Below, one piece after another: positions 1 to 64,000 of a stretch of 64,000 nucleotides of DNA. A model generated the notes under the pieces. That model saw only the letters and a list, made by a program, of their open reading frames with translations, was not told the DNA's origin and made no database searches. The stretch is taken from contig CAJWVZ010000002.1 in the NCBI GenBank assembly GCA_913048385.1, positions 62,001-126,000 on the forward strand. Direction: 5' to 3'. Every line of letters starts with the position of its first letter. The first letter of the stretch is position 1. Position numbers and translations under genes: made by a program. The stretch comes from an uncultured Gammaproteobacteria bacterium. GTDB taxonomy: Bacteria > Pseudomonadota > Gammaproteobacteria > Pseudomonadales > Pseudohongiellaceae.

Positions 1-87
1 TCTCTCCAACGGCGTAAGGACCTCCATCTTATCCATTGTCTCAGCATCAGCAGTCGCGACCGCGGCATTTTGATCATTATCAGCCAT
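1..87 (-). CDS. fliG: Flagellar motor switch protein FliG, N-terminal fragment
   Basis: Only the first 29 codons are in the window; the gene runs off the left edge. They read MADNDQNAAVATADAETMDK and then MEVLTPLER. The last residues resemble the FliG start just before the conserved AAILLLSLG segment, with an N-terminal extension. The position directly downstream of fliF is the usual fliF-fliG order. The gap to fliF is 18 nt. FliG is the rotor protein that binds FliF and takes torque from the stator. The assignment rests on synteny and a short match. Confidence 0.7.
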   Translation of the reverse strand, partial: MADNDQNAAVATADAETMDKMEVLTPLER

Positions 88-105
88 TTTATTAACCCCT
101 TTCCT

Positions 106-2094
106 TTAGCTCTGTTTGCCCGCAACCATTTTTTTCAGGAGACTAGCCACGCGACTTGAGTCCTCGTCTACCAACATTCGAACAATAGCAACCTTGTCAT
201 CATAAGTATTAGCGGTGTCGAGCATATCCGCTGAAATATTCGACTTTCGTGGCTTGAGTCGGGCTTTAATTTCTTCAAGGGTCTCACCAGTTTCTTCTGC
301 GTAAGCCTTAACCTCGTCTTTCGTGCGCAACACTGTTGTTCCGTCAATCAACAACTCCCCCTCGTCCAACGCAAACTCTTCATCGTCTTCGTCTTCGTCA
401 TTCTCAGAGTCTTTCTTATCATCACTGCCAGAATCAATTGCATCCTCTCCCTTCACACCAGTCGGAGAACCATCAGAGGCCGCTTCAAGCAAGGCCGGAT
501 CGATTGATGGTCTAGTTAAACCCCTAACCAGAGGTCTAATGACAAACAAAACTACCGCTAAAAAACATATAGCTATGAGCATCATTTTTGAGTAAGCCAT
601 AACACTCGCACTTTCATACCACGCCATCTCTACTTCACTCCCGTCGTCTCTAAACTGAGAGACCAATACCATAATAGAATCACCTCTCCCCTCGTCAATC
701 CCAACAGCTCGTGCCACTAGGCTCTGAATCGGAGCGGTATCGTAAACATTTTCTGTTCCATCGCTACTTAATGTATCGCCCGATATAGCGTCTCTATTAA
801 GTACAACGGCTACAGTAAGCTTCGTAACATCTCCAGAGGAATTTTTCTGATATTGGATTTCGCGATCGACCTCATAATTACGAGTCGTTTGACTACTGCG
901 CACTCCCAAAGTATTCGCGCCATCGGCATCAACGTTATTGTTCTCGACAAGCACAGTATCGGCAGGCGCAACGTTTGATGCGGAACCGGGAATTCCTGAA
1001 GCGGGGGTCGTACTTGAAGTATCGAGTATCAATATTTCTGACCGAGCTTTAGGACCTGTTCCGGCTCGATCGAAAATCTCTGAAGTCGACTCAAACTCAG
1101 AAAAATTTAACGTTACGTCTACGTCGGACCGAATATTTTCACGGCCAAAAATCGGTGTAAGAAGATCAATTATCTTGTCGCTATAATCATCCTCAACAGT
1201 TCGCTTAAAGGCGGCCTGTTCGCTTGCTTCTTGCAGTGCGGAATTATCTTTATCCGTTAAGAGGTTTCCCAATTGGTCTACGACAGATACGTCATCTAAT
1301 GAGAGATAGGGTACGCTTGAAGCTACGATGTTTACGATCGCCTGCACCTGCGCTGGACTTACGACACGGCCAGGAAAACTTGTCACTACCACCGAAGCCT
1401 TTGCCGGCTCCCTATTTCTAATGTAAGAACTTTGTCTTGGTGCTGCGAGGTGTACACGAGCCGCTTGAATTGTAGAGATTTGGACTATACTTTTTGAGAG
1501 TTCTATCTCAATAGCAGCGACGTACTGGGCTTGCTCCATAAACTGGCTCGTCGTCATAGAGGACGTAGAGCTGAGTGTGTCTAAGACCTGAGTGTTAGCA
1601 TCAGTCGGCAGACCATTAGTTGCTAATAACATCCTTGCCGCATAGTAATCATCAGATGGAACCATTAAGGTCCCTCGTTGATCATCCAGTGTTACCGCTA
1701 TATTCGCGTCCAGCAGTTGGTTAAAAGCCTCACCTCGATCAACTTCTGACATGTTCGGGTATAAAGCGCGTGTGGTACCAGAATTGAGCCACACGTAAAT
1801 GCTGATAAAAAATAACAACGCAAAAAGACCGACAAGCCCTGGAAGGGCCCTACGGACCAAAGGCTGCGCCATTAGTTCAGTTAAGCTTGGCACTCGTGAG
1901 GATGGTGCCGAGACCTCTTTAATCTCTGTAGACTCAGAATTTTCATTCTCAGTGGCTCTTTCTGGTTCAACAAGGTTTTCATCACCCACCATCTCAGTTT
2001 GATCCGCCGCGCCCTCAGGCATAGAGAGATCATTTGAGTCTCCTAAGTGGATCAATGTTTCTCCTGGAGGCTTAAGCGCAATTGAATCAGCCAT
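106..2094 (-). CDS. fliF: Flagellar MS-ring protein FliF
   Basis: FliF forms the inner-membrane MS ring on which the rotor and export gate assemble. The 662 residues have an acidic N-terminal tail of about 80 residues, which is longer than usual. A first membrane segment lies at about 84-103 and a periplasmic ring-building region follows (ALYPNMSEVDRGEAF near 110, then SKSIVQISTIQAARVHLAAP). A second membrane segment is near 501-523. The cytoplasmic tail carries a very acidic stretch (DEDEDDEEFALDEGE) and ends in a helix typical of the FliG-binding site. The gene follows fliE by 43 nt and is read with fliG. AAGGGA lies just upstream of the ATG as ribosome site. Confidence 0.97.
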   Translation of the reverse strand: MADSIALKPPGETLIHLGDSNDLSMPEGAADQTEMVGDENLVEPERATENENSESTEIKEVSAPSSRVPSLTELMAQPLVRRALPGLVGLFALLFFISIYVWLNSGTTRALYPNMSEVDRGEAFNQLLDANIAVTLDDQRGTLMVPSDDYYAARMLLATNGLPTDANTQVLDTLSSTSSMTTSQFMEQAQYVAAIEIELSKSIVQISTIQAARVHLAAPRQSSYIRNREPAKASVVVTSFPGRVVSPAQVQAIVNIVASSVPYLSLDDVSVVDQLGNLLTDKDNSALQEASEQAAFKRTVEDDYSDKIIDLLTPIFGRENIRSDVDVTLNFSEFESTSEIFDRAGTGPKARSEILILDTSSTTPASGIPGSASNVAPADTVLVENNNVDADGANTLGVRSSQTTRNYEVDREIQYQKNSSGDVTKLTVAVVLNRDAISGDTLSSDGTENVYDTAPIQSLVARAVGIDEGRGDSIMVLVSQFRDDGSEVEMAWYESASVMAYSKMMLIAICFLAVVLFVIRPLVRGLTRPSIDPALLEAASDGSPTGVKGEDAIDSGSDDKKDSENDEDEDDEEFALDEGELLIDGTTVLRTKDEVKAYAEETGETLEEIKARLKPRKSNISADMLDTANTYDDKVAIVRMLVDEDSSRVASLLKKMVAGKQS

Positions 2095-2137
2095 TACTAT
2101 TCCCTTGTGGTGTCAAATTTAATTTTTAAAAGATTAA

Positions 2138-2488
2138 TTAAACCGGCATATTCATTACTTCTTGATAAGCCGTCAAAATCTTATTTCTTACCTGCACGGT
2201 TGCCTCAAATGCCAGAGAGGCCTTTTGCATTTTCATTACGACTTCTGTCAGAGGGATATCCCCTCCCATTTGAAATTCGTTTTGAGACTCGGTCGCGATG
2301 GTTTGCAGCGCGTTCACTTCTGAAATAGATCCGCTGATTGCTTTACCAAGTTGCGCCGAAAAAGGTTGAGACAGCTCATTAGCATCATCAAGTACTTCTA
2401 TACCGACAGGACTTTTTGATGTCTCAATTTTGTTTTGTAATTCCCTTATCTGGGAAAGCAAGGACTCTGCTCCGTTACTAATTTCCAT
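2138..2488 (-). CDS. fliE: Flagellar hook-basal body protein FliE
   Basis: FliE links the MS ring to the proximal rod. The small protein (about 116 residues) has the family C-terminus: GDIPLTEVVMKMQKASLAFE followed by ATVQVRNKILTAYQEVMNMPV. I chose the second ATG (2488) because AGGAG lies 8 nt before it; the first ATG at 2494 is only about 2 nt from that site. The gene sits 11-17 nt after the sigma-54 activator, so the two are probably co-transcribed and then continue into fliF and fliG. Confidence 0.95.
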   Translation of the reverse strand: MEISNGAESLLSQIRELQNKIETSKSPVGIEVLDDANELSQPFSAQLGKAISGSISEVNALQTIATESQNEFQMGGDIPLTEVVMKMQKASLAFEATVQVRNKILTAYQEVMNMPV

Positions 2489-2505
2489 AGTCATATCTCC
2501 TCAAC

Positions 2506-3522
2506 CTATGTTCTTGCGTAAGCGCCGGGAACAGAAAAACCGGCTTTTCTAAACTCATAAAGCTTTTGACGAAGAGTTCGGGGGCTTATTCCCAACTCTG
2601 CGGCAGCCTTATCTCTGGTCGAGTGCATCTTTAATGCGTCAAGAATATCCTCAAGCTCTGACCCTGGCTGCCAATTGAATCGTCTCTTAGAATGTTGTAG
2701 GTCAAACACATTTGAATTTTTATCAGGGTAGCTATTTTCATTTCCCCGAGCATTATGCTCTGAGAAATCATCAAACATGATATTCTCTTCAAGGAGCCTG
2801 TCTCCCTCCAACAGGACCATTGCTCGCAAAATTACATTTTCCAATTCACGAACGTTACCGGGCCAATCGTGGTCAGTTAGCTTTTCAATAGCGTTCCTGC
2901 ATATTTCTGGCCTGAATGTGGATGCGTGTTTTTGAACAAAAATTCTGGTGAGGGGTTCGATATCGGCCTTGCGCTCACAGAGCCTTTTAATGCCCAAGAC
3001 AAAGCCACTAAGCCGAAAATATAAATCCTCGCGAAACAGCTTATTCTGGATAGATTCTTTAATATTTATGTTGGTGGCAGAAATAATTCTCACATCTACA
3101 TCAATAGGCTTCGTTGCACCAACGCGATAAATTTGCTTTTCTTGAAGGACCCTCAGCAATTTGGATTGCAACGCTATTGGCATCTCGCCAATTTCATCTA
3201 GGAATAACGTCCCACCTTTGGCTTCTTCAAAGAACCCTTTATTAACTTGATGAGCTCCGGTAAACGCACCTTTTTCGTGGCCGAATAATGTGTCTTCTAC
3301 TAGATTATCCGGTATTGCGGCACAGTTAAGCGCAACAAAGGGGAAATTAGAACGATTCGAAGATTCGTGCAGCACCTTGGCCAAGACTTCTTTACCCGTG
3401 CCTGAGGGCCCGGTGATCATAGCCGGAATCTCGGTTTTCGCAACCTTGGTTGCTAACTCAAAAAGCTTGACACTTTCTGGGTCGACGAATACGAATGGAT
3501 AGTCATCTGTTATATGGCTCAT
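2506..3522 (-). CDS. Sigma-54-dependent activator, FlrC/FleR-like, without receiver domain
   Basis: An AAA+ enhancer-binding protein for RpoN promoters, placed upstream of fliE-fliF as flrC/fleR is in Vibrio and Pseudomonas. Walker A is GPSGTGKE (38-45), the sigma-54 contact loop GAFTGA is at 85-90, and Walker B is GTLFLDEIG (about 104-112). A Fis-type helix-turn-helix lies at the C-terminus (STRDKAAAELGISPRTLRQK). FlrC/FleR normally has a REC domain and about 450 residues; this one has 338 and begins almost at the AAA+ domain. GGAAAGGTG before the ATG and a sigma-54 promoter 50-65 nt upstream argue that the start is real. No partner kinase is in the window. Confidence 0.88.
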   Translation of the reverse strand: MSHITDDYPFVFVDPESVKLFELATKVAKTEIPAMITGPSGTGKEVLAKVLHESSNRSNFPFVALNCAAIPDNLVEDTLFGHEKGAFTGAHQVNKGFFEEAKGGTLFLDEIGEMPIALQSKLLRVLQEKQIYRVGATKPIDVDVRIISATNINIKESIQNKLFREDLYFRLSGFVLGIKRLCERKADIEPLTRIFVQKHASTFRPEICRNAIEKLTDHDWPGNVRELENVILRAMVLLEGDRLLEENIMFDDFSEHNARGNENSYPDKNSNVFDLQHSKRRFNWQPGSELEDILDALKMHSTRDKAAAELGISPRTLRQKLYEFRKAGFSVPGAYART

Positions 3523-3572
3523 TAATCACCTTTCCGCTAAGCTCAAAAGAATTATTCTTGCTCAGTGAAATA

Positions 3573-3587
3573 GCAATATGCGTGCCA
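3573..3587 (-). promoter_or_regulatory. Sigma-54 promoter of the flrC-like/fliE/fliF operon
   Basis: On the minus strand this reads TGGCAC-GCATA-TTGC, matching the -24/-12 consensus with the right spacing. The predicted start of transcription is near 3561, giving a leader of about 40 nt before the ATG at 3522. It puts the activator under an upstream RpoN activator, probably the FlrA/FleQ-like protein at 8548-9702. Confidence 0.85.
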
Positions 3588-3759
3588 ACATTAATTTATC
3601 ATTTATTACAATAGCTTATGAGCTATCTGTCATTATTCAGACACAATCAAAAAAGGAAAATTCGAGGTTGCGTCACACTTGTGACAATTTCTTTCTGTGA
3701 TAAATGCGATGGGTCCCGAGACGGGTACTGGGGAGATTTCAGTTGGCCCTGTAAAGGAA

Positions 3760-3862
3760 AAATTTGGTCCAAGGCGTTTCGGGGAAGGAGGTCAGGGTTC
3801 TTCCCCTTCCCGCCTTGGACCAAATTTAGTTGCTGATGCCCCAATCTTATTTGGGCACCTGC
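3760..3862 (-). terminator. Hairpin module copy 1, downstream of flagellin 1
   Basis: Arms 3760-3776 and 3811-3827 are perfectly complementary over 17 bp. Inside the loop GGGGAAG (3781-3787) pairs with CTTCCCC (3800-3806). A second small hairpin follows at 3837-3857. Read on the minus strand, after the flagellin 1 stop, the large stem ends in AAATTTTTCC, as an intrinsic terminator would. A related copy lies at 5132-5233 with two compensatory stem changes, so the RNA fold appears to be selected. The surrounding 3523-3935 gap otherwise holds only the sigma-54 promoter and the hairpin at 3873-3922. Confidence 0.65.
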
Positions 3863-3872
3863 GAATAACGCA

Positions 3873-3922
3873 TCTAGCTGACCTGCCCTGACCTCTCAAC
3901 AACTTTGAACAGGTCAGCTAGA
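3873..3922 (-). terminator. Hairpin just after the flagellin 1 stop
   Basis: Arms 3873-3885 and 3910-3922 pair over 13 bp around a 24-nt loop, 14 nt past the flagellin 1 stop codon. There is no U-run right after it on the minus strand, so it may protect mRNA rather than terminate. The same hairpin lies at 6449-6498 after flagellin 3. Its loop contains the complement of the recurring GAGGTCAG motif. Confidence 0.5.
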
Positions 3923-3935
3923 CTAAGTAAACCTT

Positions 3936-5033
3936 TTACTTTAATAATGTTAGTACTGTTTGCTTGGCTTGGTTAGCCTGAGCGAGCATCGCGGTACTCG
4001 CCTGCGCAATGATCTGTGTCCGCGCAAGCTCAGAGGTCTCAATCGCATAATCAGCATCTTCAATACGGCTGCGTGATTGGTCCTGATTCTGGGCAACATT
4101 AAGCATATTATCGCCGGCATGTTGCAGTCTCGAGATGAAAGCACCGTATCGGGCGCGCTCCATAGAAACTGCAGTGATGGCCTTGTCAAGATTCGTCAGC
4201 GCAAATCCTGCGTTATCTTCACTAACAATGTTAATCCTCGCATCAGCAACACCCGCTCCAATAGCGCCGTTACCGACGAATAAGACTGCCGCGCCATAGG
4301 CCTGCGTCTCCGTGTCCTGAGCACTCAGAAGTGCCGCAGTTTTGATACCGTGGTTGTCGTTACCTGTAGCGTCATAGCCAGGTCGAGAAGCTGTAGTAAC
4401 CGTTCCAGCTGCTCCGGCAACCAGTGCGGCTGCAGGCGCTATTGCGGCTCCAGTCGCTGGATTAACCGTCTGCATGATCGTGGTGGCCTTTACTGCAGCC
4501 CTAGGATCAAAAGACCTAAGAGTCACCGCCATTGTCTGTGCCGTGCTCTTACCGAGTTGAATATTCACGGTTGTTGCGTTCAAACCGACAGCGGGAACAG
4601 CACCAGCGGCGGTATCACCGTCCATCAAGGTCATCGTGTTCCATGTTGTTTGCGTCGCGATGCGCTGCATCTCCAGAAATAACTGACCAAATTCCAAGTC
4701 CAAGGCCTGTCTGTCTGACCCTGAATAGGTACCTGACGCTGACTGAACCGCGAGCTCTCGCATACGCTGGAGTACATTGGCGATCTCAAGTGACGCCCCT
4801 TCAACAGTCTCTAACATAGAGATTGCGTCATTCGCGTTGCGAGTCGCCATTTCAAGGCCGCTGACCTCAGCTCTCATACGTTGGGATATCGCTACACCTG
4901 CCGCATCATCTTTGGCCGAGTTTATACGGAGACCTGTCGACAAACGTTCCATTGCTGTTTCTTGCAAGCGATCATTTCGGATGATCGCGTTGGTCGCAAT
5001 CTTGCCGGCAATATTAGTATTAATAACACTCAT
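3936..5033 (-). CDS. Flagellin 1 (identical to flagellin 3)
   Basis: A filament subunit of 365 residues. The N-terminal D0/D1 helices run from MSVINTN through MERLSTGLRINSAKDDAAG (LSTGLRI at 31-37) to LQRMRELAVQSA. The central part (about 160-285) is alanine- and glycine-rich. The C-terminal D1/D0 carries NVAQNQDQSRSRIEDADYA and ends STAMLAQANQAKQTVLTLLK. The protein is identical to flagellin 3, but its leader beyond 5048 is unrelated and I see no sigma-28 match there. GAGGTCAG before the ATG serves as ribosome site. Central-domain sequence is also nearly shared with flagellin 2. Confidence 0.97.
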   Translation of the reverse strand: MSVINTNIAGKIATNAIIRNDRLQETAMERLSTGLRINSAKDDAAGVAISQRMRAEVSGLEMATRNANDAISMLETVEGASLEIANVLQRMRELAVQSASGTYSGSDRQALDLEFGQLFLEMQRIATQTTWNTMTLMDGDTAAGAVPAVGLNATTVNIQLGKSTAQTMAVTLRSFDPRAAVKATTIMQTVNPATGAAIAPAAALVAGAAGTVTTASRPGYDATGNDNHGIKTAALLSAQDTETQAYGAAVLFVGNGAIGAGVADARINIVSEDNAGFALTNLDKAITAVSMERARYGAFISRLQHAGDNMLNVAQNQDQSRSRIEDADYAIETSELARTQIIAQASTAMLAQANQAKQTVLTLLK

Positions 5034-5077
5034 GAATCTGACCTCATTCCCTTACTACTTGTCTTAGTTCGGCTCTC

Positions 5078-5104
5078 TAATTTGATAATCATCAAGTCCG
5101 ATTG
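5078..5104 (+). promoter_or_regulatory. Possible plus-strand sigma-28 promoter, antisense to flagellin 2
   Basis: TAATTTGA-N11-TCCGATTG on the plus strand. The -10 is identical to that of the fliS promoter and the spacing is exact, but the -35 is weak. Transcription would start near 5111, cross the hairpin at 5132-5195 and run antisense into the 3' end of flagellin 2. It may be chance. Confidence 0.3.
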
Positions 5105-5131
5105 TTTTTTCCCTTAACTTACTGTTTAGAT

Positions 5132-5233
5132 ATTTGACCCAAGGCGTTTGGGGGAAGGAGGTCAGGGTTCTTCCCCTTCCCGCCTTGGGTCAAATTTTGT
5201 TGCAGGTGCCTCTGGCTTATTGGGCACCCGCGA
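5132..5233 (-). terminator. Hairpin module copy 2, downstream of flagellin 2
   Basis: Arms 5132-5146 and 5181-5195 pair over 15 bp around a 34-nt loop almost identical to that of copy 1. A second hairpin pairs 5205-5210 with 5223-5228. Against copy 1 the stem has G-C to A-T and T-A to C-G changes, both compensated. This copy has no clear U-run, so processing or mRNA protection is as likely as termination. Confidence 0.55.
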
Positions 5234-5244
5234 ACGCTTTGGCA

Positions 5245-5283
5245 GCTGATCTTGGTTTTGTGTACAAAATCTAAAAGATCGGC
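5245..5283 (-). terminator. Hairpin just after the flagellin 2 stop
   Basis: GCTGATCTT (5245-5253) pairs with AAGATCGGC (5275-5283) with one G-U pair. Inside, TTTTGT pairs with ACAAAA. It lies 16 nt past the stop codon, the same place as the 13-bp hairpins after flagellins 1 and 3, though the sequence differs. There is no U-run. Confidence 0.4.
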
Positions 5284-5299
5284 CGCGCGCCTATCGCCG

Positions 5300-6397
5300 C
5301 TATGATAAGAGGCTTAGCGTATGCTCTTTCATCGTATTAGCTTGAGCTAACATCGCCGTTCCGGCCTGCTGAAGAATGGCTTGCTTGGCAAGCGAGGATG
5401 TCTCAAATGCGTACTCCGCGTCAGCTACGACACTCTGCGACTGCGCATGATGCTGAGCGACGTGTGTATGGCTGTCGAATGTGTGCTCTAAACGGTTAAT
5501 ATAGGAGCCGTACCTCGCACGCTCAGTCGCCACAGCGGTGATCGCTTTGTCAAGATTCGTTAACGCAAAGCCTGCGTTATCCTCACTCAGGATATTGATT
5601 CGTGCATCGGCCACACCCGCTCCAATAGCGCCGTTACCGACGAACAAGACGGCAGCGCCGTAAGCCTGCGTCTCCGTGTCCTGAGCACTTAAGTTAGCCG
5701 CTGTCTTGAAACCGTGGTTGTCGTTACCTGTAGCGTCATACCCAGGTCGAGAAGCTGTAGTAACCGTTCCAGCTGCTCCGGCAACCAGTGCAGCTGCAGG
5801 CGCTATTGCGGCTCCTGTGACGGGATTCACTGTCTGCAAGATCGTTGTTGCTTTCACTGCCGCCCTCGGGTCCCAAGACCTAAAATTAAGATTCATGGTT
5901 TGGTTTTCATTTCTACCAACCTGAATCGTGACCTGCGAGGCGTTGACCGCTACAGCGGGAACAGCGCCAGCGGCAGTGTTACCGTCCATCAAGGTCATCG
6001 TGTTCCAAGTTGTCTGAGTTGCGATGCGCTGCATCTCGAGGAATAGTTGACCAAATTCCAAGTCTAAGGCACCCCGATCGGATCCTGTCAAAGTTCCACT
6101 CGCCGCTTGAACAGCAAGCTCCCGCATGCGTTGAAGATTGTTACCAATCTCGACTGCCGCGCCCTCAACGGTTTCGACCATAGAAATTGCATCATTTACA
6201 TTTCTAGCCGCCATCTCAAGTCCAGTGACCTGTACCTTCATCCTCTCGCTTACCGCCAGACCAGCAGCGTCGTCTTGCGCCCCATTGATACGGAGACCTG
6301 TGGATAGCCGCTCCATCGCAACTCCCTGGTCTCTGTCAAATCGATTGACTGCGTTAGTTGCAATCGTAGAAGTAATATTAGTGTTTAAGACTGTCAT
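5300..6397 (-). CDS. Flagellin 2, histidine-rich D1 variant
   Basis: Also 365 residues, with the canonical N-terminal D0/D1 (MERLSTGLRINGAQDDAAG, LQRMRELAVQAA) and a C-terminus ending GTAMLAQANTMKEHTLSLLS. D0/D1 differ clearly from flagellins 1 and 3, while residues about 188-290 are almost identical to them, the reverse of the usual pattern. In the C-terminal D1 helix, five histidines (305, 310, 312, 316, 317) fall in 13 residues (EHTFDSHTHVAQHH) where flagellin 1 has QHAGDNMLNVAQNQ. GAGGTCAG precedes the ATG. Only 42 bp separate it from the flagellin 3 repeat and no promoter is evident, so it may be read through from flagellin 3. Confidence 0.97.
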   Translation of the reverse strand: MTVLNTNITSTIATNAVNRFDRDQGVAMERLSTGLRINGAQDDAAGLAVSERMKVQVTGLEMAARNVNDAISMVETVEGAAVEIGNNLQRMRELAVQAASGTLTGSDRGALDLEFGQLFLEMQRIATQTTWNTMTLMDGNTAAGAVPAVAVNASQVTIQVGRNENQTMNLNFRSWDPRAAVKATTILQTVNPVTGAAIAPAAALVAGAAGTVTTASRPGYDATGNDNHGFKTAANLSAQDTETQAYGAAVLFVGNGAIGAGVADARINILSEDNAGFALTNLDKAITAVATERARYGSYINRLEHTFDSHTHVAQHHAQSQSVVADAEYAFETSSLAKQAILQQAGTAMLAQANTMKEHTLSLLS

Positions 6398-6439
6398 TTC
6401 TCTGACCTCTCTGTAGCATTCAATTTTTTATTTGTTTTA

Positions 6440-7624
6440 AATAACGCATCTAGCTGACCTGCCCTGACCTCTCAACAACTTTGAACAGGTCAGCTAGACT
6501 AAGTAAACCTTTTACTTTAATAATGTTAGTACTGTTTGCTTGGCTTGGTTAGCCTGAGCGAGCATCGCGGTACTCGCCTGCGCAATGATCTGTGTCCGCG
6601 CAAGCTCAGAGGTCTCAATCGCATAATCAGCATCTTCAATACGGCTGCGTGATTGGTCCTGATTCTGGGCAACATTAAGCATATTATCGCCGGCATGTTG
6701 CAGTCTCGAGATGAAAGCACCGTATCGGGCGCGCTCCATAGAAACTGCAGTGATGGCCTTGTCAAGATTCGTCAGCGCAAATCCTGCGTTATCTTCACTA
6801 ACAATGTTAATCCTCGCATCAGCAACACCCGCTCCAATAGCGCCGTTACCGACGAATAAGACTGCCGCGCCATAGGCCTGCGTCTCCGTGTCCTGAGCAC
6901 TCAGAAGTGCCGCAGTTTTGATACCGTGGTTGTCGTTACCTGTAGCGTCATAGCCAGGTCGAGAAGCTGTAGTAACCGTTCCAGCTGCTCCGGCAACCAG
7001 TGCGGCTGCAGGCGCTATTGCGGCTCCAGTCGCTGGATTAACCGTCTGCATGATCGTGGTGGCCTTTACTGCAGCCCTAGGATCAAAAGACCTAAGAGTC
7101 ACCGCCATTGTCTGTGCCGTGCTCTTACCGAGTTGAATATTCACGGTTGTTGCGTTCAAACCGACAGCGGGAACAGCACCAGCGGCGGTATCACCGTCCA
7201 TCAAGGTCATCGTGTTCCATGTTGTTTGCGTCGCGATGCGCTGCATCTCCAGAAATAACTGACCAAATTCCAAGTCCAAGGCCTGTCTGTCTGACCCTGA
7301 ATAGGTACCTGACGCTGACTGAACCGCGAGCTCTCGCATACGCTGGAGTACATTGGCGATCTCAAGTGACGCCCCTTCAACAGTCTCTAACATAGAGATT
7401 GCGTCATTCGCGTTGCGAGTCGCCATTTCAAGGCCGCTGACCTCAGCTCTCATACGTTGGGATATCGCTACACCTGCCGCATCATCTTTGGCCGAGTTTA
7501 TACGGAGACCTGTCGACAAACGTTCCATTGCTGTTTCTTGCAAGCGATCATTTCGGATGATCGCGTTGGTCGCAATCTTGCCGGCAATATTAGTATTAAT
7601 AACACTCATGAATCTGACCTCATT
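6440..7624. repeat. 1,185-bp direct repeat, copy B (flagellin 3)
   Basis: Second copy of the 3864-5048 segment in the same orientation. It includes the 3' hairpin (arms 6449-6461 and 6486-6498), the whole flagellin frame and the ribosome site. Identity stops at 7624 in the leader, so the upstream promoter at 7686-7712 belongs to this copy only. Confidence 0.93.
6512..7609 (-). CDS. Flagellin 3 (identical to flagellin 1)
   Basis: A filament subunit identical to flagellin 1 (365 residues; domains as there). An in-frame ATG 45 nt further upstream would add 15 residues. I chose MSVINTN at 7609 because GAGGTCAG sits just before it and flagellin 1 can only start there. It has its own sigma-28 promoter at 7686-7712 with an adjacent ATTTTT repeat, so it is probably the strongly expressed, late-class copy. 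The divergent neighbour is fliS. Confidence 0.97.
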   Translation of the reverse strand: MSVINTNIAGKIATNAIIRNDRLQETAMERLSTGLRINSAKDDAAGVAISQRMRAEVSGLEMATRNANDAISMLETVEGASLEIANVLQRMRELAVQSASGTYSGSDRQALDLEFGQLFLEMQRIATQTTWNTMTLMDGDTAAGAVPAVGLNATTVNIQLGKSTAQTMAVTLRSFDPRAAVKATTIMQTVNPATGAAIAPAAALVAGAAGTVTTASRPGYDATGNDNHGIKTAALLSAQDTETQAYGAAVLFVGNGAIGAGVADARINIVSEDNAGFALTNLDKAITAVSMERARYGAFISRLQHAGDNMLNVAQNQDQSRSRIEDADYAIETSELARTQIIAQASTAMLAQANQAKQTVLTLLK

Positions 7625-7685
7625 TTTTTGATTCTCGCATTTTCTATTCCGCAAAAATCAGGAGTTTTATTTTGTTACACCTGGC

Positions 7686-7712
7686 CAATCGACATCGACC
7701 TTTTTTATTTTA
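7686..7712 (-). promoter_or_regulatory. Sigma-28 (FliA) promoter of flagellin 3
   Basis: On the minus strand: TAAAATAA-N11-GTCGATTG, with exact FliA spacing and a -10 matching those of fliS, flgM and the flgP operon in this window. The predicted start is near 7680, giving a leader of about 70 nt. Confidence 0.75.
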
Positions 7713-7742
7713 ATTTTTATTTTTATTTTTATTTTTATTTTT
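7713..7742. repeat. (ATTTTT)5 hexanucleotide repeat next to the flagellin 3 -35
   Basis: Five perfect ATTTTT units plus a partial sixth start at the very base where the -35 element ends. On the promoter strand this is an A-rich tract in the place of an UP element. Slippage could change promoter strength in 6-bp steps. Confidence 0.9.
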
Positions 7743-7964
7743 ATTCTTAGCCGTCTCAACCACGGGATTACATGCCGCCTTACCTTCCGTTATAAATTTT
7801 TTATTTCAAATTTCGCAATACAATAATTGTAAAATAAAACCGATGTAATATTATCTCGAAAGCAACATTCAATTAGTAATTTGTATTATTTGTCAAACCA
7901 ATCGACTCATAGCAGGCTGGCTTTAAATGAAATTTACTGATGATTCTATATATAAAGTCGAAAC

Positions 7965-7991
7965 TAAAGTTAGGCCATCAACCTCCGATTG
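7965..7991 (+). promoter_or_regulatory. Sigma-28 (FliA) promoter of fliS
   Basis: TAAAGTTA-N11-TCCGATTG is close to the enteric FliA consensus with exact spacing. Transcription would start near 7998, 33 nt before the chosen fliS ATG. That excludes the upstream TTG at 8001 as a start. The rest of the 7743-7964 gap is AT-rich with nothing else I can name. Confidence 0.85.
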
Positions 7992-8030
7992 GAAACGTAA
8001 TTGAAACAGGTAAAAGAAGAGGTCTGGGGA

Positions 8031-8438
8031 ATGAATTCACTTGCAGCGAAGAGAGCAATGTCAAGCTATCAAAAAGTAGAACGCACGAAGCGGGACACAA
8101 ATAATCCGCAGGAATTAGTGGGTCTCCTGTTCACGGGTTTAACTGACCGTATCGCATCAGCCCGTAAGGCTCTTGCAGAAAATGATCGCACTACTCGAGC
8201 GGAGCAAGTAACAAAAGCACAAAAAATTCTGTTTGGTTTATGCCAGACCCTTGATTTTGAGAAAGGCGGGGAACTAGCTCGCAATCTTTTTAGGCTATAT
8301 GACTACTCAATTAACAAACTCAGCGAAGGTCACGCGCAAGAAGATCAGAAATGCTTCGAAGAAGTACACGACTTAATTTCCACCGTACGTAATGCTTGGA
8401 CCGAGATGCCCTCGGTGGGAAATACTAATCAACAATAA
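8031..8438 (+). CDS. fliS: Flagellin chaperone FliS
   Basis: FliS binds the C-terminus of unexported flagellin and keeps it soluble for secretion. The 135-residue helical protein has the family outline: an N-terminal AYQ-like segment (AMSSYQKVE), then PQELVGLLFTGLTDRIASAR, QVTKAQKILFGLCQTLDFEKGGELA, LFRLYDYSINKL and a C-terminal VRNAWTEM. The ATG at 8031 is preceded by AGAGG at 8-12 nt; the alternative TTG at 8001 lies almost on the predicted transcription start. It is divergent from flagellin 3. Confidence 0.93.
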   Translation: MNSLAAKRAMSSYQKVERTKRDTNNPQELVGLLFTGLTDRIASARKALAENDRTTRAEQVTKAQKILFGLCQTLDFEKGGELARNLFRLYDYSINKLSEGHAQEDQKCFEEVHDLISTVRNAWTEMPSVGNTNQQ

Positions 8439-8547
8439 CGGAGTTAAATGCGTTTGCGCGATTACGACGCCTCCCAATTGCGGAGAAAACATTTTCAAAT
8501 CGCAAATTTTTTTGGGTGGATGATTGTCAAAACCCAAATGCTAACTG

Positions 8548-9702
8548 CTAGTCAATTTTTATCTTGTATTTTGATATTTTCTGAATGACAGAAGTTCGCC
8601 CCATAGTAAGCAACTCAGCGGCTTTGGAAACATTGCCTTCGGTCTGAATGAGCGCGGTGCGAATTAAATTTGACTCTAAATCTTTGATAATATCCCGCGC
8701 GGGAATACCACTTTCTGGTATCGATTCAATTGAATCTGAAAGTTCTATTATCTTTTCAAATTCATTTGCGACAAAACCAGGTTCAGCAAGGTTCTCTGGA
8801 GACTCGACATCATCCTTGTTTGCAAGGTCAGTGGAAGATTGCGGAAGTTGTTCTCCCATTGTTTCGTTTTTAATATCGGATTGTTCTGAAAGACTACTAA
8901 GCTGATTGGCCAGCATCATTAATTCGCTTGGTAAAAACTCCTGGGGAATTGTCCTAAGTTCAATTTTTTTCCCCGGAAAGAGAACTGACAACCTTTGAAT
9001 TAGATTACTCAATTCTCTAACGTTTCCTGGCCAGGAATAAGACTGCAAAAGGTGTATGGATCGCCGTGAAAATGAAATTGGCCGGCTCCCCATCGAAAAT
9101 CTCTCTGCAAAATGTCCGATAAGTTCGGGGATATCAAAATTTCTCTCTTTTAACGAAGGAACAGCTATAGGAATTATATTAAGACGATAGAATAGATCTT
9201 CCCTAAACTTTCCTTCCGAAACCATCTTTTCTATATTTCGGTGGGTCGCCGCTACGACCCTGACGTCAACTTCCACTGCTCTGCTTCCACCGACAGGCTC
9301 AACAACTTTCTCCTCTAAAACGCGAAGAAATTTAACCTGCAGATCCAATGGCATATCACCAATTTCGTCAAGAAAGAGCGTCCCCTTATGCGCAAGTTCA
9401 AACCTACCTAAGCGATCGCACGTCGCCCCCGTAAAGGAACCTTTTTTATGACCGAACAACTCGCTTTCTAGAAGCTGAGCAGGGATTGCGCCGCAATTAA
9501 TTGCAATAAGAGGTTGGGAAAATCGCGAAGATTGCTTATGCAGAGACAGAGAGACGAGCTCTTTCCCTGAGCCAGAGCCGCCGTGAATCAGAACGGTGGC
9601 AGTTGAATCTGCGCACTGGGTAATCAACCGGCGCAGCCGTTTTGTAGCCTCACTACTGCCTAGAATAACAATTTCGTCATCAATATTACGGTTCAAAGAC
9701 AC
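8548..9702 (-). CDS. Sigma-54-dependent activator, FlrA/FleQ-like, without N-terminal regulatory domain
   Basis: A candidate master regulator of the flagellar cascade. The AAA+ domain has Walker A GGSGSGKE (41-48), Walker B GTLFLDEIG, and a contact loop GSFTGA (88-93) where most family members have GAFTGA. A long acidic linker (about 265-340) leads to a Fis-type helix-turn-helix (NVSKAAELLTMGRTSVIQKI). FleQ/FlrA usually carries an extra N-terminal FleQ domain and about 480-490 residues; this protein has 384 and starts at the AAA+ domain. It converges on fliS. The AT-rich 200 bp upstream show no sigma-54 or sigma-28 site. Confidence 0.82.
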   Translation of the reverse strand: MSLNRNIDDEIVILGSSEATKRLRRLITQCADSTATVLIHGGSGSGKELVSLSLHKQSSRFSQPLIAINCGAIPAQLLESELFGHKKGSFTGATCDRLGRFELAHKGTLFLDEIGDMPLDLQVKFLRVLEEKVVEPVGGSRAVEVDVRVVAATHRNIEKMVSEGKFREDLFYRLNIIPIAVPSLKERNFDIPELIGHFAERFSMGSRPISFSRRSIHLLQSYSWPGNVRELSNLIQRLSVLFPGKKIELRTIPQEFLPSELMMLANQLSSLSEQSDIKNETMGEQLPQSSTDLANKDDVESPENLAEPGFVANEFEKIIELSDSIESIPESGIPARDIIKDLESNLIRTALIQTEGNVSKAAELLTMGRTSVIQKISKYKIKID

Positions 9703-9933
9703 AATTAACCCTTAAATAAAACGCCGATTCCTATACTACCGCCATTCTAAAAAATTTTTAACTATTACTATAAAATAAAAGTCATTATAAATCAGCTTGT
9801 TACTGCTTTTTTTTCGATTTTAAAAATTAAAAAAATATTCTTTTACAGACTAAAGTTTCCCACCCCTTGTGTCGACTGGGAAGCTGTCAACTGAATAATA
9901 ATTATTAAGTTGAAGAAGTTCAGAGCGATAAGA

Positions 9934-9954
9934 GGTCAGAGGTCAGAGGTCAGA
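9934..9954 (+). repeat. (GGTCAGA)3 tandem repeat
   Basis: Three perfect 7-bp units. The same unit occurs 6.7 times at 14614-14660 and 1.7 times at 10335-10347. GAGGTCAG is also the ribosome-site sequence of the three large flagellin genes and lies in the hairpin loops at 3787 and 5157. Confidence 0.9.
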
Positions 9955-10729
9955 AGCTGGTAACTCAAAACTCTAATCAACTCCTTTAAGGGGATACTCT
10001 GATGCAAGTCAGCAAGAAAAGGGAAATCGCGTCCGCCGACGTCGCAAATCGAGGTGAAAACCGCCTCGCCTTAAGTTCGGTGGTTCGTTGTAAGTTCTTT
10101 AACGGCTCGTTTCGTAGATCGAAACGTGGCGGTTTTCCTGTGTCCACGATTTCTTCCCCCCTAAATCTAATGCTAGCGAGTGCTAATAGTTGCAGCCTAC
10201 CAGCGACGTCGATCTTCATTGAGTTTTTCTTTGAGGTCGCGGTCTTTTTTAAAAACCTAATTCAAATTTTTGACCGTGTAATACGCAAGTAAGGCGTAAC
10301 GGTAAAACACAAATGCCTGCTAAAACGGGCTCTATCAGAGGTCAGAGACTGATTACTTCCCAAACGGGGAAGAACGAGGACTCATGGCCGAATTTCAATT
10401 TAAGTCGATAACCGACACCCCTGGCGGATCTGCCGTTAGCCCCAACGCGACTAGGATTTTTTACGCTATTCAGCAAATAAAGCGTGGAATGGCGTACCCG
10501 TGCGCGGTTTAAAGTCATAGGCATTTAATGAAGGAGCCCTGAAGGGCGAGGAAAGCGTTCGAAAAATTTCTATCTAAATATCAGCAGGAGCTTGAAATGG
10601 CCTACGAAAAATAGGCAGGAAAATAAAGCGTAGTTTTTGGTATCGGCGAGTTTGTCGTATTGATAACTCTAGATCAATGAGTAATTGGTTTAAGACGAAC
10701 TGAAAAACAAGTCATATCGTGCAACTCAT
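9955..10729. other. Gene-poor stretch with several inverted repeats, possible RNA
   Basis: No convincing gene lies between the activator (ends 9702) and the first small flagellin. What I see is a long-range stem of 10 bp (10056-10065 with 10128-10137) enclosing a 7-bp hairpin (10108-10114 with 10120-10126). There are also short hairpins GCCCT/AGGGC near 10536 and GCCTA/TAGGC near 10600, and another GAGGTCAG (10336-10347). A 42-codon frame at 10384-10512 has a plausible ribosome site but no recognisable product. The stretch could hold a non-coding RNA or the decayed remains of another flagellin. Confidence 0.35.
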
Positions 10730-10756
10730 TAAACTACCTTTATTTTATTTCGATCG
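10730..10756 (+). promoter_or_regulatory. Sigma-28 promoter of the small-flagellin array
   Basis: TAAACTAC-N11-TTCGATCG, with exact FliA spacing and the CGAT core. Transcription would start near 10763, 44 nt before the first small flagellin. Downstream genes to flaG have gaps of 43-294 nt, so one promoter could serve several of them. Confidence 0.6.
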
Positions 10757-10806
10757 GTCGATATAAAATAATTTAACAAATACAGCAAAAACTAAAGGTG
10801 AATAAA

Positions 10807-11658
10807 ATGCATATAGTCAACAATCAGCACAAAGCACATACAGCAATGTTCTCGCTAATGCGAAATGACAGGGACATGACTCGAGCGATGGATCGCCTTT
10901 CAACAGGCAAGCGAATTTCCTCGGCAAAGGATGATGTTGGCGGGTTTGTGATGGCGACTACCTTTGAAAAAGATATTAGAGCAGCAGCTCAAGGCGCAGA
11001 AAATACAAAACATGCGATAGCTCTCCTTGAAACTGTTTCAAGCGCCGCAAACCAGGCCATCAACATTCTTACTCGGATGAAAGAATTAGCGGTGCAGGCC
11101 TCGACCGACGGATATACAACCGGACAGCGCACTAATATGAACAACGAATTTCAAGGTCTGGTTGCTGAACTTACTCGAATTGATACTCAGACCGTCTGGA
11201 ATGGGACTGCATGGATGGATACCGTTAACACCATGAATATCAATTTTGGCGATGCCAATACGATGGCAGTTAACTTCTCTCAATGGACGCCTGGAGATGC
11301 CACAACGGCTGCGACTCAAGCCTATGGTGCAGCAGTCTTTGGGGGCAACGCTGCAAACGACGACTTAACAACAACAGCAAGATCGATTGCTATGGTAAAT
11401 GAAATCGATGTTGCTCTCACAGCAGCAAGTGCAGAAGCTGGTAAATACGGCGCGTATATTAATCGACTTAATCAGTCCCTAGATTCGTTAAAAGGCAGGG
11501 AGCTCTACCTTACTAACACGCTGAGCAAAATTGAGGACGCGGATTACGGAGTTGAGACGGCAGAGCTAGCACGTACTCAGATAGTTGCTCAGGCTGCTAC
11601 AGCGATGTTGACGCAAGCTAATCAGAACAAACAGACAGTAATGGCGTTACTTCAGTAA
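10807..11658 (+). CDS. Small flagellin paralogue A
   Basis: A short flagellin of 283 residues with complete D0/D1 ends and almost no central domain. The N-terminus has MDRLSTGKRISSAKDDVGG and ILTRMKELAVQASTDGY. The C-terminus has TLSKIEDADYGVETAELART and ends ATAMLTQANQNKQTVMALLQ. It is the most canonical of the five array genes. The ATG at 10807 has AAGGTGA 6-9 nt upstream; the GTG at 10798 is part of that ribosome site. It probably polymerises in the filament. Confidence 0.93.
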   Translation: MHIVNNQHKAHTAMFSLMRNDRDMTRAMDRLSTGKRISSAKDDVGGFVMATTFEKDIRAAAQGAENTKHAIALLETVSSAANQAINILTRMKELAVQASTDGYTTGQRTNMNNEFQGLVAELTRIDTQTVWNGTAWMDTVNTMNINFGDANTMAVNFSQWTPGDATTAATQAYGAAVFGGNAANDDLTTTARSIAMVNEIDVALTAASAEAGKYGAYINRLNQSLDSLKGRELYLTNTLSKIEDADYGVETAELARTQIVAQAATAMLTQANQNKQTVMALLQ

Positions 11659-11719
11659 GAATACTGATATTGCCAACAAAGTTTGAGCCACCCGAATTAG
11701 AACTGGAGCTATAAGAAAA

Positions 11720-12610
11720 ATGATTTCAATACAAACAAACATAAACGCGAATAAATTTCTTAATGTTTTAAACAATGTCAATCAGATAACGGATAAGTCA
11801 GTCGAAAGATTATCTACGGGGAAAAAGATAACTTTGGCAAGTGATGGAATAGCGGACTTTTCTATTCAAACAAACCTGAAAAGTGAAATAGTCGGTAAGT
11901 CTCAGGGACTCAAAAATACCAATAGCGCGATTTCAACTTTAAAAACAGTTGAGAGTGCCAGCAATACCATCGTCGACCTATTAGTCCGGTCAAAAGAATT
12001 GGCAACCGAGGCCCTAAACGACGGTTACACCGAACAGCAACGCATTGATTTAAACCGAGAGTGGGTCGGTAATCTTGACGAAATTCGGCGGATTTCTGCG
12101 AACACTGAGTGGAATGACGGTGCTTTGCTCGCAGCTTCTGGTACCTACAGTGTGCGGGTCGATGCCAATACAAGTGTCTCCGGACAAATAAAAGATATGG
12201 CGGTTAACAACGCCAATGCGGCGACCGGAGGATTAGGCGGGAACACCTTCATGAGCTCCGTCGCCTGCCCGCTATGCGGCGGAGATGATCTCCGACACAA
12301 CTTTAGGCGCGACGATGGTTCGACCCGCGAATGCGTGAAGATTACCGCGGCAAGAATAGAAGATGCCCTAGAGTCGGCGGTGACTGAAAACACAACGGTT
12401 AAAGGTTACGTCAACCAAATGGAAATAACTGCCCAAACACTTTCAGCGAGTGTAACGAATTTGAGTAATTCTTTGGGAAAAATAACGGACACCGATTATG
12501 CAGCAGAGACAAGCTATCTAGCGAAAAGCGCGATCATCTCAAAAGCAAGCACCGCGCTCTTAGCGCAAGGAGATCAGGACCATCAGTTAGTAAGCATGTT
12601 ACTAGACTAA
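11720..12610 (+). CDS. Small flagellin paralogue B with a CxxC...C insert
   Basis: A flagellin of 296 residues. D0/D1 are recognisable (VERLSTGKKITLASDGIADF; LLVRSKELATEALNDGYTEQ; C-terminal LGKITDTDYAAETSYLAKSA and LLAQGDQDHQLVSMLLD). The short central region (about 170-207) holds three cysteines in ACPLCGGDDLRHNF...DGSTRECVK, at 183, 186 and 205. Cysteine is rare in secreted flagellins, and CPLCGGDD resembles a zinc-knuckle half. MKELA is replaced by SKELA. It lies 61 nt after paralogue A and is probably co-transcribed. The function of the insert is unknown. Confidence 0.9.
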   Translation: MISIQTNINANKFLNVLNNVNQITDKSVERLSTGKKITLASDGIADFSIQTNLKSEIVGKSQGLKNTNSAISTLKTVESASNTIVDLLVRSKELATEALNDGYTEQQRIDLNREWVGNLDEIRRISANTEWNDGALLAASGTYSVRVDANTSVSGQIKDMAVNNANAATGGLGGNTFMSSVACPLCGGDDLRHNFRRDDGSTRECVKITAARIEDALESAVTENTTVKGYVNQMEITAQTLSASVTNLSNSLGKITDTDYAAETSYLAKSAIISKASTALLAQGDQDHQLVSMLLD

Positions 12611-12904
12611 CTAGCTCTTTGGTTTTTAGAACGAGCAATTAATAAAAGTAAATACGTTCCAGAGGTATCGATGACAAAACATTAAGAGCGTCTTTTAAAG
12701 GTTAATCATTCCGATCGGCGCCGGAATCACAAGGAAAAATTGGACTTAACAGCATAAGCGGGATTGCCTATGGCTCGGCATTTTTGAAAAAAAGCCAGCA
12801 GCAATGAGTTATGAATAAAAGGGATCGGATATAGGTTAATGGAAATACAGGCAAGATTAAATCGAAATCAATACAAAAAGTAGAGAAAGCAAAAAGGTGA
12901 AAAA

Positions 12905-13744
12905 ATGATATCAATCAATACAAACTCGAGTGCAAATTTTGCAATCGACTCTATCAACAACTCCAGTCGAGAGGTTAACAGCTCGATCGTCAGGATTTCG
13001 ACAGGGAAACGAGTCAACAACGGGCTGGGGGTCACAGACACCGCCAGTGCATCGGTAGCAAAGTGGGGAGAGGCGCAGACTCGAAGCTTAGATAGGGGTG
13101 CACAAAACGCGCTAGATGGCGCCGCAATGTTTACACTTTTCGCATCGAAGGGTAACGCGATAGTCAGCCACCTGGCTCGAATGAAGGAGCTGGCAGTGGA
13201 AATGTCTAATCCGGGGTGGTCGGCAATTCAATACGGTTCCGCCAACGCAGAGTATAGAGCTCTGTCGGCGAATATAACGAGCATCGCAGGCCAAGGTTAT
13301 AATAACGGCGCGGTTCCCTTTGGGGCGGGCGGTGCCAGACGCACACACGTAGGTCGCGGTGGTGATATCGTGCAGACGGGCCTCGTGTGGAGCATCGCAA
13401 ATACCGGCACCGCACTCGGCTCCCAAGTGCTCGACGGCCCCGCTAACCTCAACAGTAGCGCCTTATGGAGCGCTGAGATCACTAAACTGGAGACCGCGAT
13501 CCCTGCGGCGGCAGGCGAGGCTGGTGCCTATGCCGCACAAGCCAGATCTCTTGAGACGATAGCACAAGGGATGCGTGCAGAATCAGCAGCGGTAAGTTCG
13601 GGCACGGGGACCGTTCAGAACACTGACTTTGCGGCAGAGACCGCAAGACTGGCCGCCGCACAAATCCGAGCCCAGGCCTCGACTGCAATGCTTTCGCAGG
13701 CCAATACAAAACAACAATACGTCTTAGCATTACTGCAAAATTAA
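12905..13744 (+). CDS. Small flagellin paralogue C
   Basis: A flagellin-like protein of 279 residues. The ends are still clear: MISINTNSSANFAIDSINNS, then IVRISTGKRVNNG, HLARMKELAVEMSNPGWSAI, and C-terminal TVQNTDFAAETARLAAAQIR with STAMLSQANTKQQYVLALLQ. RLSTG has become RISTG and the residues after it are altered. The region about 135-190 is glycine-rich and unlike the other copies. AAAAGGTG precedes the ATG. The 294-bp gap upstream holds a palindromic CCGATCGG near 12710 but no promoter with correct spacing. Confidence 0.88.
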   Translation: MISINTNSSANFAIDSINNSSREVNSSIVRISTGKRVNNGLGVTDTASASVAKWGEAQTRSLDRGAQNALDGAAMFTLFASKGNAIVSHLARMKELAVEMSNPGWSAIQYGSANAEYRALSANITSIAGQGYNNGAVPFGAGGARRTHVGRGGDIVQTGLVWSIANTGTALGSQVLDGPANLNSSALWSAEITKLETAIPAAAGEAGAYAAQARSLETIAQGMRAESAAVSSGTGTVQNTDFAAETARLAAAQIRAQASTAMLSQANTKQQYVLALLQN

Positions 13745-13787
13745 AAAATTATTTGTATATATTTAGGTTCATAAGAAGGGATTGATT

Positions 13788-14588
13788 ATGGTAGCCATCA
13801 CTAATTTCAGCACTCTTACAGCAGTGAACACAGCGAACAATTCAAAGAGCGCAACTAATGTTTCAGTAAAGCGAATCGCGACAGGTAAGGCCCCAGATTT
13901 TGGCCAACGTGGAACCGTAGACGCCCAAGTCAGATCTTTTCAGCAGGGCGCGCGAAACCTAGCAATTCACGCGGGGAGATATGAAGCGTTCGCTGGCATC
14001 GCGAACTCGATCGTTGCACTGACGCAACACAAATTAGAAATTGCCGCCAAATTCTCGCAAACCGGATACGACGCTTCCGAATATTCGGCTGCTGGCGCAC
14101 GATACGTCGCCCTAGATAATTACATTACACAGCTAATCGCAACCCCCCCTATTGGTAGCGGAAATTTTAATGCGATTAAAACAGAAGGATTTGCCAGTGG
14201 TAGCGCCGTTGTTGCCGGGCCCGCGACGCGAGCATGGCAGAGGGCAGCGAACTCTGCGACAGTCACGGGAATAGCCACCGCGCCAATCGTAGCCAACATA
14301 GATTCTGCAGCAGAGTTTGCCGCAGCGATCCCTATTCTGAAACAAGAGGTTGAAAATACATCCGCGTCTGCCGAGGCACTATCCGGTATTGCGCAGGCTG
14401 CGAGCGTAGCGGGCTTTGCTGCCGCGGAGGAGGCGGCGGGTTATATTGCTATTTCAAAAGCACTGAGCACCGATTTAGCCCTCGAAACTGCGAGGATGGC
14501 GACTAACAAAATAGTAAATGAAGCAGCTACAGCAATGGTGGCGCAGGCCGGCCAAATGGAACAAGTGATGCTGAGGTTGTTGAATTAA
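13788..14588 (+). CDS. Divergent flagellin-like protein D
   Basis: 266 residues, still flagellin-like in its C-terminus (LALETARMATNKIVNEAATA followed by MVAQAGQMEQVMLRLLN) and with a weak N-terminal echo (VKRIATGKAPDFG). The D1 MKELAV segment is replaced by HKLEIAAKFSQTGYDASEYS, which is shared with protein E but not with A-C. It lies 43 nt after C. The ATG at 13788 follows AGAAGGG at a 7-nt distance; the ORF's TTG at 13782 is too close to that site. It may be a minor filament, junction or regulatory component rather than a bulk subunit. Confidence 0.8.
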   Translation: MVAITNFSTLTAVNTANNSKSATNVSVKRIATGKAPDFGQRGTVDAQVRSFQQGARNLAIHAGRYEAFAGIANSIVALTQHKLEIAAKFSQTGYDASEYSAAGARYVALDNYITQLIATPPIGSGNFNAIKTEGFASGSAVVAGPATRAWQRAANSATVTGIATAPIVANIDSAAEFAAAIPILKQEVENTSASAEALSGIAQAASVAGFAAAEEAAGYIAISKALSTDLALETARMATNKIVNEAATAMVAQAGQMEQVMLRLLN

Positions 14589-14613
14589 AGAAGCTAGTCC
14601 CGTTTACGGGTGG

Positions 14614-14660
14614 GTCAGAGGTCAGAGGTCAGAGGTCAGAGGTCAGAGGTCAGAGGTCAA
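14614..14660 (+). repeat. (GGTCAGA)6.7 tandem repeat upstream of flagellin-like E
   Basis: Six full 7-bp units and a partial seventh fill the middle of the 113-bp gap between genes D and E and end 41 nt before the ATG of E. As it lies outside coding sequence, copy-number change would alter leader length or the number of GAGGT elements, not a reading frame. Confidence 0.95.
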
Positions 14661-14701
14661 AATTGAGCTCAACTTTAAATTAATTACATAGGAATACAAT
14701 T

Positions 14702-15517
14702 ATGACTGTTACTATAAATACGGGAGCACAAACGGCGGCGGCAGCTGTGTCATCCTTTGGCAGAGCTGCAAATCACGCTGTGACCAACATAGCCAGCGGA
14801 CGGAACGGATCGAATGGAATTCAGGCGGCCTCGCAAGCGCGCGCAACTTCCTACGGTGCCGGTTCTTCAAACATGAGAATCATGGCAGGGCGATATGAAG
14901 GTTATGCAGGACTGGCAAACGCCTTACACGCTTCGTCCCAAGAGCAGCTAGAAATAGCCTCTAAATTCTCACAAACAGGCTATGACGCGTCAGAATATAG
15001 TGCGGCTGCGGCTCGCTATCTGGCACTCCATGACTACATGGATCAAATAATAGCAACTGCCGCGCAGGGTTCTGAGGTTCAGTTCCTCGCTGTAAAAACT
15101 GAGGCCATGGCTCTGGGTGACGCTACGGTTGCCGCGACTGGTATCGGACGAGCTACTATTGCGGGTGCTAACACCACAACTGTAGGTGGTAACGCGGGTT
15201 ATGCTACGGTAGCTAACGTCGCCGCGGTTAACGGTGCTGATGCCATGGCCGCAATCCTTCCAGCTCTAAAGATAGAGGTTCAAAATATGGCTGCGCATGC
15301 CGCTGATGCGGTAAACGCATCTAAGATGTTTCAGTCATTAAGCCTTGCAGCTGGATTCGTAGCTGCCGGCTATTCTGCCCAAGCGGAATCAGCAGGGACC
15401 GACTTCGCTGTTGAAACTGCTAAACTTGCAGCTGCGCAGATTAAAGCCCAAGCGGCGACGGCGATGGTCGCTCAAGCCAGTGTAGTCGATCAAGCCCAGC
15501 TGGCCCTGTTGCAATAA
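14702..15517 (+). CDS. Divergent flagellin-like protein E
   Basis: 271 residues, the most derived array member. The N-terminal LSTG+RI is reduced to VTNIASGRNGSNG. It shares EIASKFSQTGYDASEYSAAA and nearby ARY-AL-DY-QIIAT positions with protein D. The C-terminus (DFAVETAKLAAAQIKAQAAT, then AMVAQASVVDQAQLALLQ) keeps the flagellin D0 pattern. AGGAA lies about 8 nt before the ATG. It is the last flagellin before flaG. The paired divergence of D and E from A-C suggests a separate role kept by selection. Confidence 0.8.
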   Translation: MTVTINTGAQTAAAAVSSFGRAANHAVTNIASGRNGSNGIQAASQARATSYGAGSSNMRIMAGRYEGYAGLANALHASSQEQLEIASKFSQTGYDASEYSAAAARYLALHDYMDQIIATAAQGSEVQFLAVKTEAMALGDATVAATGIGRATIAGANTTTVGGNAGYATVANVAAVNGADAMAAILPALKIEVQNMAAHAADAVNASKMFQSLSLAAGFVAAGYSAQAESAGTDFAVETAKLAAAQIKAQAATAMVAQASVVDQAQLALLQ

Positions 15518-15541
15518 GATAGGGAGCGCTGCTTTATGAGA

Positions 15542-15585
15542 GTGGCAGGATTTACTGCAGAACCTCTGTGTTAAATCCCTGCCAC
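15542..15585 (+). other. Intercistronic hairpin between flagellin-like E and flaG
   Basis: GTGGCAGGATTTA (15542-15554) pairs with TAAATCCCTGCCAC (15572-15585) with a single bulged base. No U-run follows on the plus strand, so an mRNA-processing or stability role is more likely than termination. flaG starts 30 nt later. Confidence 0.55.
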
Positions 15586-15614
15586 GGCATAAAGAAGGCT
15601 CTTAAGGAGAAACT

Positions 15615-16067
15615 ATGGAGAAATTAACAGCAGCAGAATCGATCTCCAGCATCACGGCTAACCAAATGAAGTCGTTGGAAACGGTCTCACGAGAACTTGC
15701 CTCGTTGTCAAAAATCTCAGTTGCGAAGTCTGATGTATCGAGTCCGATAGAGAAGACAACCCAGCTTCGACAAGCAGATCCGAGACTTAAGACTCGAGAA
15801 CTTGAAAGTGCCGGTGAAAATCGAGCTATTTTAAGAAAGGAAGTCCAAGACCGAATTGATGATGTCCTTGCATATTTGAATAACGAAATGCGTATGCGAA
15901 GCCGTCAACTAAAATTTGGAGTGGACCGACAAGCAAACGCTACCGTTATTCAGGTCGTAAGAACTGATACGGGTGAAGTGATTCGGCAGATCCCTTCTCA
16001 GGAGCTATTAGACCTTGCAAACAATTTAGAACAGTTGAAAGGTTTAATGTTTGATGAAGCCTTTTAG
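15615..16067 (+). CDS. flaG: Flagellar protein FlaG
   Basis: FlaG affects filament length in polar flagella. The 150-residue protein has a variable N-terminal half and the conserved C-terminal FlaG domain: MRMRSRQLKFGVDRQANATV, then IQVVRTDTGEVIRQIPSQEL and LDLANNLEQLKGLMFDEAF. AAGGAGAAACT before the ATG is a strong ribosome site. It closes the small-flagellin array and is followed by a terminator at 16106-16144. Confidence 0.95.
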   Translation: MEKLTAAESISSITANQMKSLETVSRELASLSKISVAKSDVSSPIEKTTQLRQADPRLKTRELESAGENRAILRKEVQDRIDDVLAYLNNEMRMRSRQLKFGVDRQANATVIQVVRTDTGEVIRQIPSQELLDLANNLEQLKGLMFDEAF

Positions 16068-16105
16068 GACGGTACGCTACTAACCAAAAAAGGTAAGAAC
16101 AGCAA

Positions 16106-16144
16106 AATGATCCACCGTGGTTCACACGCGGCGGGTCATTTTTT
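16106..16144 (+). terminator. Rho-independent terminator after flaG
   Basis: AATGATCCACCG (16106-16117) pairs with CGGCGGGTCATT (16129-16140) with one mismatch and one G-U pair, followed by a run of six T. It ends the small-flagellin/flaG transcript and separates it from the convergent methyltransferase gene. Confidence 0.8.
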
Positions 16145-16228
16145 AAAAGTAGCTTGGTCTTATTAATTTTTACTAACTTCCATATCTGTTACCCAATATC
16201 GTTTAATATAAACTCTAAAATTACAATA

Positions 16229-18574
16229 TTAATCAAAAGCTTTTTGACACCAAAACTGATACATCCCAGAGAAATAAGTTGGATTCTCAACTTCAAAGTT
16301 ATGCCAGATCTCTAGATCATATAGAGCCTCAGGGGCTGAGTTTTGATCGATGAACTCCTTATTATTAATAAGTTCAAAACCTGCGAAATTTAGCCTTAAC
16401 TTTTTTAGGAGGCCTTGAATTTGAAGCAAGGTAAAACGATGTTCCTGCACATGAAAGACAAGATCTCTAAATTCACTGAGGCAGTAGAAATCCGACCACG
16501 TGGTTAATGGAAATAAATCAGGGTGGGTCCGATCTTTTATTTGTTGTCTAAAACTTTTAATGCTCTTTTGATCTGATGCCAGACCAAGGTGTTTTATAGT
16601 GCCTCTCGCCGTTTTTATGTCTCCGCGCGCGAATTCACTATAAAGCGCTATCTTCATTAACCCTCCTGGCTTTAGTCGTTGGACTAACTCGGCCCATCCT
16701 ACCTTAGGGTCTGCCATGTGATGTAAAACACCCGTACTCTCAATTAAATCGAATTGTCTATCAATTGAATGTAGTTGCAAGATATCGCCTTGCATATAAT
16801 CGATGTTGCTAAGCTTTAACTCGTCTGTCTTCCTTTTTGCGTATGCCAAGCTACTTAGGCTCAAATCAACGGCCAGCACATCACAACCCTTAAATCTCGA
16901 TGATGTTTCCAACGCCTGTTGACCGGTCCCGCACCCGGCGACCAAGATTTGCGGGTTGTCGGCAAACAAGATTTCTGTGTTTTCGAACTGGAGATCGAGC
17001 TCCTTTGCCACTTCACTGATAGGTTTGGCATCGGGAGATAGGCATAAATTTATCCATTTAGGGTAAGGGTTTTGCTCATACTGTTCACGAACTTGCACGG
17101 AAATTTTATTGTTCACTTTCCCAAAACAAGCAATCCTAGGCTTAATCTCAATCTCAATTTCTGGTTCACGAATTTGTAGTTTAAGTAGCTCATTTTCCCC
17201 AAGGACCTCAAGTAAATTTCGGGAAAAAGGATGCTGATGAAGATTCTTGTAACTGGCGAGGCAGGCAACTTCATTCATACTTAGCGGACTTGAATTAACT
17301 TTCTTTCCCTCTATGGCTTGAATCAAGCTTTCTAAAGCCTTCTTATCGATCTCTGTTTCCGTATAGATATATTCTGTGATGTAGCACTGTGTGGCGAGGG
17401 CAACCTGGAACTCCAGCGTGGCCGCATCGTCTAAAAAACTAGAAATATTTAACAGGAGCGATAATCTTAGCTTAGTGAAAAGGGCTTCAAACTCTAAATC
17501 GGCTATTGGACAAACCTTCATCAGCTTAAGCAAAAGCGGCACTTTTGATAAACCTGACACAACTTGCTTCAGTGCCTCACTCGACTCAAATTCATCGTAA
17601 GAAATTATGGCCCTCCGCACGAACTCATCGTGCTTCACCAAACTCAATACAGCCTCATTAATTGTATTGGGCCTTACACACCCCGGCTTATCTAGTAGAG
17701 CAGCAATCGCGACACCAACCTCTTCATCAGGCCCTGCGAACCTTATATTTCTCAGAGCCGTACCCAAATTAAATGCTGCTCGCTCATCATCAGGATTAAT
17801 CTGCAGAGCCTTGCTATAGGTCACTATCGCAGCACCAACCTCACCTTGAGCTTGAAGTGAAATGCCCATATTGTTGTATGCTTCGATGTGCTCGGAATTA
17901 AAAGTCAGTGTTTTTTTATAACTTGCAACGGCTCCCTCCAGATCCCCTCTGACGCGCAATATTTCAGCCACGTAAAAATGAGTATCACCGTCCTTCGGCT
18001 GGATCTTAAGACTCTCTTCAAATGCCTGCAGAGCATCGCTATGCTGCGAAAGCTCCAAGTAAGCCAAACCTAAAAGTTTATATAGAATTGCTGAACTCGA
18101 GTTCCTCGATAATAAATCCAGTAATCGCTCCACGGCTTGTTCGAGAAGACCTTGTTCACAGAGGTTAACTATTGCTTGAATTGTTTCTGGAGAAGGAGGT
18201 TTGTTTTCGACCGGATTTACTTCGATTAATGCAATCCTCTCCTCTAACCTATCAAAGTGATTGCCTTGAGCTCCGTTACTTTTTAGCTCAGATAGGATTG
18301 CGCTTGCCTCATCAGCTGAGCCGAGTCTAATCAGCACGTCCAAATAACTTACCCAGTAAGCATCGACGCTCGAATTGACTTTCAACGCTGCCTGAAAGTC
18401 ACCCAAGGCTTCGAGCAAGTGCCCCCCCGCAACAGAAATGAGCCCTACGAAATAATTCGCGTCTGGATGCTCTGGCACCTCTACGAGAATTTCTCTAAAA
18501 AGTTTCTCCGCTTTGCTTAAGTCTCCCGTAGCGTGCGCCTCAACTGCTTTTTTAAACACTTCTTCTGAAGCCAT
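16229..18574 (-). CDS. TPR-repeat protein with C-terminal SAM-dependent methyltransferase domain
   Basis: 781 residues. The first 270 or so are tetratricopeptide repeats (AEKLFREILVEVPEHPDANY; SDALQAFEESLKIQPKDGDT; EAYNNMGISLQAQGEVGAAI). A middle region of unclear fold follows. A class I methyltransferase domain begins near 540 with motif I ILVAGCGTGQQ, then VLAVDLSLSSLAYAKRK, FDLIESTGVLHHM and LKPGGLMKIALYS. Proteins of this make-up are often encoded beside flagellin or glycan-modifying genes. The position next to the flagellin array suggests flagellin or surface-glycan methylation, but that is inference. It converges on flaG. Confidence 0.85.
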   Translation of the reverse strand: MASEEVFKKAVEAHATGDLSKAEKLFREILVEVPEHPDANYFVGLISVAGGHLLEALGDFQAALKVNSSVDAYWVSYLDVLIRLGSADEASAILSELKSNGAQGNHFDRLEERIALIEVNPVENKPPSPETIQAIVNLCEQGLLEQAVERLLDLLSRNSSSAILYKLLGLAYLELSQHSDALQAFEESLKIQPKDGDTHFYVAEILRVRGDLEGAVASYKKTLTFNSEHIEAYNNMGISLQAQGEVGAAIVTYSKALQINPDDERAAFNLGTALRNIRFAGPDEEVGVAIAALLDKPGCVRPNTINEAVLSLVKHDEFVRRAIISYDEFESSEALKQVVSGLSKVPLLLKLMKVCPIADLEFEALFTKLRLSLLLNISSFLDDAATLEFQVALATQCYITEYIYTETEIDKKALESLIQAIEGKKVNSSPLSMNEVACLASYKNLHQHPFSRNLLEVLGENELLKLQIREPEIEIEIKPRIACFGKVNNKISVQVREQYEQNPYPKWINLCLSPDAKPISEVAKELDLQFENTEILFADNPQILVAGCGTGQQALETSSRFKGCDVLAVDLSLSSLAYAKRKTDELKLSNIDYMQGDILQLHSIDRQFDLIESTGVLHHMADPKVGWAELVQRLKPGGLMKIALYSEFARGDIKTARGTIKHLGLASDQKSIKSFRQQIKDRTHPDLFPLTTWSDFYCLSEFRDLVFHVQEHRFTLLQIQGLLKKLRLNFAGFELINNKEFIDQNSAPEALYDLEIWHNFEVENPTYFSGMYQFWCQKAFD

Positions 18575-18792
18575 AATCAGAAATTTCCAACTCAGATTTC
18601 TTGTAAGTTTTTAATTATATCGGCAGTAACCTCTCACACTAGTGCGACTGCTCAGCATAGACCGTGCTCTATTCAGCCCAGCACAAGGTAGAGGATTAAA
18701 AGATCAAGATTTAAGCACTACTTCAGATACAAAGGTAAATCCCATATACCTTTTAATCTCCTCAAGAAGGTACTGAAGAAGGCCAACTAAAA

Positions 18793-20487
18793 ATGCAAAA
18801 GAAAGTAATAATTGAGCTTTCGTTTATAGTAATTTTTGGAATAGCCATCGGCATAGTAATGTCTATCGTCGCTAACACTTTTGTTCAAGGCGTGAATATT
18901 GCCTCTGAATACAGAAGCTCTGGCTCTTGGGCCATGTTTGAGTTCCGCGGCCTCACCTACTCTTATTCGGGGATTATTTTATTATTGTCCGCCGCGGCTG
19001 CGCTGAACATTATTAAGTCTGTATTAAAAATAGACATTTGGGGTGGGCCTGCGGACTCAATCTATGCGGCACACAACCCCAAACCTAGTCTCGATCCAAA
19101 AAAAGGATTTGGCTCAACGGTTGCCGCGTTTGTCGTCGCCAGTAGCGGTGGCTCCGTAGGCCTCTATGGCCCGCTTGTCCATTTTGGGTCAACTGTTGGT
19201 TTATTCTTTAAAAGATTATTTTTTAAAAGGCTAGACAATGATGTTTTGATCGGTTGCGGCGTCGCCGCAGCTATTTCCGCTGGCTTTAGTGCCCCGTTGG
19301 CGGGTGTCATCTTCGCTCATGAGGCAATTTTACGCCATTTCTCGCTGCGCGCTATTGCGCCAATATTTATAGCTTCTATCAGTGCTAGCGCTTTTAGTGA
19401 TTTCTTTTTTGGACAAACTGAGAATATTTTCAACCTTTCACAGGTAGTACCGCCGTTGAGCGAGATTATCCCTATATTCATTGTTCTAGGGCCCATTTTT
19501 TCATTTGTTGCTATCGCATTCATGATATCGCTCAGATTTTTAAGTAGCTTTGCGATTAACTCAGGCGAGCTTAAGTTCTACCTCCCTTTTATCGCGGCTC
19601 TAACATGCGGCATAGTTGGAACGTTTTTCCCAGAGATACTTGGAATCGGTATTAATCCAATTAATCAGATAATTGCAAACGAATTCTCAGGACAATATGT
19701 CCTCATATTACTTTTAGCAAAAATATCAATGACAGCGCTCTGCATCGGCTTCGGATTATTTGGGGGAGTATTTTCCCCTGCACTTTTTATAGGCGTTACC
19801 ACTGGATCAATTGCCACATACCTTTTGGCAGCAATCGGACAGACTGGCTTTGAGCAAGTTATTATTATTTCAGCAATGGCCGCTGTAACAGCTTCTGTAG
19901 TCGGGGCACCGATATCTATAATATTGATCGTCTTAGAGCTCACAGGATCTTATGACTATGCCATAGCAGCAATGATTGCTGTCGTTATCTCATCCCTGGT
20001 GACAAACCGTATCTTTGGCCTCTCGTTTTTCGATCGACAGCTGCTCGATCGCGGCATAAACATGGCACTTGGAAGAGAATCCATAGCCCTAGACAACACA
20101 AAAATGTCAGAGTGCAGTGGAGGAGACTTTGTAAAATTAAGCATGGAAACCGATGGGAAAACTGCCTATATGTTGATGCAAGAATCAGGGGTAGTAGAGG
20201 CCTATGTTGTAGAAGGTACAGATAAATTTATTGGAAAAATTTCTCTTTTTGAAGCAATCACGGCGGATGACGAGCCAATTAATAAACATTTACAACACGA
20301 GCCTTTTACATTAAATGATTCGGATTCATTAGCCGTTGCTATGAATAAAATAACAAATTTCGTCGGCGAGAGTATTCCGGTATTATCATCTGATACTAAT
20401 GTTTTGCGAGCCGTTGTAACTGAAGGTAATATTTTTCAAGCAGTCCTCGATGTTCAGGACAATGTAAAAAAAATCGAACGCAACTAA
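18793..20487 (+). CDS. ClC-family chloride channel/transporter with CBS-like C-terminus
   Basis: An integral membrane protein of 564 residues with ClC signatures: SSGGSVGLYGPLVHFGS (about 118-133), GFSAPLAGVIFAHEAI (164-179), GFGLFGGVFSPALFIG, and a cytosolic C-terminal region like a CBS pair (after about 435). In exchangers the first motif reads GREGP with the gating glutamate; here Y125 stands at that place. The inner proton glutamate of the EcClC-1 IIEEM segment aligns with A178. If the alignment holds, it would be a passive anion channel. It stands alone between unrelated genes, with about 220 bp of unremarkable sequence upstream. Confidence 0.88.
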   Translation: MQKKVIIELSFIVIFGIAIGIVMSIVANTFVQGVNIASEYRSSGSWAMFEFRGLTYSYSGIILLLSAAAALNIIKSVLKIDIWGGPADSIYAAHNPKPSLDPKKGFGSTVAAFVVASSGGSVGLYGPLVHFGSTVGLFFKRLFFKRLDNDVLIGCGVAAAISAGFSAPLAGVIFAHEAILRHFSLRAIAPIFIASISASAFSDFFFGQTENIFNLSQVVPPLSEIIPIFIVLGPIFSFVAIAFMISLRFLSSFAINSGELKFYLPFIAALTCGIVGTFFPEILGIGINPINQIIANEFSGQYVLILLLAKISMTALCIGFGLFGGVFSPALFIGVTTGSIATYLLAAIGQTGFEQVIIISAMAAVTASVVGAPISIILIVLELTGSYDYAIAAMIAVVISSLVTNRIFGLSFFDRQLLDRGINMALGRESIALDNTKMSECSGGDFVKLSMETDGKTAYMLMQESGVVEAYVVEGTDKFIGKISLFEAITADDEPINKHLQHEPFTLNDSDSLAVAMNKITNFVGESIPVLSSDTNVLRAVVTEGNIFQAVLDVQDNVKKIERN

Positions 20488-20547
20488 AGCTTATGAATAG
20501 CGATGAAAGCAAAATATAATTTCTACCGCTTTTAAAGAGGCGTAAAC

Positions 20548-21279
20548 ATGAAAACAAGCACAAGCCACCTTACAATATTTTTTATAAATTCCATTTTTTT
20601 ATTTGGAAATGCTCAATCCATTTTTGCACAGGAGGATCGCTTTGAGGCTGGATTAGCGGCAAAAGAAAGAGGGCACTACGCCACAGCACTCCGATCCTGG
20701 CTGCCTATGGCTGAGGGCGGCAACGCTGAAGCGCAGAATAATGTAGCGCATATGTACGAGGAGGGCTTCGGTGTTGCACAAAACTATACCACGGCTATAG
20801 AGTGGTATCGCAGGGCCGCTGCTAATGACCTTCCAGAGGCACAGCACAACATTGGACTTTTATACAATAATGGGTACGGCGTCGCACAAAATCCAATTGA
20901 GGCTGTGAGGTGGTTCAAGCTTGCTGCAACAAAAGAGCTAAAAGAATCCGAGTACATGCTTGGCTTAGCATACCAAAGTGGTAATGGAGCCGCGCTTGAT
21001 TATGCCGAGGCGCGCAAGCTTTTTTTAAGTGCAGCTAAGAAAAATTATCCTGCAGCCCAAATGATGTATGCGTTTATGCTTCAGGCCGGTGAGGGCGATC
21101 GTTCCAACTCTTTTGTAGCTTACATTTGGGGTAAAATTGCGGAGAGAAATGGTCTTGAGGCGGCTGTCGATGTTACGTCCATTGCAAGCATACAATTAGA
21201 AGATGCCGAAGTTTCTGAGGCTGAAAGCTTGATTGAAGAATGTATAAAGACAGCTTTCGTAGTTTGCCCTGAAGGTTAA
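20548..21279 (+). CDS. Secreted Sel1-like repeat protein
   Basis: 243 residues. A signal peptide (hydrophobic from about 8, likely cut after QSIFA) precedes four or so Sel1-type repeats of about 36 residues, e.g. AEGGNAEAQNNVAHMYEEGF, GVAQNYTTAIEWYRRAA and GYGVAQNPIEAVRWFKLAA. Such proteins act as scaffolds in the envelope; no specific partner can be named. It follows the ClC gene by 60 nt with GAGGCG before the ATG and converges on the second motB with a 6-nt gap. Confidence 0.88.
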   Translation: MKTSTSHLTIFFINSIFLFGNAQSIFAQEDRFEAGLAAKERGHYATALRSWLPMAEGGNAEAQNNVAHMYEEGFGVAQNYTTAIEWYRRAAANDLPEAQHNIGLLYNNGYGVAQNPIEAVRWFKLAATKELKESEYMLGLAYQSGNGAALDYAEARKLFLSAAKKNYPAAQMMYAFMLQAGEGDRSNSFVAYIWGKIAERNGLEAAVDVTSIASIQLEDAEVSEAESLIEECIKTAFVVCPEG

Positions 21280-21285
21280 AAGACC

Positions 21286-22527
21286 TTAATTAGGCAAAAC
21301 AACGACTTCAATACGGCGATTGGTAGAACGGCCCAACGCCGTATCATTTGAGGCGATCGCTTTAGTGTCGGCTAAGCCTTTGACGACCATACTGCCGGCA
21401 CTGACATACCCGGTCTCCATCAAGTAATCGGCTACACTTGCCGCACGGGCTGAAGACAAATCCCAATTATCTCGATACCGACTGCCAAAACTCATCGGCA
21501 CGTTATCCGTATGTCCCTCTATTTGGACAAGACCCGAGGCACCAGTGAGAGATGCCCCAACATTATCAAGCAGGGATGTAAATTCAGTTTGCAAAGCAGC
21601 GGAACCACTCTGAAAACTTCCCCTCTCTGCTAACCGAATCACTATTAGTTCACCGTCTCGAAACACCTCAGCGAGCCCCTGATCAATTTCTTCGGAAAGA
21701 TTTGCCCTAATCTGCTCAAGCTGGTCTTGAGACCGTGTTGACGCGCCGTCGATAGAATTGTCGTTGTTTAAATTGCTTTGTCCATAAACGGCAAACTGGG
21801 CGCCCTCGACGCGCACCAAACCGTCGAGCTCAGCCTGAATATCTGAAACTTTAGAGAGAAGCGAGAGTGTATCTTGACTGATCTTTCCGGTCTCATTATC
21901 ACTGGATTGATTATCTAGCGCCTCGATGATTACCACACCATCCTCTACGGCTACCGTAACGATACCCTCCGCGATTTCTCTCTTTAAAATGTCTTCGACC
22001 TCATCGGCACGCGCATTTGTATCTGATTCTCCAGGCCCATTATCACGGTCTAATTCAACGTCCGGATCTTGTTCCTCTCTACTACGCTGTTCTTCAACAA
22101 CATCTGCCGCTGTCGGTTGTGTTCTGGACTGACGGTATTGCTGCATTACCACATTATCAGCGGTTGGCGCCTCAACAATTGGAACTGTAACTTGGACGCC
22201 AAAACGTGACCTCATAGATCCACTCACTTCTTTGTACTTGGGGACGTTGACGTGTGCAAACGACAATATTAAGACAAAGAAAGCCATCAGGAGTGTGGCC
22301 ATATCCGCGAAAGTTGCCATCCATGCCGGAGACCCTTTATTGCACGGCGGGCAGTCTTCAGACTGTAAAGCTTTTTCTTTATCCCGTTTCGCCTTAGCTT
22401 CCAATAACTGAGCGCGTAAAGCCTCCTTCTGGGCTAGCTCCTCGGCCTCGTCCAGTTCAGGCACTGCTTGCAAGTCAGCATCCTCAGGCAGATCTTCAGC
22501 TTCTTGGTTGACTTCTTCTTCGCTCAA
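21286..22527 (-). CDS. motB: Stator protein MotB/PomB paralogue 2
   Basis: 413 residues. An acidic N-tail of about 55 residues leads to CPPC (59-62), then one membrane helix with the ion-binding Asp (ATFADMATLLMAFFVLILSF, D75) and a PomB-like plug segment (VPKYKEVSGSMRSRFGVQ). A long periplasmic linker precedes the OmpA-type peptidoglycan-binding domain (VQIEGHTDNVPMSF; NWDLSSARAASVADYL). The linker piece LKREIAEGIVTVAVEDGVV resembles the start of the OmpA domain (LSEEIDQGLAEVFRDGELIV), suggesting an internal duplication. It lies 35 nt after the first motB in a motA-motB-motB operon. Confidence 0.93.
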   Translation of the reverse strand: MSEEEVNQEAEDLPEDADLQAVPELDEAEELAQKEALRAQLLEAKAKRDKEKALQSEDCPPCNKGSPAWMATFADMATLLMAFFVLILSFAHVNVPKYKEVSGSMRSRFGVQVTVPIVEAPTADNVVMQQYRQSRTQPTAADVVEEQRSREEQDPDVELDRDNGPGESDTNARADEVEDILKREIAEGIVTVAVEDGVVIIEALDNQSSDNETGKISQDTLSLLSKVSDIQAELDGLVRVEGAQFAVYGQSNLNNDNSIDGASTRSQDQLEQIRANLSEEIDQGLAEVFRDGELIVIRLAERGSFQSGSAALQTEFTSLLDNVGASLTGASGLVQIEGHTDNVPMSFGSRYRDNWDLSSARAASVADYLMETGYVSAGSMVVKGLADTKAIASNDTALGRSTNRRIEVVVLPN

Positions 22528-22562
22528 TTTTTCACCTAATTTATGTCAAACCTAGTTGTGGT

Positions 22563-23801
22563 CTACTCCGGTATTCGGATTTCTATCCGTCGGTTTCGAC
22601 TTCTACCATCAGCGGAATCATTGGAGGCCAACGGAACGGTATCAGCAAAACCAATAACTTCAACTCTCTCGGAAGCAAGACCAGAACGATCAGTCAGATA
22701 GGAAGCGACAGAAGCAGCTCGAGCAGCCGAGAGATCCCAATTGGAGTTAAACGTTTCACTGAAGGCGACCGGTATATTGTCGGTGTGCCCTTCGATTCTG
22801 ACACCGCCAACATCTGAGCCGATTGCTTGGCCCACTTGATCTAGTGTTCCTGTAAAACTTCTCGCAAACTCAGCGCTCCCCGAATTAAATGAACCCTGGC
22901 TAGCTATCCTTACCACGATGTCATCGCCCTCTTTCTCCACCTCTAACAATCCATTACTAATCTCTGTCCGAAGGTCAGCTCGCAGACTCTCTAATCGATT
23001 GCTTTCAATTTGTTCGGCTATCTGTCCGGAGTACAAAGACTCGTCTTCAGGGAGATCAGCCTCTTCTTCCTCTGTCGTACTCAAAAATACTCCAATCTCT
23101 GTTGAGACGGACGCTTGAACATCAGCAACAATGCTCGCGGTGTCGATCAAAATCTGACTAGCGGATCCATCTGTTGAACCGTCAACACCGAATTCCTGAC
23201 CTGCAGCCTCAAGATTTTTTACCTTAACTACTATCTGCTGACCGTTCGCCGAAACTGTTACCATTCCGCTCGCTATTTGGTCAGCCAACGCTATTTTTGT
23301 AGCCTCTAACTCCTCAACAAATCGCTCAGGAGACTTATCAGTCCTGCGAAGCAAATTCTCTGATGTGGAATCAATTTCACGCTGCGTTGGGTCATTAATT
23401 ACCGATCTTTCTGCAGGATTTGGCGTAAAGTTCTCTGTCAGAATGTTCCTGCCGGCCGGAATGCTTATCTTCGGCACGATTTTCTTAACCCCAAACGCGT
23501 ATTGAATGTTGCCATTGATATACTCAAATCGCGGCAGCTCAGTGTCTGAAAATGACAAGATTAAAACAAAAAACGCCATAAGTAAGGTTGCCATGTCGGC
23601 AAACGTGGCCATCCATCCCGGCGCGCCCTGCTTACACTCCGGACAACCATCTTCCTCATCATCATCTGCTGCAACGCTTGGCCCGATATCCGACGCATCA
23701 ACGGCACGCTCAGCAGCGGCTTCAACTCCAGAGGCATCAACCTCCTCGGAAATTGAATCCTCTTCTGAAAGTTCGTCTGTTTGTGTTTCGTCTTCCGCCA
23801 T
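22563..23801 (-). CDS. motB: Stator protein MotB/PomB paralogue 1
   Basis: 412 residues with the same plan as its downstream paralogue: acidic N-tail, CPEC (53-56), membrane helix with the stator Asp (D69 in ATFADMATLLMAFF), plug-like segment (LPRFEYINGNIQYAFGVKK), long linker, and OmpA domain (VRIEGHTDNIPVAF; NWDLSAARAASVASYL). The segment around the helix resembles Vibrio PomB, which favours sodium as coupling ion. LADQIASGMVTVSANGQQIV in the linker resembles LRTEISNGLLEVEKEGDDIV at the OmpA start. It is 14 nt from motA. Confidence 0.94.
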   Translation of the reverse strand: MAEDETQTDELSEEDSISEEVDASGVEAAAERAVDASDIGPSVAADDDEEDGCPECKQGAPGWMATFADMATLLMAFFVLILSFSDTELPRFEYINGNIQYAFGVKKIVPKISIPAGRNILTENFTPNPAERSVINDPTQREIDSTSENLLRRTDKSPERFVEELEATKIALADQIASGMVTVSANGQQIVVKVKNLEAAGQEFGVDGSTDGSASQILIDTASIVADVQASVSTEIGVFLSTTEEEEADLPEDESLYSGQIAEQIESNRLESLRADLRTEISNGLLEVEKEGDDIVVRIASQGSFNSGSAEFARSFTGTLDQVGQAIGSDVGGVRIEGHTDNIPVAFSETFNSNWDLSAARAASVASYLTDRSGLASERVEVIGFADTVPLASNDSADGRSRNRRIEIRIPE

Positions 23802-23815
23802 TTTAAGTCGCCTAA

Positions 23816-24580
23816 CTATGTAGCCTCAGTCAATTCGGTACGCTTGCTTGGAGGGACGAAAGAGATCAATAAATCTGTGAGGATACGCGGGTTACCCCCG
23901 GCCTGAATAAAGAGGGTCCCCTCCACGATCAAGTCGCAGTTAGAGGCCTCAATTTCCGACTGATTAACCAATTTCATTGAAATGGGAATACAAAAAACAT
24001 TGGCTAAGATCGCACCGTACATCGTTGTTAAGAGGGCAATCGCCATAGCCGGACCAATAGATTTAGGATCAGACATATTACCAAGCATATTAACCAGTCC
24101 CACCAATGTTCCGATCATCCCCATCGCTGGAGCCACCTCGCCCCACGAGGAAAAAATTGCCGCCCCTTGCTTGTGACGAAGCTTCATGATTTCAATGTCT
24201 CTTGCCAATGACTTTCTAATCATGTCTTCTTCAGCTCCATCGACTAGCATGGCAATAGCCTTCGCAAGAAACGGATTTGAAATTTCTTGGCCCTCTAGTG
24301 CAATCATTCCATCTTTCCGCGCAATAGTGGCAAACTCAACAAGCTGGGTTATAAGACTTTCAGGAGTCTCAAGCTTATTGGAAAAAACCTTTCCGGCCAC
24401 TTTGATTGCGTTCTTAAATTCTCCTAAAGAGGAGCGAAGCAATACGACCATAATCGACCCCCCTATAACTATTTGTACAGAGGGCACATCAGCAAAAGCC
24501 ATCGGGTCGCCACCCGAAATCATAGGCAACGCGATGAGAATCGCCGCACCGATAAGTCCTACGATCGTTGCAATATCCAT
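23816..24580 (-). CDS. motA: Stator protein MotA/PomA
   Basis: 254 residues with four membrane segments, closest in pattern to PomA. It begins MDIATIVGLIGAAILIALPM, and the signature GEVAPAMGMIGTLVGLVNML is followed by DPKSIGPAMAIALLTTMYGA. Together with MotB it forms the ion channel that pushes on FliG. It is the only motA in the window and serves two motB genes immediately downstream, so two stator types sharing one A subunit are possible. No sigma-54 or sigma-28 match was found in the 105 bp upstream. Confidence 0.96.
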   Translation of the reverse strand: MDIATIVGLIGAAILIALPMISGGDPMAFADVPSVQIVIGGSIMVVLLRSSLGEFKNAIKVAGKVFSNKLETPESLITQLVEFATIARKDGMIALEGQEISNPFLAKAIAMLVDGAEEDMIRKSLARDIEIMKLRHKQGAAIFSSWGEVAPAMGMIGTLVGLVNMLGNMSDPKSIGPAMAIALLTTMYGAILANVFCIPISMKLVNQSEIEASNCDLIVEGTLFIQAGGNPRILTDLLISFVPPSKRTELTEAT

Positions 24581-24685
24581 GTCATACTCCTACATAAATC
24601 ACTAATTAGTGTGTTTTAAAGCTTACCTAGCTATTCAATACGCCGTTTTTGGTCTACGGATGAATATTTTGAGGTCCAATTACCA

Positions 24686-25255
24686 ATGACCCGCATACCT
24701 ACTCAGTTCATAATCTGTCGCTCGCTTATTTTAATCACTATTTGTTCTCTAATCGTCACTAGCTGCGATTACTTCAGAACTCCTCCCGATTGTAGCGAGT
24801 TTTTCGAAAAGCGTTCCGCACTACTCTCAGAGTTTTCACTCCGAAGTGGCGGACTTGCGAATCGCGGAAACAACCCCCTAGACTGGGCCAGATGCCCAGC
24901 GGGTATGCAATTCCGCGCCTCTCAAACCTGCTCCGGCGAATCTCTCACGTTGAGCTTCCAAGAGGCTCAAGCCTACGCACAGGAACTCTCTGAAAAATCA
25001 GGCCAACCAATTCGCTTGCCAACTTCCGATGAAATGGCCTCTATCACTGAAAAGTCATGCATCAATCCAGCGTTAAACCTTAATGTATTCCCAAGCTCAG
25101 ACATTGACAACTATTGGACCTCAGACACAAATCCTTCTCGGGCCAGGCTTGGATGCGCCTATTATAGCTATCAAGGGAGAAGATCATGCCTCGAACCCAA
25201 GGAGCTTCCCCATCCGTTTTTTCTGGTCGTAGATAGAAATCTGCAGTTATTCTAA
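24686..25255 (+). CDS. Putative lipoprotein with DUF1566-like C-terminus
   Basis: 189 residues. The hydrophobic N-terminus ends in LIVTSC, a lipobox-like site with C27. The rest has paired cysteines and the features WARCPAGMQF, SFQEAQAYAQEL, IRLPTSDEM and a YWTSDTN segment, which recall the Lcl C-terminal (DUF1566) fold. The role is unknown. It is divergent from motA and converges on a small cysteine protein. Confidence 0.65.
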   Translation: MTRIPTQFIICRSLILITICSLIVTSCDYFRTPPDCSEFFEKRSALLSEFSLRSGGLANRGNNPLDWARCPAGMQFRASQTCSGESLTLSFQEAQAYAQELSEKSGQPIRLPTSDEMASITEKSCINPALNLNVFPSSDIDNYWTSDTNPSRARLGCAYYSYQGRRSCLEPKELPHPFFLVVDRNLQLF

Positions 25256-25260
25256 CCCTC

Positions 25261-25521
25261 CTACACCTCGATATTTATTTTGCTTCTTTGATCAGAGCGC
25301 CTCTTAGCAGCACCTTTATTTATTGAACTTTCGCCGCTTTTTACAAACTTACTTTCATGGGCAAGGCACCTTTGTCCATCCGCCTCTTCCACATCTATGC
25401 TCGGTAAACGAACACTTTTGAAATCAATGGCACGGCACCCATAAGGAAAGTCTTTCTCGTGCGTAATAAAAAAATAGTTACAGGAATGGCACGTTGAATC
25501 TTCAAATTTTTCAAAGCTCAT
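25261..25521 (-). CDS. Small conserved cysteine protein
   Basis: 86 residues. Cysteines at 11, 14, 29 and 52 (CHSCNYFFITHEKDFPYGCR; later GQRCLAHESKF) could bind one metal ion. Small proteins with a C-x2-C-x3-FIT...PYGC-A-FKS pattern are known as unassigned neighbours of motility genes; this recollection is from memory. The gene is 5 nt downstream of the 70-residue membrane protein and probably co-transcribed with it. No function can be assigned. Confidence 0.65.
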   Translation of the reverse strand: MSFEKFEDSTCHSCNYFFITHEKDFPYGCRAIDFKSVRLPSIDVEEADGQRCLAHESKFVKSGESSINKGAAKRRSDQRSKINIEV

Positions 25522-25526
25522 CTAGT

Positions 25527-25739
25527 TCACTTCCGCCAAAATTCTTGATAGTACTTCCAGCCAACCACCGCAATTAGAGCTATGGTTATGCCTGAACCCA
25601 CAATGTTAGTTAACATGTAACCTCGAAAATAGTGGAAGTCTGGGCGGGCCCAAAGTAGGGCCACGATTGGCACTCCTATCATTAAATACCACCGTACGAT
25701 TTTACACACCTCACAATCTTCCGTTCCTCGACTCAGCAT
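25527..25739 (-). CDS. Small membrane protein with CxxC
   Basis: 70 residues. CEVC (9-12) is followed by two hydrophobic segments at about 16-31 and 42-61 (LTNIVGSGITIALIAVVGWK) and a basic tail. It lies between fliD and the small cysteine protein. The CxxC and its neighbour's cysteines may indicate a shared metal or redox role, but that is inference. Confidence 0.6.
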   Translation of the reverse strand: MLSRGTEDCEVCKIVRWYLMIGVPIVALLWARPDFHYFRGYMLTNIVGSGITIALIAVVGWKYYQEFWRK

Positions 25740-25812
25740 TGTTTTCTCCTCGGCCCAAGGTGAATGACGCTATTCCATAATCACCTAAAAAGCAAAATAA
25801 CAGAAATTAGCA

Positions 25813-27300
25813 TCAGTTATCTCCGTTCATCGCCTTGAACTGCTGTGTAAGGTAATCACCTGTACTCTTACTGCTTTGGACTAGACTTTCCATTGCAGCA
25901 AACTGCTGCAAGTACCTCTTCCTTGAACTTTCATACTTCGACTGTAAGTCTTCCAGTTGAGTAGTCAAATCCCTGACCAATTTTGTATTCGAGTCCGTCT
26001 TAATTGAAACGATACCTGTCACGCCATTGAAGTCATCCACGACATTAACGACGTCTTGAGCTAAACCTTTTGCAGCGGAGGAAAACGAAGACTGGTCATC
26101 TGTGTTAGCTGTCAGCATCTTTGTAATGTCACTAAAATTTGAAACTACCGCTGCATCAAGCCTAGTTCTTTGAATTGTTAAATTCCCGTTTAGATCAAAA
26201 CCGACCCCTAGCTGCCTCATAGACTTTATAGGATCTGACGGGGTAGACGAGTCATTGGTTAACACAGCCCTAATGTTCTGAACGATACCCCTGAGCGTAG
26301 ACTTTTCTTTTTTTAAGTTACCCGCGTAAGTTGACTCAGACTCGACACTTCCATCAAGAACTCCGATGGTCTGGACAAGATCATTATAGGCCGCCTGCAT
26401 ATTCGTCATAGCCGTTGTAAAGGCCGCCCTATCCTCTGCTATAACAATATTAGTTGTCGTGTAGGGGTCTGTGTTATCGGCTTGTTTAAAGTTTAACTGC
26501 ACGCCAGCTATTACATCAGATGGGGAATTAGTATCTCGAAACACAAACTCCGAGGTATCACTCGGTTTATTAACCACGAGCTTAAGGTCTGCGGCACCCT
26601 GAATATCATTACTGGTGTCCTGAGTGATGAGTGTGGATGGGCTGCTTATCGATGAGGCATCTGTTACCGTGAAGGTATTCGCCACCCCAGTTTTACCCTC
26701 GATCATTATAGAAATAGCTGTCCCACTTGATGCCATATTCATTGTGTATGCGCGGATGCCATTAACATTCGCAGCATTAATTGCGTCTACGATACCAGCA
26801 GGTGTTGCCGTCGTCACCGCGACTGTAGTAGCTGAACCACCCGCAGGTGAGGCTATACTGAGATTAAAAGCACTGCCCCCGTTAAGGGCTTGAGCATCTG
26901 ATGAAAATGAACCTGAGGCCATCTTTAATTCATTAATTTGCGCTCTCGCCAACTGACGACATTGCAATTTATGGGTTCCAGCCTGCACCTTCGTCTGAGC
27001 TGTAATTTTGGCTTCTACCCTGTTTTCGTTCTGGCTGGCGACAGACTTGTCAGTCAAGCTACTTTTGTCGGTCATTGTATCAACCGATTGACTAAAATTA
27101 CTTAGACTCGACTTCAAGATTCCCAAGCCAGAAATAGCCGCTGTTGCGTCGTCTTTTTGCGTTGTTTTTGTCGCAATGCTCGGCGCGGTGTCTGCATTTG
27201 CCAACGCTTCGGCTAACTCACTAATGTCGACTCCAGAACCGACGTTCATTGACTTTATGAGCGAGCTACCAATATTGTCCGTTGCACTAACTTCCGTCAT
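25813..27300 (-). CDS. fliD: Flagellar filament cap protein FliD
   Basis: FliD caps the growing filament and folds incoming flagellin. The 495-residue protein has the N-terminal coiled segment (SSLIKSMNVGSGVDISELAEAL, with the usual GSG+D), the FliD_N/FliD_C core, and a C-terminal helix (LEDLQSKYESSRKRYLQQFA, then AMESLVQSSKSTGDYLTQQF) of ordinary length. It ends the operon that begins at flgB, 34 nt after flgL. Confidence 0.95.
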   Translation of the reverse strand: MTEVSATDNIGSSLIKSMNVGSGVDISELAEALANADTAPSIATKTTQKDDATAAISGLGILKSSLSNFSQSVDTMTDKSSLTDKSVASQNENRVEAKITAQTKVQAGTHKLQCRQLARAQINELKMASGSFSSDAQALNGGSAFNLSIASPAGGSATTVAVTTATPAGIVDAINAANVNGIRAYTMNMASSGTAISIMIEGKTGVANTFTVTDASSISSPSTLITQDTSNDIQGAADLKLVVNKPSDTSEFVFRDTNSPSDVIAGVQLNFKQADNTDPYTTTNIVIAEDRAAFTTAMTNMQAAYNDLVQTIGVLDGSVESESTYAGNLKKEKSTLRGIVQNIRAVLTNDSSTPSDPIKSMRQLGVGFDLNGNLTIQRTRLDAAVVSNFSDITKMLTANTDDQSSFSSAAKGLAQDVVNVVDDFNGVTGIVSIKTDSNTKLVRDLTTQLEDLQSKYESSRKRYLQQFAAMESLVQSSKSTGDYLTQQFKAMNGDN

Positions 27301-27334
27301 GAAATATTACTCGCCGATATTTGAATGCTTTTAA

Positions 27335-28252
27335 TTATCTTAAGAAATTAAACAGTGATATTTGTGATACCTTCGCAAAGGTGCTCTGTGCTGCCTCAAG
27401 CCCGAGCATATGACTCGACAACTCAGTGATTGCAGTCGCATAATCCACGTCCCTAGCGCCAGAGAGTAGGCCTTCATAGACCAGCTTCTTGTCCTCAGCA
27501 ATAACCTGTCGCTCTTCGACAATCCGTTGCCGTAAACCGTTATCTGTTATGTTTTTTGCCAAATTTTTTGCGACCGCATCCAGCTCTGTTCCTGCCCTTT
27601 GAATATTGGTTGTGTTGTTTGTCTCAAGCGCAGTCACAAAGTCAGCCATGACCGCAAACATATCTACTTTATTATTTGATCCATCCGCTTTTGTAATTAC
27701 TCCGGCTAACTTATCGCCGGAAATATTGAGCGGCAGCTTGTGTCCATGATCAATCTCGAGCTTAATTTCAGTCTGGTTTCCGTTATAAATTGTTGCGCCA
27801 GCACCATCCTTCGTAAAAGGCATAGTTGTTACATTGCTGCCAGAAAATAAAAAATGTCCGTTCTGATCTCGGCTATTCGCAAGACCACGAATGTCATCTA
27901 AATAACCTTTGACCTCGACCGCAAAAATTTCGCGCTCACTATCTGAATAGGTATCGTTAGGCGCTTGTATCGCAATATCTTGCATCATACGGATCATTTC
28001 AACCATGCCACTCATCACAGTTTCTTCTTCAATGTAACCGACATTGAGGTTTTTTAAATTAGCGAGATAGTCATCCTGTTTAGAGATCACATCGCTTAAC
28101 TTTAGCGATGTCGTCGTCGCCTTTACGTCAGTGCTCGGGGTAACATTTTTAACACCGCTTGAGAGCTGAGACTGCAACTTCGAAATTTTGCCTTGTTGAT
28201 CAGTCATCAGATCATTCATTGTTTTGTAATATTGACTTGTTGAAATTTTCAT
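27335..28252 (-). CDS. flgL: Hook-filament junction protein FlgL
   Basis: FlgL (HAP3) joins FlgK to the filament. The 305 residues have flagellin-like ends: MKISTSQYYKTMNDLMTDQQ and ISKLQSQLSSGVKNVTPSTD at the N-terminus, ARDVDYATAITELSSHMLGL and STFAKVSQISLFNFLR at the C-terminus. It lies between flgK and fliD as expected. Confidence 0.95.
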   Translation of the reverse strand: MKISTSQYYKTMNDLMTDQQGKISKLQSQLSSGVKNVTPSTDVKATTTSLKLSDVISKQDDYLANLKNLNVGYIEEETVMSGMVEMIRMMQDIAIQAPNDTYSDSEREIFAVEVKGYLDDIRGLANSRDQNGHFLFSGSNVTTMPFTKDGAGATIYNGNQTEIKLEIDHGHKLPLNISGDKLAGVITKADGSNNKVDMFAVMADFVTALETNNTTNIQRAGTELDAVAKNLAKNITDNGLRQRIVEERQVIAEDKKLVYEGLLSGARDVDYATAITELSSHMLGLEAAQSTFAKVSQISLFNFLR

Positions 28253-28275
28253 GGCTCAGTCTTCTTCTGCTTGTA

Positions 28276-31269
28276 TTAACTTCTTGAAGCTGCGATTAGC
28301 GTGTCAAATAAATCCCTAGCCGTCTTAATGATTTGTGCTGCAGCTTGATAAGACTGCTGATACCGAATGAGGTCGGCGGCCTCACTATCGAGGGTCACAC
28401 CCACGGTGTTATCTAAAACCGCCTCAGCATCGTCTAATACAACTTGGAGCGCTTCCCCTGAGAGCTTGGCTAGATTATTTTGATTACCAATATCAGAGAC
28501 TAAAGAAATATAATTCTGGATAGGGACCTGATCCCCATTAACACCCGTGTCCTTGACTGCTAATATTCGATTGATTGTTCCATTATCACCCAAGGCACCA
28601 GTATTTGGCTTTATGGTAAAAACATCACCTGCAGCTGGAGGATCGGCAAACAAGACCTTTACATCGTTAACCAAAACCCCATTAGGCCAAGTGTAAGCTT
28701 TCGTTGCCAGTACCGTACTCGTTGCGGTGTCAGTTATCGAAACTAAGTTCCTGTTGCCCGTATTAAAACTTAGGGTAAACGCTGGCTCAATCGCAACATC
28801 GGGCAAGGTCGCCTTTTTTTGTACGTCGTACCTTACATCGACCGCTGACACTGATCCGGTCACGTACAATAAAAAGTCATCATCTAACGTTGTATTCGAG
28901 GTGATCGTCGTCGCCAACCCGATACGGCTTAAGTCTTTTGCCTTGCCAGTGCCCGCGCCATAATCAACAAATTCAAAATTCACGGTCCCGTCGTTTTTGG
29001 CTGTTGTTCCAGTGTTTTCACTTGTATACGTCACGGACCCAGTTTTTATCCCATCAACCTCGCCAAGAAAATTTTGACCGGCGCCGCCCCCGCCCAATGT
29101 TATATTTTTCCCTATATGGGCGTCAGTGTTACTGATCTGAATCGTATCGTTTGGCATCAAGGCCGCCTCAACGTTCGTCGACCCGGTCTTGTTGTTAATT
29201 AAAGTCGCTAACGCTCGTAGCGTCGCCGGCGCACCAATGCCGCCACCAATGACCACTGTGCCATTAATCGTTAGGCCACCAGTCGCATTCATGTCCGCCC
29301 ATTTATATGTGCGCGTGCTGTCGGCCACTGCGGTTACGTTGGGAGTCGGCGTAATGCCATTGACCCACGCGGCTATGTCTCGCGCAGACAAGGTAGCGCC
29401 ATTAGCAAGACCTAGAGCGCCTAGGTTCGTACCGTTAAGCTTAATATTATTCGCTGCTATTAAAGTCTGCGGACCACCAGAGCCATTTGTTTGAATCGGT
29501 ATGACTGAAGAACGGCGGACGCCAGATCCTTCTTTGCCTGAGGTGCCAGTTAAGCTACCTATTGTAATCGAAGTATCCTTATATCCTGCTCCGCCCTGCG
29601 CATTTAAGTAAGTATTAACTAGGCTCGTGCCCGCCACTATGGACTGCTTAGCGCCACCTGTTATCGACGCAGGCAAAGTATCGCTACCCACAATGTGGTT
29701 ATATTCTGACGTCACCAACTGAAGCGCATAATCCTTGTCAACCGGAGGCTGAATGGTTACAGAAAATCCTTCCACATTTCGCGGAATAAATAAAGCGGGC
29801 TCGGCCTGGTTGGTTTGAAATGTTTTGGTTTGCGCTTTATCAAGCACCGCCGACGCATCAAATTGAGCAAACTGACTGAGAGCGTCTGCCCTTTGGCTAT
29901 ATGAAATTGACGGATCGACTTTCTCGGCGTTTGCCATCGCACCTTCGATCTGTAACCGGTCAGCTGTGGCGATCTCTTTCGTGGATTTAAGTAACGCTGA
30001 AATGTTATCCACGCTGCGTAGGTTTGGCTTAATGACAAATTGCTCCCCGTCTTGGAGAGTTTTATTGACGGCGACGGTCAATCCATTGTAAACAAAGTTT
30101 GATTTCGTACCTGCCGTTACCGTTACGTCAGAGCTGATCTCGGTGGCTAGATTTTGAACTCTCCACTGGCCCTTAGCGGCGTTCCAAGACGCCCTAATGT
30201 TGACATCGGCAGTCCCTTCAGGCGCAGTCGCAACAATTGCATTAGCCCGCGTGCCGTCTGCTTGCAAGGCTCGGTATTTGGGAGTCAGGTCAAAAACCTC
30301 TAGACCCACTTTCCCGGTTGGTGTTAACCCTTCTTTATGCAAGTTGTTAATCGACTTCGCTACAGTCGTAACAAGTATGTCAAGATTGTCTCTCAGCGGT
30401 TCAAAGATCTGATTCTTAAAACTAAGGAGCCCGCCAATCGTCCCTTTCTTTACGCCGCCAGTATTTAGGTTTTGTCCATAGCTATCAAAAATAACAGCCA
30501 TCGCACCACCTGAAACATCCGGGAATTTTGCATCAAGATTATAAGATTTGGTTTGGTCTACAAACGTCGTACTCTTGCTTGCGCCCTCAAGCTTTACAGA
30601 GACCCTTTCGCTGGTATCGACAACGACATCAAGGCTCGCATATTGGGCCATTTCGAGGAGCAAAAAATCCCTCTGGTCAAGTAATGCTGGTGGCTGCTTA
30701 CCCGCAAGAGGGGTCTTAGCCAGCTCTCTATTAACCAACGCCAAGCTTTTTGAGAGCTTATTCAATTCGTCAAATTCAGTCTTTACTGCTCGCTGAATTT
30801 CGATATCCATGCTCTCTAACTCTGCACCCATCGCTTGCGCACGATTCACAAAAAATTCAGACGAGGCCAAGAACTCTTGGCGATAGGCGGTCTCAGCGGG
30901 GTTACTGCTCAACTGAGCTGCAGACGTAAAGAACCTGTTGATGCCATTAGACAGGGCGCCTTCGTCCGACCCCAATAAGTCTAATAACCGATCTGTGTAT
31001 GCAACTAATGGCTTTTGTTCATTTACCTTGCTTGTTGCCACGCGAACGTTCGCCGTTGCGAACTCGTCCTCCGATCTAAACACGCCTCGAGAGTTTGCAC
31101 CGGTCCCCATATAACTGACGCCTTGCTGCTGCGGAGTATTCTCAACCGCACGCACCTCTTGCCTCGAATATCCATCCGAGTTCAAGTTTGCAATGTTGTT
31201 ACTGACAGTGGAGAGCGCTTGACGATAAAGCTCCGTCGCACTTGCACCAATGTTGAGTAAGTCGCCCAT
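28276..31269 (-). CDS. flgK: Hook-associated protein FlgK, oversized
   Basis: FlgK (HAP1) caps the hook and connects to FlgL. The ends are canonical: LNIGASATELYRQALSTVSN and NIANLNSDGYSRQEVRAVEN, and at the C-terminus GVTLDSEAADLIRYQQSYQA with AAQIIKTARDLFDTLIAASR. The total of 997 residues compares with about 550-650 in most bacteria. The excess lies in the central, surface-exposed part (about 330-880), which is rich in Thr, Gly and Asn. flgJ lies 12 nt upstream. Confidence 0.95.
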   Translation of the reverse strand: MGDLLNIGASATELYRQALSTVSNNIANLNSDGYSRQEVRAVENTPQQQGVSYMGTGANSRGVFRSEDEFATANVRVATSKVNEQKPLVAYTDRLLDLLGSDEGALSNGINRFFTSAAQLSSNPAETAYRQEFLASSEFFVNRAQAMGAELESMDIEIQRAVKTEFDELNKLSKSLALVNRELAKTPLAGKQPPALLDQRDFLLLEMAQYASLDVVVDTSERVSVKLEGASKSTTFVDQTKSYNLDAKFPDVSGGAMAVIFDSYGQNLNTGGVKKGTIGGLLSFKNQIFEPLRDNLDILVTTVAKSINNLHKEGLTPTGKVGLEVFDLTPKYRALQADGTRANAIVATAPEGTADVNIRASWNAAKGQWRVQNLATEISSDVTVTAGTKSNFVYNGLTVAVNKTLQDGEQFVIKPNLRSVDNISALLKSTKEIATADRLQIEGAMANAEKVDPSISYSQRADALSQFAQFDASAVLDKAQTKTFQTNQAEPALFIPRNVEGFSVTIQPPVDKDYALQLVTSEYNHIVGSDTLPASITGGAKQSIVAGTSLVNTYLNAQGGAGYKDTSITIGSLTGTSGKEGSGVRRSSVIPIQTNGSGGPQTLIAANNIKLNGTNLGALGLANGATLSARDIAAWVNGITPTPNVTAVADSTRTYKWADMNATGGLTINGTVVIGGGIGAPATLRALATLINNKTGSTNVEAALMPNDTIQISNTDAHIGKNITLGGGGAGQNFLGEVDGIKTGSVTYTSENTGTTAKNDGTVNFEFVDYGAGTGKAKDLSRIGLATTITSNTTLDDDFLLYVTGSVSAVDVRYDVQKKATLPDVAIEPAFTLSFNTGNRNLVSITDTATSTVLATKAYTWPNGVLVNDVKVLFADPPAAGDVFTIKPNTGALGDNGTINRILAVKDTGVNGDQVPIQNYISLVSDIGNQNNLAKLSGEALQVVLDDAEAVLDNTVGVTLDSEAADLIRYQQSYQAAAQIIKTARDLFDTLIAASRS

Positions 31270-31281
31270 TAAAAATACCGC

Positions 31282-31734
31282 TTATTTATTCAATTCAAAA
31301 AAAACATTAAACGTCTCTTGGTCCATCCCAGCATTATTTGACGCCGCTTTTTTAAGATGCTCAGAAATATCCGTAAAATTTTCTTTTGCAACTTTTAAAT
31401 TTGAATCCTTCTCCGGACTTCTTGCTTCAGTGATGTCATTTAACCAATCGACAAGACCCAGACTCTGATGTTGAGAAAGGGAACGTGAAACTTCGTCGTA
31501 AAACATTCCCTCAAAAAGCTCCATCGAATCATTATTGATAAGATCACTCTTCATGGGTTTTAGTGACTCTTGCATTGAATCGGTCATCTGTTTTAAAAAC
31601 ATCGACTCAAATTCGGCTGCAAGCTTTGCATTGAGAGCCCGCGTTTCTTCGGACGTTTTGACTCCCCCACTCTTTAAACTGGATAGACCCTGTAGGTCAA
31701 AATTACTCGCGATATGATTCTGTATAGTTGCCAT
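31282..31734 (-). CDS. flgJ: Rod-binding protein FlgJ, without muramidase domain
   Basis: 150 residues corresponding to the N-terminal rod-capping half of FlgJ: AEFESMFLKQMTDSMQESLK and SMELFEGMFYDEVSRSLSQH. The C-terminal glucosaminidase domain of enteric FlgJ is absent, so wall opening for the rod would need a separate enzyme, not seen here. It lies directly after flgI. Confidence 0.9.
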   Translation of the reverse strand: MATIQNHIASNFDLQGLSSLKSGGVKTSEETRALNAKLAAEFESMFLKQMTDSMQESLKPMKSDLINNDSMELFEGMFYDEVSRSLSQHQSLGLVDWLNDITEARSPEKDSNLKVAKENFTDISEHLKKAASNNAGMDQETFNVFFELNK

Positions 31735-32910
31735 TTAAATCACCACCAATTCTGCTTTCAAACTTCCCGCTCTCTTCAGAGCCTCTAATATTGCGATGAG
31801 TGCTGACGGTGAAGCACCGACCTGATTTACAGCATCAACAATTTCTTGTAATTCGATTCCGGGCTCAAAGACAAACATATTGCTTGGCTCCTCAGTAACC
31901 TCAATATCCGCATTCTGTACCTCAACGGTCTCCCCCTCACCAAACGCGTTTGGCTGACTCACTTCGTTGAACGCATCAACACGAACCATCAACGTACCGT
32001 GCGAAACTGCAGCCGCGCCAACTCGAACCGAACGGTTAATAACTGCCGTGCCGGTCCGTGAATTAATAACCACGCGTGCTACCGGTGCCCCAGGATCAAC
32101 TTCCATCGATTCGATGTCACTTAAAAAAGCTACTTTCTGACTCATGTCCTCAGGCGCCCGAATCGCTACTGATACTGAGTCCAAAGCGGTCGCGACTCCG
32201 GCACCGTAGGTGTCATTGATGACTGTGGAGATTGCGTTAGCCGTTGAAAAATCAGCATCGCGTAAATTTAGAATTACGTTCTCGGCGGTATCAAAAGAAG
32301 AAGGAATCAGACGCTCTAAAATAGCGCCATTCGGAATACGACCTGACGTCGGAACACCAATCTCTACGCTCGCGCCCGCTGCATTTACAGCGATTCCCGT
32401 AACTGTGAGAGGACCCTGTGCAAGCGCATAAACTTGACCATCTATTCCTCGGAGTTCAGTCAGAACTAAATTGCCACCGCGAAGACTCTCAGCGGTGCCT
32501 ACCGTCGATACATTGACATCAAGTCTCTGACCCGGTTTCGCAAATGGCGGCACCTCGGCTGTCACTAAGACCGCAGCCAAATTGTCGGTCTGCAGGGGTT
32601 GCTGAGCCTGCTGCTGCGCTAGCTGAATTAAGCTCTCGCCTAAATCAAACTCGGAGACGGGGCCATCGACACTGATGCCCAAACCCGATAACAGAGAGGT
32701 AAGGCTCTGACCCGTAACACGAAGATCCTTTCCGTCACCCGATCCCGAAAGACCTGCAACTAATCCGTATCCAACTAGCTGATTACTGCGGACCCCTGCA
32801 ACATCAGCAATGTCTTTAATTCGATCCGCAAGAGCAGAATTCGACACGATGGTTAAAATCGTTACAAGACTTATTTTTCTTAATAGTGATCTTGAATCAA
32901 CTAGCATCAT
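31735..32910 (-). CDS. flgI: Flagellar P-ring protein FlgI
   Basis: 391 residues including a signal peptide (about 1-28, ending SNSALA). The mature start DRIKDIADVAGVRSNQLVGY and GLVAGLSGSGDG are hallmarks of FlgI. FlgI forms the periplasmic bushing around the rod. AAGGA precedes the ATG. It sits between flgH and flgJ with 1-6 nt gaps. Confidence 0.97.
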   Translation of the reverse strand: MMLVDSRSLLRKISLVTILTIVSNSALADRIKDIADVAGVRSNQLVGYGLVAGLSGSGDGKDLRVTGQSLTSLLSGLGISVDGPVSEFDLGESLIQLAQQQAQQPLQTDNLAAVLVTAEVPPFAKPGQRLDVNVSTVGTAESLRGGNLVLTELRGIDGQVYALAQGPLTVTGIAVNAAGASVEIGVPTSGRIPNGAILERLIPSSFDTAENVILNLRDADFSTANAISTVINDTYGAGVATALDSVSVAIRAPEDMSQKVAFLSDIESMEVDPGAPVARVVINSRTGTAVINRSVRVGAAAVSHGTLMVRVDAFNEVSQPNAFGEGETVEVQNADIEVTEEPSNMFVFEPGIELQEIVDAVNQVGASPSALIAILEALKRAGSLKAELVVI

Positions 32911-32916
32911 AATTCC

Positions 32917-33600
32917 TTAGAATGGCCAAATACCAAATAGAATGTTCGTTCCCCAAGGAACTTTTGTTGATCTTGAGAGTGCGCCAGCGCCGCTATAGGA
33001 AAATTGAGCATTTGCTAAGCGTCGAGACAGCACTGTATTGTTCGGCTGTATATCTTCTGGGCGAATAACGCCACTGACTCTGATAATTTCACTGCCCTCA
33101 TTGAGCTCTAGCTGCTTTTCACCTAAAACAATAAGATTTCCATTGCTCATTACCTCGAGAACCACGACGGAAATACTGCCAGTCAACGACGCAGACTGCC
33201 CGGCCGTCCCGTTGCCCGCACTGCTTATTGTAGATCCAAGTGCGGCCTGGTTCGTTAAATCATCAGCGAGCGTTCCGTCAGGGAAAATACCGTCTGATAT
33301 ATTGTTAACAGAAACCCTCTCTGTTGTCAGCCCAGTGACGCGTTGTGCCTGGGCTGCTTCATTAAGGACCACCGTGATTATATCTCCTACTCGAACGGCG
33401 CCAGTCGAATAAGCTCGGCCGGCAGGGTAAAGCTCTGCCCCGTTATCAAAGATCGAGCCCGTCCTTTCCTCAACAACGGGTCGAGGCTCAGGATAAGTCA
33501 TCTCAAAACTACTAGGCTGAGATGTGTCTGGAAGTTGTGTAGTGGAACAACCCACCATAACCGCACTGAGCCCGAATAATAAAGTGATAAAAATTCTCAT
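32917..33600 (-). CDS. flgH: Flagellar L-ring lipoprotein FlgH
   Basis: 227 residues. The signal ends in a lipobox (SAVMVGCS), and FlgH features follow: YSTGAVRVGDIITVVLNEAA; GEKQLELNEGSEIIRVSGVI; RPEDI; and a C-terminal TNILFGIWPF. It forms the outer-membrane ring. I chose the ATG at 33600 with GAGGTAG upstream over the TTG two codons earlier. Confidence 0.97.
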   Translation of the reverse strand: MRIFITLLFGLSAVMVGCSTTQLPDTSQPSSFEMTYPEPRPVVEERTGSIFDNGAELYPAGRAYSTGAVRVGDIITVVLNEAAQAQRVTGLTTERVSVNNISDGIFPDGTLADDLTNQAALGSTISSAGNGTAGQSASLTGSISVVVLEVMSNGNLIVLGEKQLELNEGSEIIRVSGVIRPEDIQPNNTVLSRRLANAQFSYSGAGALSRSTKVPWGTNILFGIWPF

Positions 33601-33617
33601 TATCAATCTACCTCGTC

Positions 33618-34403
33618 TTACAGATTGTTATTAAGGAATCTAAGCATGCCGTCTGCCGCTGCGATTGCCTTTGAATTAATTTCATACGCGCGCTGCGTTT
33701 CAATCATGTTGACCATTTCTTCCACAACGTTAACATTCGATGCTTCTAGCTGACCTTGAATAATCATACCGGCACCCTGATCACCCGGGATTCCAACAAG
33801 CGGCGCACCACTCGCGTTAGTCTCGCCGTAAAGATTACGGCCTTGTGGAATTAAGCCTGCATTATTAACGAACCGTGTTATCTGAAACTGGCCGACCTGC
33901 ACTGCCCCGCCACCATTTGCCAACTCAACGGTAATCGTGCCATCCCGACCAACTGAAATACTCTGAGCGTCCTGTGGGATATTAATTGCAGGAACTAAGG
34001 CCTGACCTGAGGTTGTTACCACCTCACCGGCATTAGAGAGCTTAAAAGCTCCATCCCTTGTGTAAGATGTTGTCCCGTCTGCCTGCTGAACGGCGAAAAA
34101 TCCGTCACCGGTTATGGCAAGGTCAAGGGAGTTTTCAGTAGAAATCATGTTGCCCTGCCGATGTATTTTTTCGGTTGCAACAACCCGCGTTCCTGTGCCA
34201 AGCATAAGGCCGGTAGGAGTTTCAGACTGCACGTCCGCTTGAGATCCCGCCTGCACAATTCTCTGATACAACAGATCCTCAAAATTTGCGCGGTCTTTCT
34301 TGAAGCCCACCGTGTTTACGTTTGCCAGGTTATTGGCAATAACAGTCATTCGTGTTGACTGTGCCGTAAGTCCTGTCTTTGCAACCCACATCGAAGCGTC
34401 CAT
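33618..34403 (-). CDS. flgG: Distal rod protein FlgG
   Basis: 261 residues, the usual length. The N-terminus MWVAKTGLTAQSTRMTVIAN with NLANVNTVGFKKDRANFEDL, and the C-terminus EMVNMIETQRAYEINSKAIA with AADGMLRFLNNNL, are diagnostic of FlgG. Confidence 0.97.
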   Translation of the reverse strand: MDASMWVAKTGLTAQSTRMTVIANNLANVNTVGFKKDRANFEDLLYQRIVQAGSQADVQSETPTGLMLGTGTRVVATEKIHRQGNMISTENSLDLAITGDGFFAVQQADGTTSYTRDGAFKLSNAGEVVTTSGQALVPAINIPQDAQSISVGRDGTITVELANGGGAVQVGQFQITRFVNNAGLIPQGRNLYGETNASGAPLVGIPGDQGAGMIIQGQLEASNVNVVEEMVNMIETQRAYEINSKAIAAADGMLRFLNNNL

Positions 34404-34441
34404 CTGTATTCCTCTCTATTCTTTAATTCTTAATTTTTTAA

Positions 34442-35209
34442 TTAACTGGCTCGCATCAAGCGAGTGCCATCCTTATCCAAATCTTCAGCGCTTTTTATGA
34501 CCTTCATCTGGGTCTCGAAGGAACGGTAGTAGTCCATCAAGGTCACGAGCACCTCAACGGGATTCACGTTACTACCCTCCAATGCGCCAGCTGTCAGCGA
34601 AGCTATTTCTGGCCCGGTCGCTATATCACCACCAAGACCCCCGGCTCCGTATTCTTCAAACAATCCATCCCTGCGTCTTTGAAGCGTGGTTGTGGATGCA
34701 TCTCTCAAGAGCAGTTGTCCAATTGCTTGTGGAGGGACGCCTACAGCCTGATCGGCCTCAAAAAAAACGGTCCCATCAGGGGTAATGGAAATGACTCCAC
34801 CTACTGGTACAGTTAGTGGTCCTCCTTCTTCGGTGGCAACGAGATACCCGTTAGCGGTCTCAAGAAACCCTTGCTCAGAAATACGAAGATCACCGCGCCG
34901 AGTGAAGGCAAGCGCTCCGTCTTCGGTCTGAACTCCAAGAACGGTTTTGTCGTTCATTGAAACATCTAACGGATTTCCGGTTTGGACCGGGGTTCCAGCT
35001 TTTAAATTAATGATGTCGTCCTGCGTCGACACAACAGGCTGAAAGCGTGTTGGGAAACCTGGTCCATCAACCTTGCCAGGTACCGGTCGGTCAGACATCG
35101 CGCGCTTAAAACCTGTCGTCGAGACATTCGCAAGATCGTTAGTCAGCATTATGCGCTGAACTGAATTCGCCATCGTCGACCCTAAAGCTGTGAAAATTAA
35201 TTTATCCAT
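34442..35209 (-). CDS. flgF: Proximal rod protein FlgF
   Basis: 255 residues. The rod/hook N-motif is shifted (STMANSVQRIMLTNDLANVS followed by TTGFKRAMSD), and FlgF-type segments follow, such as VQTGNPLDVSMNDKTVLGVQ and LEGSNVNPVEVLVTLMDYYR. It lies between flgE and flgG as in the standard order. Confidence 0.95.
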   Translation of the reverse strand: MDKLIFTALGSTMANSVQRIMLTNDLANVSTTGFKRAMSDRPVPGKVDGPGFPTRFQPVVSTQDDIINLKAGTPVQTGNPLDVSMNDKTVLGVQTEDGALAFTRRGDLRISEQGFLETANGYLVATEEGGPLTVPVGGVISITPDGTVFFEADQAVGVPPQAIGQLLLRDASTTTLQRRRDGLFEEYGAGGLGGDIATGPEIASLTAGALEGSNVNPVEVLVTLMDYYRSFETQMKVIKSAEDLDKDGTRLMRAS

Positions 35210-35237
35210 TAGACGTTTCTCTTATCACCGCTCAAAT

Positions 35238-38200
35238 TTAACTACGGATATTAATAATTGCGCTAGTCATCGCACTATTTGTCTCGATTGCCTTCGCGTT
35301 CGCTTGGAAATTTCGCTGGGCAGAGATAAGGTCAACTAACTCATTTGTTAAGTCGACATTAGATCGCTCTCGCGAACCAGATCTTATCGTTCCAAAACCC
35401 GCTGATCCTGCTTCTCCTAAACGTGCCGCGCCAGACTCTCCGGAGGCGACAAAAGCTGCGTCACCAAGCTGCTTGAGGCCTGTTGAGGAATTAAAGTTTG
35501 CAATAACGACTTTTCCTAAGGACTTTTGACTACCGTTTGAATAGCTTGCAACAATCAGTCCGTCATCGCCTATGCTGATTCCATTTATATCACCCTCCGG
35601 CTTACCGTCTTGTGATTGTGAGATGGCGGCGAAGGCTTGGTTGAACTGCGTGCTTCCGGTGTATGCAATCTTTACTGTGTTACCGGTGACCAAGGTGCTT
35701 TCTAATTCATAGGCAGTTGCCGGTGAGACTAGTGCGCCCGCTGAATCAAAAGTAATCTCACCGCGATCAAGAAATATAGGCGACCAAAAAGGTACGTTGT
35801 TCGCTTCAAAGTCCTGAGCATCGATACTCTCTTCCCACTGACCAGTCGCCGCATTCTGTCTCACATAAAGGTTACTACCCGAAAGCTTGTCTGAATCGAT
35901 TTTCGCGTACTGAGACGTCTTTCCGAATGCCGCGTCGACGTCCTCCAAGCCCCAGTCCTGCGAACCAATTAATTGAATGAAAGACCTTGAAGTAGCCGTC
36001 CCACCTGTGACTGTCAACGCAGTCTTTGCGGTATCAAAACCCACCTTAACGTTACTAATGGATTTACCATTCGCATCAGCCATCAGGTTCAACTGCTTCG
36101 CGAGCTCAGTCTGAAATGTGTCAATGTTATACTGACCAAGATCTAGCTTAATGGTATTTGTTACGCCATCGATCACTGCAGTGATGCTTTGATTGACTGC
36201 GGTGACATTAAATGCCTGGCCCGTATCCACGCCCATTGCGTTGCCAGTTAAGAAAGCTGGTGTAGATGCTGCACCGCGCTGGGTCGGTATATTATTAACT
36301 GGAGACTCAACCACGTCCGTCTTCAAGGAGTTATTTCTCGGAGGCTTAGCCGTGTCAATAGTTAATCCAAATAGCGCCACAGCTTGGTTACCACCAGTAT
36401 GATCAGCCGTTGAGCCAGTACGCGGAGGTCCGCCAGTTCCAGTCATTAAGGGACGAACCTCGATGCTAGAACCATCTCCGGTAACACCGCTTGAAAAAGT
36501 AAATTGGTTACCGGCATAGCTAACAGTAATGCCTTGGCCGGCTAAAAGTTGATCTGCAGCAGATTCTACGGTGGACCCGTTTCCCCTGACGCCTTCCAAC
36601 AACTGCTCAGAGCTGCTGGCGGTTTGCTTTGTCGTCGCCGTACCCTTAGAGGCTGTGGCCAAACTAGTATCGGCGACTGCCGTTCCAACGTTGAAAAGAG
36701 TATTAGTGACTGCGTTTAAACCACCCACTGAAATCGTATCAGGTGTCCCAGGCACCGCAGCATTCGCACCAGTATTGTGAAACTTAAACCCCTGATTCTT
36801 CGCATCATACTCAACTTTAATGTCGTTCCAGGCAGCCTGTTGACTTAGGTGCTTTGTTAACGCCGCAGCAACCTGCCAACCAGAAGATTTTATATTGTTC
36901 GTTCCACCATACACGCTGTTTTGATAAGACACATTGTCCTTATCTCCGGTCGCAGCAGAATTAGCAGCACCAAGATTATTTTTTCTCTCATTTTCTGCCT
37001 TAATGATGTCCGCTACATTTATTGAAAGATTTGCGTCAGCCGTCGCTGGGGTAACCGCACCAACCACGTAACGTTTTAAAACTAGGCGCCCAGGATCATC
37101 CGCGTTACCAGAACCTGTCCGAGTAAAGTCGAACTGCTTGTCGTCGCCAAAAGCCCTGTTAATTTCATTCGTAAGTTCTGTTGCAATCTCTTTTCCTGAG
37201 AGAACCTTATCCGCAAGAGGATGGTCCGATCTCATTCTGGACAACCCAACCGTCGTCCAATCGGACCCATTCACTCGCACTTCTATCATTTGACTGAGTG
37301 CGGCATCATCTATGGCAGCAAAATTTACTCCCTGCGACCCATTAGTAAGGTTTAGTCCATCTTTAAATGCAGTGCCAGCCGTCGAAGACACTGATGCCGG
37401 CTTTGAATCAACGGCAGCCTGAAGGTTGTCGAGTGACAATTTACGGTACGTTGTCCCCGCCGTAATCAAATACTGAGCGGCGTTACCACCAGCCCGTGCC
37501 AGTGCGTCGAGCTCAGATTGAGTTTTGATGTTTCCGTACTTATCAATAAATTGTTTGTCGTCACCTGCCGATGCTGACTGGGTCAAGGCTGATCGAACAT
37601 CCTGCCCATCGATCGTCACGTATGTCTGCCATTTACTGAAAGGTGATGCATCGGTCGGGTTCGATGTCTTAACATAATAAATAGTTGCAAGCTGCGCTTT
37701 ACCGTTGGAGCTGTAAGTAGTAAATGCGGTTGTCTTATGATAAGTCTCCGGCTTATTCGCGTTAAATGCTTCCGTTATCGGAGTCGCTGAGGACGGCAGA
37801 TTCAATCCTAAGTTTATCTGAGAAGTCGTGACAAATTCCTGTACGGTTTTCCGGGGAACTGTAAGGCCTGTAGTTTGAGCCTCAAAGTTCGCATTGTTGA
37901 TTGAGTCAACAGGAAGTATCTGCAATGCCTGTCCGGCCGAATTAACCATCTGGTTCTGGTCGTCTAACATAAATCCGCCGTTTCGGGTGTACATTTCAGC
38001 ACCGTCGACAGTCTTGAGCTTAAAGAATCCGTCGCCAGTAATAGCAAGATCCAGAGTGTTAGAGGAGAACTCAACGTTACCCTGCGTGTGCTCCTGCATG
38101 ATCTTGTTTAACGCAACACCAGAGCCTGCAATTGAACCCGCCTTTTGCAAAGGAGTGCTCGCAAAAATATCTCCAAAGTCAGCAGATGACCGCTTAAATC

Positions 38201-38291
38201 CGGCAGTGCCGGCGTTAGCAATATTGTTCGACGTGACGCTTAACTCTGTAGTTGCTGCGTTTAATCCTGTGAGTGAAGTATAAAATGACAT
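35238..38291 (-). CDS. flgE: Flagellar hook protein FlgE, oversized
   Basis: FlgE builds the hook. Both ends are typical: MSFYTSLTGLNAATTELSVT with SNNIANAGTAGFKRSSADFG, and VDLTNELVDLISAQRNFQAN with AKAIETNSAMTSAIINIRS. At 1,017 residues it is more than twice the enteric size (about 400). The extra sequence is in the central domains. The long hook fits the equally enlarged FlgK. It lies 28 nt upstream of flgF. Confidence 0.96.
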   Translation of the reverse strand: MSFYTSLTGLNAATTELSVTSNNIANAGTAGFKRSSADFGDIFASTPLQKAGSIAGSGVALNKIMQEHTQGNVEFSSNTLDLAITGDGFFKLKTVDGAEMYTRNGGFMLDDQNQMVNSAGQALQILPVDSINNANFEAQTTGLTVPRKTVQEFVTTSQINLGLNLPSSATPITEAFNANKPETYHKTTAFTTYSSNGKAQLATIYYVKTSNPTDASPFSKWQTYVTIDGQDVRSALTQSASAGDDKQFIDKYGNIKTQSELDALARAGGNAAQYLITAGTTYRKLSLDNLQAAVDSKPASVSSTAGTAFKDGLNLTNGSQGVNFAAIDDAALSQMIEVRVNGSDWTTVGLSRMRSDHPLADKVLSGKEIATELTNEINRAFGDDKQFDFTRTGSGNADDPGRLVLKRYVVGAVTPATADANLSINVADIIKAENERKNNLGAANSAATGDKDNVSYQNSVYGGTNNIKSSGWQVAAALTKHLSQQAAWNDIKVEYDAKNQGFKFHNTGANAAVPGTPDTISVGGLNAVTNTLFNVGTAVADTSLATASKGTATTKQTASSSEQLLEGVRGNGSTVESAADQLLAGQGITVSYAGNQFTFSSGVTGDGSSIEVRPLMTGTGGPPRTGSTADHTGGNQAVALFGLTIDTAKPPRNNSLKTDVVESPVNNIPTQRGAASTPAFLTGNAMGVDTGQAFNVTAVNQSITAVIDGVTNTIKLDLGQYNIDTFQTELAKQLNLMADANGKSISNVKVGFDTAKTALTVTGGTATSRSFIQLIGSQDWGLEDVDAAFGKTSQYAKIDSDKLSGSNLYVRQNAATGQWEESIDAQDFEANNVPFWSPIFLDRGEITFDSAGALVSPATAYELESTLVTGNTVKIAYTGSTQFNQAFAAISQSQDGKPEGDINGISIGDDGLIVASYSNGSQKSLGKVVIANFNSSTGLKQLGDAAFVASGESGAARLGEAGSAGFGTIRSGSRERSNVDLTNELVDLISAQRNFQANAKAIETNSAMTSAIINIRS

Positions 38292-38309
38292 GCTCTTAGT
38301 TCTCCTAAT

Positions 38310-39017
38310 TTAAATTTTTATGCGTCCAACTTCAGCCATGCTCAGCACGCGTCCGTCTTCCATCTCAATTTTCATTTCTTCAATGTCGCTGTCCCAACTT
38401 ACTGCCTTAATAATTTGATTATTTACCAGCGGAACGTTGGAATTTTCGTCACCGCGGGTCACGCTTAGATCCAGTTTGTATTGACCGGCTGGGGCATCCT
38501 CGCCGTCAGAGTCTTTACCGTTCCAAGTCAACTCAACCCCACCTGCTGGCATGTTAGTAATCGTCTCGCTGTACACCAGCGCATTGGACGCTGCGTCATA
38601 TATTCTGAATAAACCCGAGGACGCAGGCACAGCGAGATCGGCCTTAGAGGTGATCGTCTGTCCGGCCCCACCGGTAACTGTTCCCCCAACGAGCTCAATT
38701 TTCTTACCGAGGAGATTTGAGCCAAGAAGGAATCTTTCTGACTTGGAATCTTCGGCCATCGCATCGACGCTCGTCCGCACACCGGTCATCGCTTCTAGAG
38801 ATGAGAACTGTGCCAACTGAGAAACGAATGCCTCATTGTCCATAGGATCCAACGGGTTTTGGTTTTTAAGCTGCGTAGTAAAGAGCTGTAAGAATGCATC
38901 TCTCCCTAGGTCGTCCTCTTTAGCCGCTAGCTTGGCCTGCCGATCTTCATACTGCTCCATCGTTAAGATGTTAGAGGGCAAGCTTGATGTTATGTCTGTC
39001 GCCATTAACTGCTCCAA
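38310..39017 (-). CDS. flgD: Hook assembly scaffold FlgD
   Basis: 235 residues. The N-terminal segment DDLGRDAFLQLFTTQLKNQN with PLDPMDNEAFVSQLAQFSSL is the FlgD signature, followed by the FlgD Ig/Tudor-like part (GGVELTWNGKDSDGEDAPAG). It is the transient cap for hook growth. It lies between flgC and flgE. Confidence 0.96.
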   Translation of the reverse strand: MEQLMATDITSSLPSNILTMEQYEDRQAKLAAKEDDLGRDAFLQLFTTQLKNQNPLDPMDNEAFVSQLAQFSSLEAMTGVRTSVDAMAEDSKSERFLLGSNLLGKKIELVGGTVTGGAGQTITSKADLAVPASSGLFRIYDAASNALVYSETITNMPAGGVELTWNGKDSDGEDAPAGQYKLDLSVTRGDENSNVPLVNNQIIKAVSWDSDIEEMKIEMEDGRVLSMAEVGRIKI

Positions 39018-39038
39018 TTTTCACTAAAGATTCAAAAA

Positions 39039-39464
39039 TTAAACTTTAATTATTTCTAATGTTCTAACCATGAGGTCCTTTGCTGTAGAAACGATCTCAA
39101 CGTTATTCTGATAAGCACGCGAAGCGTCGAGCATTTCAATCAGCTCTTCGACCTCGTTCACATTTGAGGCGTATACGTATCCGTCAGCGTCTGCCATCGG
39201 GCTAGAGGGTTCGTAGATCTGTTCGATCGGTTTTGTGTCATCAACGATCTCGTCAACTCGAACCCCACCTGGTAATTCGCCAAACCCACCCGCGGTCTCT
39301 CCTTCAAGCAAAGCGCTAAAGACAGGTCTCTGTGCCCTGAAAGCACCTTCCGAAGTCCCCGAAACGACGCCAGCGTTTGCCAGGTTACTCGCGGTAGCGT
39401 TCATTCGAACTAGCTGCGCGTTAATCCCGCTTCCTGCAATTGACATTATCTTGTCAAATGACAT
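39039..39464 (-). CDS. flgC: Proximal rod protein FlgC
   Basis: 141 residues: IAGSGINAQLVRMNATASNL with ANAGVVSG at the N-terminus and VEELIEMLDASRAYQNNVEI with VSTAKDLMVRTLEI at the C-terminus. It starts 2 nt after the flgB stop. Confidence 0.96.
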   Translation of the reverse strand: MSFDKIMSIAGSGINAQLVRMNATASNLANAGVVSGTSEGAFRAQRPVFSALLEGETAGGFGELPGGVRVDEIVDDTKPIEQIYEPSSPMADADGYVYASNVNEVEELIEMLDASRAYQNNVEIVSTAKDLMVRTLEIIKV

Positions 39465-39466
39465 GA

Positions 39467-39886
39467 TTACTCTCCCCTAAAGGCTTTTCTAAGCCCTGAA
39501 ATTTTATTTTCCATGAACTGCACTGACGCTTGATAATCCACTACGGCTCGTCCGTAACGCGCCTGCTCCACACCAATTTCAACCGTGTTGTCATCGAGAC
39601 TCGGGTTAAAAGGAACAGGGTAAACAATACCCTCTTCCAAATCCGCCCAAGCCGGACGCATTGAGCCACCGAGGTGCCCTTTGTTTGTGTTTTCCGCCGT
39701 GATTGGCAGCGGCTCACCGCCTTCAGCGAATGATTTCCTTAAAAGGGAGGCAAAATCCAAATCCTTAGCCTTGTATCCTGGTGTTGTTGCATTCGCGATG
39801 TTGCCCGAGATCACCTCAAGCCTCTGATTTTTTACCGTCATCGCTGCATTATTAAATGCAAAGTAACTGTCTAGTGATCTGGCCAT
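39467..39886 (-). CDS. flgB: Proximal rod protein FlgB
   Basis: 139 residues: LEVISGNIANATTPGYKAKD with LDFASLL at the N-terminus and a C-terminal DYQASVQFMENKISGLRKAF. It is the first gene of the flgBCDEFGHIJKL-fliD operon, about 60 nt after the predicted sigma-54 transcription start. Confidence 0.96.
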   Translation of the reverse strand: MARSLDSYFAFNNAAMTVKNQRLEVISGNIANATTPGYKAKDLDFASLLRKSFAEGGEPLPITAENTNKGHLGGSMRPAWADLEEGIVYPVPFNPSLDDNTVEIGVEQARYGRAVVDYQASVQFMENKISGLRKAFRGE

Positions 39887-39957
39887 TATTTTTTCCCACC
39901 TCTCCTCAACAAAATGACTTTAGTTGTGAAGACATATACATTGTTTCTTAGACTTAA

Positions 39958-39972
39958 GCAGAAACCGTGCCA
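39958..39972 (-). promoter_or_regulatory. Sigma-54 promoter of the flgB-fliD operon
   Basis: On the minus strand: TGGCAC-GGTTT-CTGC, one mismatch from the -24/-12 consensus. The start is expected near 39946. It would drive the twelve rod, hook, ring and cap genes. Confidence 0.85.
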
Positions 39973-40101
39973 AAACAGGGAATTTATTTAAAAATCAAAA
40001 AAAATTCATTTTATTCAACCACATATGAAAAATTAATGATTAATTTAAGCATCTGCCTGTTACAAGCTAAAAGAAAATATTACCCAAAGGCGGCATGAAA
40101 G

Positions 40102-40116
40102 TGGCAAGTGGCAAGC
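40102..40116 (+). promoter_or_regulatory. Possible sigma-54 promoter of flgA
   Basis: TGGCAA-GTGGC-AAGC keeps the invariant GG and GC at the right distance, with a weaker -12 element. It lies in a small direct repeat of GTGGCAA/GCGGCAA. If used, transcription would begin near 40128, downstream of the first flgA ATG and 45 nt before the second. Confidence 0.4.
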
Positions 40117-40172
40117 GGCAAAAAAGCGGCATTACCGTAGCCCTCCCACTATTTTTTCTCTACACTTGCGGC

Positions 40173-41273
40173 ATGGAGCGACTGTCCACGATAAAAAAAA
40201 TCTACCCCGCCAAGAGTCGACTTTGGGCCACTCTTATCCTGGCATTCATCGCACAAGCCAGCTTCTCTCAACAATCAGCTCAACAAATCTCGGCTAAAGC
40301 GAATTTAGTGTCGGATGTCAAAGCTTGGGTCAGCGGCGAAGAAGGAATCTTGCCTGACAATATAGAGGTTCAAGCCAGCGATAGAAGATTCCGTGTCCCC
40401 AGCTGTGACACGGCGTTCGGGGTAGAGTTTGCTTTTGGCGCGAAAACTAATGTCCGTGTCAATTGCCCCAGCGAAAACTGGCAGGCAGTGTTGAGAATTC
40501 AAATTCAAAGACAAACCGAAGCGCTCGTTTATACGCGTGCACGCGGGCAGGGAAGTATCCTCACCGCTTCAGACATTGCGACCGAGTTCATCGATTCCGC
40601 AATTGCTGCAACCAAATTGCAACAAACCGATGCGGTGGGCCGAGTCCTCAAGCGAGCTGTTCAAAAAGGGGAATTAGTAAGACCAAATCAATTAGAAGAA
40701 ACCACTACAATATACTATGCAAATCAGATGCTTAAGAAGGGCAGTGTTGTTGATTTATCGACGCTTATACCAACGAATAAACCATATTCGGAGACACAAT
40801 TTGATCAACGACTTGACCCTGAAAGTTTAAGAAACTCAGTTCTAACTCGAGACATATCAATTAATGATATCGTCTCCAAATCAGATTTTGCGACGGCCCA
40901 ACAGGCCATTGTCATTACATCTCTCCTCGAACGGGGGAGTCTTTTCGATCAAAGTATGATTAAGCTGGAGATGCGAACAGGGCAGCTCCCTCAAGACGCG
41001 ATAACTGAGCTCTCGCAGCTTGCCAGAGCCACAGCAAAGCGACGCTTGAACCCAGGTTCAATAGTCAGGTTTTCGGACATATCTATCGAACCCCACGTGA
41101 AAGCTGGGCAGACTGTCACATTGAAGGTGCAACGCAGTCAGTTTACAGTGACGCTTGATATGTTGGCTGTGGAGGATGGTTACCTGGGCGATAGAATCAA
41201 ACTCCAAAACCAAGAGTCAAATGAAATTGTGTTTGCAACAGTTACAGGCGTTGGCCTCACAGAAAGACGCTAA
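40173..41273 (+). CDS. flgA: P-ring assembly chaperone FlgA
   Basis: FlgA is the periplasmic chaperone for FlgI. From the ATG at 40173 the protein has 366 residues with a signal peptide (RLWATLILAFIAQASFS, then QQ). The C-terminal SAF-like domain has NPGSIVRFSDISIEPHVKAG and QTVTLKVQRSQFTVTLDMLA. An in-frame ATG at 40095 would add 26 residues. I prefer 40173 because the signal peptide then starts properly and a possible sigma-54 site lies between the two. Neither start has a good ribosome site. It is divergent from flgB. Confidence 0.9.
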   Translation: MERLSTIKKIYPAKSRLWATLILAFIAQASFSQQSAQQISAKANLVSDVKAWVSGEEGILPDNIEVQASDRRFRVPSCDTAFGVEFAFGAKTNVRVNCPSENWQAVLRIQIQRQTEALVYTRARGQGSILTASDIATEFIDSAIAATKLQQTDAVGRVLKRAVQKGELVRPNQLEETTTIYYANQMLKKGSVVDLSTLIPTNKPYSETQFDQRLDPESLRNSVLTRDISINDIVSKSDFATAQQAIVITSLLERGSLFDQSMIKLEMRTGQLPQDAITELSQLARATAKRRLNPGSIVRFSDISIEPHVKAGQTVTLKVQRSQFTVTLDMLAVEDGYLGDRIKLQNQESNEIVFATVTGVGLTERR

Positions 41274-41314
41274 GCAAGACCCTAATTAAATTCGAGATAA
41301 CTTGTTTCATTCGG

Positions 41315-41341
41315 TAAAGTGTCACGCTCTGCTGTCGATGG
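41315..41341 (+). promoter_or_regulatory. Sigma-28 (FliA) promoter of flgMN
   Basis: TAAAGTGT-N11-GTCGATGG has exact spacing and a strong -35. Transcription would start near 41348, 58 nt before flgM. This gives the usual feedback in which FliA drives its own anti-sigma factor. Confidence 0.85.
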
Positions 41342-41405
41342 GTAATCCGTAGAAGTAAAAAATAAATCAAAATTTAAAATTGTCAATATATAGTAGGACA
41401 TAGCT

Positions 41406-41705
41406 ATGACAGACACTATAACCAACTCAAATAGCGTAAATGTAACGGCTAAAGCGGCCGTTGACGCCGTGAAACAAAATAAGGCAGACCAATCAAGCGC
41501 GATTAAACCAGCCCTCACCGAGGCAGTGACCAAAGCAATTGACAGTACAGTCGAATTATCAGGAACCCTAAAAGCGGAATTAGCGATAGCAGAATATGAC
41601 GCTAAGAAAGTTGCCGACATAAGGCTCGCTCTTGAGGGTGGGAATTATCCGCTAGATGATAAAAAGATTGCTGAGAGTTATATTCCTCTCGAGAAGCTGC
41701 TTTAA
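41406..41705 (+). CDS. flgM: Anti-sigma-28 factor FlgM
   Basis: 99 residues with a disordered polar N-terminal half and the conserved C-terminal sigma-binding helices (DSTVELSGTLKAELAIAEYD, AKKVADIRLALEGGNYPLDD, KKIAESYI). It holds FliA until the hook is complete and is then exported. It is followed by flgN. Confidence 0.95.
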   Translation: MTDTITNSNSVNVTAKAAVDAVKQNKADQSSAIKPALTEAVTKAIDSTVELSGTLKAELAIAEYDAKKVADIRLALEGGNYPLDDKKIAESYIPLEKLL

Positions 41706-41806
41706 TTACTTTAAGTGGCGTAGAAAATTAGTAGATCTCTCTTTCGATTGCTACTATTCAATCCGTCTCTTTAATTTAATTTTTAAAGTTAACGGAGAAA
41801 GACACA

Positions 41807-42175
41807 TTGGAAGAGCGCAACACCACCGCGTACGAACTCGATGCCTTACACGAACTCTTAGAGCGAGAATTTGAGTTTCTGAAATCTCAAGACTTCGATC
41901 AGTTCGAAGGCCTGCAAAAACGAAAACAAGAACTACTCGATTTTCTTATTGCATCCGCTCCCGAACACAATAAAAATTTGCAGCCAACGCCTGAGGCCAT
42001 TGAAGAAAACGAGGCCTTTTCAGCAAAGGTCTTAACGTGTCAGAATTTACATAAGCGCAACGAAATTCTAATTAATCAAAAGCTAACCGCGATCCAAGAA
42101 GCACTTGCAAGCCTCGGTCACGGAACTCAAATTGAAAAAAGCGGAACGTACGAGCACCTCAAGAAAAAAACGTGA
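41807..42175 (+). CDS. flgN: FlgK/FlgL export chaperone FlgN
   Basis: 122 residues, mostly helical (LDALHELLEREFEFLKSQDF; LQKRKQELLDFLIA; NLHKRNEILINQKLTAIQEA). The start is TTG at 41807, preceded by ACGGAGAAAG at a proper distance; no ATG lies in that position. It is about 100 nt after flgM and converges on fhlB. Confidence 0.88.
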   Translation: MEERNTTAYELDALHELLEREFEFLKSQDFDQFEGLQKRKQELLDFLIASAPEHNKNLQPTPEAIEENEAFSAKVLTCQNLHKRNEILINQKLTAIQEALASLGHGTQIEKSGTYEHLKKKT

Positions 42176-42191
42176 TAATCAACATCCGATT

Positions 42192-42206
42192 CCCAAAGTA
42201 ATTGGG
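42192..42206. terminator. Possible short bidirectional terminator between flgN and fhlB
   Basis: CCCAA (42192-42196) pairs with TTGGG (42202-42206) around a 5-nt loop in the 39-bp gap between convergent genes. TTTT follows 5 nt later on the plus strand. The stem is short, so this is a weak call. Confidence 0.25.
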
Positions 42207-42214
42207 CTGAGTTT

Positions 42215-42478
42215 TCAATGTGGAGTTTTGTCGCGTAACCAGTACGCCCATGACAACACTACCGCAACTGACTCAAATAAGACTTCCGGTATTTCATCGC
42301 CAACCGGCAACCCCTGAAGATAATTAGACAGCGCCTCATCCTCAAGAATAGGTATCTGCGCGTCTTGACCCGCTTCAATAAGTAAGTCAGCTTCTTCCCC
42401 TTCACCCTTTGCAACCAAGATTGGAGCGCCCGTTCCCGAGTACTCTAATGCCGCGGCTTTTTTATTTTTAAATTGCAT
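42215..42478 (-). CDS. FlhB C-terminal-like protein (FhlB)
   Basis: 87 residues resembling the cytoplasmic C-terminal domain of FlhB: KKAAALEYSGTGAPILVAKG; LLIEAGQDAQIPILEDEALS; LGLPVGDEIPEVLFESVAVV-like helix. In true FlhB the autocleavage site is NPTH; here SGTGAP stands at that place, as is common in stand-alone FhlB proteins. Its start overlaps the fliK stop, so the two are translationally coupled. A role with FliK in export switching is inferred. Confidence 0.85.
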   Translation of the reverse strand: MQFKNKKAAALEYSGTGAPILVAKGEGEEADLLIEAGQDAQIPILEDEALSNYLQGLPVGDEIPEVLFESVAVVLSWAYWLRDKTPH

Positions 42479-43593
42479 TACGCCCTCAAGTCCATGTTCC
42501 CACTCGGTTTTAGGAAAGACAGCCGATCCTCTTCTTGATAATTTCCACCACTAATTGTGCAGCGCGTGAGCTTTACTCCGACAGGTGCAAGCGAAGACTG
42601 TAATCTATCGACGTTGGCGCGAGCTAAGCTCGCCATTTTTTTATCTGATATACGTAGCGCGATACTGACTGAACTATCGTTAAGTAATTCAACGCGACAC
42701 CAAAAATTATTATTACTGCTAAAACTTAATTTTACTTCGATCGACCACTTATGCCGAACATGTTTCTTAGGATTGCTGCCTTTCCCTTCGATATAAACCT
42801 CAGCCATTGGGAAATCTGAAAACATCAAAACAAACCTGATCCCCGTTTCTCGCAGATCTTGCTTTACAAGATATTCGATCTTATTAGCTTCTAAATATTC
42901 CGTGAATAAATCGACCGCATCCAAGTCGAAATTAATTTTCTCTCGTTCTTTCATAGCTTTTGTTTTCTCAAGCAAGGTAGTGAACAGCTCACCGAAATTC
43001 AAAATTTTTTCCGAAGGATCAAGTAATACACTCGAACTAACCAGATTATATCCATTACTTTGCAGCTGCCGCTTGATTGCGATCCCATTAATTTTTTTTA
43101 AGGAATGGCTGAATGGCGCGACTAGTTGCGAGACAGATGGATCCGAAACTGATTTAGCCCATTCAGCCAAAGGACTGGCATTCAAAAACCCAACAGATTT
43201 TAACTTGGAGAAACTCGGATTAGAGATCAAGGTCGCTAGCGCACTAGGAGTAATCGAATGTATCGGGTTACTCGTTAGGCTCGGCGATAAATTTTTAGAA
43301 GCTGAATTAACATTTACCTGGGGTTCTAAAAAGGCACCCTTATTATCGGAGGAGACTTTAAAATCAAGCGTCTTTCCTTTCCAGTCATCGAGTGCGATTG
43401 GAAAGCTTCTGCCTTGATTCGCCAGCATAAACTCGACAGACCGGCCATCTCTTGCGATTAAGCCTCGGATAATCTGATCACTATTTAGGTTTAATTCTTT
43501 TGCAACGAGGGGTGAAAGTCTTACGATAGACACGGCCGATTGATCAGCAATCGGTACACGGACATATTGGCTTATGTTTTCAGGGCCATTCAC
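42478..43593 (-). CDS. fliK: Flagellar hook-length control protein FliK
   Basis: 371 residues. The N-terminal two thirds vary; the C-terminal domain has the FliK core features (SIEVKLSFSSNNNFWCRVEL; VSIALRISDKKMASLARANV; LQSSLAPVGVKLTRCTISGG). It measures the hook and triggers the switch of export specificity. It is coupled to fhlB downstream and lies 30 nt after the LysM protein. The assignment rests on the C-terminal pattern and the context. Confidence 0.8.
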   Translation of the reverse strand: MNGPENISQYVRVPIADQSAVSIVRLSPLVAKELNLNSDQIIRGLIARDGRSVEFMLANQGRSFPIALDDWKGKTLDFKVSSDNKGAFLEPQVNVNSASKNLSPSLTSNPIHSITPSALATLISNPSFSKLKSVGFLNASPLAEWAKSVSDPSVSQLVAPFSHSLKKINGIAIKRQLQSNGYNLVSSSVLLDPSEKILNFGELFTTLLEKTKAMKEREKINFDLDAVDLFTEYLEANKIEYLVKQDLRETGIRFVLMFSDFPMAEVYIEGKGSNPKKHVRHKWSIEVKLSFSSNNNFWCRVELLNDSSVSIALRISDKKMASLARANVDRLQSSLAPVGVKLTRCTISGGNYQEEDRLSFLKPSGNMDLRA

Positions 43594-43623
43594 TATTTTA
43601 AAATCTAAAAGTTAACTGATGGA

Positions 43624-44079
43624 TTAAGGGAAGTGCACCCAGCTATCACGAGACCGATCAGCACCACGCATTTCTCTTGAATTCATATCAAATAAGAGCG
43701 CAACAATATCCTCAGCATCCGGAATACGAAGTCTAAGCCCTGCTAACAAATAATTAGGATTACCGTTCCTAAAACTATTTGGATTTGCGCTCACGAAAGC
43801 ATCACGCAATATATTTTTTCGAATCGGAGTTTCACCGATTGCTCTTAATATAATATCGTCTAGGGTATCACCGGTACGAACCTGATAGTAACCGGAACTC
43901 ATTTCTTCATCGTCACGAACTTCTAGGTAATCTTGAATGTCATATCCTGCTAACAAAGTCTCAAGCGCCCGATCTAAATTCGAATCAGCGGCAACGGCAG
44001 ACGTCGTCAAGAAAAAAAAGGGCAATATTATTCCAGCAGCTGTTCTAATATTTTTAAACTGTCGTCCTATCTGTGTCAC
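43624..44079 (-). CDS. Secreted LysM/FimV-like protein
   Basis: 151 residues. A signal peptide (IILPFFFLTTSAVAA) is followed by a FimV-type LysM module at about 65-120: YYQVRTGDTLDDIILRAIGE, NPNSFRNGNPNYLLAGLRLR and IP. LysM modules bind peptidoglycan. Lying between the flgT-like gene and fliK, it may help anchor the ring structure in the wall; that is inference. Confidence 0.75.
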   Translation of the reverse strand: MTQIGRQFKNIRTAAGIILPFFFLTTSAVAADSNLDRALETLLAGYDIQDYLEVRDDEEMSSGYYQVRTGDTLDDIILRAIGETPIRKNILRDAFVSANPNSFRNGNPNYLLAGLRLRIPDAEDIVALLFDMNSREMRGADRSRDSWVHFP

Positions 44080-44091
44080 TTGATTACTCCT

Positions 44092-45528
44092 CTAAAAAGG
44101 TGTCGCGCTTAGCCAGGTCGCAGCTTGAGTAGGCCCATCCATAATAATGAAATCCGAGCTGTATTCCGAAGTTCGAACCACTTCACCAATTGCTAAGCTA
44201 TCTAATTGACTTGATGAAATTGGTTGACGCACAGACGAAAAACTATCAGCACTTACAATAAATTTATCACCAATAGTTATTCCAGCTCTCGCCCCTTGAT
44301 TGAGCTTAAAAGAGCCGGGACCCATGCCCGCAGCAGTATAAAGCTTCAACTCTTCAACATTACAATTTATCACGTTAACCGAGCTTACAACTACGCTTTG
44401 CAATGCGTTCAATAAACTAGATTCAAAAGAGGCCCGCGACGGATTAAATCCATCGTCCCTTAGGTTTGTCTCAGTACCTTGTTGCGCGTTTCGCGTATCA
44501 GTTTCTGCATTGTCTCTGTTACTCATGAATGGCAGGGAATTGCTGATTAAGGATCTCGTAGTCCCCATAACTAAACGAGAGCGATCAAATAAAGTTCTAG
44601 TAGTTCGCAAGGCTGAATCTGTAACGCCTGCTAATCTATTTTGAACGCTCCTGACAACCTCCAATGTATTTTTAACCTGATCAAACCTGACCCTGATTCT
44701 ATCCTCAAAATAAATCTCGCCCGAAGCCTCTCCTGAAGCGTCTGTACCCTGCATGGAAATCAAAAGGTCAAAATTAATGGGAGCGGCCAAAGCCTCGGTT
44801 TTGCCTGATTTCATTACCGATTGCTTCATTATGCCAAGCTCGCTTCCAACCCAACGTCCCGCCTTGATGGTCTGCGATTGCGCATTCTTCAGCACTCGCC
44901 GCGTGGTGTATTGAACAAACTCAATGTCCTCGACCTCGAATTTTAGGACTAGGTTCGCATTCCGAACATCATTTGTGCGAGGGCGCAGTGCAGCTTGGTA
45001 TGAGCTTTCAGCAGGAGCTCGCGTCGACACAGAAGTTGGCAACAAGTAAAGACTGTCGTTGTTTTGAATCAACTCTTCAGTGAGTCCCTGAAAAGTCGAA
45101 CCCAGTAAAGCCTTTAAGTCATTGAACTCTCTCGTGGATAGGCCACCTAAATTTCCGAAGGATAAATCCAACCTCACTCCCTTGCGGTATCGATGAATCG
45201 CTAACTCTTCGCAGCCTAAATTTGTGTTAAAAGCTGTATCAGCGAACTGAACCTGAGCCTGGTATGGCTCTTCAGCAAAAAACTGGGGAATTCTTACACC
45301 GCGCAGTTGGGCACCCGCTCGATAAAAGGACGATTCGACTAACTTACCGTCTTCATCAATAAAGGCATTGGAAACCACAGAGACACCTTGCTCCAAAGCC
45401 GCGTCGACGATTGCAGACTTTATCCGATCAAGCTCGGTCGTATCTGCCTGGGCAAAGCAAAAAGAAGGAAGCCAAAAGCACGCACTAATTACCGCAAAGC
45501 ATTGATTTTTATATTTAAATTTCATCAT
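44092..45528 (-). CDS. FlgT-like flagellar H-ring protein
   Basis: About 478 residues with a signal peptide (ISACFWLPSFCFA). Downstream is a domain like FlgT_N (LDRIKSAIVDAALEQGVSVV), a middle part with two cysteines (NTNLGCEELA; NVINCNVEEL), and a C-terminal part that ends IGEVVRTSEYSSDFIIMDGP. In Vibrio FlgT forms the H ring that recruits the sodium stator. The match is by domain order and position next to the flgP-like gene. The protein is longer than Vibrio FlgT (about 380). It could also be an unrelated envelope protein. Confidence 0.55.
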   Translation of the reverse strand: MMKFKYKNQCFAVISACFWLPSFCFAQADTTELDRIKSAIVDAALEQGVSVVSNAFIDEDGKLVESSFYRAGAQLRGVRIPQFFAEEPYQAQVQFADTAFNTNLGCEELAIHRYRKGVRLDLSFGNLGGLSTREFNDLKALLGSTFQGLTEELIQNNDSLYLLPTSVSTRAPAESSYQAALRPRTNDVRNANLVLKFEVEDIEFVQYTTRRVLKNAQSQTIKAGRWVGSELGIMKQSVMKSGKTEALAAPINFDLLISMQGTDASGEASGEIYFEDRIRVRFDQVKNTLEVVRSVQNRLAGVTDSALRTTRTLFDRSRLVMGTTRSLISNSLPFMSNRDNAETDTRNAQQGTETNLRDDGFNPSRASFESSLLNALQSVVVSSVNVINCNVEELKLYTAAGMGPGSFKLNQGARAGITIGDKFIVSADSFSSVRQPISSSQLDSLAIGEVVRTSEYSSDFIIMDGPTQAATWLSATPF

Positions 45529-45542
45529 CAATCTCTAAAGGA

Positions 45543-46010
45543 TTAATTATTTGCTACTAATTTCATATACAGAAGCCTAAGATCACTCACCCGGTTGCGA
45601 GGAAGACCAAGCGTTACCGCATAAGTGTCGTCCGAAATGGGTTCAATTTTCACTAGTTCTGCCCCGTAAATAACCCCTTCCACGCGCGCACGGAAAGAAT
45701 CATTCTCGATTACCAGGTCATTAACCGTCGTTGACGAGTCAATGTAAGCCCCATAAACCACCTCAGCGAGCTGGCGAAAAGCATCCAAGCGAGCTGATTT
45801 TATAGCCATAAGTCGCTGTTCAGGCTCGCTACCTGAGTGAGCTTGGATTACTGAGTACCCTGTTGCCTCAATCAATCCGCCGTAAAAACTGTTTTCATCG
45901 GAATAAGGAACGTAAGTTGTGCAAGACGCACAAATGGACGCCAGCAAAACTAAACTTAATTTTCTACCGATTACTCTAAAAATTCGGCTACAAACAATTG
46001 ATTTAACCAT
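45543..46010 (-). CDS. FlgP-like flagellar outer-membrane lipoprotein
   Basis: 155 residues. The signal ends in a lipobox (ASICASC, Cys about 29). The LPP20/FlgP-type body has GLIEATGYSVIQAHSGSEPE, MAIKSARLDAFRQLAEVVYG and RARVEGVIYGAELV. FlgP is an outer-membrane basal-disk or ring component of polar flagella. It is first in the minus operon flgP-flgT-LysM-fliK-fhlB, about 50 nt after a sigma-28 promoter. Confidence 0.8.
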   Translation of the reverse strand: MVKSIVCSRIFRVIGRKLSLVLLASICASCTTYVPYSDENSFYGGLIEATGYSVIQAHSGSEPEQRLMAIKSARLDAFRQLAEVVYGAYIDSSTTVNDLVIENDSFRARVEGVIYGAELVKIEPISDDTYAVTLGLPRNRVSDLRLLYMKLVANN

Positions 46011-46066
46011 GTTTTTTGACTCTCACTTGTTTTAATTTCGGACGGTTTTCTAATATCTCAGTGTCC

Positions 46067-46093
46067 CAATCGACAGTTAAGCTTTCATCTTTA
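46067..46093 (-). promoter_or_regulatory. Sigma-28 (FliA) promoter of the flgP-fliK operon
   Basis: On the minus strand: TAAAGATG-N11-GTCGATTG, with exact spacing and the same -10 as flagellin 3. The start is expected near 46060. It lies 29 bp from a divergent sigma-54 promoter. Confidence 0.8.
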
Positions 46094-46122
46094 CTAGTCT
46101 TGGCAGACCAGTCATACATAAC

Positions 46123-46137
46123 TGGCACAGGAATTGC
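46123..46137 (+). promoter_or_regulatory. Sigma-54 promoter of flhA-flhF-flhG-fliA
   Basis: TGGCAC-AGGAA-TTGC is a full match to the -24/-12 consensus. Transcription would start near 46149, with a 69-nt leader to flhA. Through fliA it links the sigma-54 tier to the sigma-28 tier. Confidence 0.9.
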
Positions 46138-46217
46138 TTTATCTAATGTAAGGTAATAACGGCGGCAATGCAAAACCGAACTAAAATTCATAAACTACTG
46201 ATATATATGGAAAAAAA

Positions 46218-48362
46218 ATGAATTCAATGCTGGTGTCAAATTTACGACACTCCCTTAACTTTACCGACCCGAAAGGTTTAGCAATACCTGCAGTAATACT
46301 GGCAATAATGTCGATGCTAGTCGTACCACTGCCATCAATTGCGCTGGATGTTTTATTTACGTTTAACATCATGGCCGGACTAATAATCATAATGATTTGC
46401 ATTAACGTCCACCGCCCCTTGGAATTCTCTTCTTTCCCTCTAGTCCTGCTACTCGCAACGATGCTCCGATTAAGCCTCAATGTGGCTTCGACACGAGTAG
46501 TGCTGTTACGAGGCCACGAGGGCCCTGATGCGGCAGGGAATGTAATCGCCTCCTTCGGAGAGTTTGTGATCGCCGGCAACTACGTGGTGGGATTCATCAT
46601 CTTTATGATCTTGATGATAATTAACTTTATCGTTGTTACAAAAGGTGCAGGCAGAACTTCAGAAGTAATCGCACGTTTCACCCTCGACGCCCTACCGGGC
46701 AAGCAAATGGCTATCGATGCTGATTTAAATGCGGGCATCATAGATCAGGAGACAGCTCTCAGAAGAAGAGAAGAAGTTGGACAAGAGTCCGATTTTTTCG
46801 GATCGATGGATGGCGCCTCAAAATTTGTCAGAGGCGATGCTATAGCGGGCTTACTAATCCTCGCTATCAACATTATTGGCGGACTGATCGTAGGAACTAC
46901 CCAGAATGATCTGAGCTTTGCGGATGCAGCCGAGATCTATGTCCTCCTAACCATCGGTGACGGACTTGTAGCACAAGTTCCATCGCTACTTTTATCGCTT
47001 TCTACAGCCATCATTGTAACAAGAGTTACAACCTCCGAAACCACGACAAATCAGACGGGAGATCAACTCACAAATCCAAAGGCCTTAAAAATTACAGCAA
47101 TTATACTTACTTTAATTGGCTTAGTTCCTGGCATGCCCCACGCGGTTTTTATCTTTGCTGGGGCGGGCTTAGGTCTTTTCGCATACTACATTGACAGAAA
47201 GGAAATATTGTCAGAGAGAACTGCTCTCGCTCAATCCAAAGAAGAAGAAGACCAAGTAGAGACTGAATTAGATTGGGAAGACATTGAGCATGTCGATCAG
47301 ATTGGATTAGAAATCGGATACGGGCTAATAACACTAGTGAATGAAAACGATGGCGGATTACTGCTATCGAGGATACGGGGCATTAGGAAAAAGCTATCAG
47401 CTGAACTGGGTTTTCTAATACAACCTATTCGAATTAGAGACAACTTAGAAATTGAACCGATGTTATATAACATTTTAATCAAAGGCGCTGTTAGGGGAAC
47501 TGGCGAATTAAAGATGGGTTATGAGCTGGCAATTAATCCAGGCAATGTAGAAACATCTCTCGAAGGAATTCCGACAAAAGAACCTGCCTTTGGCTTAGAC
47601 GCCTACTGGATCTCCCCGGGTAAAGTAGATGAAGCGAAGATAGCAGGTTACACCATAGTCGACTCGGCAACCGTAGTAGCAACTCATATCAGTGCGCTTC
47701 TCCGCTCAAATGCTAGCGATTTATTGGGTCACGACGAGACTCGAGCAATTCTCGATCAAGTCTCACTGCGTTCACCAAAACTCATCGAGGACTTGGTCCC
47801 TGATAAGCTATCGATTGTGACAATAATGCAGGTTTTGAAAAATATTTTATATGAGTCAATCTCAATTCGAGACATTCACACGATTCTTGACACGTTGCTT
47901 ACCGAGAGCAGCAAGACTCAGAACTCTGATGAACTTACAGCTCTGGTAAGGCCACGTTTAGGACGATTGATGATTCAAAATCTTGTGGATTTGGGGGAAG
48001 AGTTGAATGTAATAACTCTCGACCCAACACTTGAGCAGATGCTGATAGGAAGCTTAGCGCAAAGCGCTCAGGCTGGTGAGTTAATTGTCGAGCCAAGTTT
48101 AATTGAAGGCTTAATCGAATCTGTAAAAACAGAGAAAGACGCAGCGGAGAACGCTGGTTTCCCCTTCGTGATTGTTGTTGCGCCACCAATTAGACCTTGG
48201 CTGGCACGAATGTTGAAGCAGCGATTCGCTGATGTTTCCGTCCTCGCTTACACGGAAATTCCAGAGGACCAAAGCATAAAAGTTTTGGCGCGCGTTGGAA
48301 TAAACAAAGACGCGCCTGAAAATATTGAGGAAAATGATAAAGAGATGGAGAATAAACCATGA
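46218..48362 (+). CDS. flhA: Flagellar export gate protein FlhA
   Basis: 714 residues. Multiple membrane segments fill the first 320, including the conserved LVVPLPSIALDVLFTFNIMA, FPLVLLLATMLRLSLNVAST and the FHIPEP-region equivalent PGKQMAIDADLNAGIIDQET. A large cytosolic domain binds chaperones and substrates (ILYESISIRDIHTILDTL; IVVAPPIRPWLARMLKQRF). Only AAAAAA-rich sequence with a weak GGA precedes the ATG. Its stop overlaps the flhF start by 4 nt. Confidence 0.98.
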   Translation: MNSMLVSNLRHSLNFTDPKGLAIPAVILAIMSMLVVPLPSIALDVLFTFNIMAGLIIIMICINVHRPLEFSSFPLVLLLATMLRLSLNVASTRVVLLRGHEGPDAAGNVIASFGEFVIAGNYVVGFIIFMILMIINFIVVTKGAGRTSEVIARFTLDALPGKQMAIDADLNAGIIDQETALRRREEVGQESDFFGSMDGASKFVRGDAIAGLLILAINIIGGLIVGTTQNDLSFADAAEIYVLLTIGDGLVAQVPSLLLSLSTAIIVTRVTTSETTTNQTGDQLTNPKALKITAIILTLIGLVPGMPHAVFIFAGAGLGLFAYYIDRKEILSERTALAQSKEEEDQVETELDWEDIEHVDQIGLEIGYGLITLVNENDGGLLLSRIRGIRKKLSAELGFLIQPIRIRDNLEIEPMLYNILIKGAVRGTGELKMGYELAINPGNVETSLEGIPTKEPAFGLDAYWISPGKVDEAKIAGYTIVDSATVVATHISALLRSNASDLLGHDETRAILDQVSLRSPKLIEDLVPDKLSIVTIMQVLKNILYESISIRDIHTILDTLLTESSKTQNSDELTALVRPRLGRLMIQNLVDLGEELNVITLDPTLEQMLIGSLAQSAQAGELIVEPSLIEGLIESVKTEKDAAENAGFPFVIVVAPPIRPWLARMLKQRFADVSVLAYTEIPEDQSIKVLARVGINKDAPENIEENDKEMENKP

Positions 48363-49525
48363 GAATTGCTACCTTGGAGACAAAATTGTTAAAAAACGGC
48401 ATTAAAGAGATCTCTGAAAGATATGGGCCGTCAGCAGTTATTTTGCGAAGTAGCGACTGTCGAGAACATTCAGCTCTCGTAATTGGTTACTCTGAAAAAG
48501 AGAAAAGAAACCTTAAAACAAGTACGATGCGGGAATCAATTGAGACTGACAGCGACTCTAGCAATCGCGCTTTAGAGGTCGCCGAAAAAAGTGCAGAAAA
48601 ACCAGAGAAAGAATTCTCTGAAAAACGATCATTCAAAGATGTCGGAGATATTGTAAAAGACGAGATTGCTCTGCTTTCATCAAGAAATGATGGTCGATCG
48701 ACCAAAGATTTATTTTATACAGAATCCAATAATTTTCTAAAAAGGGAGTTTTTCGAAATACTTCAAGAAACCCCAACGTCAAGGAAACTGAAAACAGTAC
48801 TTCTTCAATCCTTAACCTCTCCCCAAAACAAGCTAGAGCTTCTCGATCAACTAAAAAAAGCGATTTTGGCAGAAATACCGAAACCCGTACAAATAGACCC
48901 ATCTGACCCCCTGCATATCATTGCGGGTGGATACGGTGTCGGTAAGAGCTCAATTGCCTTGAAAATGGCGACACAACTCAGTGAAGCGACAGGAAAAAAG
49001 GCATCGGTTATATGTTTTGAGGAAGGAGAGCAAAAATCCGTTAAACAACCTCCTCAAACTAACGTTAAAACCCTTTTTACTAATAATCTCGATGAGTTGG
49101 CCGAACTGTTAAAAAGGAGGACCAGCAAAGAAATAATAATTGTCGATTTAGCAGCCCGAAATGCTCCATCTGGACTAAAAGTCATAAGAAGGGTGAGATC
49201 AGATGCTAAGTTTCATCTAGTAGCACCAACCGATTCTTGCATTTCTAGCCTGAGAGATAATTGCAAGAACCATTTGTGGGAGTCGCTAATTTTTACAAGA
49301 TTAGATTCCACATCCACTCCATGGGCTGCTTTAGAGGCTTTATCCGAATTTAAAATACCGCTATCCATAGGGTCAGCGAGCGATAAAATGGATAAAGAAT
49401 TAGTCTTAGTTTCAGGAAATAACATAGCACAACGCCTGATAGAGTACTTTGACCACCATATTACCGCTCCGGAAAAAGGCATGGCAACGAATGCCTCCAT
49501 CATGCCCGATGCTGCGGTACATTAA
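48359..49525 (+). CDS. flhF: Polar flagellar placement GTPase FlhF, degenerate G motifs
   Basis: SRP-type GTPase that places the flagellum at the pole. 388 residues: an N-terminal B region, a helical N region, and a G domain from about 185. G1 reads GGYGVGKSS (190-198, usually GPTGVGKTT). G3 reads DLAA (263-266), where the family has DTAG. G4 reads TRLD. Loss of the DTAG glycine suggests weak or absent GTP hydrolysis. Translation is coupled to flhA by an ATGA overlap. flhG follows. Confidence 0.92.
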   Translation: MRIATLETKLLKNGIKEISERYGPSAVILRSSDCREHSALVIGYSEKEKRNLKTSTMRESIETDSDSSNRALEVAEKSAEKPEKEFSEKRSFKDVGDIVKDEIALLSSRNDGRSTKDLFYTESNNFLKREFFEILQETPTSRKLKTVLLQSLTSPQNKLELLDQLKKAILAEIPKPVQIDPSDPLHIIAGGYGVGKSSIALKMATQLSEATGKKASVICFEEGEQKSVKQPPQTNVKTLFTNNLDELAELLKRRTSKEIIIVDLAARNAPSGLKVIRRVRSDAKFHLVAPTDSCISSLRDNCKNHLWESLIFTRLDSTSTPWAALEALSEFKIPLSIGSASDKMDKELVLVSGNNIAQRLIEYFDHHITAPEKGMATNASIMPDAAVH

Positions 49526-49562
49526 GAAATCAAGCAAAAAGCCAACTTTGACGGTAATCAAC

Positions 49563-50369
49563 ATGAAACAAGAGCCAATCAAAAAAAATACCACAGTAAT
49601 CGGTATTGCAAGCGGGAAAGGCGGCGTTGGTAAGACAACTTTTGCAATAAACTTAGCTACCCATTTAGTATCTAGCGGTAAGAAAGTATTAATGTTTGAT
49701 GCCGATTTTGGTTTAGCTAATTTGCATATTGCACTTCGAGAGAAATTAACTGGAAACCTTCTAGAAGTTCTAAATGGCGAAAAACTGTTAAAAGACGTCA
49801 TAATCGACGTGTCACCTGGATTATCCTTAATAAGTGGCGGGAATGGATTAAATGACATATTGTCAATTGATGAATCGAAGTCACATCAAGTTATTCAAGC
49901 GTTTGCTGAACTTGAAAACATTTACGATTATATGATTGTGGATATATCCGCAGGTGCGAGCGACAGCGTTGTAACATTTCTCTCCGCTTGCACACACCGA
50001 ATTGTTATCGGAACTGACGAGCCTTCTTCTATCGCTGATGCTTACGCAGTCATCAAGCTTTTAACTATTAAGAAAGGTTTTAGCGACCTTATTTTTGTTC
50101 CGAACAGAGTTAGAAGCATTGCCGAAGGACATAGCCTCTTCACAAAAATGAATCAAATTGTTGCAAAATTTCTCAACAGCAAACTTCAGTTTATCGGAGC
50201 AATCTCTTACAGCACCGACTACAATCGAGCTTGGACAATAGGAAAGCCAGCTATTTCCTTAGGCCAATCGACCATAGCCAAAAGGGATATAAAAAATTTA
50301 TGCTCGGAGCTAAACCAAATAAAAGACACCGAGCCTAGTAAAAGCTTGATGTTCTTTACCAACAGTTAA
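49563..50369 (+). CDS. flhG: Flagellar number regulator FlhG/FleN (MinD-like ATPase)
   Basis: 268 residues. The deviant Walker A is SGKGGVGKTT, followed by VLMFDADFGLANLHIAL and YDYMIVDISAGASDSV. FlhG limits flagellar number with FlhF and FleQ/FlrA. The chosen ATG (49563) is 37 nt after flhF; longer in-frame starts would overlap flhF. The N-terminal DQAxxLR helix, by which FlhG stimulates FlhF in several species, is absent in both versions. That agrees with the altered FlhF. Confidence 0.93.
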   Translation: MKQEPIKKNTTVIGIASGKGGVGKTTFAINLATHLVSSGKKVLMFDADFGLANLHIALREKLTGNLLEVLNGEKLLKDVIIDVSPGLSLISGGNGLNDILSIDESKSHQVIQAFAELENIYDYMIVDISAGASDSVVTFLSACTHRIVIGTDEPSSIADAYAVIKLLTIKKGFSDLIFVPNRVRSIAEGHSLFTKMNQIVAKFLNSKLQFIGAISYSTDYNRAWTIGKPAISLGQSTIAKRDIKNLCSELNQIKDTEPSKSLMFFTNS

Positions 50370-50381
50370 AGGCGTATTCTG

Positions 50382-51098
50382 ATGACACCTATCGATGAAT
50401 ACAAAAAATCTGGGCTATCAAGCGCTCATAGTTTAGTTAACACCCACATCTCGCTAGTTAACAGAATCGCTGGATATCTAAAAGCACGAGTGCCAAATTA
50501 TGTCGAGTACGACGACATGGTCCAAATAGGAATGCTCGGATTACTTACCGCAGCAGAAAGCTATGAGCCCTCGACTGGGGTTGAGTTTAAAGACTACGCT
50601 AAAAAAAGAATTAAGGGCTCCATTCTGGACGAAGTAAGAAAAATGAGCAATATTTCTAGACTCGCAATAAAGAACACTCAAGACCACAACAAAGCGATAG
50701 GTGAGCTCAGCAACGAGCTAGGGCAAGCCCCAACAAATGGGCAGATAGCTGAGCGGCTCGATATCAGCTTAGGTGAATATGAAAGTCAAAGAACCCACGC
50801 TGATCGATTTAAAATTGAGGATATAGACTCTGAAGAGGGGGATGCTTTTGACACAAAAATTGGTCCGTCCGAAAACCCGCTTAAACTTCTAGAAGATGAT
50901 CAGTTACGTGACCTCGTAACGAAAAAAATTAGCGAATTAGATGAACGAAAAAAATTAGTTATGAACCTTTATTACGTTGAAGAGATGAATCTTAAAGAAA
51001 TAGGCGCAGTAGTCGGAGTGAAGGAAGCTCGTGTTAGCCAAATACTCAGTGAAATAGTTGCCACAATAAAAAAAGAAGTCGCTAAGGCCCTTAATTGA
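50382..51098 (+). CDS. fliA: Flagellar sigma factor FliA (sigma-28)
   Basis: 238 residues with sigma regions 2 (YVEYDDMVQIGMLGLLTAAE, FKDYAKKRIKGSILDEVRKM), 3 (AIGELSNELGQAPTNGQIAE) and 4 (LKEIGAVVGVKEARVSQILS). It would recognise the TAAA-N15-CGAT promoters seen in front of fliS, flagellin 3, the small flagellins, flgM and the flgP operon. It lies 12 nt after flhG in the sigma-54-driven operon. Confidence 0.97.
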   Translation: MTPIDEYKKSGLSSAHSLVNTHISLVNRIAGYLKARVPNYVEYDDMVQIGMLGLLTAAESYEPSTGVEFKDYAKKRIKGSILDEVRKMSNISRLAIKNTQDHNKAIGELSNELGQAPTNGQIAERLDISLGEYESQRTHADRFKIEDIDSEEGDAFDTKIGPSENPLKLLEDDQLRDLVTKKISELDERKKLVMNLYYVEEMNLKEIGAVVGVKEARVSQILSEIVATIKKEVAKALN

Positions 51099-51634
51099 TG
51101 GCTTTATTTAAATCGCTTCGGGCGAACATACTTGATAAGAAAACTGCCGCACGGTTAAAAGAGCGTTGCTTTTTAGACTATCAACAAGCAATAAATTACG
51201 ACGAAACAGAGGTCACTGAGATTGCTCGCTCTAAATTAGCAAATCGTGCAAGAATAAATATTGATATGACATTTGTTGATGCTGCAAAGAGAACCGAAGC
51301 ATACGAAGACGAACGCCTCAAATGTTTGGAAGCCAGAGAAAGCGATAGCCATCTTCAAGAACCTCAATATGATGGCCCATATAAAATCGTGAAAACTGGA
51401 GAAAATAATATCTTTACTTATATTCCCGACGAATACTCGAAGGAAATATTTAAAATCGGCTGCTCTTATCAGAGAGACAAAATATCAAAAGAGAAGGCGA
51501 TGTTAATTGGAAATTCTGTTTTACAAAATATTTGTGCGGATTTGGACGTGAACTATCATATACCAGCGTTCAGATTTTTAGACGAATCACCGAACGAGCA
51601 ATTATTAAATGAAAAAGATGAAAACAATCTTTAG
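51098..51634 (+). CDS. Unknown protein coupled to fliA
   Basis: 178 residues, not recognised. No signal peptide or membrane segment; it is polar and rich in Lys, Glu and Asp. Its middle has YKIVKTGENNIFTYIPDEYS followed by IFKIGCSYQRDKI. The ATG overlaps the fliA stop (TGATG), so it is made with FliA. A regulatory or chemotaxis-linked role is possible on position alone. Confidence 0.75.
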   Translation: MALFKSLRANILDKKTAARLKERCFLDYQQAINYDETEVTEIARSKLANRARINIDMTFVDAAKRTEAYEDERLKCLEARESDSHLQEPQYDGPYKIVKTGENNIFTYIPDEYSKEIFKIGCSYQRDKISKEKAMLIGNSVLQNICADLDVNYHIPAFRFLDESPNEQLLNEKDENNL

Positions 51635-51716
51635 TTATCGCAAAATTGAGTTAAACTCACAGAGTCTCTAACTCCTAGTCGATCGTTTTCATAACCAAAT
51701 AGGACCTAGTGAACAT

Positions 51717-52400
51717 ATGCTTACTATACTTTTAACAATCACACTTATACTTGGTGTTGTCCTAATCATGCTTTTGTTATTTGTCTTAGGCAAACTCAAT
51801 TGGTTAGAAACTGCCACCATATCGTTATTGTCTAGACTTGAAGCGGCTGCTGCAACAGGAGGCCAAGCTTCAGCAAATGGGGCTATTGCAGACGAGGCAG
51901 ACCCCTATTTTTATGGGATCGACAGCCATGATCTATGGCAGTCACTAACTGGACAAGACAAAACGTTAGCAACCGCACTTGAACTTGACGAAATACGTCC
52001 GCGCTATGCGATGGCGCTTTTAAAGGCGACAACTAAGTTTATACAAGACGGGATTGATCTAGAAAACGGTATCCATGTTGATACAATTGCACTTACAAAT
52101 TCTCGTGAGGTCTTTACAACTCGGGGGAAAATAAAAATCTGGCTGCCTCCCAGCAGGGCGGACGCCCTCAGATCAGCCGGCTCAAAAATCGCTCGTTTTT
52201 CACGCAGTAAAAAATCAGATGAGGCGCCAAATGATAAGAAAGTAACCGATGACGCGATTCAAGATGAGATCATTACCGAGATCCTGGACTTGTGTAACGA
52301 AGTGCAGATATCAAATGGCTCTGAAGTTGCAAAGGACTTAGTAAATACCTTTTTCCCAAGCTATAACATCGAACGCTCGACTAGGGAAGATCAAGATTGA
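51717..52400 (+). CDS. Unknown membrane-anchored protein
   Basis: 227 residues, not recognised. One N-terminal membrane helix (about 3-27) precedes a cytoplasmic-type domain with YGIDSHDLWQSLTGQDKTLA, a basic linker near 155-175 (KIARFSRSKKSDEAPNDKK) and an acidic C-terminus. It lies 82 nt after the fliA-coupled gene. Its last 20 bp overlap the 3' end of the convergent coiled-coil gene. Confidence 0.7.
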   Translation: MLTILLTITLILGVVLIMLLLFVLGKLNWLETATISLLSRLEAAAATGGQASANGAIADEADPYFYGIDSHDLWQSLTGQDKTLATALELDEIRPRYAMALLKATTKFIQDGIDLENGIHVDTIALTNSREVFTTRGKIKIWLPPSRADALRSAGSKIARFSRSKKSDEAPNDKKVTDDAIQDEIITEILDLCNEVQISNGSEVAKDLVNTFFPSYNIERSTREDQD

Positions 52401-53436
52401 TCCCACGCTGACTGGAGAGATCATTGGACCCTCCTCTAGGAGAAACTCTTAACTCGGAAACCGAACTAGAACTGTCGGCTCCAGTGATGGCGTCATAGTA
52501 TTTTTCTCGTTCTAACGTCAATAAAGCATCAATGACTTCTTTTATTTCTAGCAAAGAACTAGCATCATCGCCGATCGCTCGAACAGTCGATTCGCTTCTG
52601 CCCAAAGCCTCTTCAAAATCTAACATCCTCGAATTAAAATTCGAAAATTGACCGTCTAACCTAACAAGATTCTCTCTAACGTTAGCAGTTTGCGCAGCCA
52701 CTTCTGCGCTCAGCTCTTGAGAATAGTTCAGTAATTGACCCTGAATTTCTTGCTCAGTACTCAGATAGCTTACCTTACTTTCATCAACATCAAGGCCTAA
52801 CCTCTCAATATCAGCAGCCAAATCTTCTAATCCAACCTGCATCGACACCAACTGCGAACGCGCCTCATTAAAACTAGTAAGTCCAGAATTAAGCTCTACA
52901 ATCCTTTTACCTAAAGCAAGACTAAGATTACCGAATTCTTCATTCTTTGACGAAAAACTTAAACTTGTAATCAGAAAAAATATGAGAGAAACGACTATCG
53001 AAGTCACAGCAGCACCAACGATGACTATAGAGAATTTTTTTTGAATATTTCGTTGCGCTGAAAAATCGTCTAACGCTGCAATTAAAGAATTTTCCCGCGT
53101 TAATAGACTTTGAGTATTTGCTTCGAGCCGCGGCATCCCTTCAGCCAGGGTCTGTGACCAAGAGCTTAACTTGGGTACAAAGTCTTCTATTATTTTTTCG
53201 CTTCGCGGTGGCTCTTCATCTGTAAGTTCCGCTGATGAGACTACCGGATTTAAGTCCTCTGATTTCTCTTCGACTACTTTTTCTTGAGGCTTAGTTTGTT
53301 GAGTGGATGGCTTAAGTTTCTTCTCAACTGCTTTCTTTTTCGGCTTCTTACGAATACGAACTCCAGAGCTAGTCTCTTTCACTGCAGAGTCTTCTCCAAT
53401 TTCAGGCTCTATTGTTCTATCAATTTTTCCAGCCAT
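52381..53436 (-). CDS. Unknown coiled-coil membrane protein
   Basis: 351 residues, not recognised. A basic and acidic N-terminal part (KKPKKKAVEKKLKPS near 30-45) leads to one membrane helix (about 137-160, IVIVGAAVTSIVVSLIFFLI). A long region of coiled-coil character follows (about 165-310, e.g. LGKRIVELNSGLTSFNEARS). The topology resembles membrane receptors or structural polar proteins, but no signalling domain is seen. It converges on the preceding membrane-anchored gene. Confidence 0.75.
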   Translation of the reverse strand: MAGKIDRTIEPEIGEDSAVKETSSGVRIRKKPKKKAVEKKLKPSTQQTKPQEKVVEEKSEDLNPVVSSAELTDEEPPRSEKIIEDFVPKLSSWSQTLAEGMPRLEANTQSLLTRENSLIAALDDFSAQRNIQKKFSIVIVGAAVTSIVVSLIFFLITSLSFSSKNEEFGNLSLALGKRIVELNSGLTSFNEARSQLVSMQVGLEDLAADIERLGLDVDESKVSYLSTEQEIQGQLLNYSQELSAEVAAQTANVRENLVRLDGQFSNFNSRMLDFEEALGRSESTVRAIGDDASSLLEIKEVIDALLTLEREKYYDAITGADSSSSVSELRVSPRGGSNDLSSQRGINLDLP

Positions 53437-53648
53437 ATTCTATGCCCCAGACTATTATACCCAGATCCACGATAACAATTTTGTTAAAGCGGAAAATACG
53501 ATTTAAATGTTGAAACCGACATCGCCACTAATAGGGTTAGAGGTTTATTTCTTAGCTCATTAATTAGGGCACTGCGGCTCAAGCAGGCTACTCTCGGGTC
53601 TCCAATCGTCAGTTATGTTTGAAATTTTAGAACTTATCATAACACTTC

Positions 53649-55349
53649 TTAAACGGCGCCCTCTGCTATCAGATCGGCGGCGTAATGAGCGGCTCGTGCA
53701 CTGAAGGCCATATAGGTTAGCGAGGGATTTTGGCATGCGGCAGAGGTCATAAAAGAACCATCGGTTATAAAAAGATTAGGGACATCGTGAGATTGGCACC
53801 AGGAGTTCAATACGGAAGAACTAGGGTCTCTCCCCATCCGCGCGCTGCCCATTTCATGGATCCTATTTCCTGGTTTAGTCAAAGAGACAGGTGTCGAGGT
53901 GATATTTGTACAGCCTGCCGCACGCAGCATGGCTACTGAATCCTTACTGGCTTCCTCGAGCATCCTATACTCATTACTACCATAAGTTACATTAAAAAAT
54001 GCCAAGGGCAGCCCCCACTTATCTTTCTTTTTTGAATGCAGCGTGACCCGGTTTTCAGGGTTCGGCAATTGCTCTCCGAACGCGCTGATGCCTATCCGCC
54101 AGGGGCTTGGTGCGCGATGAGCCTCCTTAAATTCGCGTCCGATTCCCGGAATTCGACCTCCTGCATTGCCAAGAGGGCTAGCGCCACCTTGGAATCCGAA
54201 CCCTCGGCTATAAGGTTTATCTCTACCATGCAGGTTCGAATATCGGGGAATATAAATACCTCCACTCGGACGCCGCCCATAGACTTTCATATTGTCATAA
54301 CCACTAAGAATACCAGAAGCGTTGGCTCCACTAACATGATCCATCAGGTTTCGACCGACCTGACCGGAACTGTTAGCAAGCCCATCAGGAAAGTAGGATG
54401 ACTTGCTTTGTAACAAAATCATCGCAGATGCTATCGTCGAAGCGTTCAAAAAAACAACGCGCGCTTTATATGTGGTCCGTGAATTGTCCTCTGAGTCAAT
54501 TACTCTGACTCCCGTAACTTTATTTTGCTCGGCGTCGTAATCTAATGACTCTACTATCGCATTATGAACTATCGTCAGATTATTCGTTCTCTTTGCCGCC
54601 GGCAAAGTTGCATTCAGAGACGAGAAATAGGCCTTGAAGCTGCAGCCTTTATGACAATGGTTACGAGCCTGACAATTACTTCGGCCCAAGGATTTTTGTT
54701 CGGCTGTAGCATCAGTTAGGTGAGCAATCCTAGCTGCAATAACGTTCCTCTCAGGAAATTTATTTTCAACCCCTTGCTTAAGCGCTTTTTCAGCGTCGGT
54801 TAACTCAAAGGCTGGCTGGAAAATACTATCGGGGAGCTGCGGGAGGTCTTCGGACGCCCCCGAAACTCCAATAAACTGCTCAACCTTTTCGTACCATGGT
54901 TTGATATCCGAATACCGTACCGGCCAATCAATAGCGACACCCTCTTTTTTATTTGCCTCAAAATCAAGGTCACTTAACCGATATGTCTGCCTCGACCACA
55001 TAATAGAACGCCCAGCAGTGTGATAACCGCGCAACCAATCGTAGCTAGTACCCTCAGCTTCCTCGTAGGGATGGTCGCTATCTTTAACCCAAAAGTGTTT
55101 TGTGGACTCCTTGATTGCGTATGCCACTCCTCCGTATTGCCTCGGGTAGTGCTCTGCAATTTCATCCTGAGCAACACTATCAAGGTTAGGGGTCTGCCAA
55201 GGAGTCAAATGATCTGTATAGTCCCGTTCTGGGATGATTTCAGGGCCTCTCTCCAACAGCAAGACTTTTAGCCCGCGCTCAGTCAGCTCTTTGGCTGACA
55301 TACCGCCGCTCATGCCCGACCCCACTACAATTGCATCAAAATCTGCCAC
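53649..55349 (-). CDS. GMC oxidoreductase, sugar-dehydrogenase type, with CX5CX3C
   Basis: 566 residues. FAD-binding VVGSGMSGGMSAKELTERG at the N-terminus, and the GMC C-terminal segment HEMGSARMGRDPSSSVLN with NPSLTYMAFSARAAHYAADL. Cysteines 226, 232 and 236 form CX5CX3C, the spacing known from the [3Fe-4S] site of FAD-glucose dehydrogenase alpha subunits. It has no signal of its own and would leave with the Tat-signalled small subunit encoded just upstream. The substrate is probably a sugar or glycoside, oxidised in the periplasm. It is the last gene of the sugar locus. Confidence 0.88.
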   Translation of the reverse strand: MADFDAIVVGSGMSGGMSAKELTERGLKVLLLERGPEIIPERDYTDHLTPWQTPNLDSVAQDEIAEHYPRQYGGVAYAIKESTKHFWVKDSDHPYEEAEGTSYDWLRGYHTAGRSIMWSRQTYRLSDLDFEANKKEGVAIDWPVRYSDIKPWYEKVEQFIGVSGASEDLPQLPDSIFQPAFELTDAEKALKQGVENKFPERNVIAARIAHLTDATAEQKSLGRSNCQARNHCHKGCSFKAYFSSLNATLPAAKRTNNLTIVHNAIVESLDYDAEQNKVTGVRVIDSEDNSRTTYKARVVFLNASTIASAMILLQSKSSYFPDGLANSSGQVGRNLMDHVSGANASGILSGYDNMKVYGRRPSGGIYIPRYSNLHGRDKPYSRGFGFQGGASPLGNAGGRIPGIGREFKEAHRAPSPWRIGISAFGEQLPNPENRVTLHSKKKDKWGLPLAFFNVTYGSNEYRMLEEASKDSVAMLRAAGCTNITSTPVSLTKPGNRIHEMGSARMGRDPSSSVLNSWCQSHDVPNLFITDGSFMTSAACQNPSLTYMAFSARAAHYAADLIAEGAV

Positions 55350-55401
55350 AGCTTCACCCTCGCTATCATGACTTTTTAATATTTATTCTTATTCGATCTG
55401 C

Positions 55402-55935
55402 TTACGTAAGCTCGACACTTGGATCCCAGCGGCCCGGAATTGCGACCCACTTAAGCTCCTCTGTCGCTCCTCTTTCGGTAGCAAAATAAGCCGAGGTAAC
55501 ATAACTTTTGAAATCTCTGTAACCAGACCAATCATTACTATCAGAAAAAGCTTCAGTATCGAGCTGTATTAAAGCATCTTCAGAACCCCTCAGACCGGCA
55601 GATAAAAAATTCCCGTTAGTCGTCTCATTTAAACGAACAGAGATTTTCTTAAGAGCTGAAAGATGCTTAACCTGAGTCTCCTCATTAGCCCAAGCGGACA
55701 TTAATCCATCGAGATACCCAACAACATTTACATCACTTGCACCAACGGTCTCAGTAGTTGGAATAATAAGATCAGCCAACTTTTCCACCAACTGCCATTC
55801 CGATTCGTCATAAAAACGAACCGTACCGTCAGGGCTTGTCGCATTAATATAACCCTCGCCATCACAAGCTGAGAGCGCAGCCACACCTCCGACTGAAACT
55901 ATCAAACCCTGAATAAACTCTCTTCTTGTTTTCAT
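55402..55935 (-). CDS. Gluconate 2-dehydrogenase subunit 3-like protein, Tat lipoprotein
   Basis: 177 residues. A twin-arginine signal (TRREFIQGLIVSVGG) ends in LSAC, so the mature protein may be lipidated. The body WQLVEKLADLIIPTTETVGA fits the small (gamma) subunit family that accompanies GMC dehydrogenases and carries them through the Tat pore. It lies 52 nt upstream of the GMC gene. Confidence 0.88.
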   Translation of the reverse strand: MKTRREFIQGLIVSVGGVAALSACDGEGYINATSPDGTVRFYDESEWQLVEKLADLIIPTTETVGASDVNVVGYLDGLMSAWANEETQVKHLSALKKISVRLNETTNGNFLSAGLRGSEDALIQLDTEAFSDSNDWSGYRDFKSYVTSAYFATERGATEELKWVAIPGRWDPSVELT

Positions 55936-56005
55936 GAAAAAATCCTTTTAACTGAGGATGAACTGAAACTGGATCTATCGGCAATTGCAGCCGTAACTTA
56001 CTATC

Positions 56006-56854
56006 TTAAAATGTCATCGTGCTTAAAGCGCGATAACTGTCACTGACCGAGGTAAAAGCATCTGTCGGGTTGTCATGCTCAACAAAATAATGTTTGACTC
56101 CCGCTAATTCAGCCCGAGTGAAAATGGATTGAAAATTAATTTCTCCGTTTCCTACCGCAACCATATTCCCGTCTGTTGCCCGATCTTTTACATGAAGCAT
56201 CGTAAAACGGCCTGGATATTTTTCAAAATAAGGAATTGGATCGACCCCAGCATGCGCTATCCAATATAAGTCTAACTCGAAATCAACAAGAGAGTCCTCC
56301 GTCTCCTCGAGAATTAAATCATACGCAACCACGCCCTTGATAGATTGAAACTCAAAGTCATGATTATGATATCCAATTCTTAAACCTGCTTTTTTGCACG
56401 ACTCTCCAGCCAAATTTAAAGTTTCAATGAGCTGTTTATAGTGGCTTTCCGTTCTTTCACTCGGTGCCAAGTACGGGATTACTATATTCTTTTGGCCCAG
56501 AACTAAAGCGCGCTCAATTTCGAAGTCAAGGTCATCACGAACAGCTTGCCATGGAATATGCGCCGCCGGAGAAACCAACCCGTTTGTATCAAGCACCTTC
56601 CGCACCTGAATCGGCGTAAGATCAAAGTACCCAGCAAACTCAACTTCGCTGTAACCAAGCTCTGCAACGCGAGCCAAAGTCCCTTCGAAGTCATCTTCCA
56701 TTTCCTTTCGCATTGTATAGAGTTGTAAACCAAGACGTTCTATACGCCGCTTTACTGCAGCACCCTCAGCGGCCGAAACCAAAGAGGCGCCGTAAAAGCC
56801 AGTCGCTAAGGAAATTGAACCTTCCAAAAACTGCCTCCGGTTAAGTTTATTCAT
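56006..56854 (-). CDS. Periplasmic sugar isomerase/epimerase-like TIM-barrel protein
   Basis: 282 residues of the xylose isomerase-like TIM family. A Tat signal (LNRRQFLEGSISLATGF) begins the protein. Metal-site candidates lie in HNHDFEF, FELDLYW, MLHVKD and FVEHDNP. I chose the ATG at 56854 with TGAGGA upstream; an earlier ATG adds ten residues before the signal. Relatives act on keto-sugars and inositols; a periplasmic step on oxidised glycoside is inferred from the Tat signal and the adjacent dehydrogenase. Confidence 0.85.
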   Translation of the reverse strand: MNKLNRRQFLEGSISLATGFYGASLVSAAEGAAVKRRIERLGLQLYTMRKEMEDDFEGTLARVAELGYSEVEFAGYFDLTPIQVRKVLDTNGLVSPAAHIPWQAVRDDLDFEIERALVLGQKNIVIPYLAPSERTESHYKQLIETLNLAGESCKKAGLRIGYHNHDFEFQSIKGVVAYDLILEETEDSLVDFELDLYWIAHAGVDPIPYFEKYPGRFTMLHVKDRATDGNMVAVGNGEINFQSIFTRAELAGVKHYFVEHDNPTDAFTSVSDSYRALSTMTF

Positions 56855-56905
56855 AAATATCCTCAGAATTTCCGTTTTTATCAAAACACAAAATAATTAT
56901 GGAGT

Positions 56906-58060
56906 CTAATGTAGCGACCTCCAGACACCGCCAGCCTTGGAGGAGGCAACCGCTGCTTTGACGAATCGCACACCATTTACTCCATCTGTCACCTTGGGTA
57001 GAGCATCCTTCTCAACTTGACTTGATTTACTTGAGGATTGTCGGAGGTGATCCGCAAAGTCTCTGTAAAGATTTGCAAATCCCTCAATAAAACCTTCTGG
57101 ATGACCTGCCGGTATTCGGATAGATTCATTAGCAAACGTCCCAAGCCCGGGGCCACCTCTAGTCAAAGTGTTGGTAGGGCCACCAAGCGGTTTAAATTCT
57201 AAAAAGTTTGGTGCTTCCTGATGCCACTCGAGACTGCCTTGGTCGCCATAAACACGCAATTGCAGCCCATTTTCATGCCCGCAAGCTATCTGACTCGCCC
57301 AAAGCATACCCTTCAAGCCACTCTCATATCGCAATAGAATATGTGCGTTATCATCAAGGACCCTGCCAAGAACAAAGGAGTCTAAATCTGCAAGCAGACT
57401 ATGCGGCTTTTCGCCCGTTACAAACTCAGCCAGATGATAAGCATGAGTTCCAATATCACCAATCGCTCCGCCCTCGCCGGCTTGCGATGGATCTGTGCGC
57501 CAAGCAGCCTGCTTTTGACCAGAGGCTTCGATATCTGTTGCAAGCCAATCCTGAGGATACTCAACTTGCACAACTCTTAGCTTACCCAATCTGCCCGATG
57601 AAATTATCTCTCTAGCCTCTCTTACCATTGGATAACCACTATAGTTGTAGGTCACCATAAAACGTGTGCCCACACTATTTACCAATCGTTCAAGTTCTTC
57701 AGCCTGCTTGAGATCAGAAGTAATTGGCTTGTCACATATAACGTGGAACCCTGCCTGTATCATAGTTTTAGCTTGGTCAAAATGAAGATTATTTGGAGTA
57801 ACAATAATGGCAACCTCAATCCCGTTTTCTTTTTCGGCTTCTGCACTCGCCATTTCAGACGGCGTTCGATAAATCCTCTCTGAATCCAAACCTAGACCAA
57901 TCCCGAATTTTATACTTTTCAGATAATCCGCACTAAAGCACCCTGCAACTAATTCGAATCGATTGTCCATCCGCGCAGCTAACCGATGCACTTCACCGAT
58001 AAAAGCATTCGGACCACCACCGATCATTCCTATTCGGATTTTTTTAAATGCTTCAGTCAC
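56906..58060 (-). CDS. Gfo/Idh/MocA-family NAD(P)-dependent oxidoreductase
   Basis: 384 residues. The Rossmann start IRIGMIGGGPNAFIGEVHRL and the family motif CDKPITSDLKQAEEL (near 111-125) are clear; a C-terminal alpha/beta substrate domain follows. These enzymes oxidise or reduce sugar and inositol hydroxyls. Its start overlaps the end of the upstream isomerase gene by 4 nt. Confidence 0.92.
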   Translation of the reverse strand: MTEAFKKIRIGMIGGGPNAFIGEVHRLAARMDNRFELVAGCFSADYLKSIKFGIGLGLDSERIYRTPSEMASAEAEKENGIEVAIIVTPNNLHFDQAKTMIQAGFHVICDKPITSDLKQAEELERLVNSVGTRFMVTYNYSGYPMVREAREIISSGRLGKLRVVQVEYPQDWLATDIEASGQKQAAWRTDPSQAGEGGAIGDIGTHAYHLAEFVTGEKPHSLLADLDSFVLGRVLDDNAHILLRYESGLKGMLWASQIACGHENGLQLRVYGDQGSLEWHQEAPNFLEFKPLGGPTNTLTRGGPGLGTFANESIRIPAGHPEGFIEGFANLYRDFADHLRQSSSKSSQVEKDALPKVTDGVNGVRFVKAAVASSKAGGVWRSLH

Positions 58061-59115
58061 CGGTTAAGACCCAAAATCGCTTTATTAAGCGATTCATCGC
58101 TTCCTGAATCTGCAAAATCATCAAAAGCTCGATCAGTGACACGAATAATGTGGGTATCAATAAATTCTGCGCCCTCTCTAGCGCCATCTTCAGGATGTTT
58201 CAAGCAGCACTCCCATTCCAAAACTGCCCAGCCATGAAAATTCATCGCGGCAAGCTTAGAGAACATAGCACGGAAATTTACTTGCCCATCTCCTAACGAT
58301 CGAAACCTGCCAGCTCTATCAACCCAACTTTGATAACCACCATAAACTCCCTGTTTTGCTGTAGGGTTAAATTCTGCGTCTTTGATATGGACCATATTAA
58401 TACGTTCCCGATACACATCCATAAAACCTAAGTAATCCAACTGCTGAAGGACCAAGTGACTCGGATCAAAAAGAATATTTGCTCTAGGATGATGCCCTAC
58501 TCGATCCAAGAACATCTCAAAACTCACACCGTCGTGTAAATCCTCGCCAGGATGAATCTCAAAACCAATGCTCACCCCAGCGTCATCAAAAGCGTCAAGT
58601 ATGGGCAACCAACGTCTCGCAAGTTCATCAAACGCTAGCTCAATAAGTCCAGCAGGCCGCTGTGGCCATGGATATAAATATGGCCAAGCAAGAGCACCAG
58701 AAAAACTTGCGTGATCAGTTAGACCCAAATTTCGTGATGCCCGAGCAGCCATCATTAGCTGATCTACCGCCCATTCTTGTCGGGCCTTTGGCCTGCCGTG
58801 AAATTTATTCGGAGCAAACCCGTCAAACATCTGATCGTACGCCGGATGAACAGCCACCAGCTGCCCTTGCAGGTGTGTCGACAACTCAGTTACTTCGATG
58901 TCATGATTCGCTAACACGCCCCGTACTTCGTCACAATAGTCGGAGCTTTCAGCAGCTAATTCCAAATTAAAGAGGCGATCATCCCAGCTTGGGATTTGAA
59001 CCCCCTTAAAACCGCAATCAGAGGCCCATCCCGCTATTTCGGAAAGAGAGGCAAAAGGGGGCTCATCGCCGACAAACTGTGCTAAGAATACCGCAGGTCC
59101 CTTAATTGTCTTCAT
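58057..59115 (-). CDS. Cytoplasmic sugar phosphate isomerase/epimerase-like TIM-barrel protein
   Basis: 352 residues without a signal peptide. Conserved metal-site segments FEIHPGEDLHD, FDPSHLVLQQ, MVHIKDAEF and LEWECCLKHPEDG mark the IolE/xylose isomerase-like family. With the coupled Gfo/Idh/MocA enzyme it would process the imported sugar derivative. The substrate is unknown. Confidence 0.9.
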   Translation of the reverse strand: MKTIKGPAVFLAQFVGDEPPFASLSEIAGWASDCGFKGVQIPSWDDRLFNLELAAESSDYCDEVRGVLANHDIEVTELSTHLQGQLVAVHPAYDQMFDGFAPNKFHGRPKARQEWAVDQLMMAARASRNLGLTDHASFSGALAWPYLYPWPQRPAGLIELAFDELARRWLPILDAFDDAGVSIGFEIHPGEDLHDGVSFEMFLDRVGHHPRANILFDPSHLVLQQLDYLGFMDVYRERINMVHIKDAEFNPTAKQGVYGGYQSWVDRAGRFRSLGDGQVNFRAMFSKLAAMNFHGWAVLEWECCLKHPEDGAREGAEFIDTHIIRVTDRAFDDFADSGSDESLNKAILGLNR

Positions 59116-59132
59116 GGAACACTCCTCTTAGA

Positions 59133-60095
59133 TCAGAAAGGTGAATCTGGGAAATAATAATCGTCAGCGTTTTGTTCCGTGATTAACGGAGAACTAAGAA
59201 TATACTCTCCCTCAATTGGCGCATCCGCTAAAAGCTTTATTGTTGTAAGCTCCATGGCTGTTGAAATCATTCCAGGAGGGTAAAGAACATCGACGGGCGT
59301 GAGTTTGTCACCCCCTTTAACCCGCCGAATAATGTCCTTCATCCCTCCCCCGCCAACAACAAACAGCTCATCCTGCCGTCTTGCTTGCCGGACCGCTTGT
59401 ATGACACCGATAGCAATATCATCATCCTGAGCCCATACCGCATCGATCTTTGGGAACCTTGATAAAAAATCTTGCATTACTGTAAAGCCGTCATCTCGAT
59501 TCCAGTTAGCATACTGAGAATCTAGAACCTCTATACCAGTATCAGCTATCACTGACATAAAGCCCTCAAATCGTTGCTCATCAATTACCGTTGGCATTCC
59601 TCGAAGAATAACGATTTTTCCATTCTCATCTAACCGACCCTTAATATAGTTTGCAGAAACACGGCCCATCTGGTTATTATTTCCAGCCACATAAAAATCA
59701 CGGATACTAGGGTCGGTTAATCCTCGGTCAACCACAGTAACGAAAACACCTGAACGCTTTACGTTTCGGACCGGCCCTGTCAAGGCAGCTGATTCAAATG
59801 GCAAGATAACAAGAGCATCAATCTGATGAATCGTTAGTAAATCCTCGAGATCATTTGCCTGCTCAGACGCATTGCTTGCCGTAGCCAAAATAATTTTGAG
59901 TTCTGGATACTGACTTTCAAGACGACTTTTAGTTTTCTCTGCGTGAAAATTAAGTCCCCCCGCCCATCCATGTGTCGCAGCTGGAACTGAGACACCGAGA
60001 GTCTGAGCGAAACTTGGTGCATGCAACACCAAGCTTAAAAAACTAATCGCAAACACCCGCCTAAAGCGAGCACCAATCTTCATTTTAGGTTTCAT
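59133..60095 (-). CDS. Sugar ABC transporter substrate-binding protein, RbsB type
   Basis: 320 residues. The signal peptide ends LHAPSFA. The periplasmic-binding-protein type 1 fold is visible in LTIHQIDALVILPFESAALT, VDRGLTDPSIRDFYVAGNNN and VWAQDDDIAIGVIQAVRQA. It delivers a sugar to the permease encoded 35 nt upstream. Confidence 0.93.
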   Translation of the reverse strand: MKPKMKIGARFRRVFAISFLSLVLHAPSFAQTLGVSVPAATHGWAGGLNFHAEKTKSRLESQYPELKIILATASNASEQANDLEDLLTIHQIDALVILPFESAALTGPVRNVKRSGVFVTVVDRGLTDPSIRDFYVAGNNNQMGRVSANYIKGRLDENGKIVILRGMPTVIDEQRFEGFMSVIADTGIEVLDSQYANWNRDDGFTVMQDFLSRFPKIDAVWAQDDDIAIGVIQAVRQARRQDELFVVGGGGMKDIIRRVKGGDKLTPVDVLYPPGMISTAMELTTIKLLADAPIEGEYILSSPLITEQNADDYYFPDSPF

Positions 60096-60130
60096 TTAAT
60101 ACTCCTTAAAACGGCGCAAATCATTAAGGC

Positions 60131-61099
60131 TCAGGATTTGACCTGCTCGCCATTTTTCTGCTGGATAACTACTGCAGCTATTATAATAAGCCCTTGCACC
60201 GCCCCATTGAGATAATTGCTCACCATATCTGTCAAATTAAGAATATTCCCAATTAGCGTCAAGATAAGCGCCCCTGCAACCGTACCCCAAACACGGCCGT
60301 ATCCACCCTTCAATGCAGTCCCTCCTATTATCACTGCTGCGATTGCTTCTAATTCCCAGAGCACGCCTGTCTGCCCTGACGCTGAGCCTAAGCGAGGCAC
60401 ATAAATGATCGTAGCAATGGAAACACAAAATCCTTGTATCATAAAGGCCAAGATCTTAATCTTTTCTGTATCGATTGCAGAATAAAGCGAAACTTTTTCA
60501 CTCGACCCAACTGCGAATAAATGCCGTCCAAAAATAGTTTTGTTCATCAAAATATACGCCATTACAGCCAGACCCAAAAATACCCACACTGGATAAGGTA
60601 TCCCTAAAAAATCTCCGTAATAAACACTGCTGTATACGTCATTAATTGTAAAACTTAGCGACAGTGTTCCACCGTCCGCCATGAAGGTTACTAGCGATCG
60701 GTAAATGCCCATAGTTCCAAGCGTAACTATAAACGCCTCGATCTTTGCTTTCGTAGTCAGTAACCCATTAATTAGGCCTGCTAACAACCCCATAGTAATG
60801 GACGCCAATACAGCTATACATATAACAATGATAATAGAATTGATGCTCTGAAATAGAACGTTCATAAGCATAATCATGCAACCAGAAATAAATGCTGCCA
60901 TAGACCCTACGGATAAATCTATCCCGCCTGCCGTAATAACAAATGTCGCACCGATCGCAACGATACCGATAAAAGAACTTCGGGCAAGTATATTTGCCAA
61001 ATTACCGGAGCTGAGGAAGGCCTCATTTACAAAAACGCCGAGCAAAAAAATCAACACTAATGCAATAAAAGGACCTATAGATTTCTTATTTAAAGTCAC
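60131..61099 (-). CDS. Sugar ABC transporter permease, RbsC type
   Basis: 322 residues, mostly membrane segments, with the family signature ITAGGIDLSVGSMAAFISGC and IAAVIIGGTALKGGYGRVWG. It forms the translocation channel with the RbsA-type ATPase encoded immediately upstream. Confidence 0.95.
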   Translation of the reverse strand: MTLNKKSIGPFIALVLIFLLGVFVNEAFLSSGNLANILARSSFIGIVAIGATFVITAGGIDLSVGSMAAFISGCMIMLMNVLFQSINSIIIVICIAVLASITMGLLAGLINGLLTTKAKIEAFIVTLGTMGIYRSLVTFMADGGTLSLSFTINDVYSSVYYGDFLGIPYPVWVFLGLAVMAYILMNKTIFGRHLFAVGSSEKVSLYSAIDTEKIKILAFMIQGFCVSIATIIYVPRLGSASGQTGVLWELEAIAAVIIGGTALKGGYGRVWGTVAGALILTLIGNILNLTDMVSNYLNGAVQGLIIIAAVVIQQKNGEQVKS

Positions 61100-61131
61100 G
61101 ATTCTTCTCTCAAAGATTATTAAATTTTCAA

Positions 61132-62706
61132 CTAGTTCTTACTGTGCTGCTTTTTCAGCCCTGCGGCATAACGCATTATTTCCACATTATTAATATCCTC
61201 TCCTTCAAGAATGCCGGCTAACTGACCGCCACGCATTACCGCGACGCGATGCGATAATCCGATAATTTCATTCATATCTGATGAGAGAATTATAATTGCA
61301 CAGCCTTTTTGAGTTAATTCAGCAAGGAGTCGGTAAATCTGACCTTTTGTACCGATATCTATGCCGCGAGTTGGCTCGTCGAAAATAATAATCTCCGGAG
61401 CAGTTTCGAGCATCTTTGCGATGAGCAGTTTCTGTTGATTGCCACCCGAAAGCCTGCTCACTCCTGCCTCCAAATCCTTAACCCGAACATCAAATAAGTT
61501 CAGAGCCCTAAGAAAAGCTTTGAGCTCAGTTTTAGCGTCTAAAAACCAATGAGAAAATTGCTTCAAGGCAAAAAGCGAAAAATTGAAAGCTGCAGTTTTC
61601 TCTAAAAATAACCCACTGCCTTTCCTATCTTTCGTTAAATAAGTAATATTATTTGAGCGAGCGTCGGCTAGATTTTTAATAAAAATCTTGGTGCCCTTAA
61701 TAAACACGACTTTTCTTTTTGCTCTACGCAAACCGACTAAAGCTTCCATTAGTGCTGATCTTCCGGACCCAACTAAACCGGCAAAACCTAATACTTCACC
61801 TTTTTTTAATTCAAAAGAAACCGAATCATTACCCTCAATTTCTAAGGCAGATACTGACATTGCAAGGTCTGACTTTGATGCTGGTGTTGGGATCGAAGGA
61901 AATAACTTACTAAGCTCTCGCCCTACCATGAGCTTCGCCATCTTATCTTTGCTTAATTCGGAAACTTTATAACAACCAACTTGGTTTCCATCACGAATGA
62001 TCGTCACACAGTCAGCCAGCGCGGAAATTTCTTCTAACTTATGCGAAATGAACACTACAGCAACACCGTCAGACCTTAATTCTTTTATTCGAGTAAACAA
62101 AATGCGACTTTCTTGCTCAGTCAATACAGCAGTGGGTTCGTCTAATATCAGGACTCTCGGGTTTTTTGATAAAGCCTTAGCTATCTCAACCAGCTGTTTC
62201 TCGGCCACCGAAAGAGACCCGACTTTGTCCGAGGGTGCTATGTTGCTTTTCAAAATCCTAAGGTACTTTGAAGCGATCTCATCCATGCCAGACCTGTCGA
62301 GAAGCCGCAGCCCAAGCACAGAAAAATGTCTAAGACGCTCTGCACCAAGAAACATATTCTCTGCAACAGTTAATTCATCAATAAGATTGAACTCCTGATG
62401 AATAAGAATCACGTTTAGAGCTTCCGCTGTTTTTTGATTCCAGACAAATCTCTTTAACAAATCGCCGGCATCTTCAGAATCCAGTGGCTGAACACTTATA
62501 GATCCCGAACTTAAATTTTCATAACCCGAAAGAAGCTTTACCAACGTCGACTTCCCAGCTCCATTTTCGCCAAGAATCGCATGCACCTCACCCGACTTTA
62601 TAGTGAGATCAATACCATTTAGGACGGATATCGACCCAAAAGATTTGTGAAGCTGAACCGCTTTAATTAGCTCAAGACCAGCTGGCACACTGATACCCAA
62701 AGTCAT
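61132..62706 (-). CDS. Sugar ABC transporter ATP-binding protein, RbsA type
   Basis: About 524 residues with two nucleotide-binding domains. The first has Walker A GENGAGKST and signature LSVAEKQLVEIAKAL with Walker B VLILDEPTAVLT. The second has GLVGSGRSA, SGGNQQKLLIAKML and IIIFDEPTRGIDIGTK, the degenerate pattern usual in RbsA. I chose the ATG at 62706 because GCGGGTGA just before it serves as ribosome site. Confidence 0.95.
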   Translation of the reverse strand: MTLGISVPAGLELIKAVQLHKSFGSISVLNGIDLTIKSGEVHAILGENGAGKSTLVKLLSGYENLSSGSISVQPLDSEDAGDLLKRFVWNQKTAEALNVILIHQEFNLIDELTVAENMFLGAERLRHFSVLGLRLLDRSGMDEIASKYLRILKSNIAPSDKVGSLSVAEKQLVEIAKALSKNPRVLILDEPTAVLTEQESRILFTRIKELRSDGVAVVFISHKLEEISALADCVTIIRDGNQVGCYKVSELSKDKMAKLMVGRELSKLFPSIPTPASKSDLAMSVSALEIEGNDSVSFELKKGEVLGFAGLVGSGRSALMEALVGLRRAKRKVVFIKGTKIFIKNLADARSNNITYLTKDRKGSGLFLEKTAAFNFSLFALKQFSHWFLDAKTELKAFLRALNLFDVRVKDLEAGVSRLSGGNQQKLLIAKMLETAPEIIIFDEPTRGIDIGTKGQIYRLLAELTQKGCAIIILSSDMNEIIGLSHRVAVMRGGQLAGILEGEDINNVEIMRYAAGLKKQHSKN

Positions 62707-62821
62707 TTCACCCGCCAATTACATATTCTAAAAAGTTTTCATTTAGTTTGTATCTTTTAATACGCTCTAGATGTTTGCTAAAGCAGACCAATTCCAGAGC
62801 CACAAAGAGGCCACTCTTTAT

Positions 62822-64000
62822 CTAGTTGACCAGCTTTTTTGTTCCGGGTAGTACCTCAAAATTTTGTTCAAAATCAGCAATTACTGAGGTGAGTTGTGTC
62901 AACACCAAAGCGTTTCCCGACACTCTTCCATAACCGGCTTGCAGTTGTGACGCGAGCGTTTCCTGACCACTTATTACAGCCTCTAAGTCTGAACGATTCA
63001 TCTCAATTACAACATCTGGCTTCGCTGCTAAATAACCCTCAAGCACGGAAAGCGTGGCTCCGCTCATCTCTATAACAAAATTCTCTCCGGTATCAGGCGA
63101 AATAAAATTTATAATAAAGCTCATCGCATCAGCTTTCTCACTATCAATCCGAGTACCTATCGCATCCCACCATTGAGCAGTTGTTAAAGCACGCTGTAAA
63201 CTATTACTTCCGGCTGAAGACTGAGGACGCTCCAGTATCCCGTTACGAAGCTCCGCTGCTGATGACAAAAATACATTTCGTAAGCTCGCGCTTTCGTACT
63301 GATAACCAAGTTGTTCAAACACATCAGCAAGTAAATTCTTCGCTCTAATATTATTTGGTTTCGCGTACACAAGTTTATTAAGTATCTCCATCGCTAATCG
63401 ATACCTACCCTCGTTGTAAAGTTGCTCAGCACGCACAATAATAGTCGAGTCACCTCCCATCATTTCTACATATAACGGAGCAGAGTCATAAGGAGAAAGT
63501 GGAACTAGTGTCGCAGGGTTACCATCCCAATAACCAAGATAACGGTTAATCACGGCACGAGCATTATGAAATTCTGAACCATGATATTGTCGCGCACTCC
63601 ATTTTTTTTCTAAACTATTTGGTACTTTATACTCATTATGGATTTCATTGATGGTGACACCATTATTAGCAAGAAATAGCACTTGGTTATTTAGATTTGC
63701 ATAAGCGTCCCTCTGACTTCTCATGACTTCCTGAATACGATCATTGCCCCACCGGGGCCAATTATGTGAAGAGATCATTACTTCAGCTTCCTGACCATAC
63801 TCGTAAAGAGCTCTATTAATTTGCTTAGACCATTCAAGTGCATCGCGCACCAGAGCCCCTCGCAAAGTATAAATATTATGAATAGTAGCCGTAATATTTT
63901 CTGCCGCCCAAAAAACCTTGTGGTCTGGAAACCAAGCATTCATCTCAGCCGGCGCTTCGGTTCCAGGCGTATTTTGAAAAACGATTTTAACACCATCTAT
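62822..64000 (-). CDS. Alkyl sulfatase (metallo-beta-lactamase type), C-terminal part
   Basis: The gene is cut by the right window edge; the frame stays open to 64000, and the ATG at 63943 is internal. The segment APAEMNAWFPDHKVFWAAEN and NITATIHNIYTLRGALVRD matches the SdsA/BDS1 alkylsulfatase family. A dimerisation region follows (HNARAVINRYLGYWDGNPAT), and the C-terminal SCP2-like lipid-binding domain is at about the last 125 residues. The family hydrolyses primary alkyl sulfates. It is upstream of the sugar ABC genes with a 115-bp gap; whether it belongs to the same operon is unclear. Confidence 0.92.
   Translation of the reverse strand: MDGVKIVFQNTPGTEAPAEMNAWFPDHKVFWAAENITATIHNIYTLRGALVRDALEWSKQINRALYEYGQEAEVMISSHNWPRWGNDRIQEVMRSQRDAYANLNNQVLFLANNGVTINEIHNEYKVPNSLEKKWSARQYHGSEFHNARAVINRYLGYWDGNPATLVPLSPYDSAPLYVEMMGGDSTIIVRAEQLYNEGRYRLAMEILNKLVYAKPNNIRAKNLLADVFEQLGYQYESASLRNVFLSSAAELRNGILERPQSSAGSNSLQRALTTAQWWDAIGTRIDSEKADAMSFIINFISPDTGENFVIEMSGATLSVLEGYLAAKPDVVIEMNRSDLEAVISGQETLASQLQAGYGRVSGNALVLTQLTSVIADFEQNFEVLPGTKKLVN

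Follow-up and report, generated by a model that had tools for sequence, protein, structure and literature searches.

Five small flagellin genes, A to E, fill a single slot bordered by a sigma-54 activator gene on the left and flaG on the right in the 64,000-nucleotide stretch of DNA from a marine bacterium analysed here (the window; Table 1). The explanation we prefer, with a probability of about one half, is a lineage-specific expansion of core-only flagellins, in which A, B and C would be minor filament subunits and D and E accessory proteins. The same slot in close relatives carries a different five-gene set, so that the array is probably no fixed design but a rapidly evolving supply of filament proteins with minor or accessory roles. 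Multi-flagellin arrays are already known; the array here is a new variant.

Table 1. Features of the flagellin locus, with positions in the window.
Feature	Position	Strand	Remarks
Covarying hairpin	3759..3828	-	downstream of L1; loop AACCCUGACCUC
Large flagellin L1	3936..5033	-	365 aa; identical to L3
Covarying hairpin, second copy	5129..5198	-	downstream of L2
Large flagellin L2	5300..6397	-	365 aa; 76% identical to L1
Large flagellin L3	6512..7609	-	365 aa
fliS, flagellin export chaperone	8031..8438	+	start taken as in-frame ATG 8031; TTG 8001 in ORF list
Sigma-54 activator gene	8548..9702	-	FleQ/FlrC-like by domains; left border of slot
Sigma-28-like site	9851..9878	+	TAAAGT-N15-TCGACTG
AGAGGTC heptamer array	9931..9954	+	3.4 copies; slot-head leader
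Orphan ORF X	10002..10292	+	96 aa; slot head
Imperfect palindrome	10746..10765	+	TATWTCRAYYNGTYGATATA; just 5' of A
Flagellin A	10807..11658	+	283 aa from ATG; GTG 10798 in ORF list; Flagellin_N and Flagellin_C
Flagellin B	11720..12610	+	296 aa; CPLCGG...C insert
Flagellin C	12905..13744	+	279 aa
Flagellin D	13788..14588	+	266 aa; 268 aa from TTG 13782; no Flagellin_N match
GGTCAGA heptamer array	14613..14659	+	6.7 copies; between D and E
Flagellin E	14702..15517	+	271 aa; ten-column deletion as in D
flaG	15615..16067	+	right border of slot
TPR-methyltransferase	16229..18574	-	781 aa; adjoins flaG

The first-pass annotation described five same-strand flagellin genes of 266-296 residues with intact frames, and the array, on the plus strand, is real in each of these respects, as are the motifs quoted for it (LSTGKRI in A, LSTGKKI in B, ISTGKRV in C, IATGKAP in D, IASGRNG in E). 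The Pfam model Flagellin_N scores A, B and C at 101.7, 74.1 and 58.7 bits, above the Pfam cut-off, and leaves D and E unmatched up to an E-value of 1. Flagellin_C scores are 55.1, 33.6, 38.3, 24.6 and 19.6 bits from A to E, so that A to D pass the Pfam cut-off of 23 bits and E falls below it. The increase of divergence along the array is steady for the N-terminal domain but not strict for the C-terminal domain, where C outscores B. E aligns to D with an E-value of 2e-50 (46% identity over 249 columns), and its predicted model matches filament flagellins over D1 with a best Z of 16.5 (rmsd 2.3, 191 residues), values up to about 13 being possibly unspecific for helical models. Since A to D exceed a Pfam flagellin cut-off, and E matches both D and the filament-flagellin fold, the flagellin homology of the array is not by chance.

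In both D and E a deletion of ten alignment columns follows the LSTGK-like motif, ahead of D1; in agreement with this deletion, residue 35 of the E model is the first to be aligned, on chain residue 45. This model, whose confidence is low (pLDDT 53.5, pTM 0.48), also in its D0 parts, points to a retained D1 fold. Foldseek searches returned nothing at E <= 0.001 for the E model; the B model matches flagellins at E 2.9e-10. Identity of B-E to A is 23-34%, and A-E are 16-46% identical to L1-L3 and among themselves, orthologues in genome G028 excepted. The columns invariant across all flagellins here, including D and E, lie mostly in the C-terminal helix. The insert of B has three cysteines, identical in G028. 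Among 46 flagellins counted, cysteines are confined to B and the second and third genes of the sister slots described below (eight rows). The insert matches a zinc ribbon only weakly (DUF2387, E 0.023). Core-only flagellins as such are common, with solved filament chains of 270-281 residues from Caulobacter, Roseburia, Leptospira and Kurthia.

Genome searches with PF00669 and FliS found one flagellar gene cluster serving several flagellins. PF00669 matches seven places (L1-L3, A-C and a FlgL-type gene), all inside the window, and the single FliS gene implies a single export chaperone set. Eight flagellin genes stand at one locus, as first described; since L1 and L3 have the same sequence, these genes encode seven distinct proteins rather than eight. 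Two large flagellins of genome G026 differ by a single synonymous base; together with the identity of L1 and L3, this indicates that conversion or recent duplication occurs at the locus. The TPR-methyltransferase may act in flagellin modification.

In relatives the same slot holds one, two, three or another five genes. Clear orthologues of D and E occur in one of 83 other genus genomes searched, and the only orthologous array found is that of G028, on a contig that stops short of A. Three sister slots, in G026, G034 and G019, have five genes (s1-s5), of which the weakest is the third and not the last; s3 is unmatched by Flagellin_C at E <= 0.001 in all three. The A-to-E gradient is thus absent from these slots, and its interpretation as a conserved design was abandoned. 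In the flagellin tree, a branch sets A-E apart in 94% of the bootstrap replicates (support 91/83), a grouping that long branches make uncertain. Because A-E and the sister-species genes group apart, the two sets appear to be separate, parallel expansions, which is supported but not certain. Orthology of E to the last gene of the sister slots, suggested by the heptamer array that they share, is not supported: a tree joining D/E with s5 is rejected (p-AU 0.0009), whereas a tree joining A with s1/s4 stays acceptable (p 0.14); the groups tested were picked after inspection of the tree, and long branches influence the test.

Comparison with G028, which covers B to E of the array, shows B, C and D to be under strong purifying selection: nonsynonymous changes make up one of nine differences in B (p 6e-5), two of 25 in C (p 2e-12) and none of 13 in D (p 2e-8). 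Maintenance by selection, first argued from the intact frames, is thus borne out for these three genes; intact frames do not show it for E, where 16 of 24 differences are nonsynonymous (omega 0.69) and neutrality is compatible (N/S test, p 0.26). The same test does not separate flaG from neutrality (p 0.12). Amino acid changes in E affect none of the 120 residues of the ends and 12 of the 151 of the centre (p 0.0015), with limits drawn after the changes were known. For s1-s5, omega between G026 and G034 is 0.027-0.112. Synonymous divergence (dS) from G028 is 0.04-0.12 for B-E, compared with 0.54-0.83 in one flank (sel1, two motB genes) and 1.3-3.2 in the other (fliF, fliE, flrC), and the array block is therefore much closer to G028 than either flank. 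With divergence so far below both flanks, the block was probably exchanged recently by recombination between species, an interpretation that is supported rather than certain.

At the slot head, the sigma-28-like site aligns with the corresponding site of relatives, with a spacer one base longer. ORF X starts at the position taken by a flagellin in G027 and G071. Of five orphan ORFs of this kind, the four searched (those outside G034) are unmatched in Pfam up to E 0.1, and likeness is seen only between G026 and G034 (32% over 58 aa). With one mismatch allowed, the palindrome ahead of A is still unique in the genome. It is overlapped by a full sigma-28-like match (10730-10756), which may be due to chance; with up to two mismatches allowed, the window has 22 such matches against 9.9 expected. 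For sigma-54, the best match had both the GG and GC pair in none of 26 genes. Terminator-like sites on the plus strand are absent between the array genes, with one region within D. Across the genome, heptamer arrays stand at two sites, one before ORF X and one before E, and thus within the slot; G028 has one unit fewer between D and E. They are not a genome-wide repeat, as the slot accounts for each of the 25 matches in six genomes of the genus. In an order-wide sample, two of 390 genomes besides the present one (G000) had matches, with one genome matched by a reversed control, and no flagellins were seen within the 7-8 kb read around the matches in those two.

Under the expansion hypothesis, a core-only flagellin gene would have multiplied in tandem within the activator-flaG slot of this lineage, and all five products would be exported by the flagellar apparatus encoded at the locus. 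A-C would be minor core subunits built into the filament of L1-L3 and would tune its surface or shape. D and E, without the stretch ahead of D1 but with D1 and the C-terminal helix, would be accessory proteins (end, junction or secreted) and not bulk filament. A sigma-28-like promoter and the palindrome ahead of A may govern how the array is expressed, and translation of E may depend on the heptamer box. Selection by phage or grazers would suit both the variation in the centre of E and the block exchange.

The odds on the competing explanations overlap, as separate genes may differ in role. D and E may be unable to polymerise, and a minority possibility is that they (and perhaps B) are exported but never enter the filament, acting outside the cell. 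The lost Flagellin_N match and missing columns suggest this, as do s3, likewise without its signature, and the restricted distribution of cysteines. Precedents are reported in Vibrio FlaE/FlaF, in biofilm, and Campylobacter FlaC (PMC6692518; PMC4863622). In Vibrio, too, flagellin-like genes outnumber filament subunits (PMC6692518); there, FlaE/FlaF are described by secretion and polysaccharide binding. The C-terminal helix with most of the invariant columns, present in D and E, and the D1 fold of the low-confidence E model argue against exclusion from the filament. It is improbable that a divergent member, before its own export, controls how the other flagellins are translated, with the heptamer leaders as target, as reported for the Caulobacter paralogue FljJ (PMC7591256); a box is common to several flagellin leaders here, but the FljJ partner FlbT had no match in the genome at E <= 0.001, with a positive Caulobacter control.

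An array of duplicates in decay, or a silent reserve from which expressed flagellins are converted, would account for the nonsynonymous changes of E and for the identical or nearly identical large flagellins. Constraint on B-D and s1-s5, full-length reading frames in 26 of 26 small slot genes from six genomes with diverged slots, and identities of 16-46%, which would be too low for ordinary conversion, make such an origin unlikely. We give equally little credence to the segmented filament suggested in the first-pass annotation, in which each subunit would form its own zone and the zones would follow the order of the genes. Zoned filaments are on record, with several flagellins in defined places of one polar filament, for Bdellovibrio (FliC3-5-1-2-6; PMC2791853) and Shewanella putrefaciens (FlaA/FlaB; PMC6299084), but the Bdellovibrio flagellins are described as several similar species, whereas B-E are far from A. 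The sister slots do not keep the order of divergence, and a crude scan placed promoter-like and palindromic sites at the array head only.

The covarying hairpin lies downstream of a flagellin gene on the same strand, and its loop is complementary to the flagellin ribosome-binding box. It occurs at 17 places in eight of 84 genus genomes; 14 adjoin flagellins and the other three lie at contig ends beside flrC-fliE-fliF. An Rfam search of the window gave no match at gathering score, and the genome has an Hfq gene. A speculative reading, which we consider doubtful, is that loop-box RNA pairing sets flagellin output. The loop CUGACCUC in the 3' UTR of major flagellins would pair with the box GAGGUCAG of large-flagellin leaders, the heptamer arrays ahead of ORF X and E would be multi-site targets or sponges, and E and its counterparts would be produced only while transcripts of the major flagellins are in short supply. 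Proteins of the D/E type would be non-filament flagellins produced through this switch. Co-evolution of loop and leader suits G026 and G027 but not G000, and was rejected; the G000 loop pairs weakest with its own heptamer leaders (-18.7 versus -27.4 kcal/mol for the G026 loop). The small RNA FliX of E. coli derives from the fliC 3' UTR. It is reported as a sigma-28-dependent RNA acting on flagellar output and is in this respect similar, but it pairs in coding sequences (PMC10578931), whereas the predicted hairpin offers its loop to a ribosome-binding box. Tandem TAACTGA heptamers 5' of start codons, with translational control proposed, are described for marine Beggiatoaceae at 169 sets per genome (PMC4679880), compared with two places here, both in the slot. 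The portions of the literature consulted describe neither this locus nor a heptamer-hairpin pair at flagellins.

Among known arrays, those of the Magnetococcus type, with 14 flagellins in MO-1 and 15 in MC-1, mostly tandem, are similar in having many tandem paralogues, and all 14 MO-1 flagellins are reported in filaments (PMC7175107). Here, five core-only genes share one slot, two are without the N-terminal signature, and the set differs in sister species. The Stenotrophomonas maltophilia fliC1C2C3 operon is also tandem, but with a reported identity of 67-82% (PMC8998449), unlike the present array.

Sister species fill one slot with differing sets of diverged flagellins, mostly under measurable constraint. 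One array, moreover, looks recently exchanged between species. Many bacteria have several flagellins, and the slot is a natural experiment on the purpose of the extra ones. If the hairpin-heptamer pairing is true, the locus would be a compact case in which the mRNA of a major surface protein controls its minor relatives.

The five flagellin genes of the array, A to E, are intact in the ORF listing at the place where the first-pass annotation had put them, with the sizes and motifs it had described. They occupy the slot, the interval bounded by a sigma-54 activator gene and flaG in a large flagellar gene cluster whose gene names, apart from those with a Pfam result, were assigned by eye from sequence. 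Beyond the activator lie fliS and the large flagellins L1, L2 and L3. Because L1 and L3 are identical, the window encodes seven distinct flagellins rather than the eight subunits first counted. The proposed rise in divergence from A to E holds at the N-terminus, where similarity falls, but not strictly at the C-terminus, where C scores higher than B. D and E share 46% identity. Searched with PF00669, the complete 2.52 Mb genome shows seven places, all within the window (L1-L3, A-C and a FlgL-type gene); the domain is not found in D or E.

L1 and L3 show zero DNA differences across the coding region, and the identity extends downstream at least as far as 3864/6440. A comparable large-flagellin pair in the sister species G026 has one difference; we read both pairs as recent conversion or duplication.

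Coordinates of features in the window (G000) and in regions fetched from related genomes
Feature	Position	Strand	Remarks
Hairpin, loop region almost invariant	3759-3828, 5129-5198	-	downstream of L1, L2
Post-stop hairpin	about 3873-3922 and 6449-6498		right after L1 and L3 stop codons
L1	3936-5033	-	large flagellin
L3	6512-7609	-	large flagellin
Sigma-54 activator gene	8548-9702	-	slot border
ORF X	10002-10292		orphan ORF, slot head
A-E	10807-15517	+	small flagellins
flaG	15615-16067	+	slot border
TPR-methyltransferase	16229-18574		between flaG and ClC gene in G000 and G028
motB-like genes	21286-23801		two, adjacent, beside motA-like gene (by eye)
FlgL-type gene	27335-28252		PF00669 match
ORF X, relatives	L054:6561-6965; L056:3637-4212; L059:3652-4233		a fifth in L055
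Flagellin-flaG units, G071	L075:3985-7420		two, consecutive, very similar

Twenty-one regions were fetched from relatives; flagellin ORFs were listed for each, and complete ORF tables were made for 16. The number of slot flagellins is one in G027, two in G007, three in G011 (with rearranged neighbours) and five in G000 and in each of the sister species G019, G026 and G034. B-E are seen in G028, whose contig stops 35 bases upstream of B. G071 carries a flagellin-flaG unit twice, which may reflect incipient array growth or an artefact of assembly. In G067 the interval from fliS to flaG contains four flagellins. Neither a slot flagellin nor flaG was seen in the stretches examined from G020, G093 and G095, absences that are weak since several contigs are cut. 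Six genomes (G000, G028, G007, G019, G026 and G034) are classed as having a diverged slot; G011 and G067 have several slot genes but of ordinary similarity, and fall outside this set.

In a midpoint-rooted tree of neighbouring proteins (up to six per genome, 15 genomes), the six diverged-slot genomes share one side with 100/100 support, G000 and G028 standing next to the other four. The flagellin tree, with 45 sequences, places A-E (nine rows) together on one side of a branch (support 91/83, 94% of bootstraps), and the sister-species slot flagellins, s1-s5, stand apart in two groups; long branches are flagged in this tree, and the A-E grouping may change. The simplest reading would be one clade whose slot became expansion-prone, with each half of the clade expanding it independently. 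A D+E profile run against 84 genus genomes exceeds 100 bits in G000 and G028 only; C follows at about 80 bits, and the rest of the matches, none above 40 bits, are other flagellins. E alone as query against 58 genomes gives the same picture.

The claim that selection maintains all five genes stands for B, C and D, in which nonsynonymous changes between G000 and G028 (1 of 9, 2 of 25 and 0 of 13 differences) are far under the neutral expectation. It is not borne out for E, where 16 of 24 differences are nonsynonymous (p 0.26); flaG is likewise not distinguishable from neutral (7 of 12, p 0.12). All amino-acid changes in E fall within residues 78-228, with 0/120 residues changed in the ends and 12/151 in the centre (p 0.0015, the limits having been chosen after the changes were seen). 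Between G026 and G034, omega for s1-s5 is 0.027-0.112, but dS is high (0.7-2.5), and the ends are not always better conserved than the centre (16/120 vs 22/214 changed in s2; 25/120 vs 37/189 in s3).

From B to the ClC gene, G000 and G028 differ by 0.4-10.4%, mostly 1-5% (250-base bins), compared with 6-17% in sel1 and motB and 15-28% in the fliF-flrC flank (500-base bins). The corresponding dS values are 0.04-0.12 for B-E, 0.54-0.83 for sel1 and motB, and 1.3-3.2 for fliF, fliE and flrC. The simplest cause would be recent sharing of the array block through recombination. Few changes therefore underlie the B-E omega values.

AlphaFold models are poor to middling for both B (pLDDT 61.8, pTM 0.59) and E (pLDDT 53.5, pTM 0.48). 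The B model matches flagellins clearly (E 2.9e-10); the top Foldseek rows for the E model are flagellins, yet none reaches E <= 0.001. VIA-align fits the E model to an H. pylori FlaB chain over 191 residues (Z 16.5, rmsd 2.3), pairing residue 35 with 45, or 36 with 46 in other rows. This modelled offset is in line with the ten-column alignment gap of D and E, whose missing stretch we take to be the D0-D1 'spoke'. B has three cysteines, the same in G028. Each of the three sister genomes has one in s2 and two in s3 (as C-x-C), and cysteine is missing from the remaining 38 of the 46 flagellins counted.

Among loci whose ORF tables were read, the TPR-methyltransferase is absent from the remaining slots. 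Its TPR and transferase combination resembles that of Caulobacter FlmG, in which the TPR portion binds flagellins (PMC7591256).

The leader at the slot head carries a (GGTCAGA)n array, and another precedes E. Three tandem copies are found in six of 84 genus genomes, exactly the diverged-slot six, with 25 of 25 matches in the slot; a reversed-heptamer control gave no matches in the 84. In each of the six, an array precedes the last small flagellin, and each of the five with a covered slot head has one there too; before E, G028 has one unit fewer than G000. Large flagellins have a single heptamer-type box at ribosome-binding distance. The leader after the head array ends in CTCTGATG, identical to the flagellin start in G027 and G071, and is followed in five diverged-slot genomes by ORF X (96-193 aa), which is not a flagellin. 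These ORFs are mostly dissimilar among themselves, and composition shuffles reach their lengths 10, 0, 0, 0 and 0 times in 5000; each could be a gene or a remnant.

A sigma-28-like form derived from upstream regions, TAAAST-N14-YCGATYG, has exact matches in front of fliS and of A, reaches 22 matches in the window at up to two mismatches (9.9 expected), and also occurs near slot heads in several relatives. The palindrome TATATCGACCGGTCGATATA precedes s1 in relatives, and a less perfect version precedes A; it has a single match in G000, occurs only within the slot in G007, G019, G026 and G034, and has a one-mismatch match in six other genus genomes as well. No terminator-like sites were found on the plus strand in the gaps between array genes.

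An alignment of the hairpin downstream of L1 and L2 takes in twelve copies, 11 of them distinct, found in five genomes. Under a structure derived from the folds of these copies, pairing holds in 97.5% of cells, and both sides show changes in seven of the 22 pairs. Covariation is 0.321 vs 0.198 in shuffles, none of 500 reaching it; further pair types (16) are not above shuffles (17.9), and the inner stem alone is weaker (6/500). G-U pairs and model scores (79-92 bits on the flagellin strand vs 32-52 on the other) favour placing it on the flagellin strand. A genus-wide search (60 candidates scored per genome, strict filters) finds it at 17 or more places in at least eight of 84 genomes. Fourteen of the 17 adjoin flagellins; the other three (one in G028, two in G036) sit at contig ends and immediately precede flrC-fliE-fliF, an order also seen in the window. 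It was not found in G007 or G019, whose large-flagellin regions are cut. The loop region of the post-stop hairpin includes GAGGUCAGGG, a sequence complementary to the 3759-3828 hairpin loop, and a loop-loop contact is possible.

The hairpin loop, CUGACCUC, is complementary to GAGGUCAG. The 64 kb window has 15 non-overlapping GAGGTCAG sites on its two strands, all within 3788-14653; two are the hairpins themselves and two are inside L1 and L3. Among 52 gene starts (some assumed), predicted pairing to the loop is strongest for L2, E, X, fliS, L1 and L3, with A-D among the remaining ranks; flagellins and X together (nine starts) exceed the others at one-sided p 0.027. The loop also resembles the anti-Shine-Dalgarno sequence of 16S rRNA, so part of its pairing with ribosome-binding sites is trivial; loop-leader co-evolution is not consistent, and the hairpin may be simply an elaborate terminator. 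A putative regulatory role for loop and heptamer box would be new and testable.

The segmented filament suggested at first is possible, without specific support. The array is real, largely selected and fast-changing, and its products are probably minor or accessory flagellins. Multi-flagellin loci are already known, and this array is a new variant among them.
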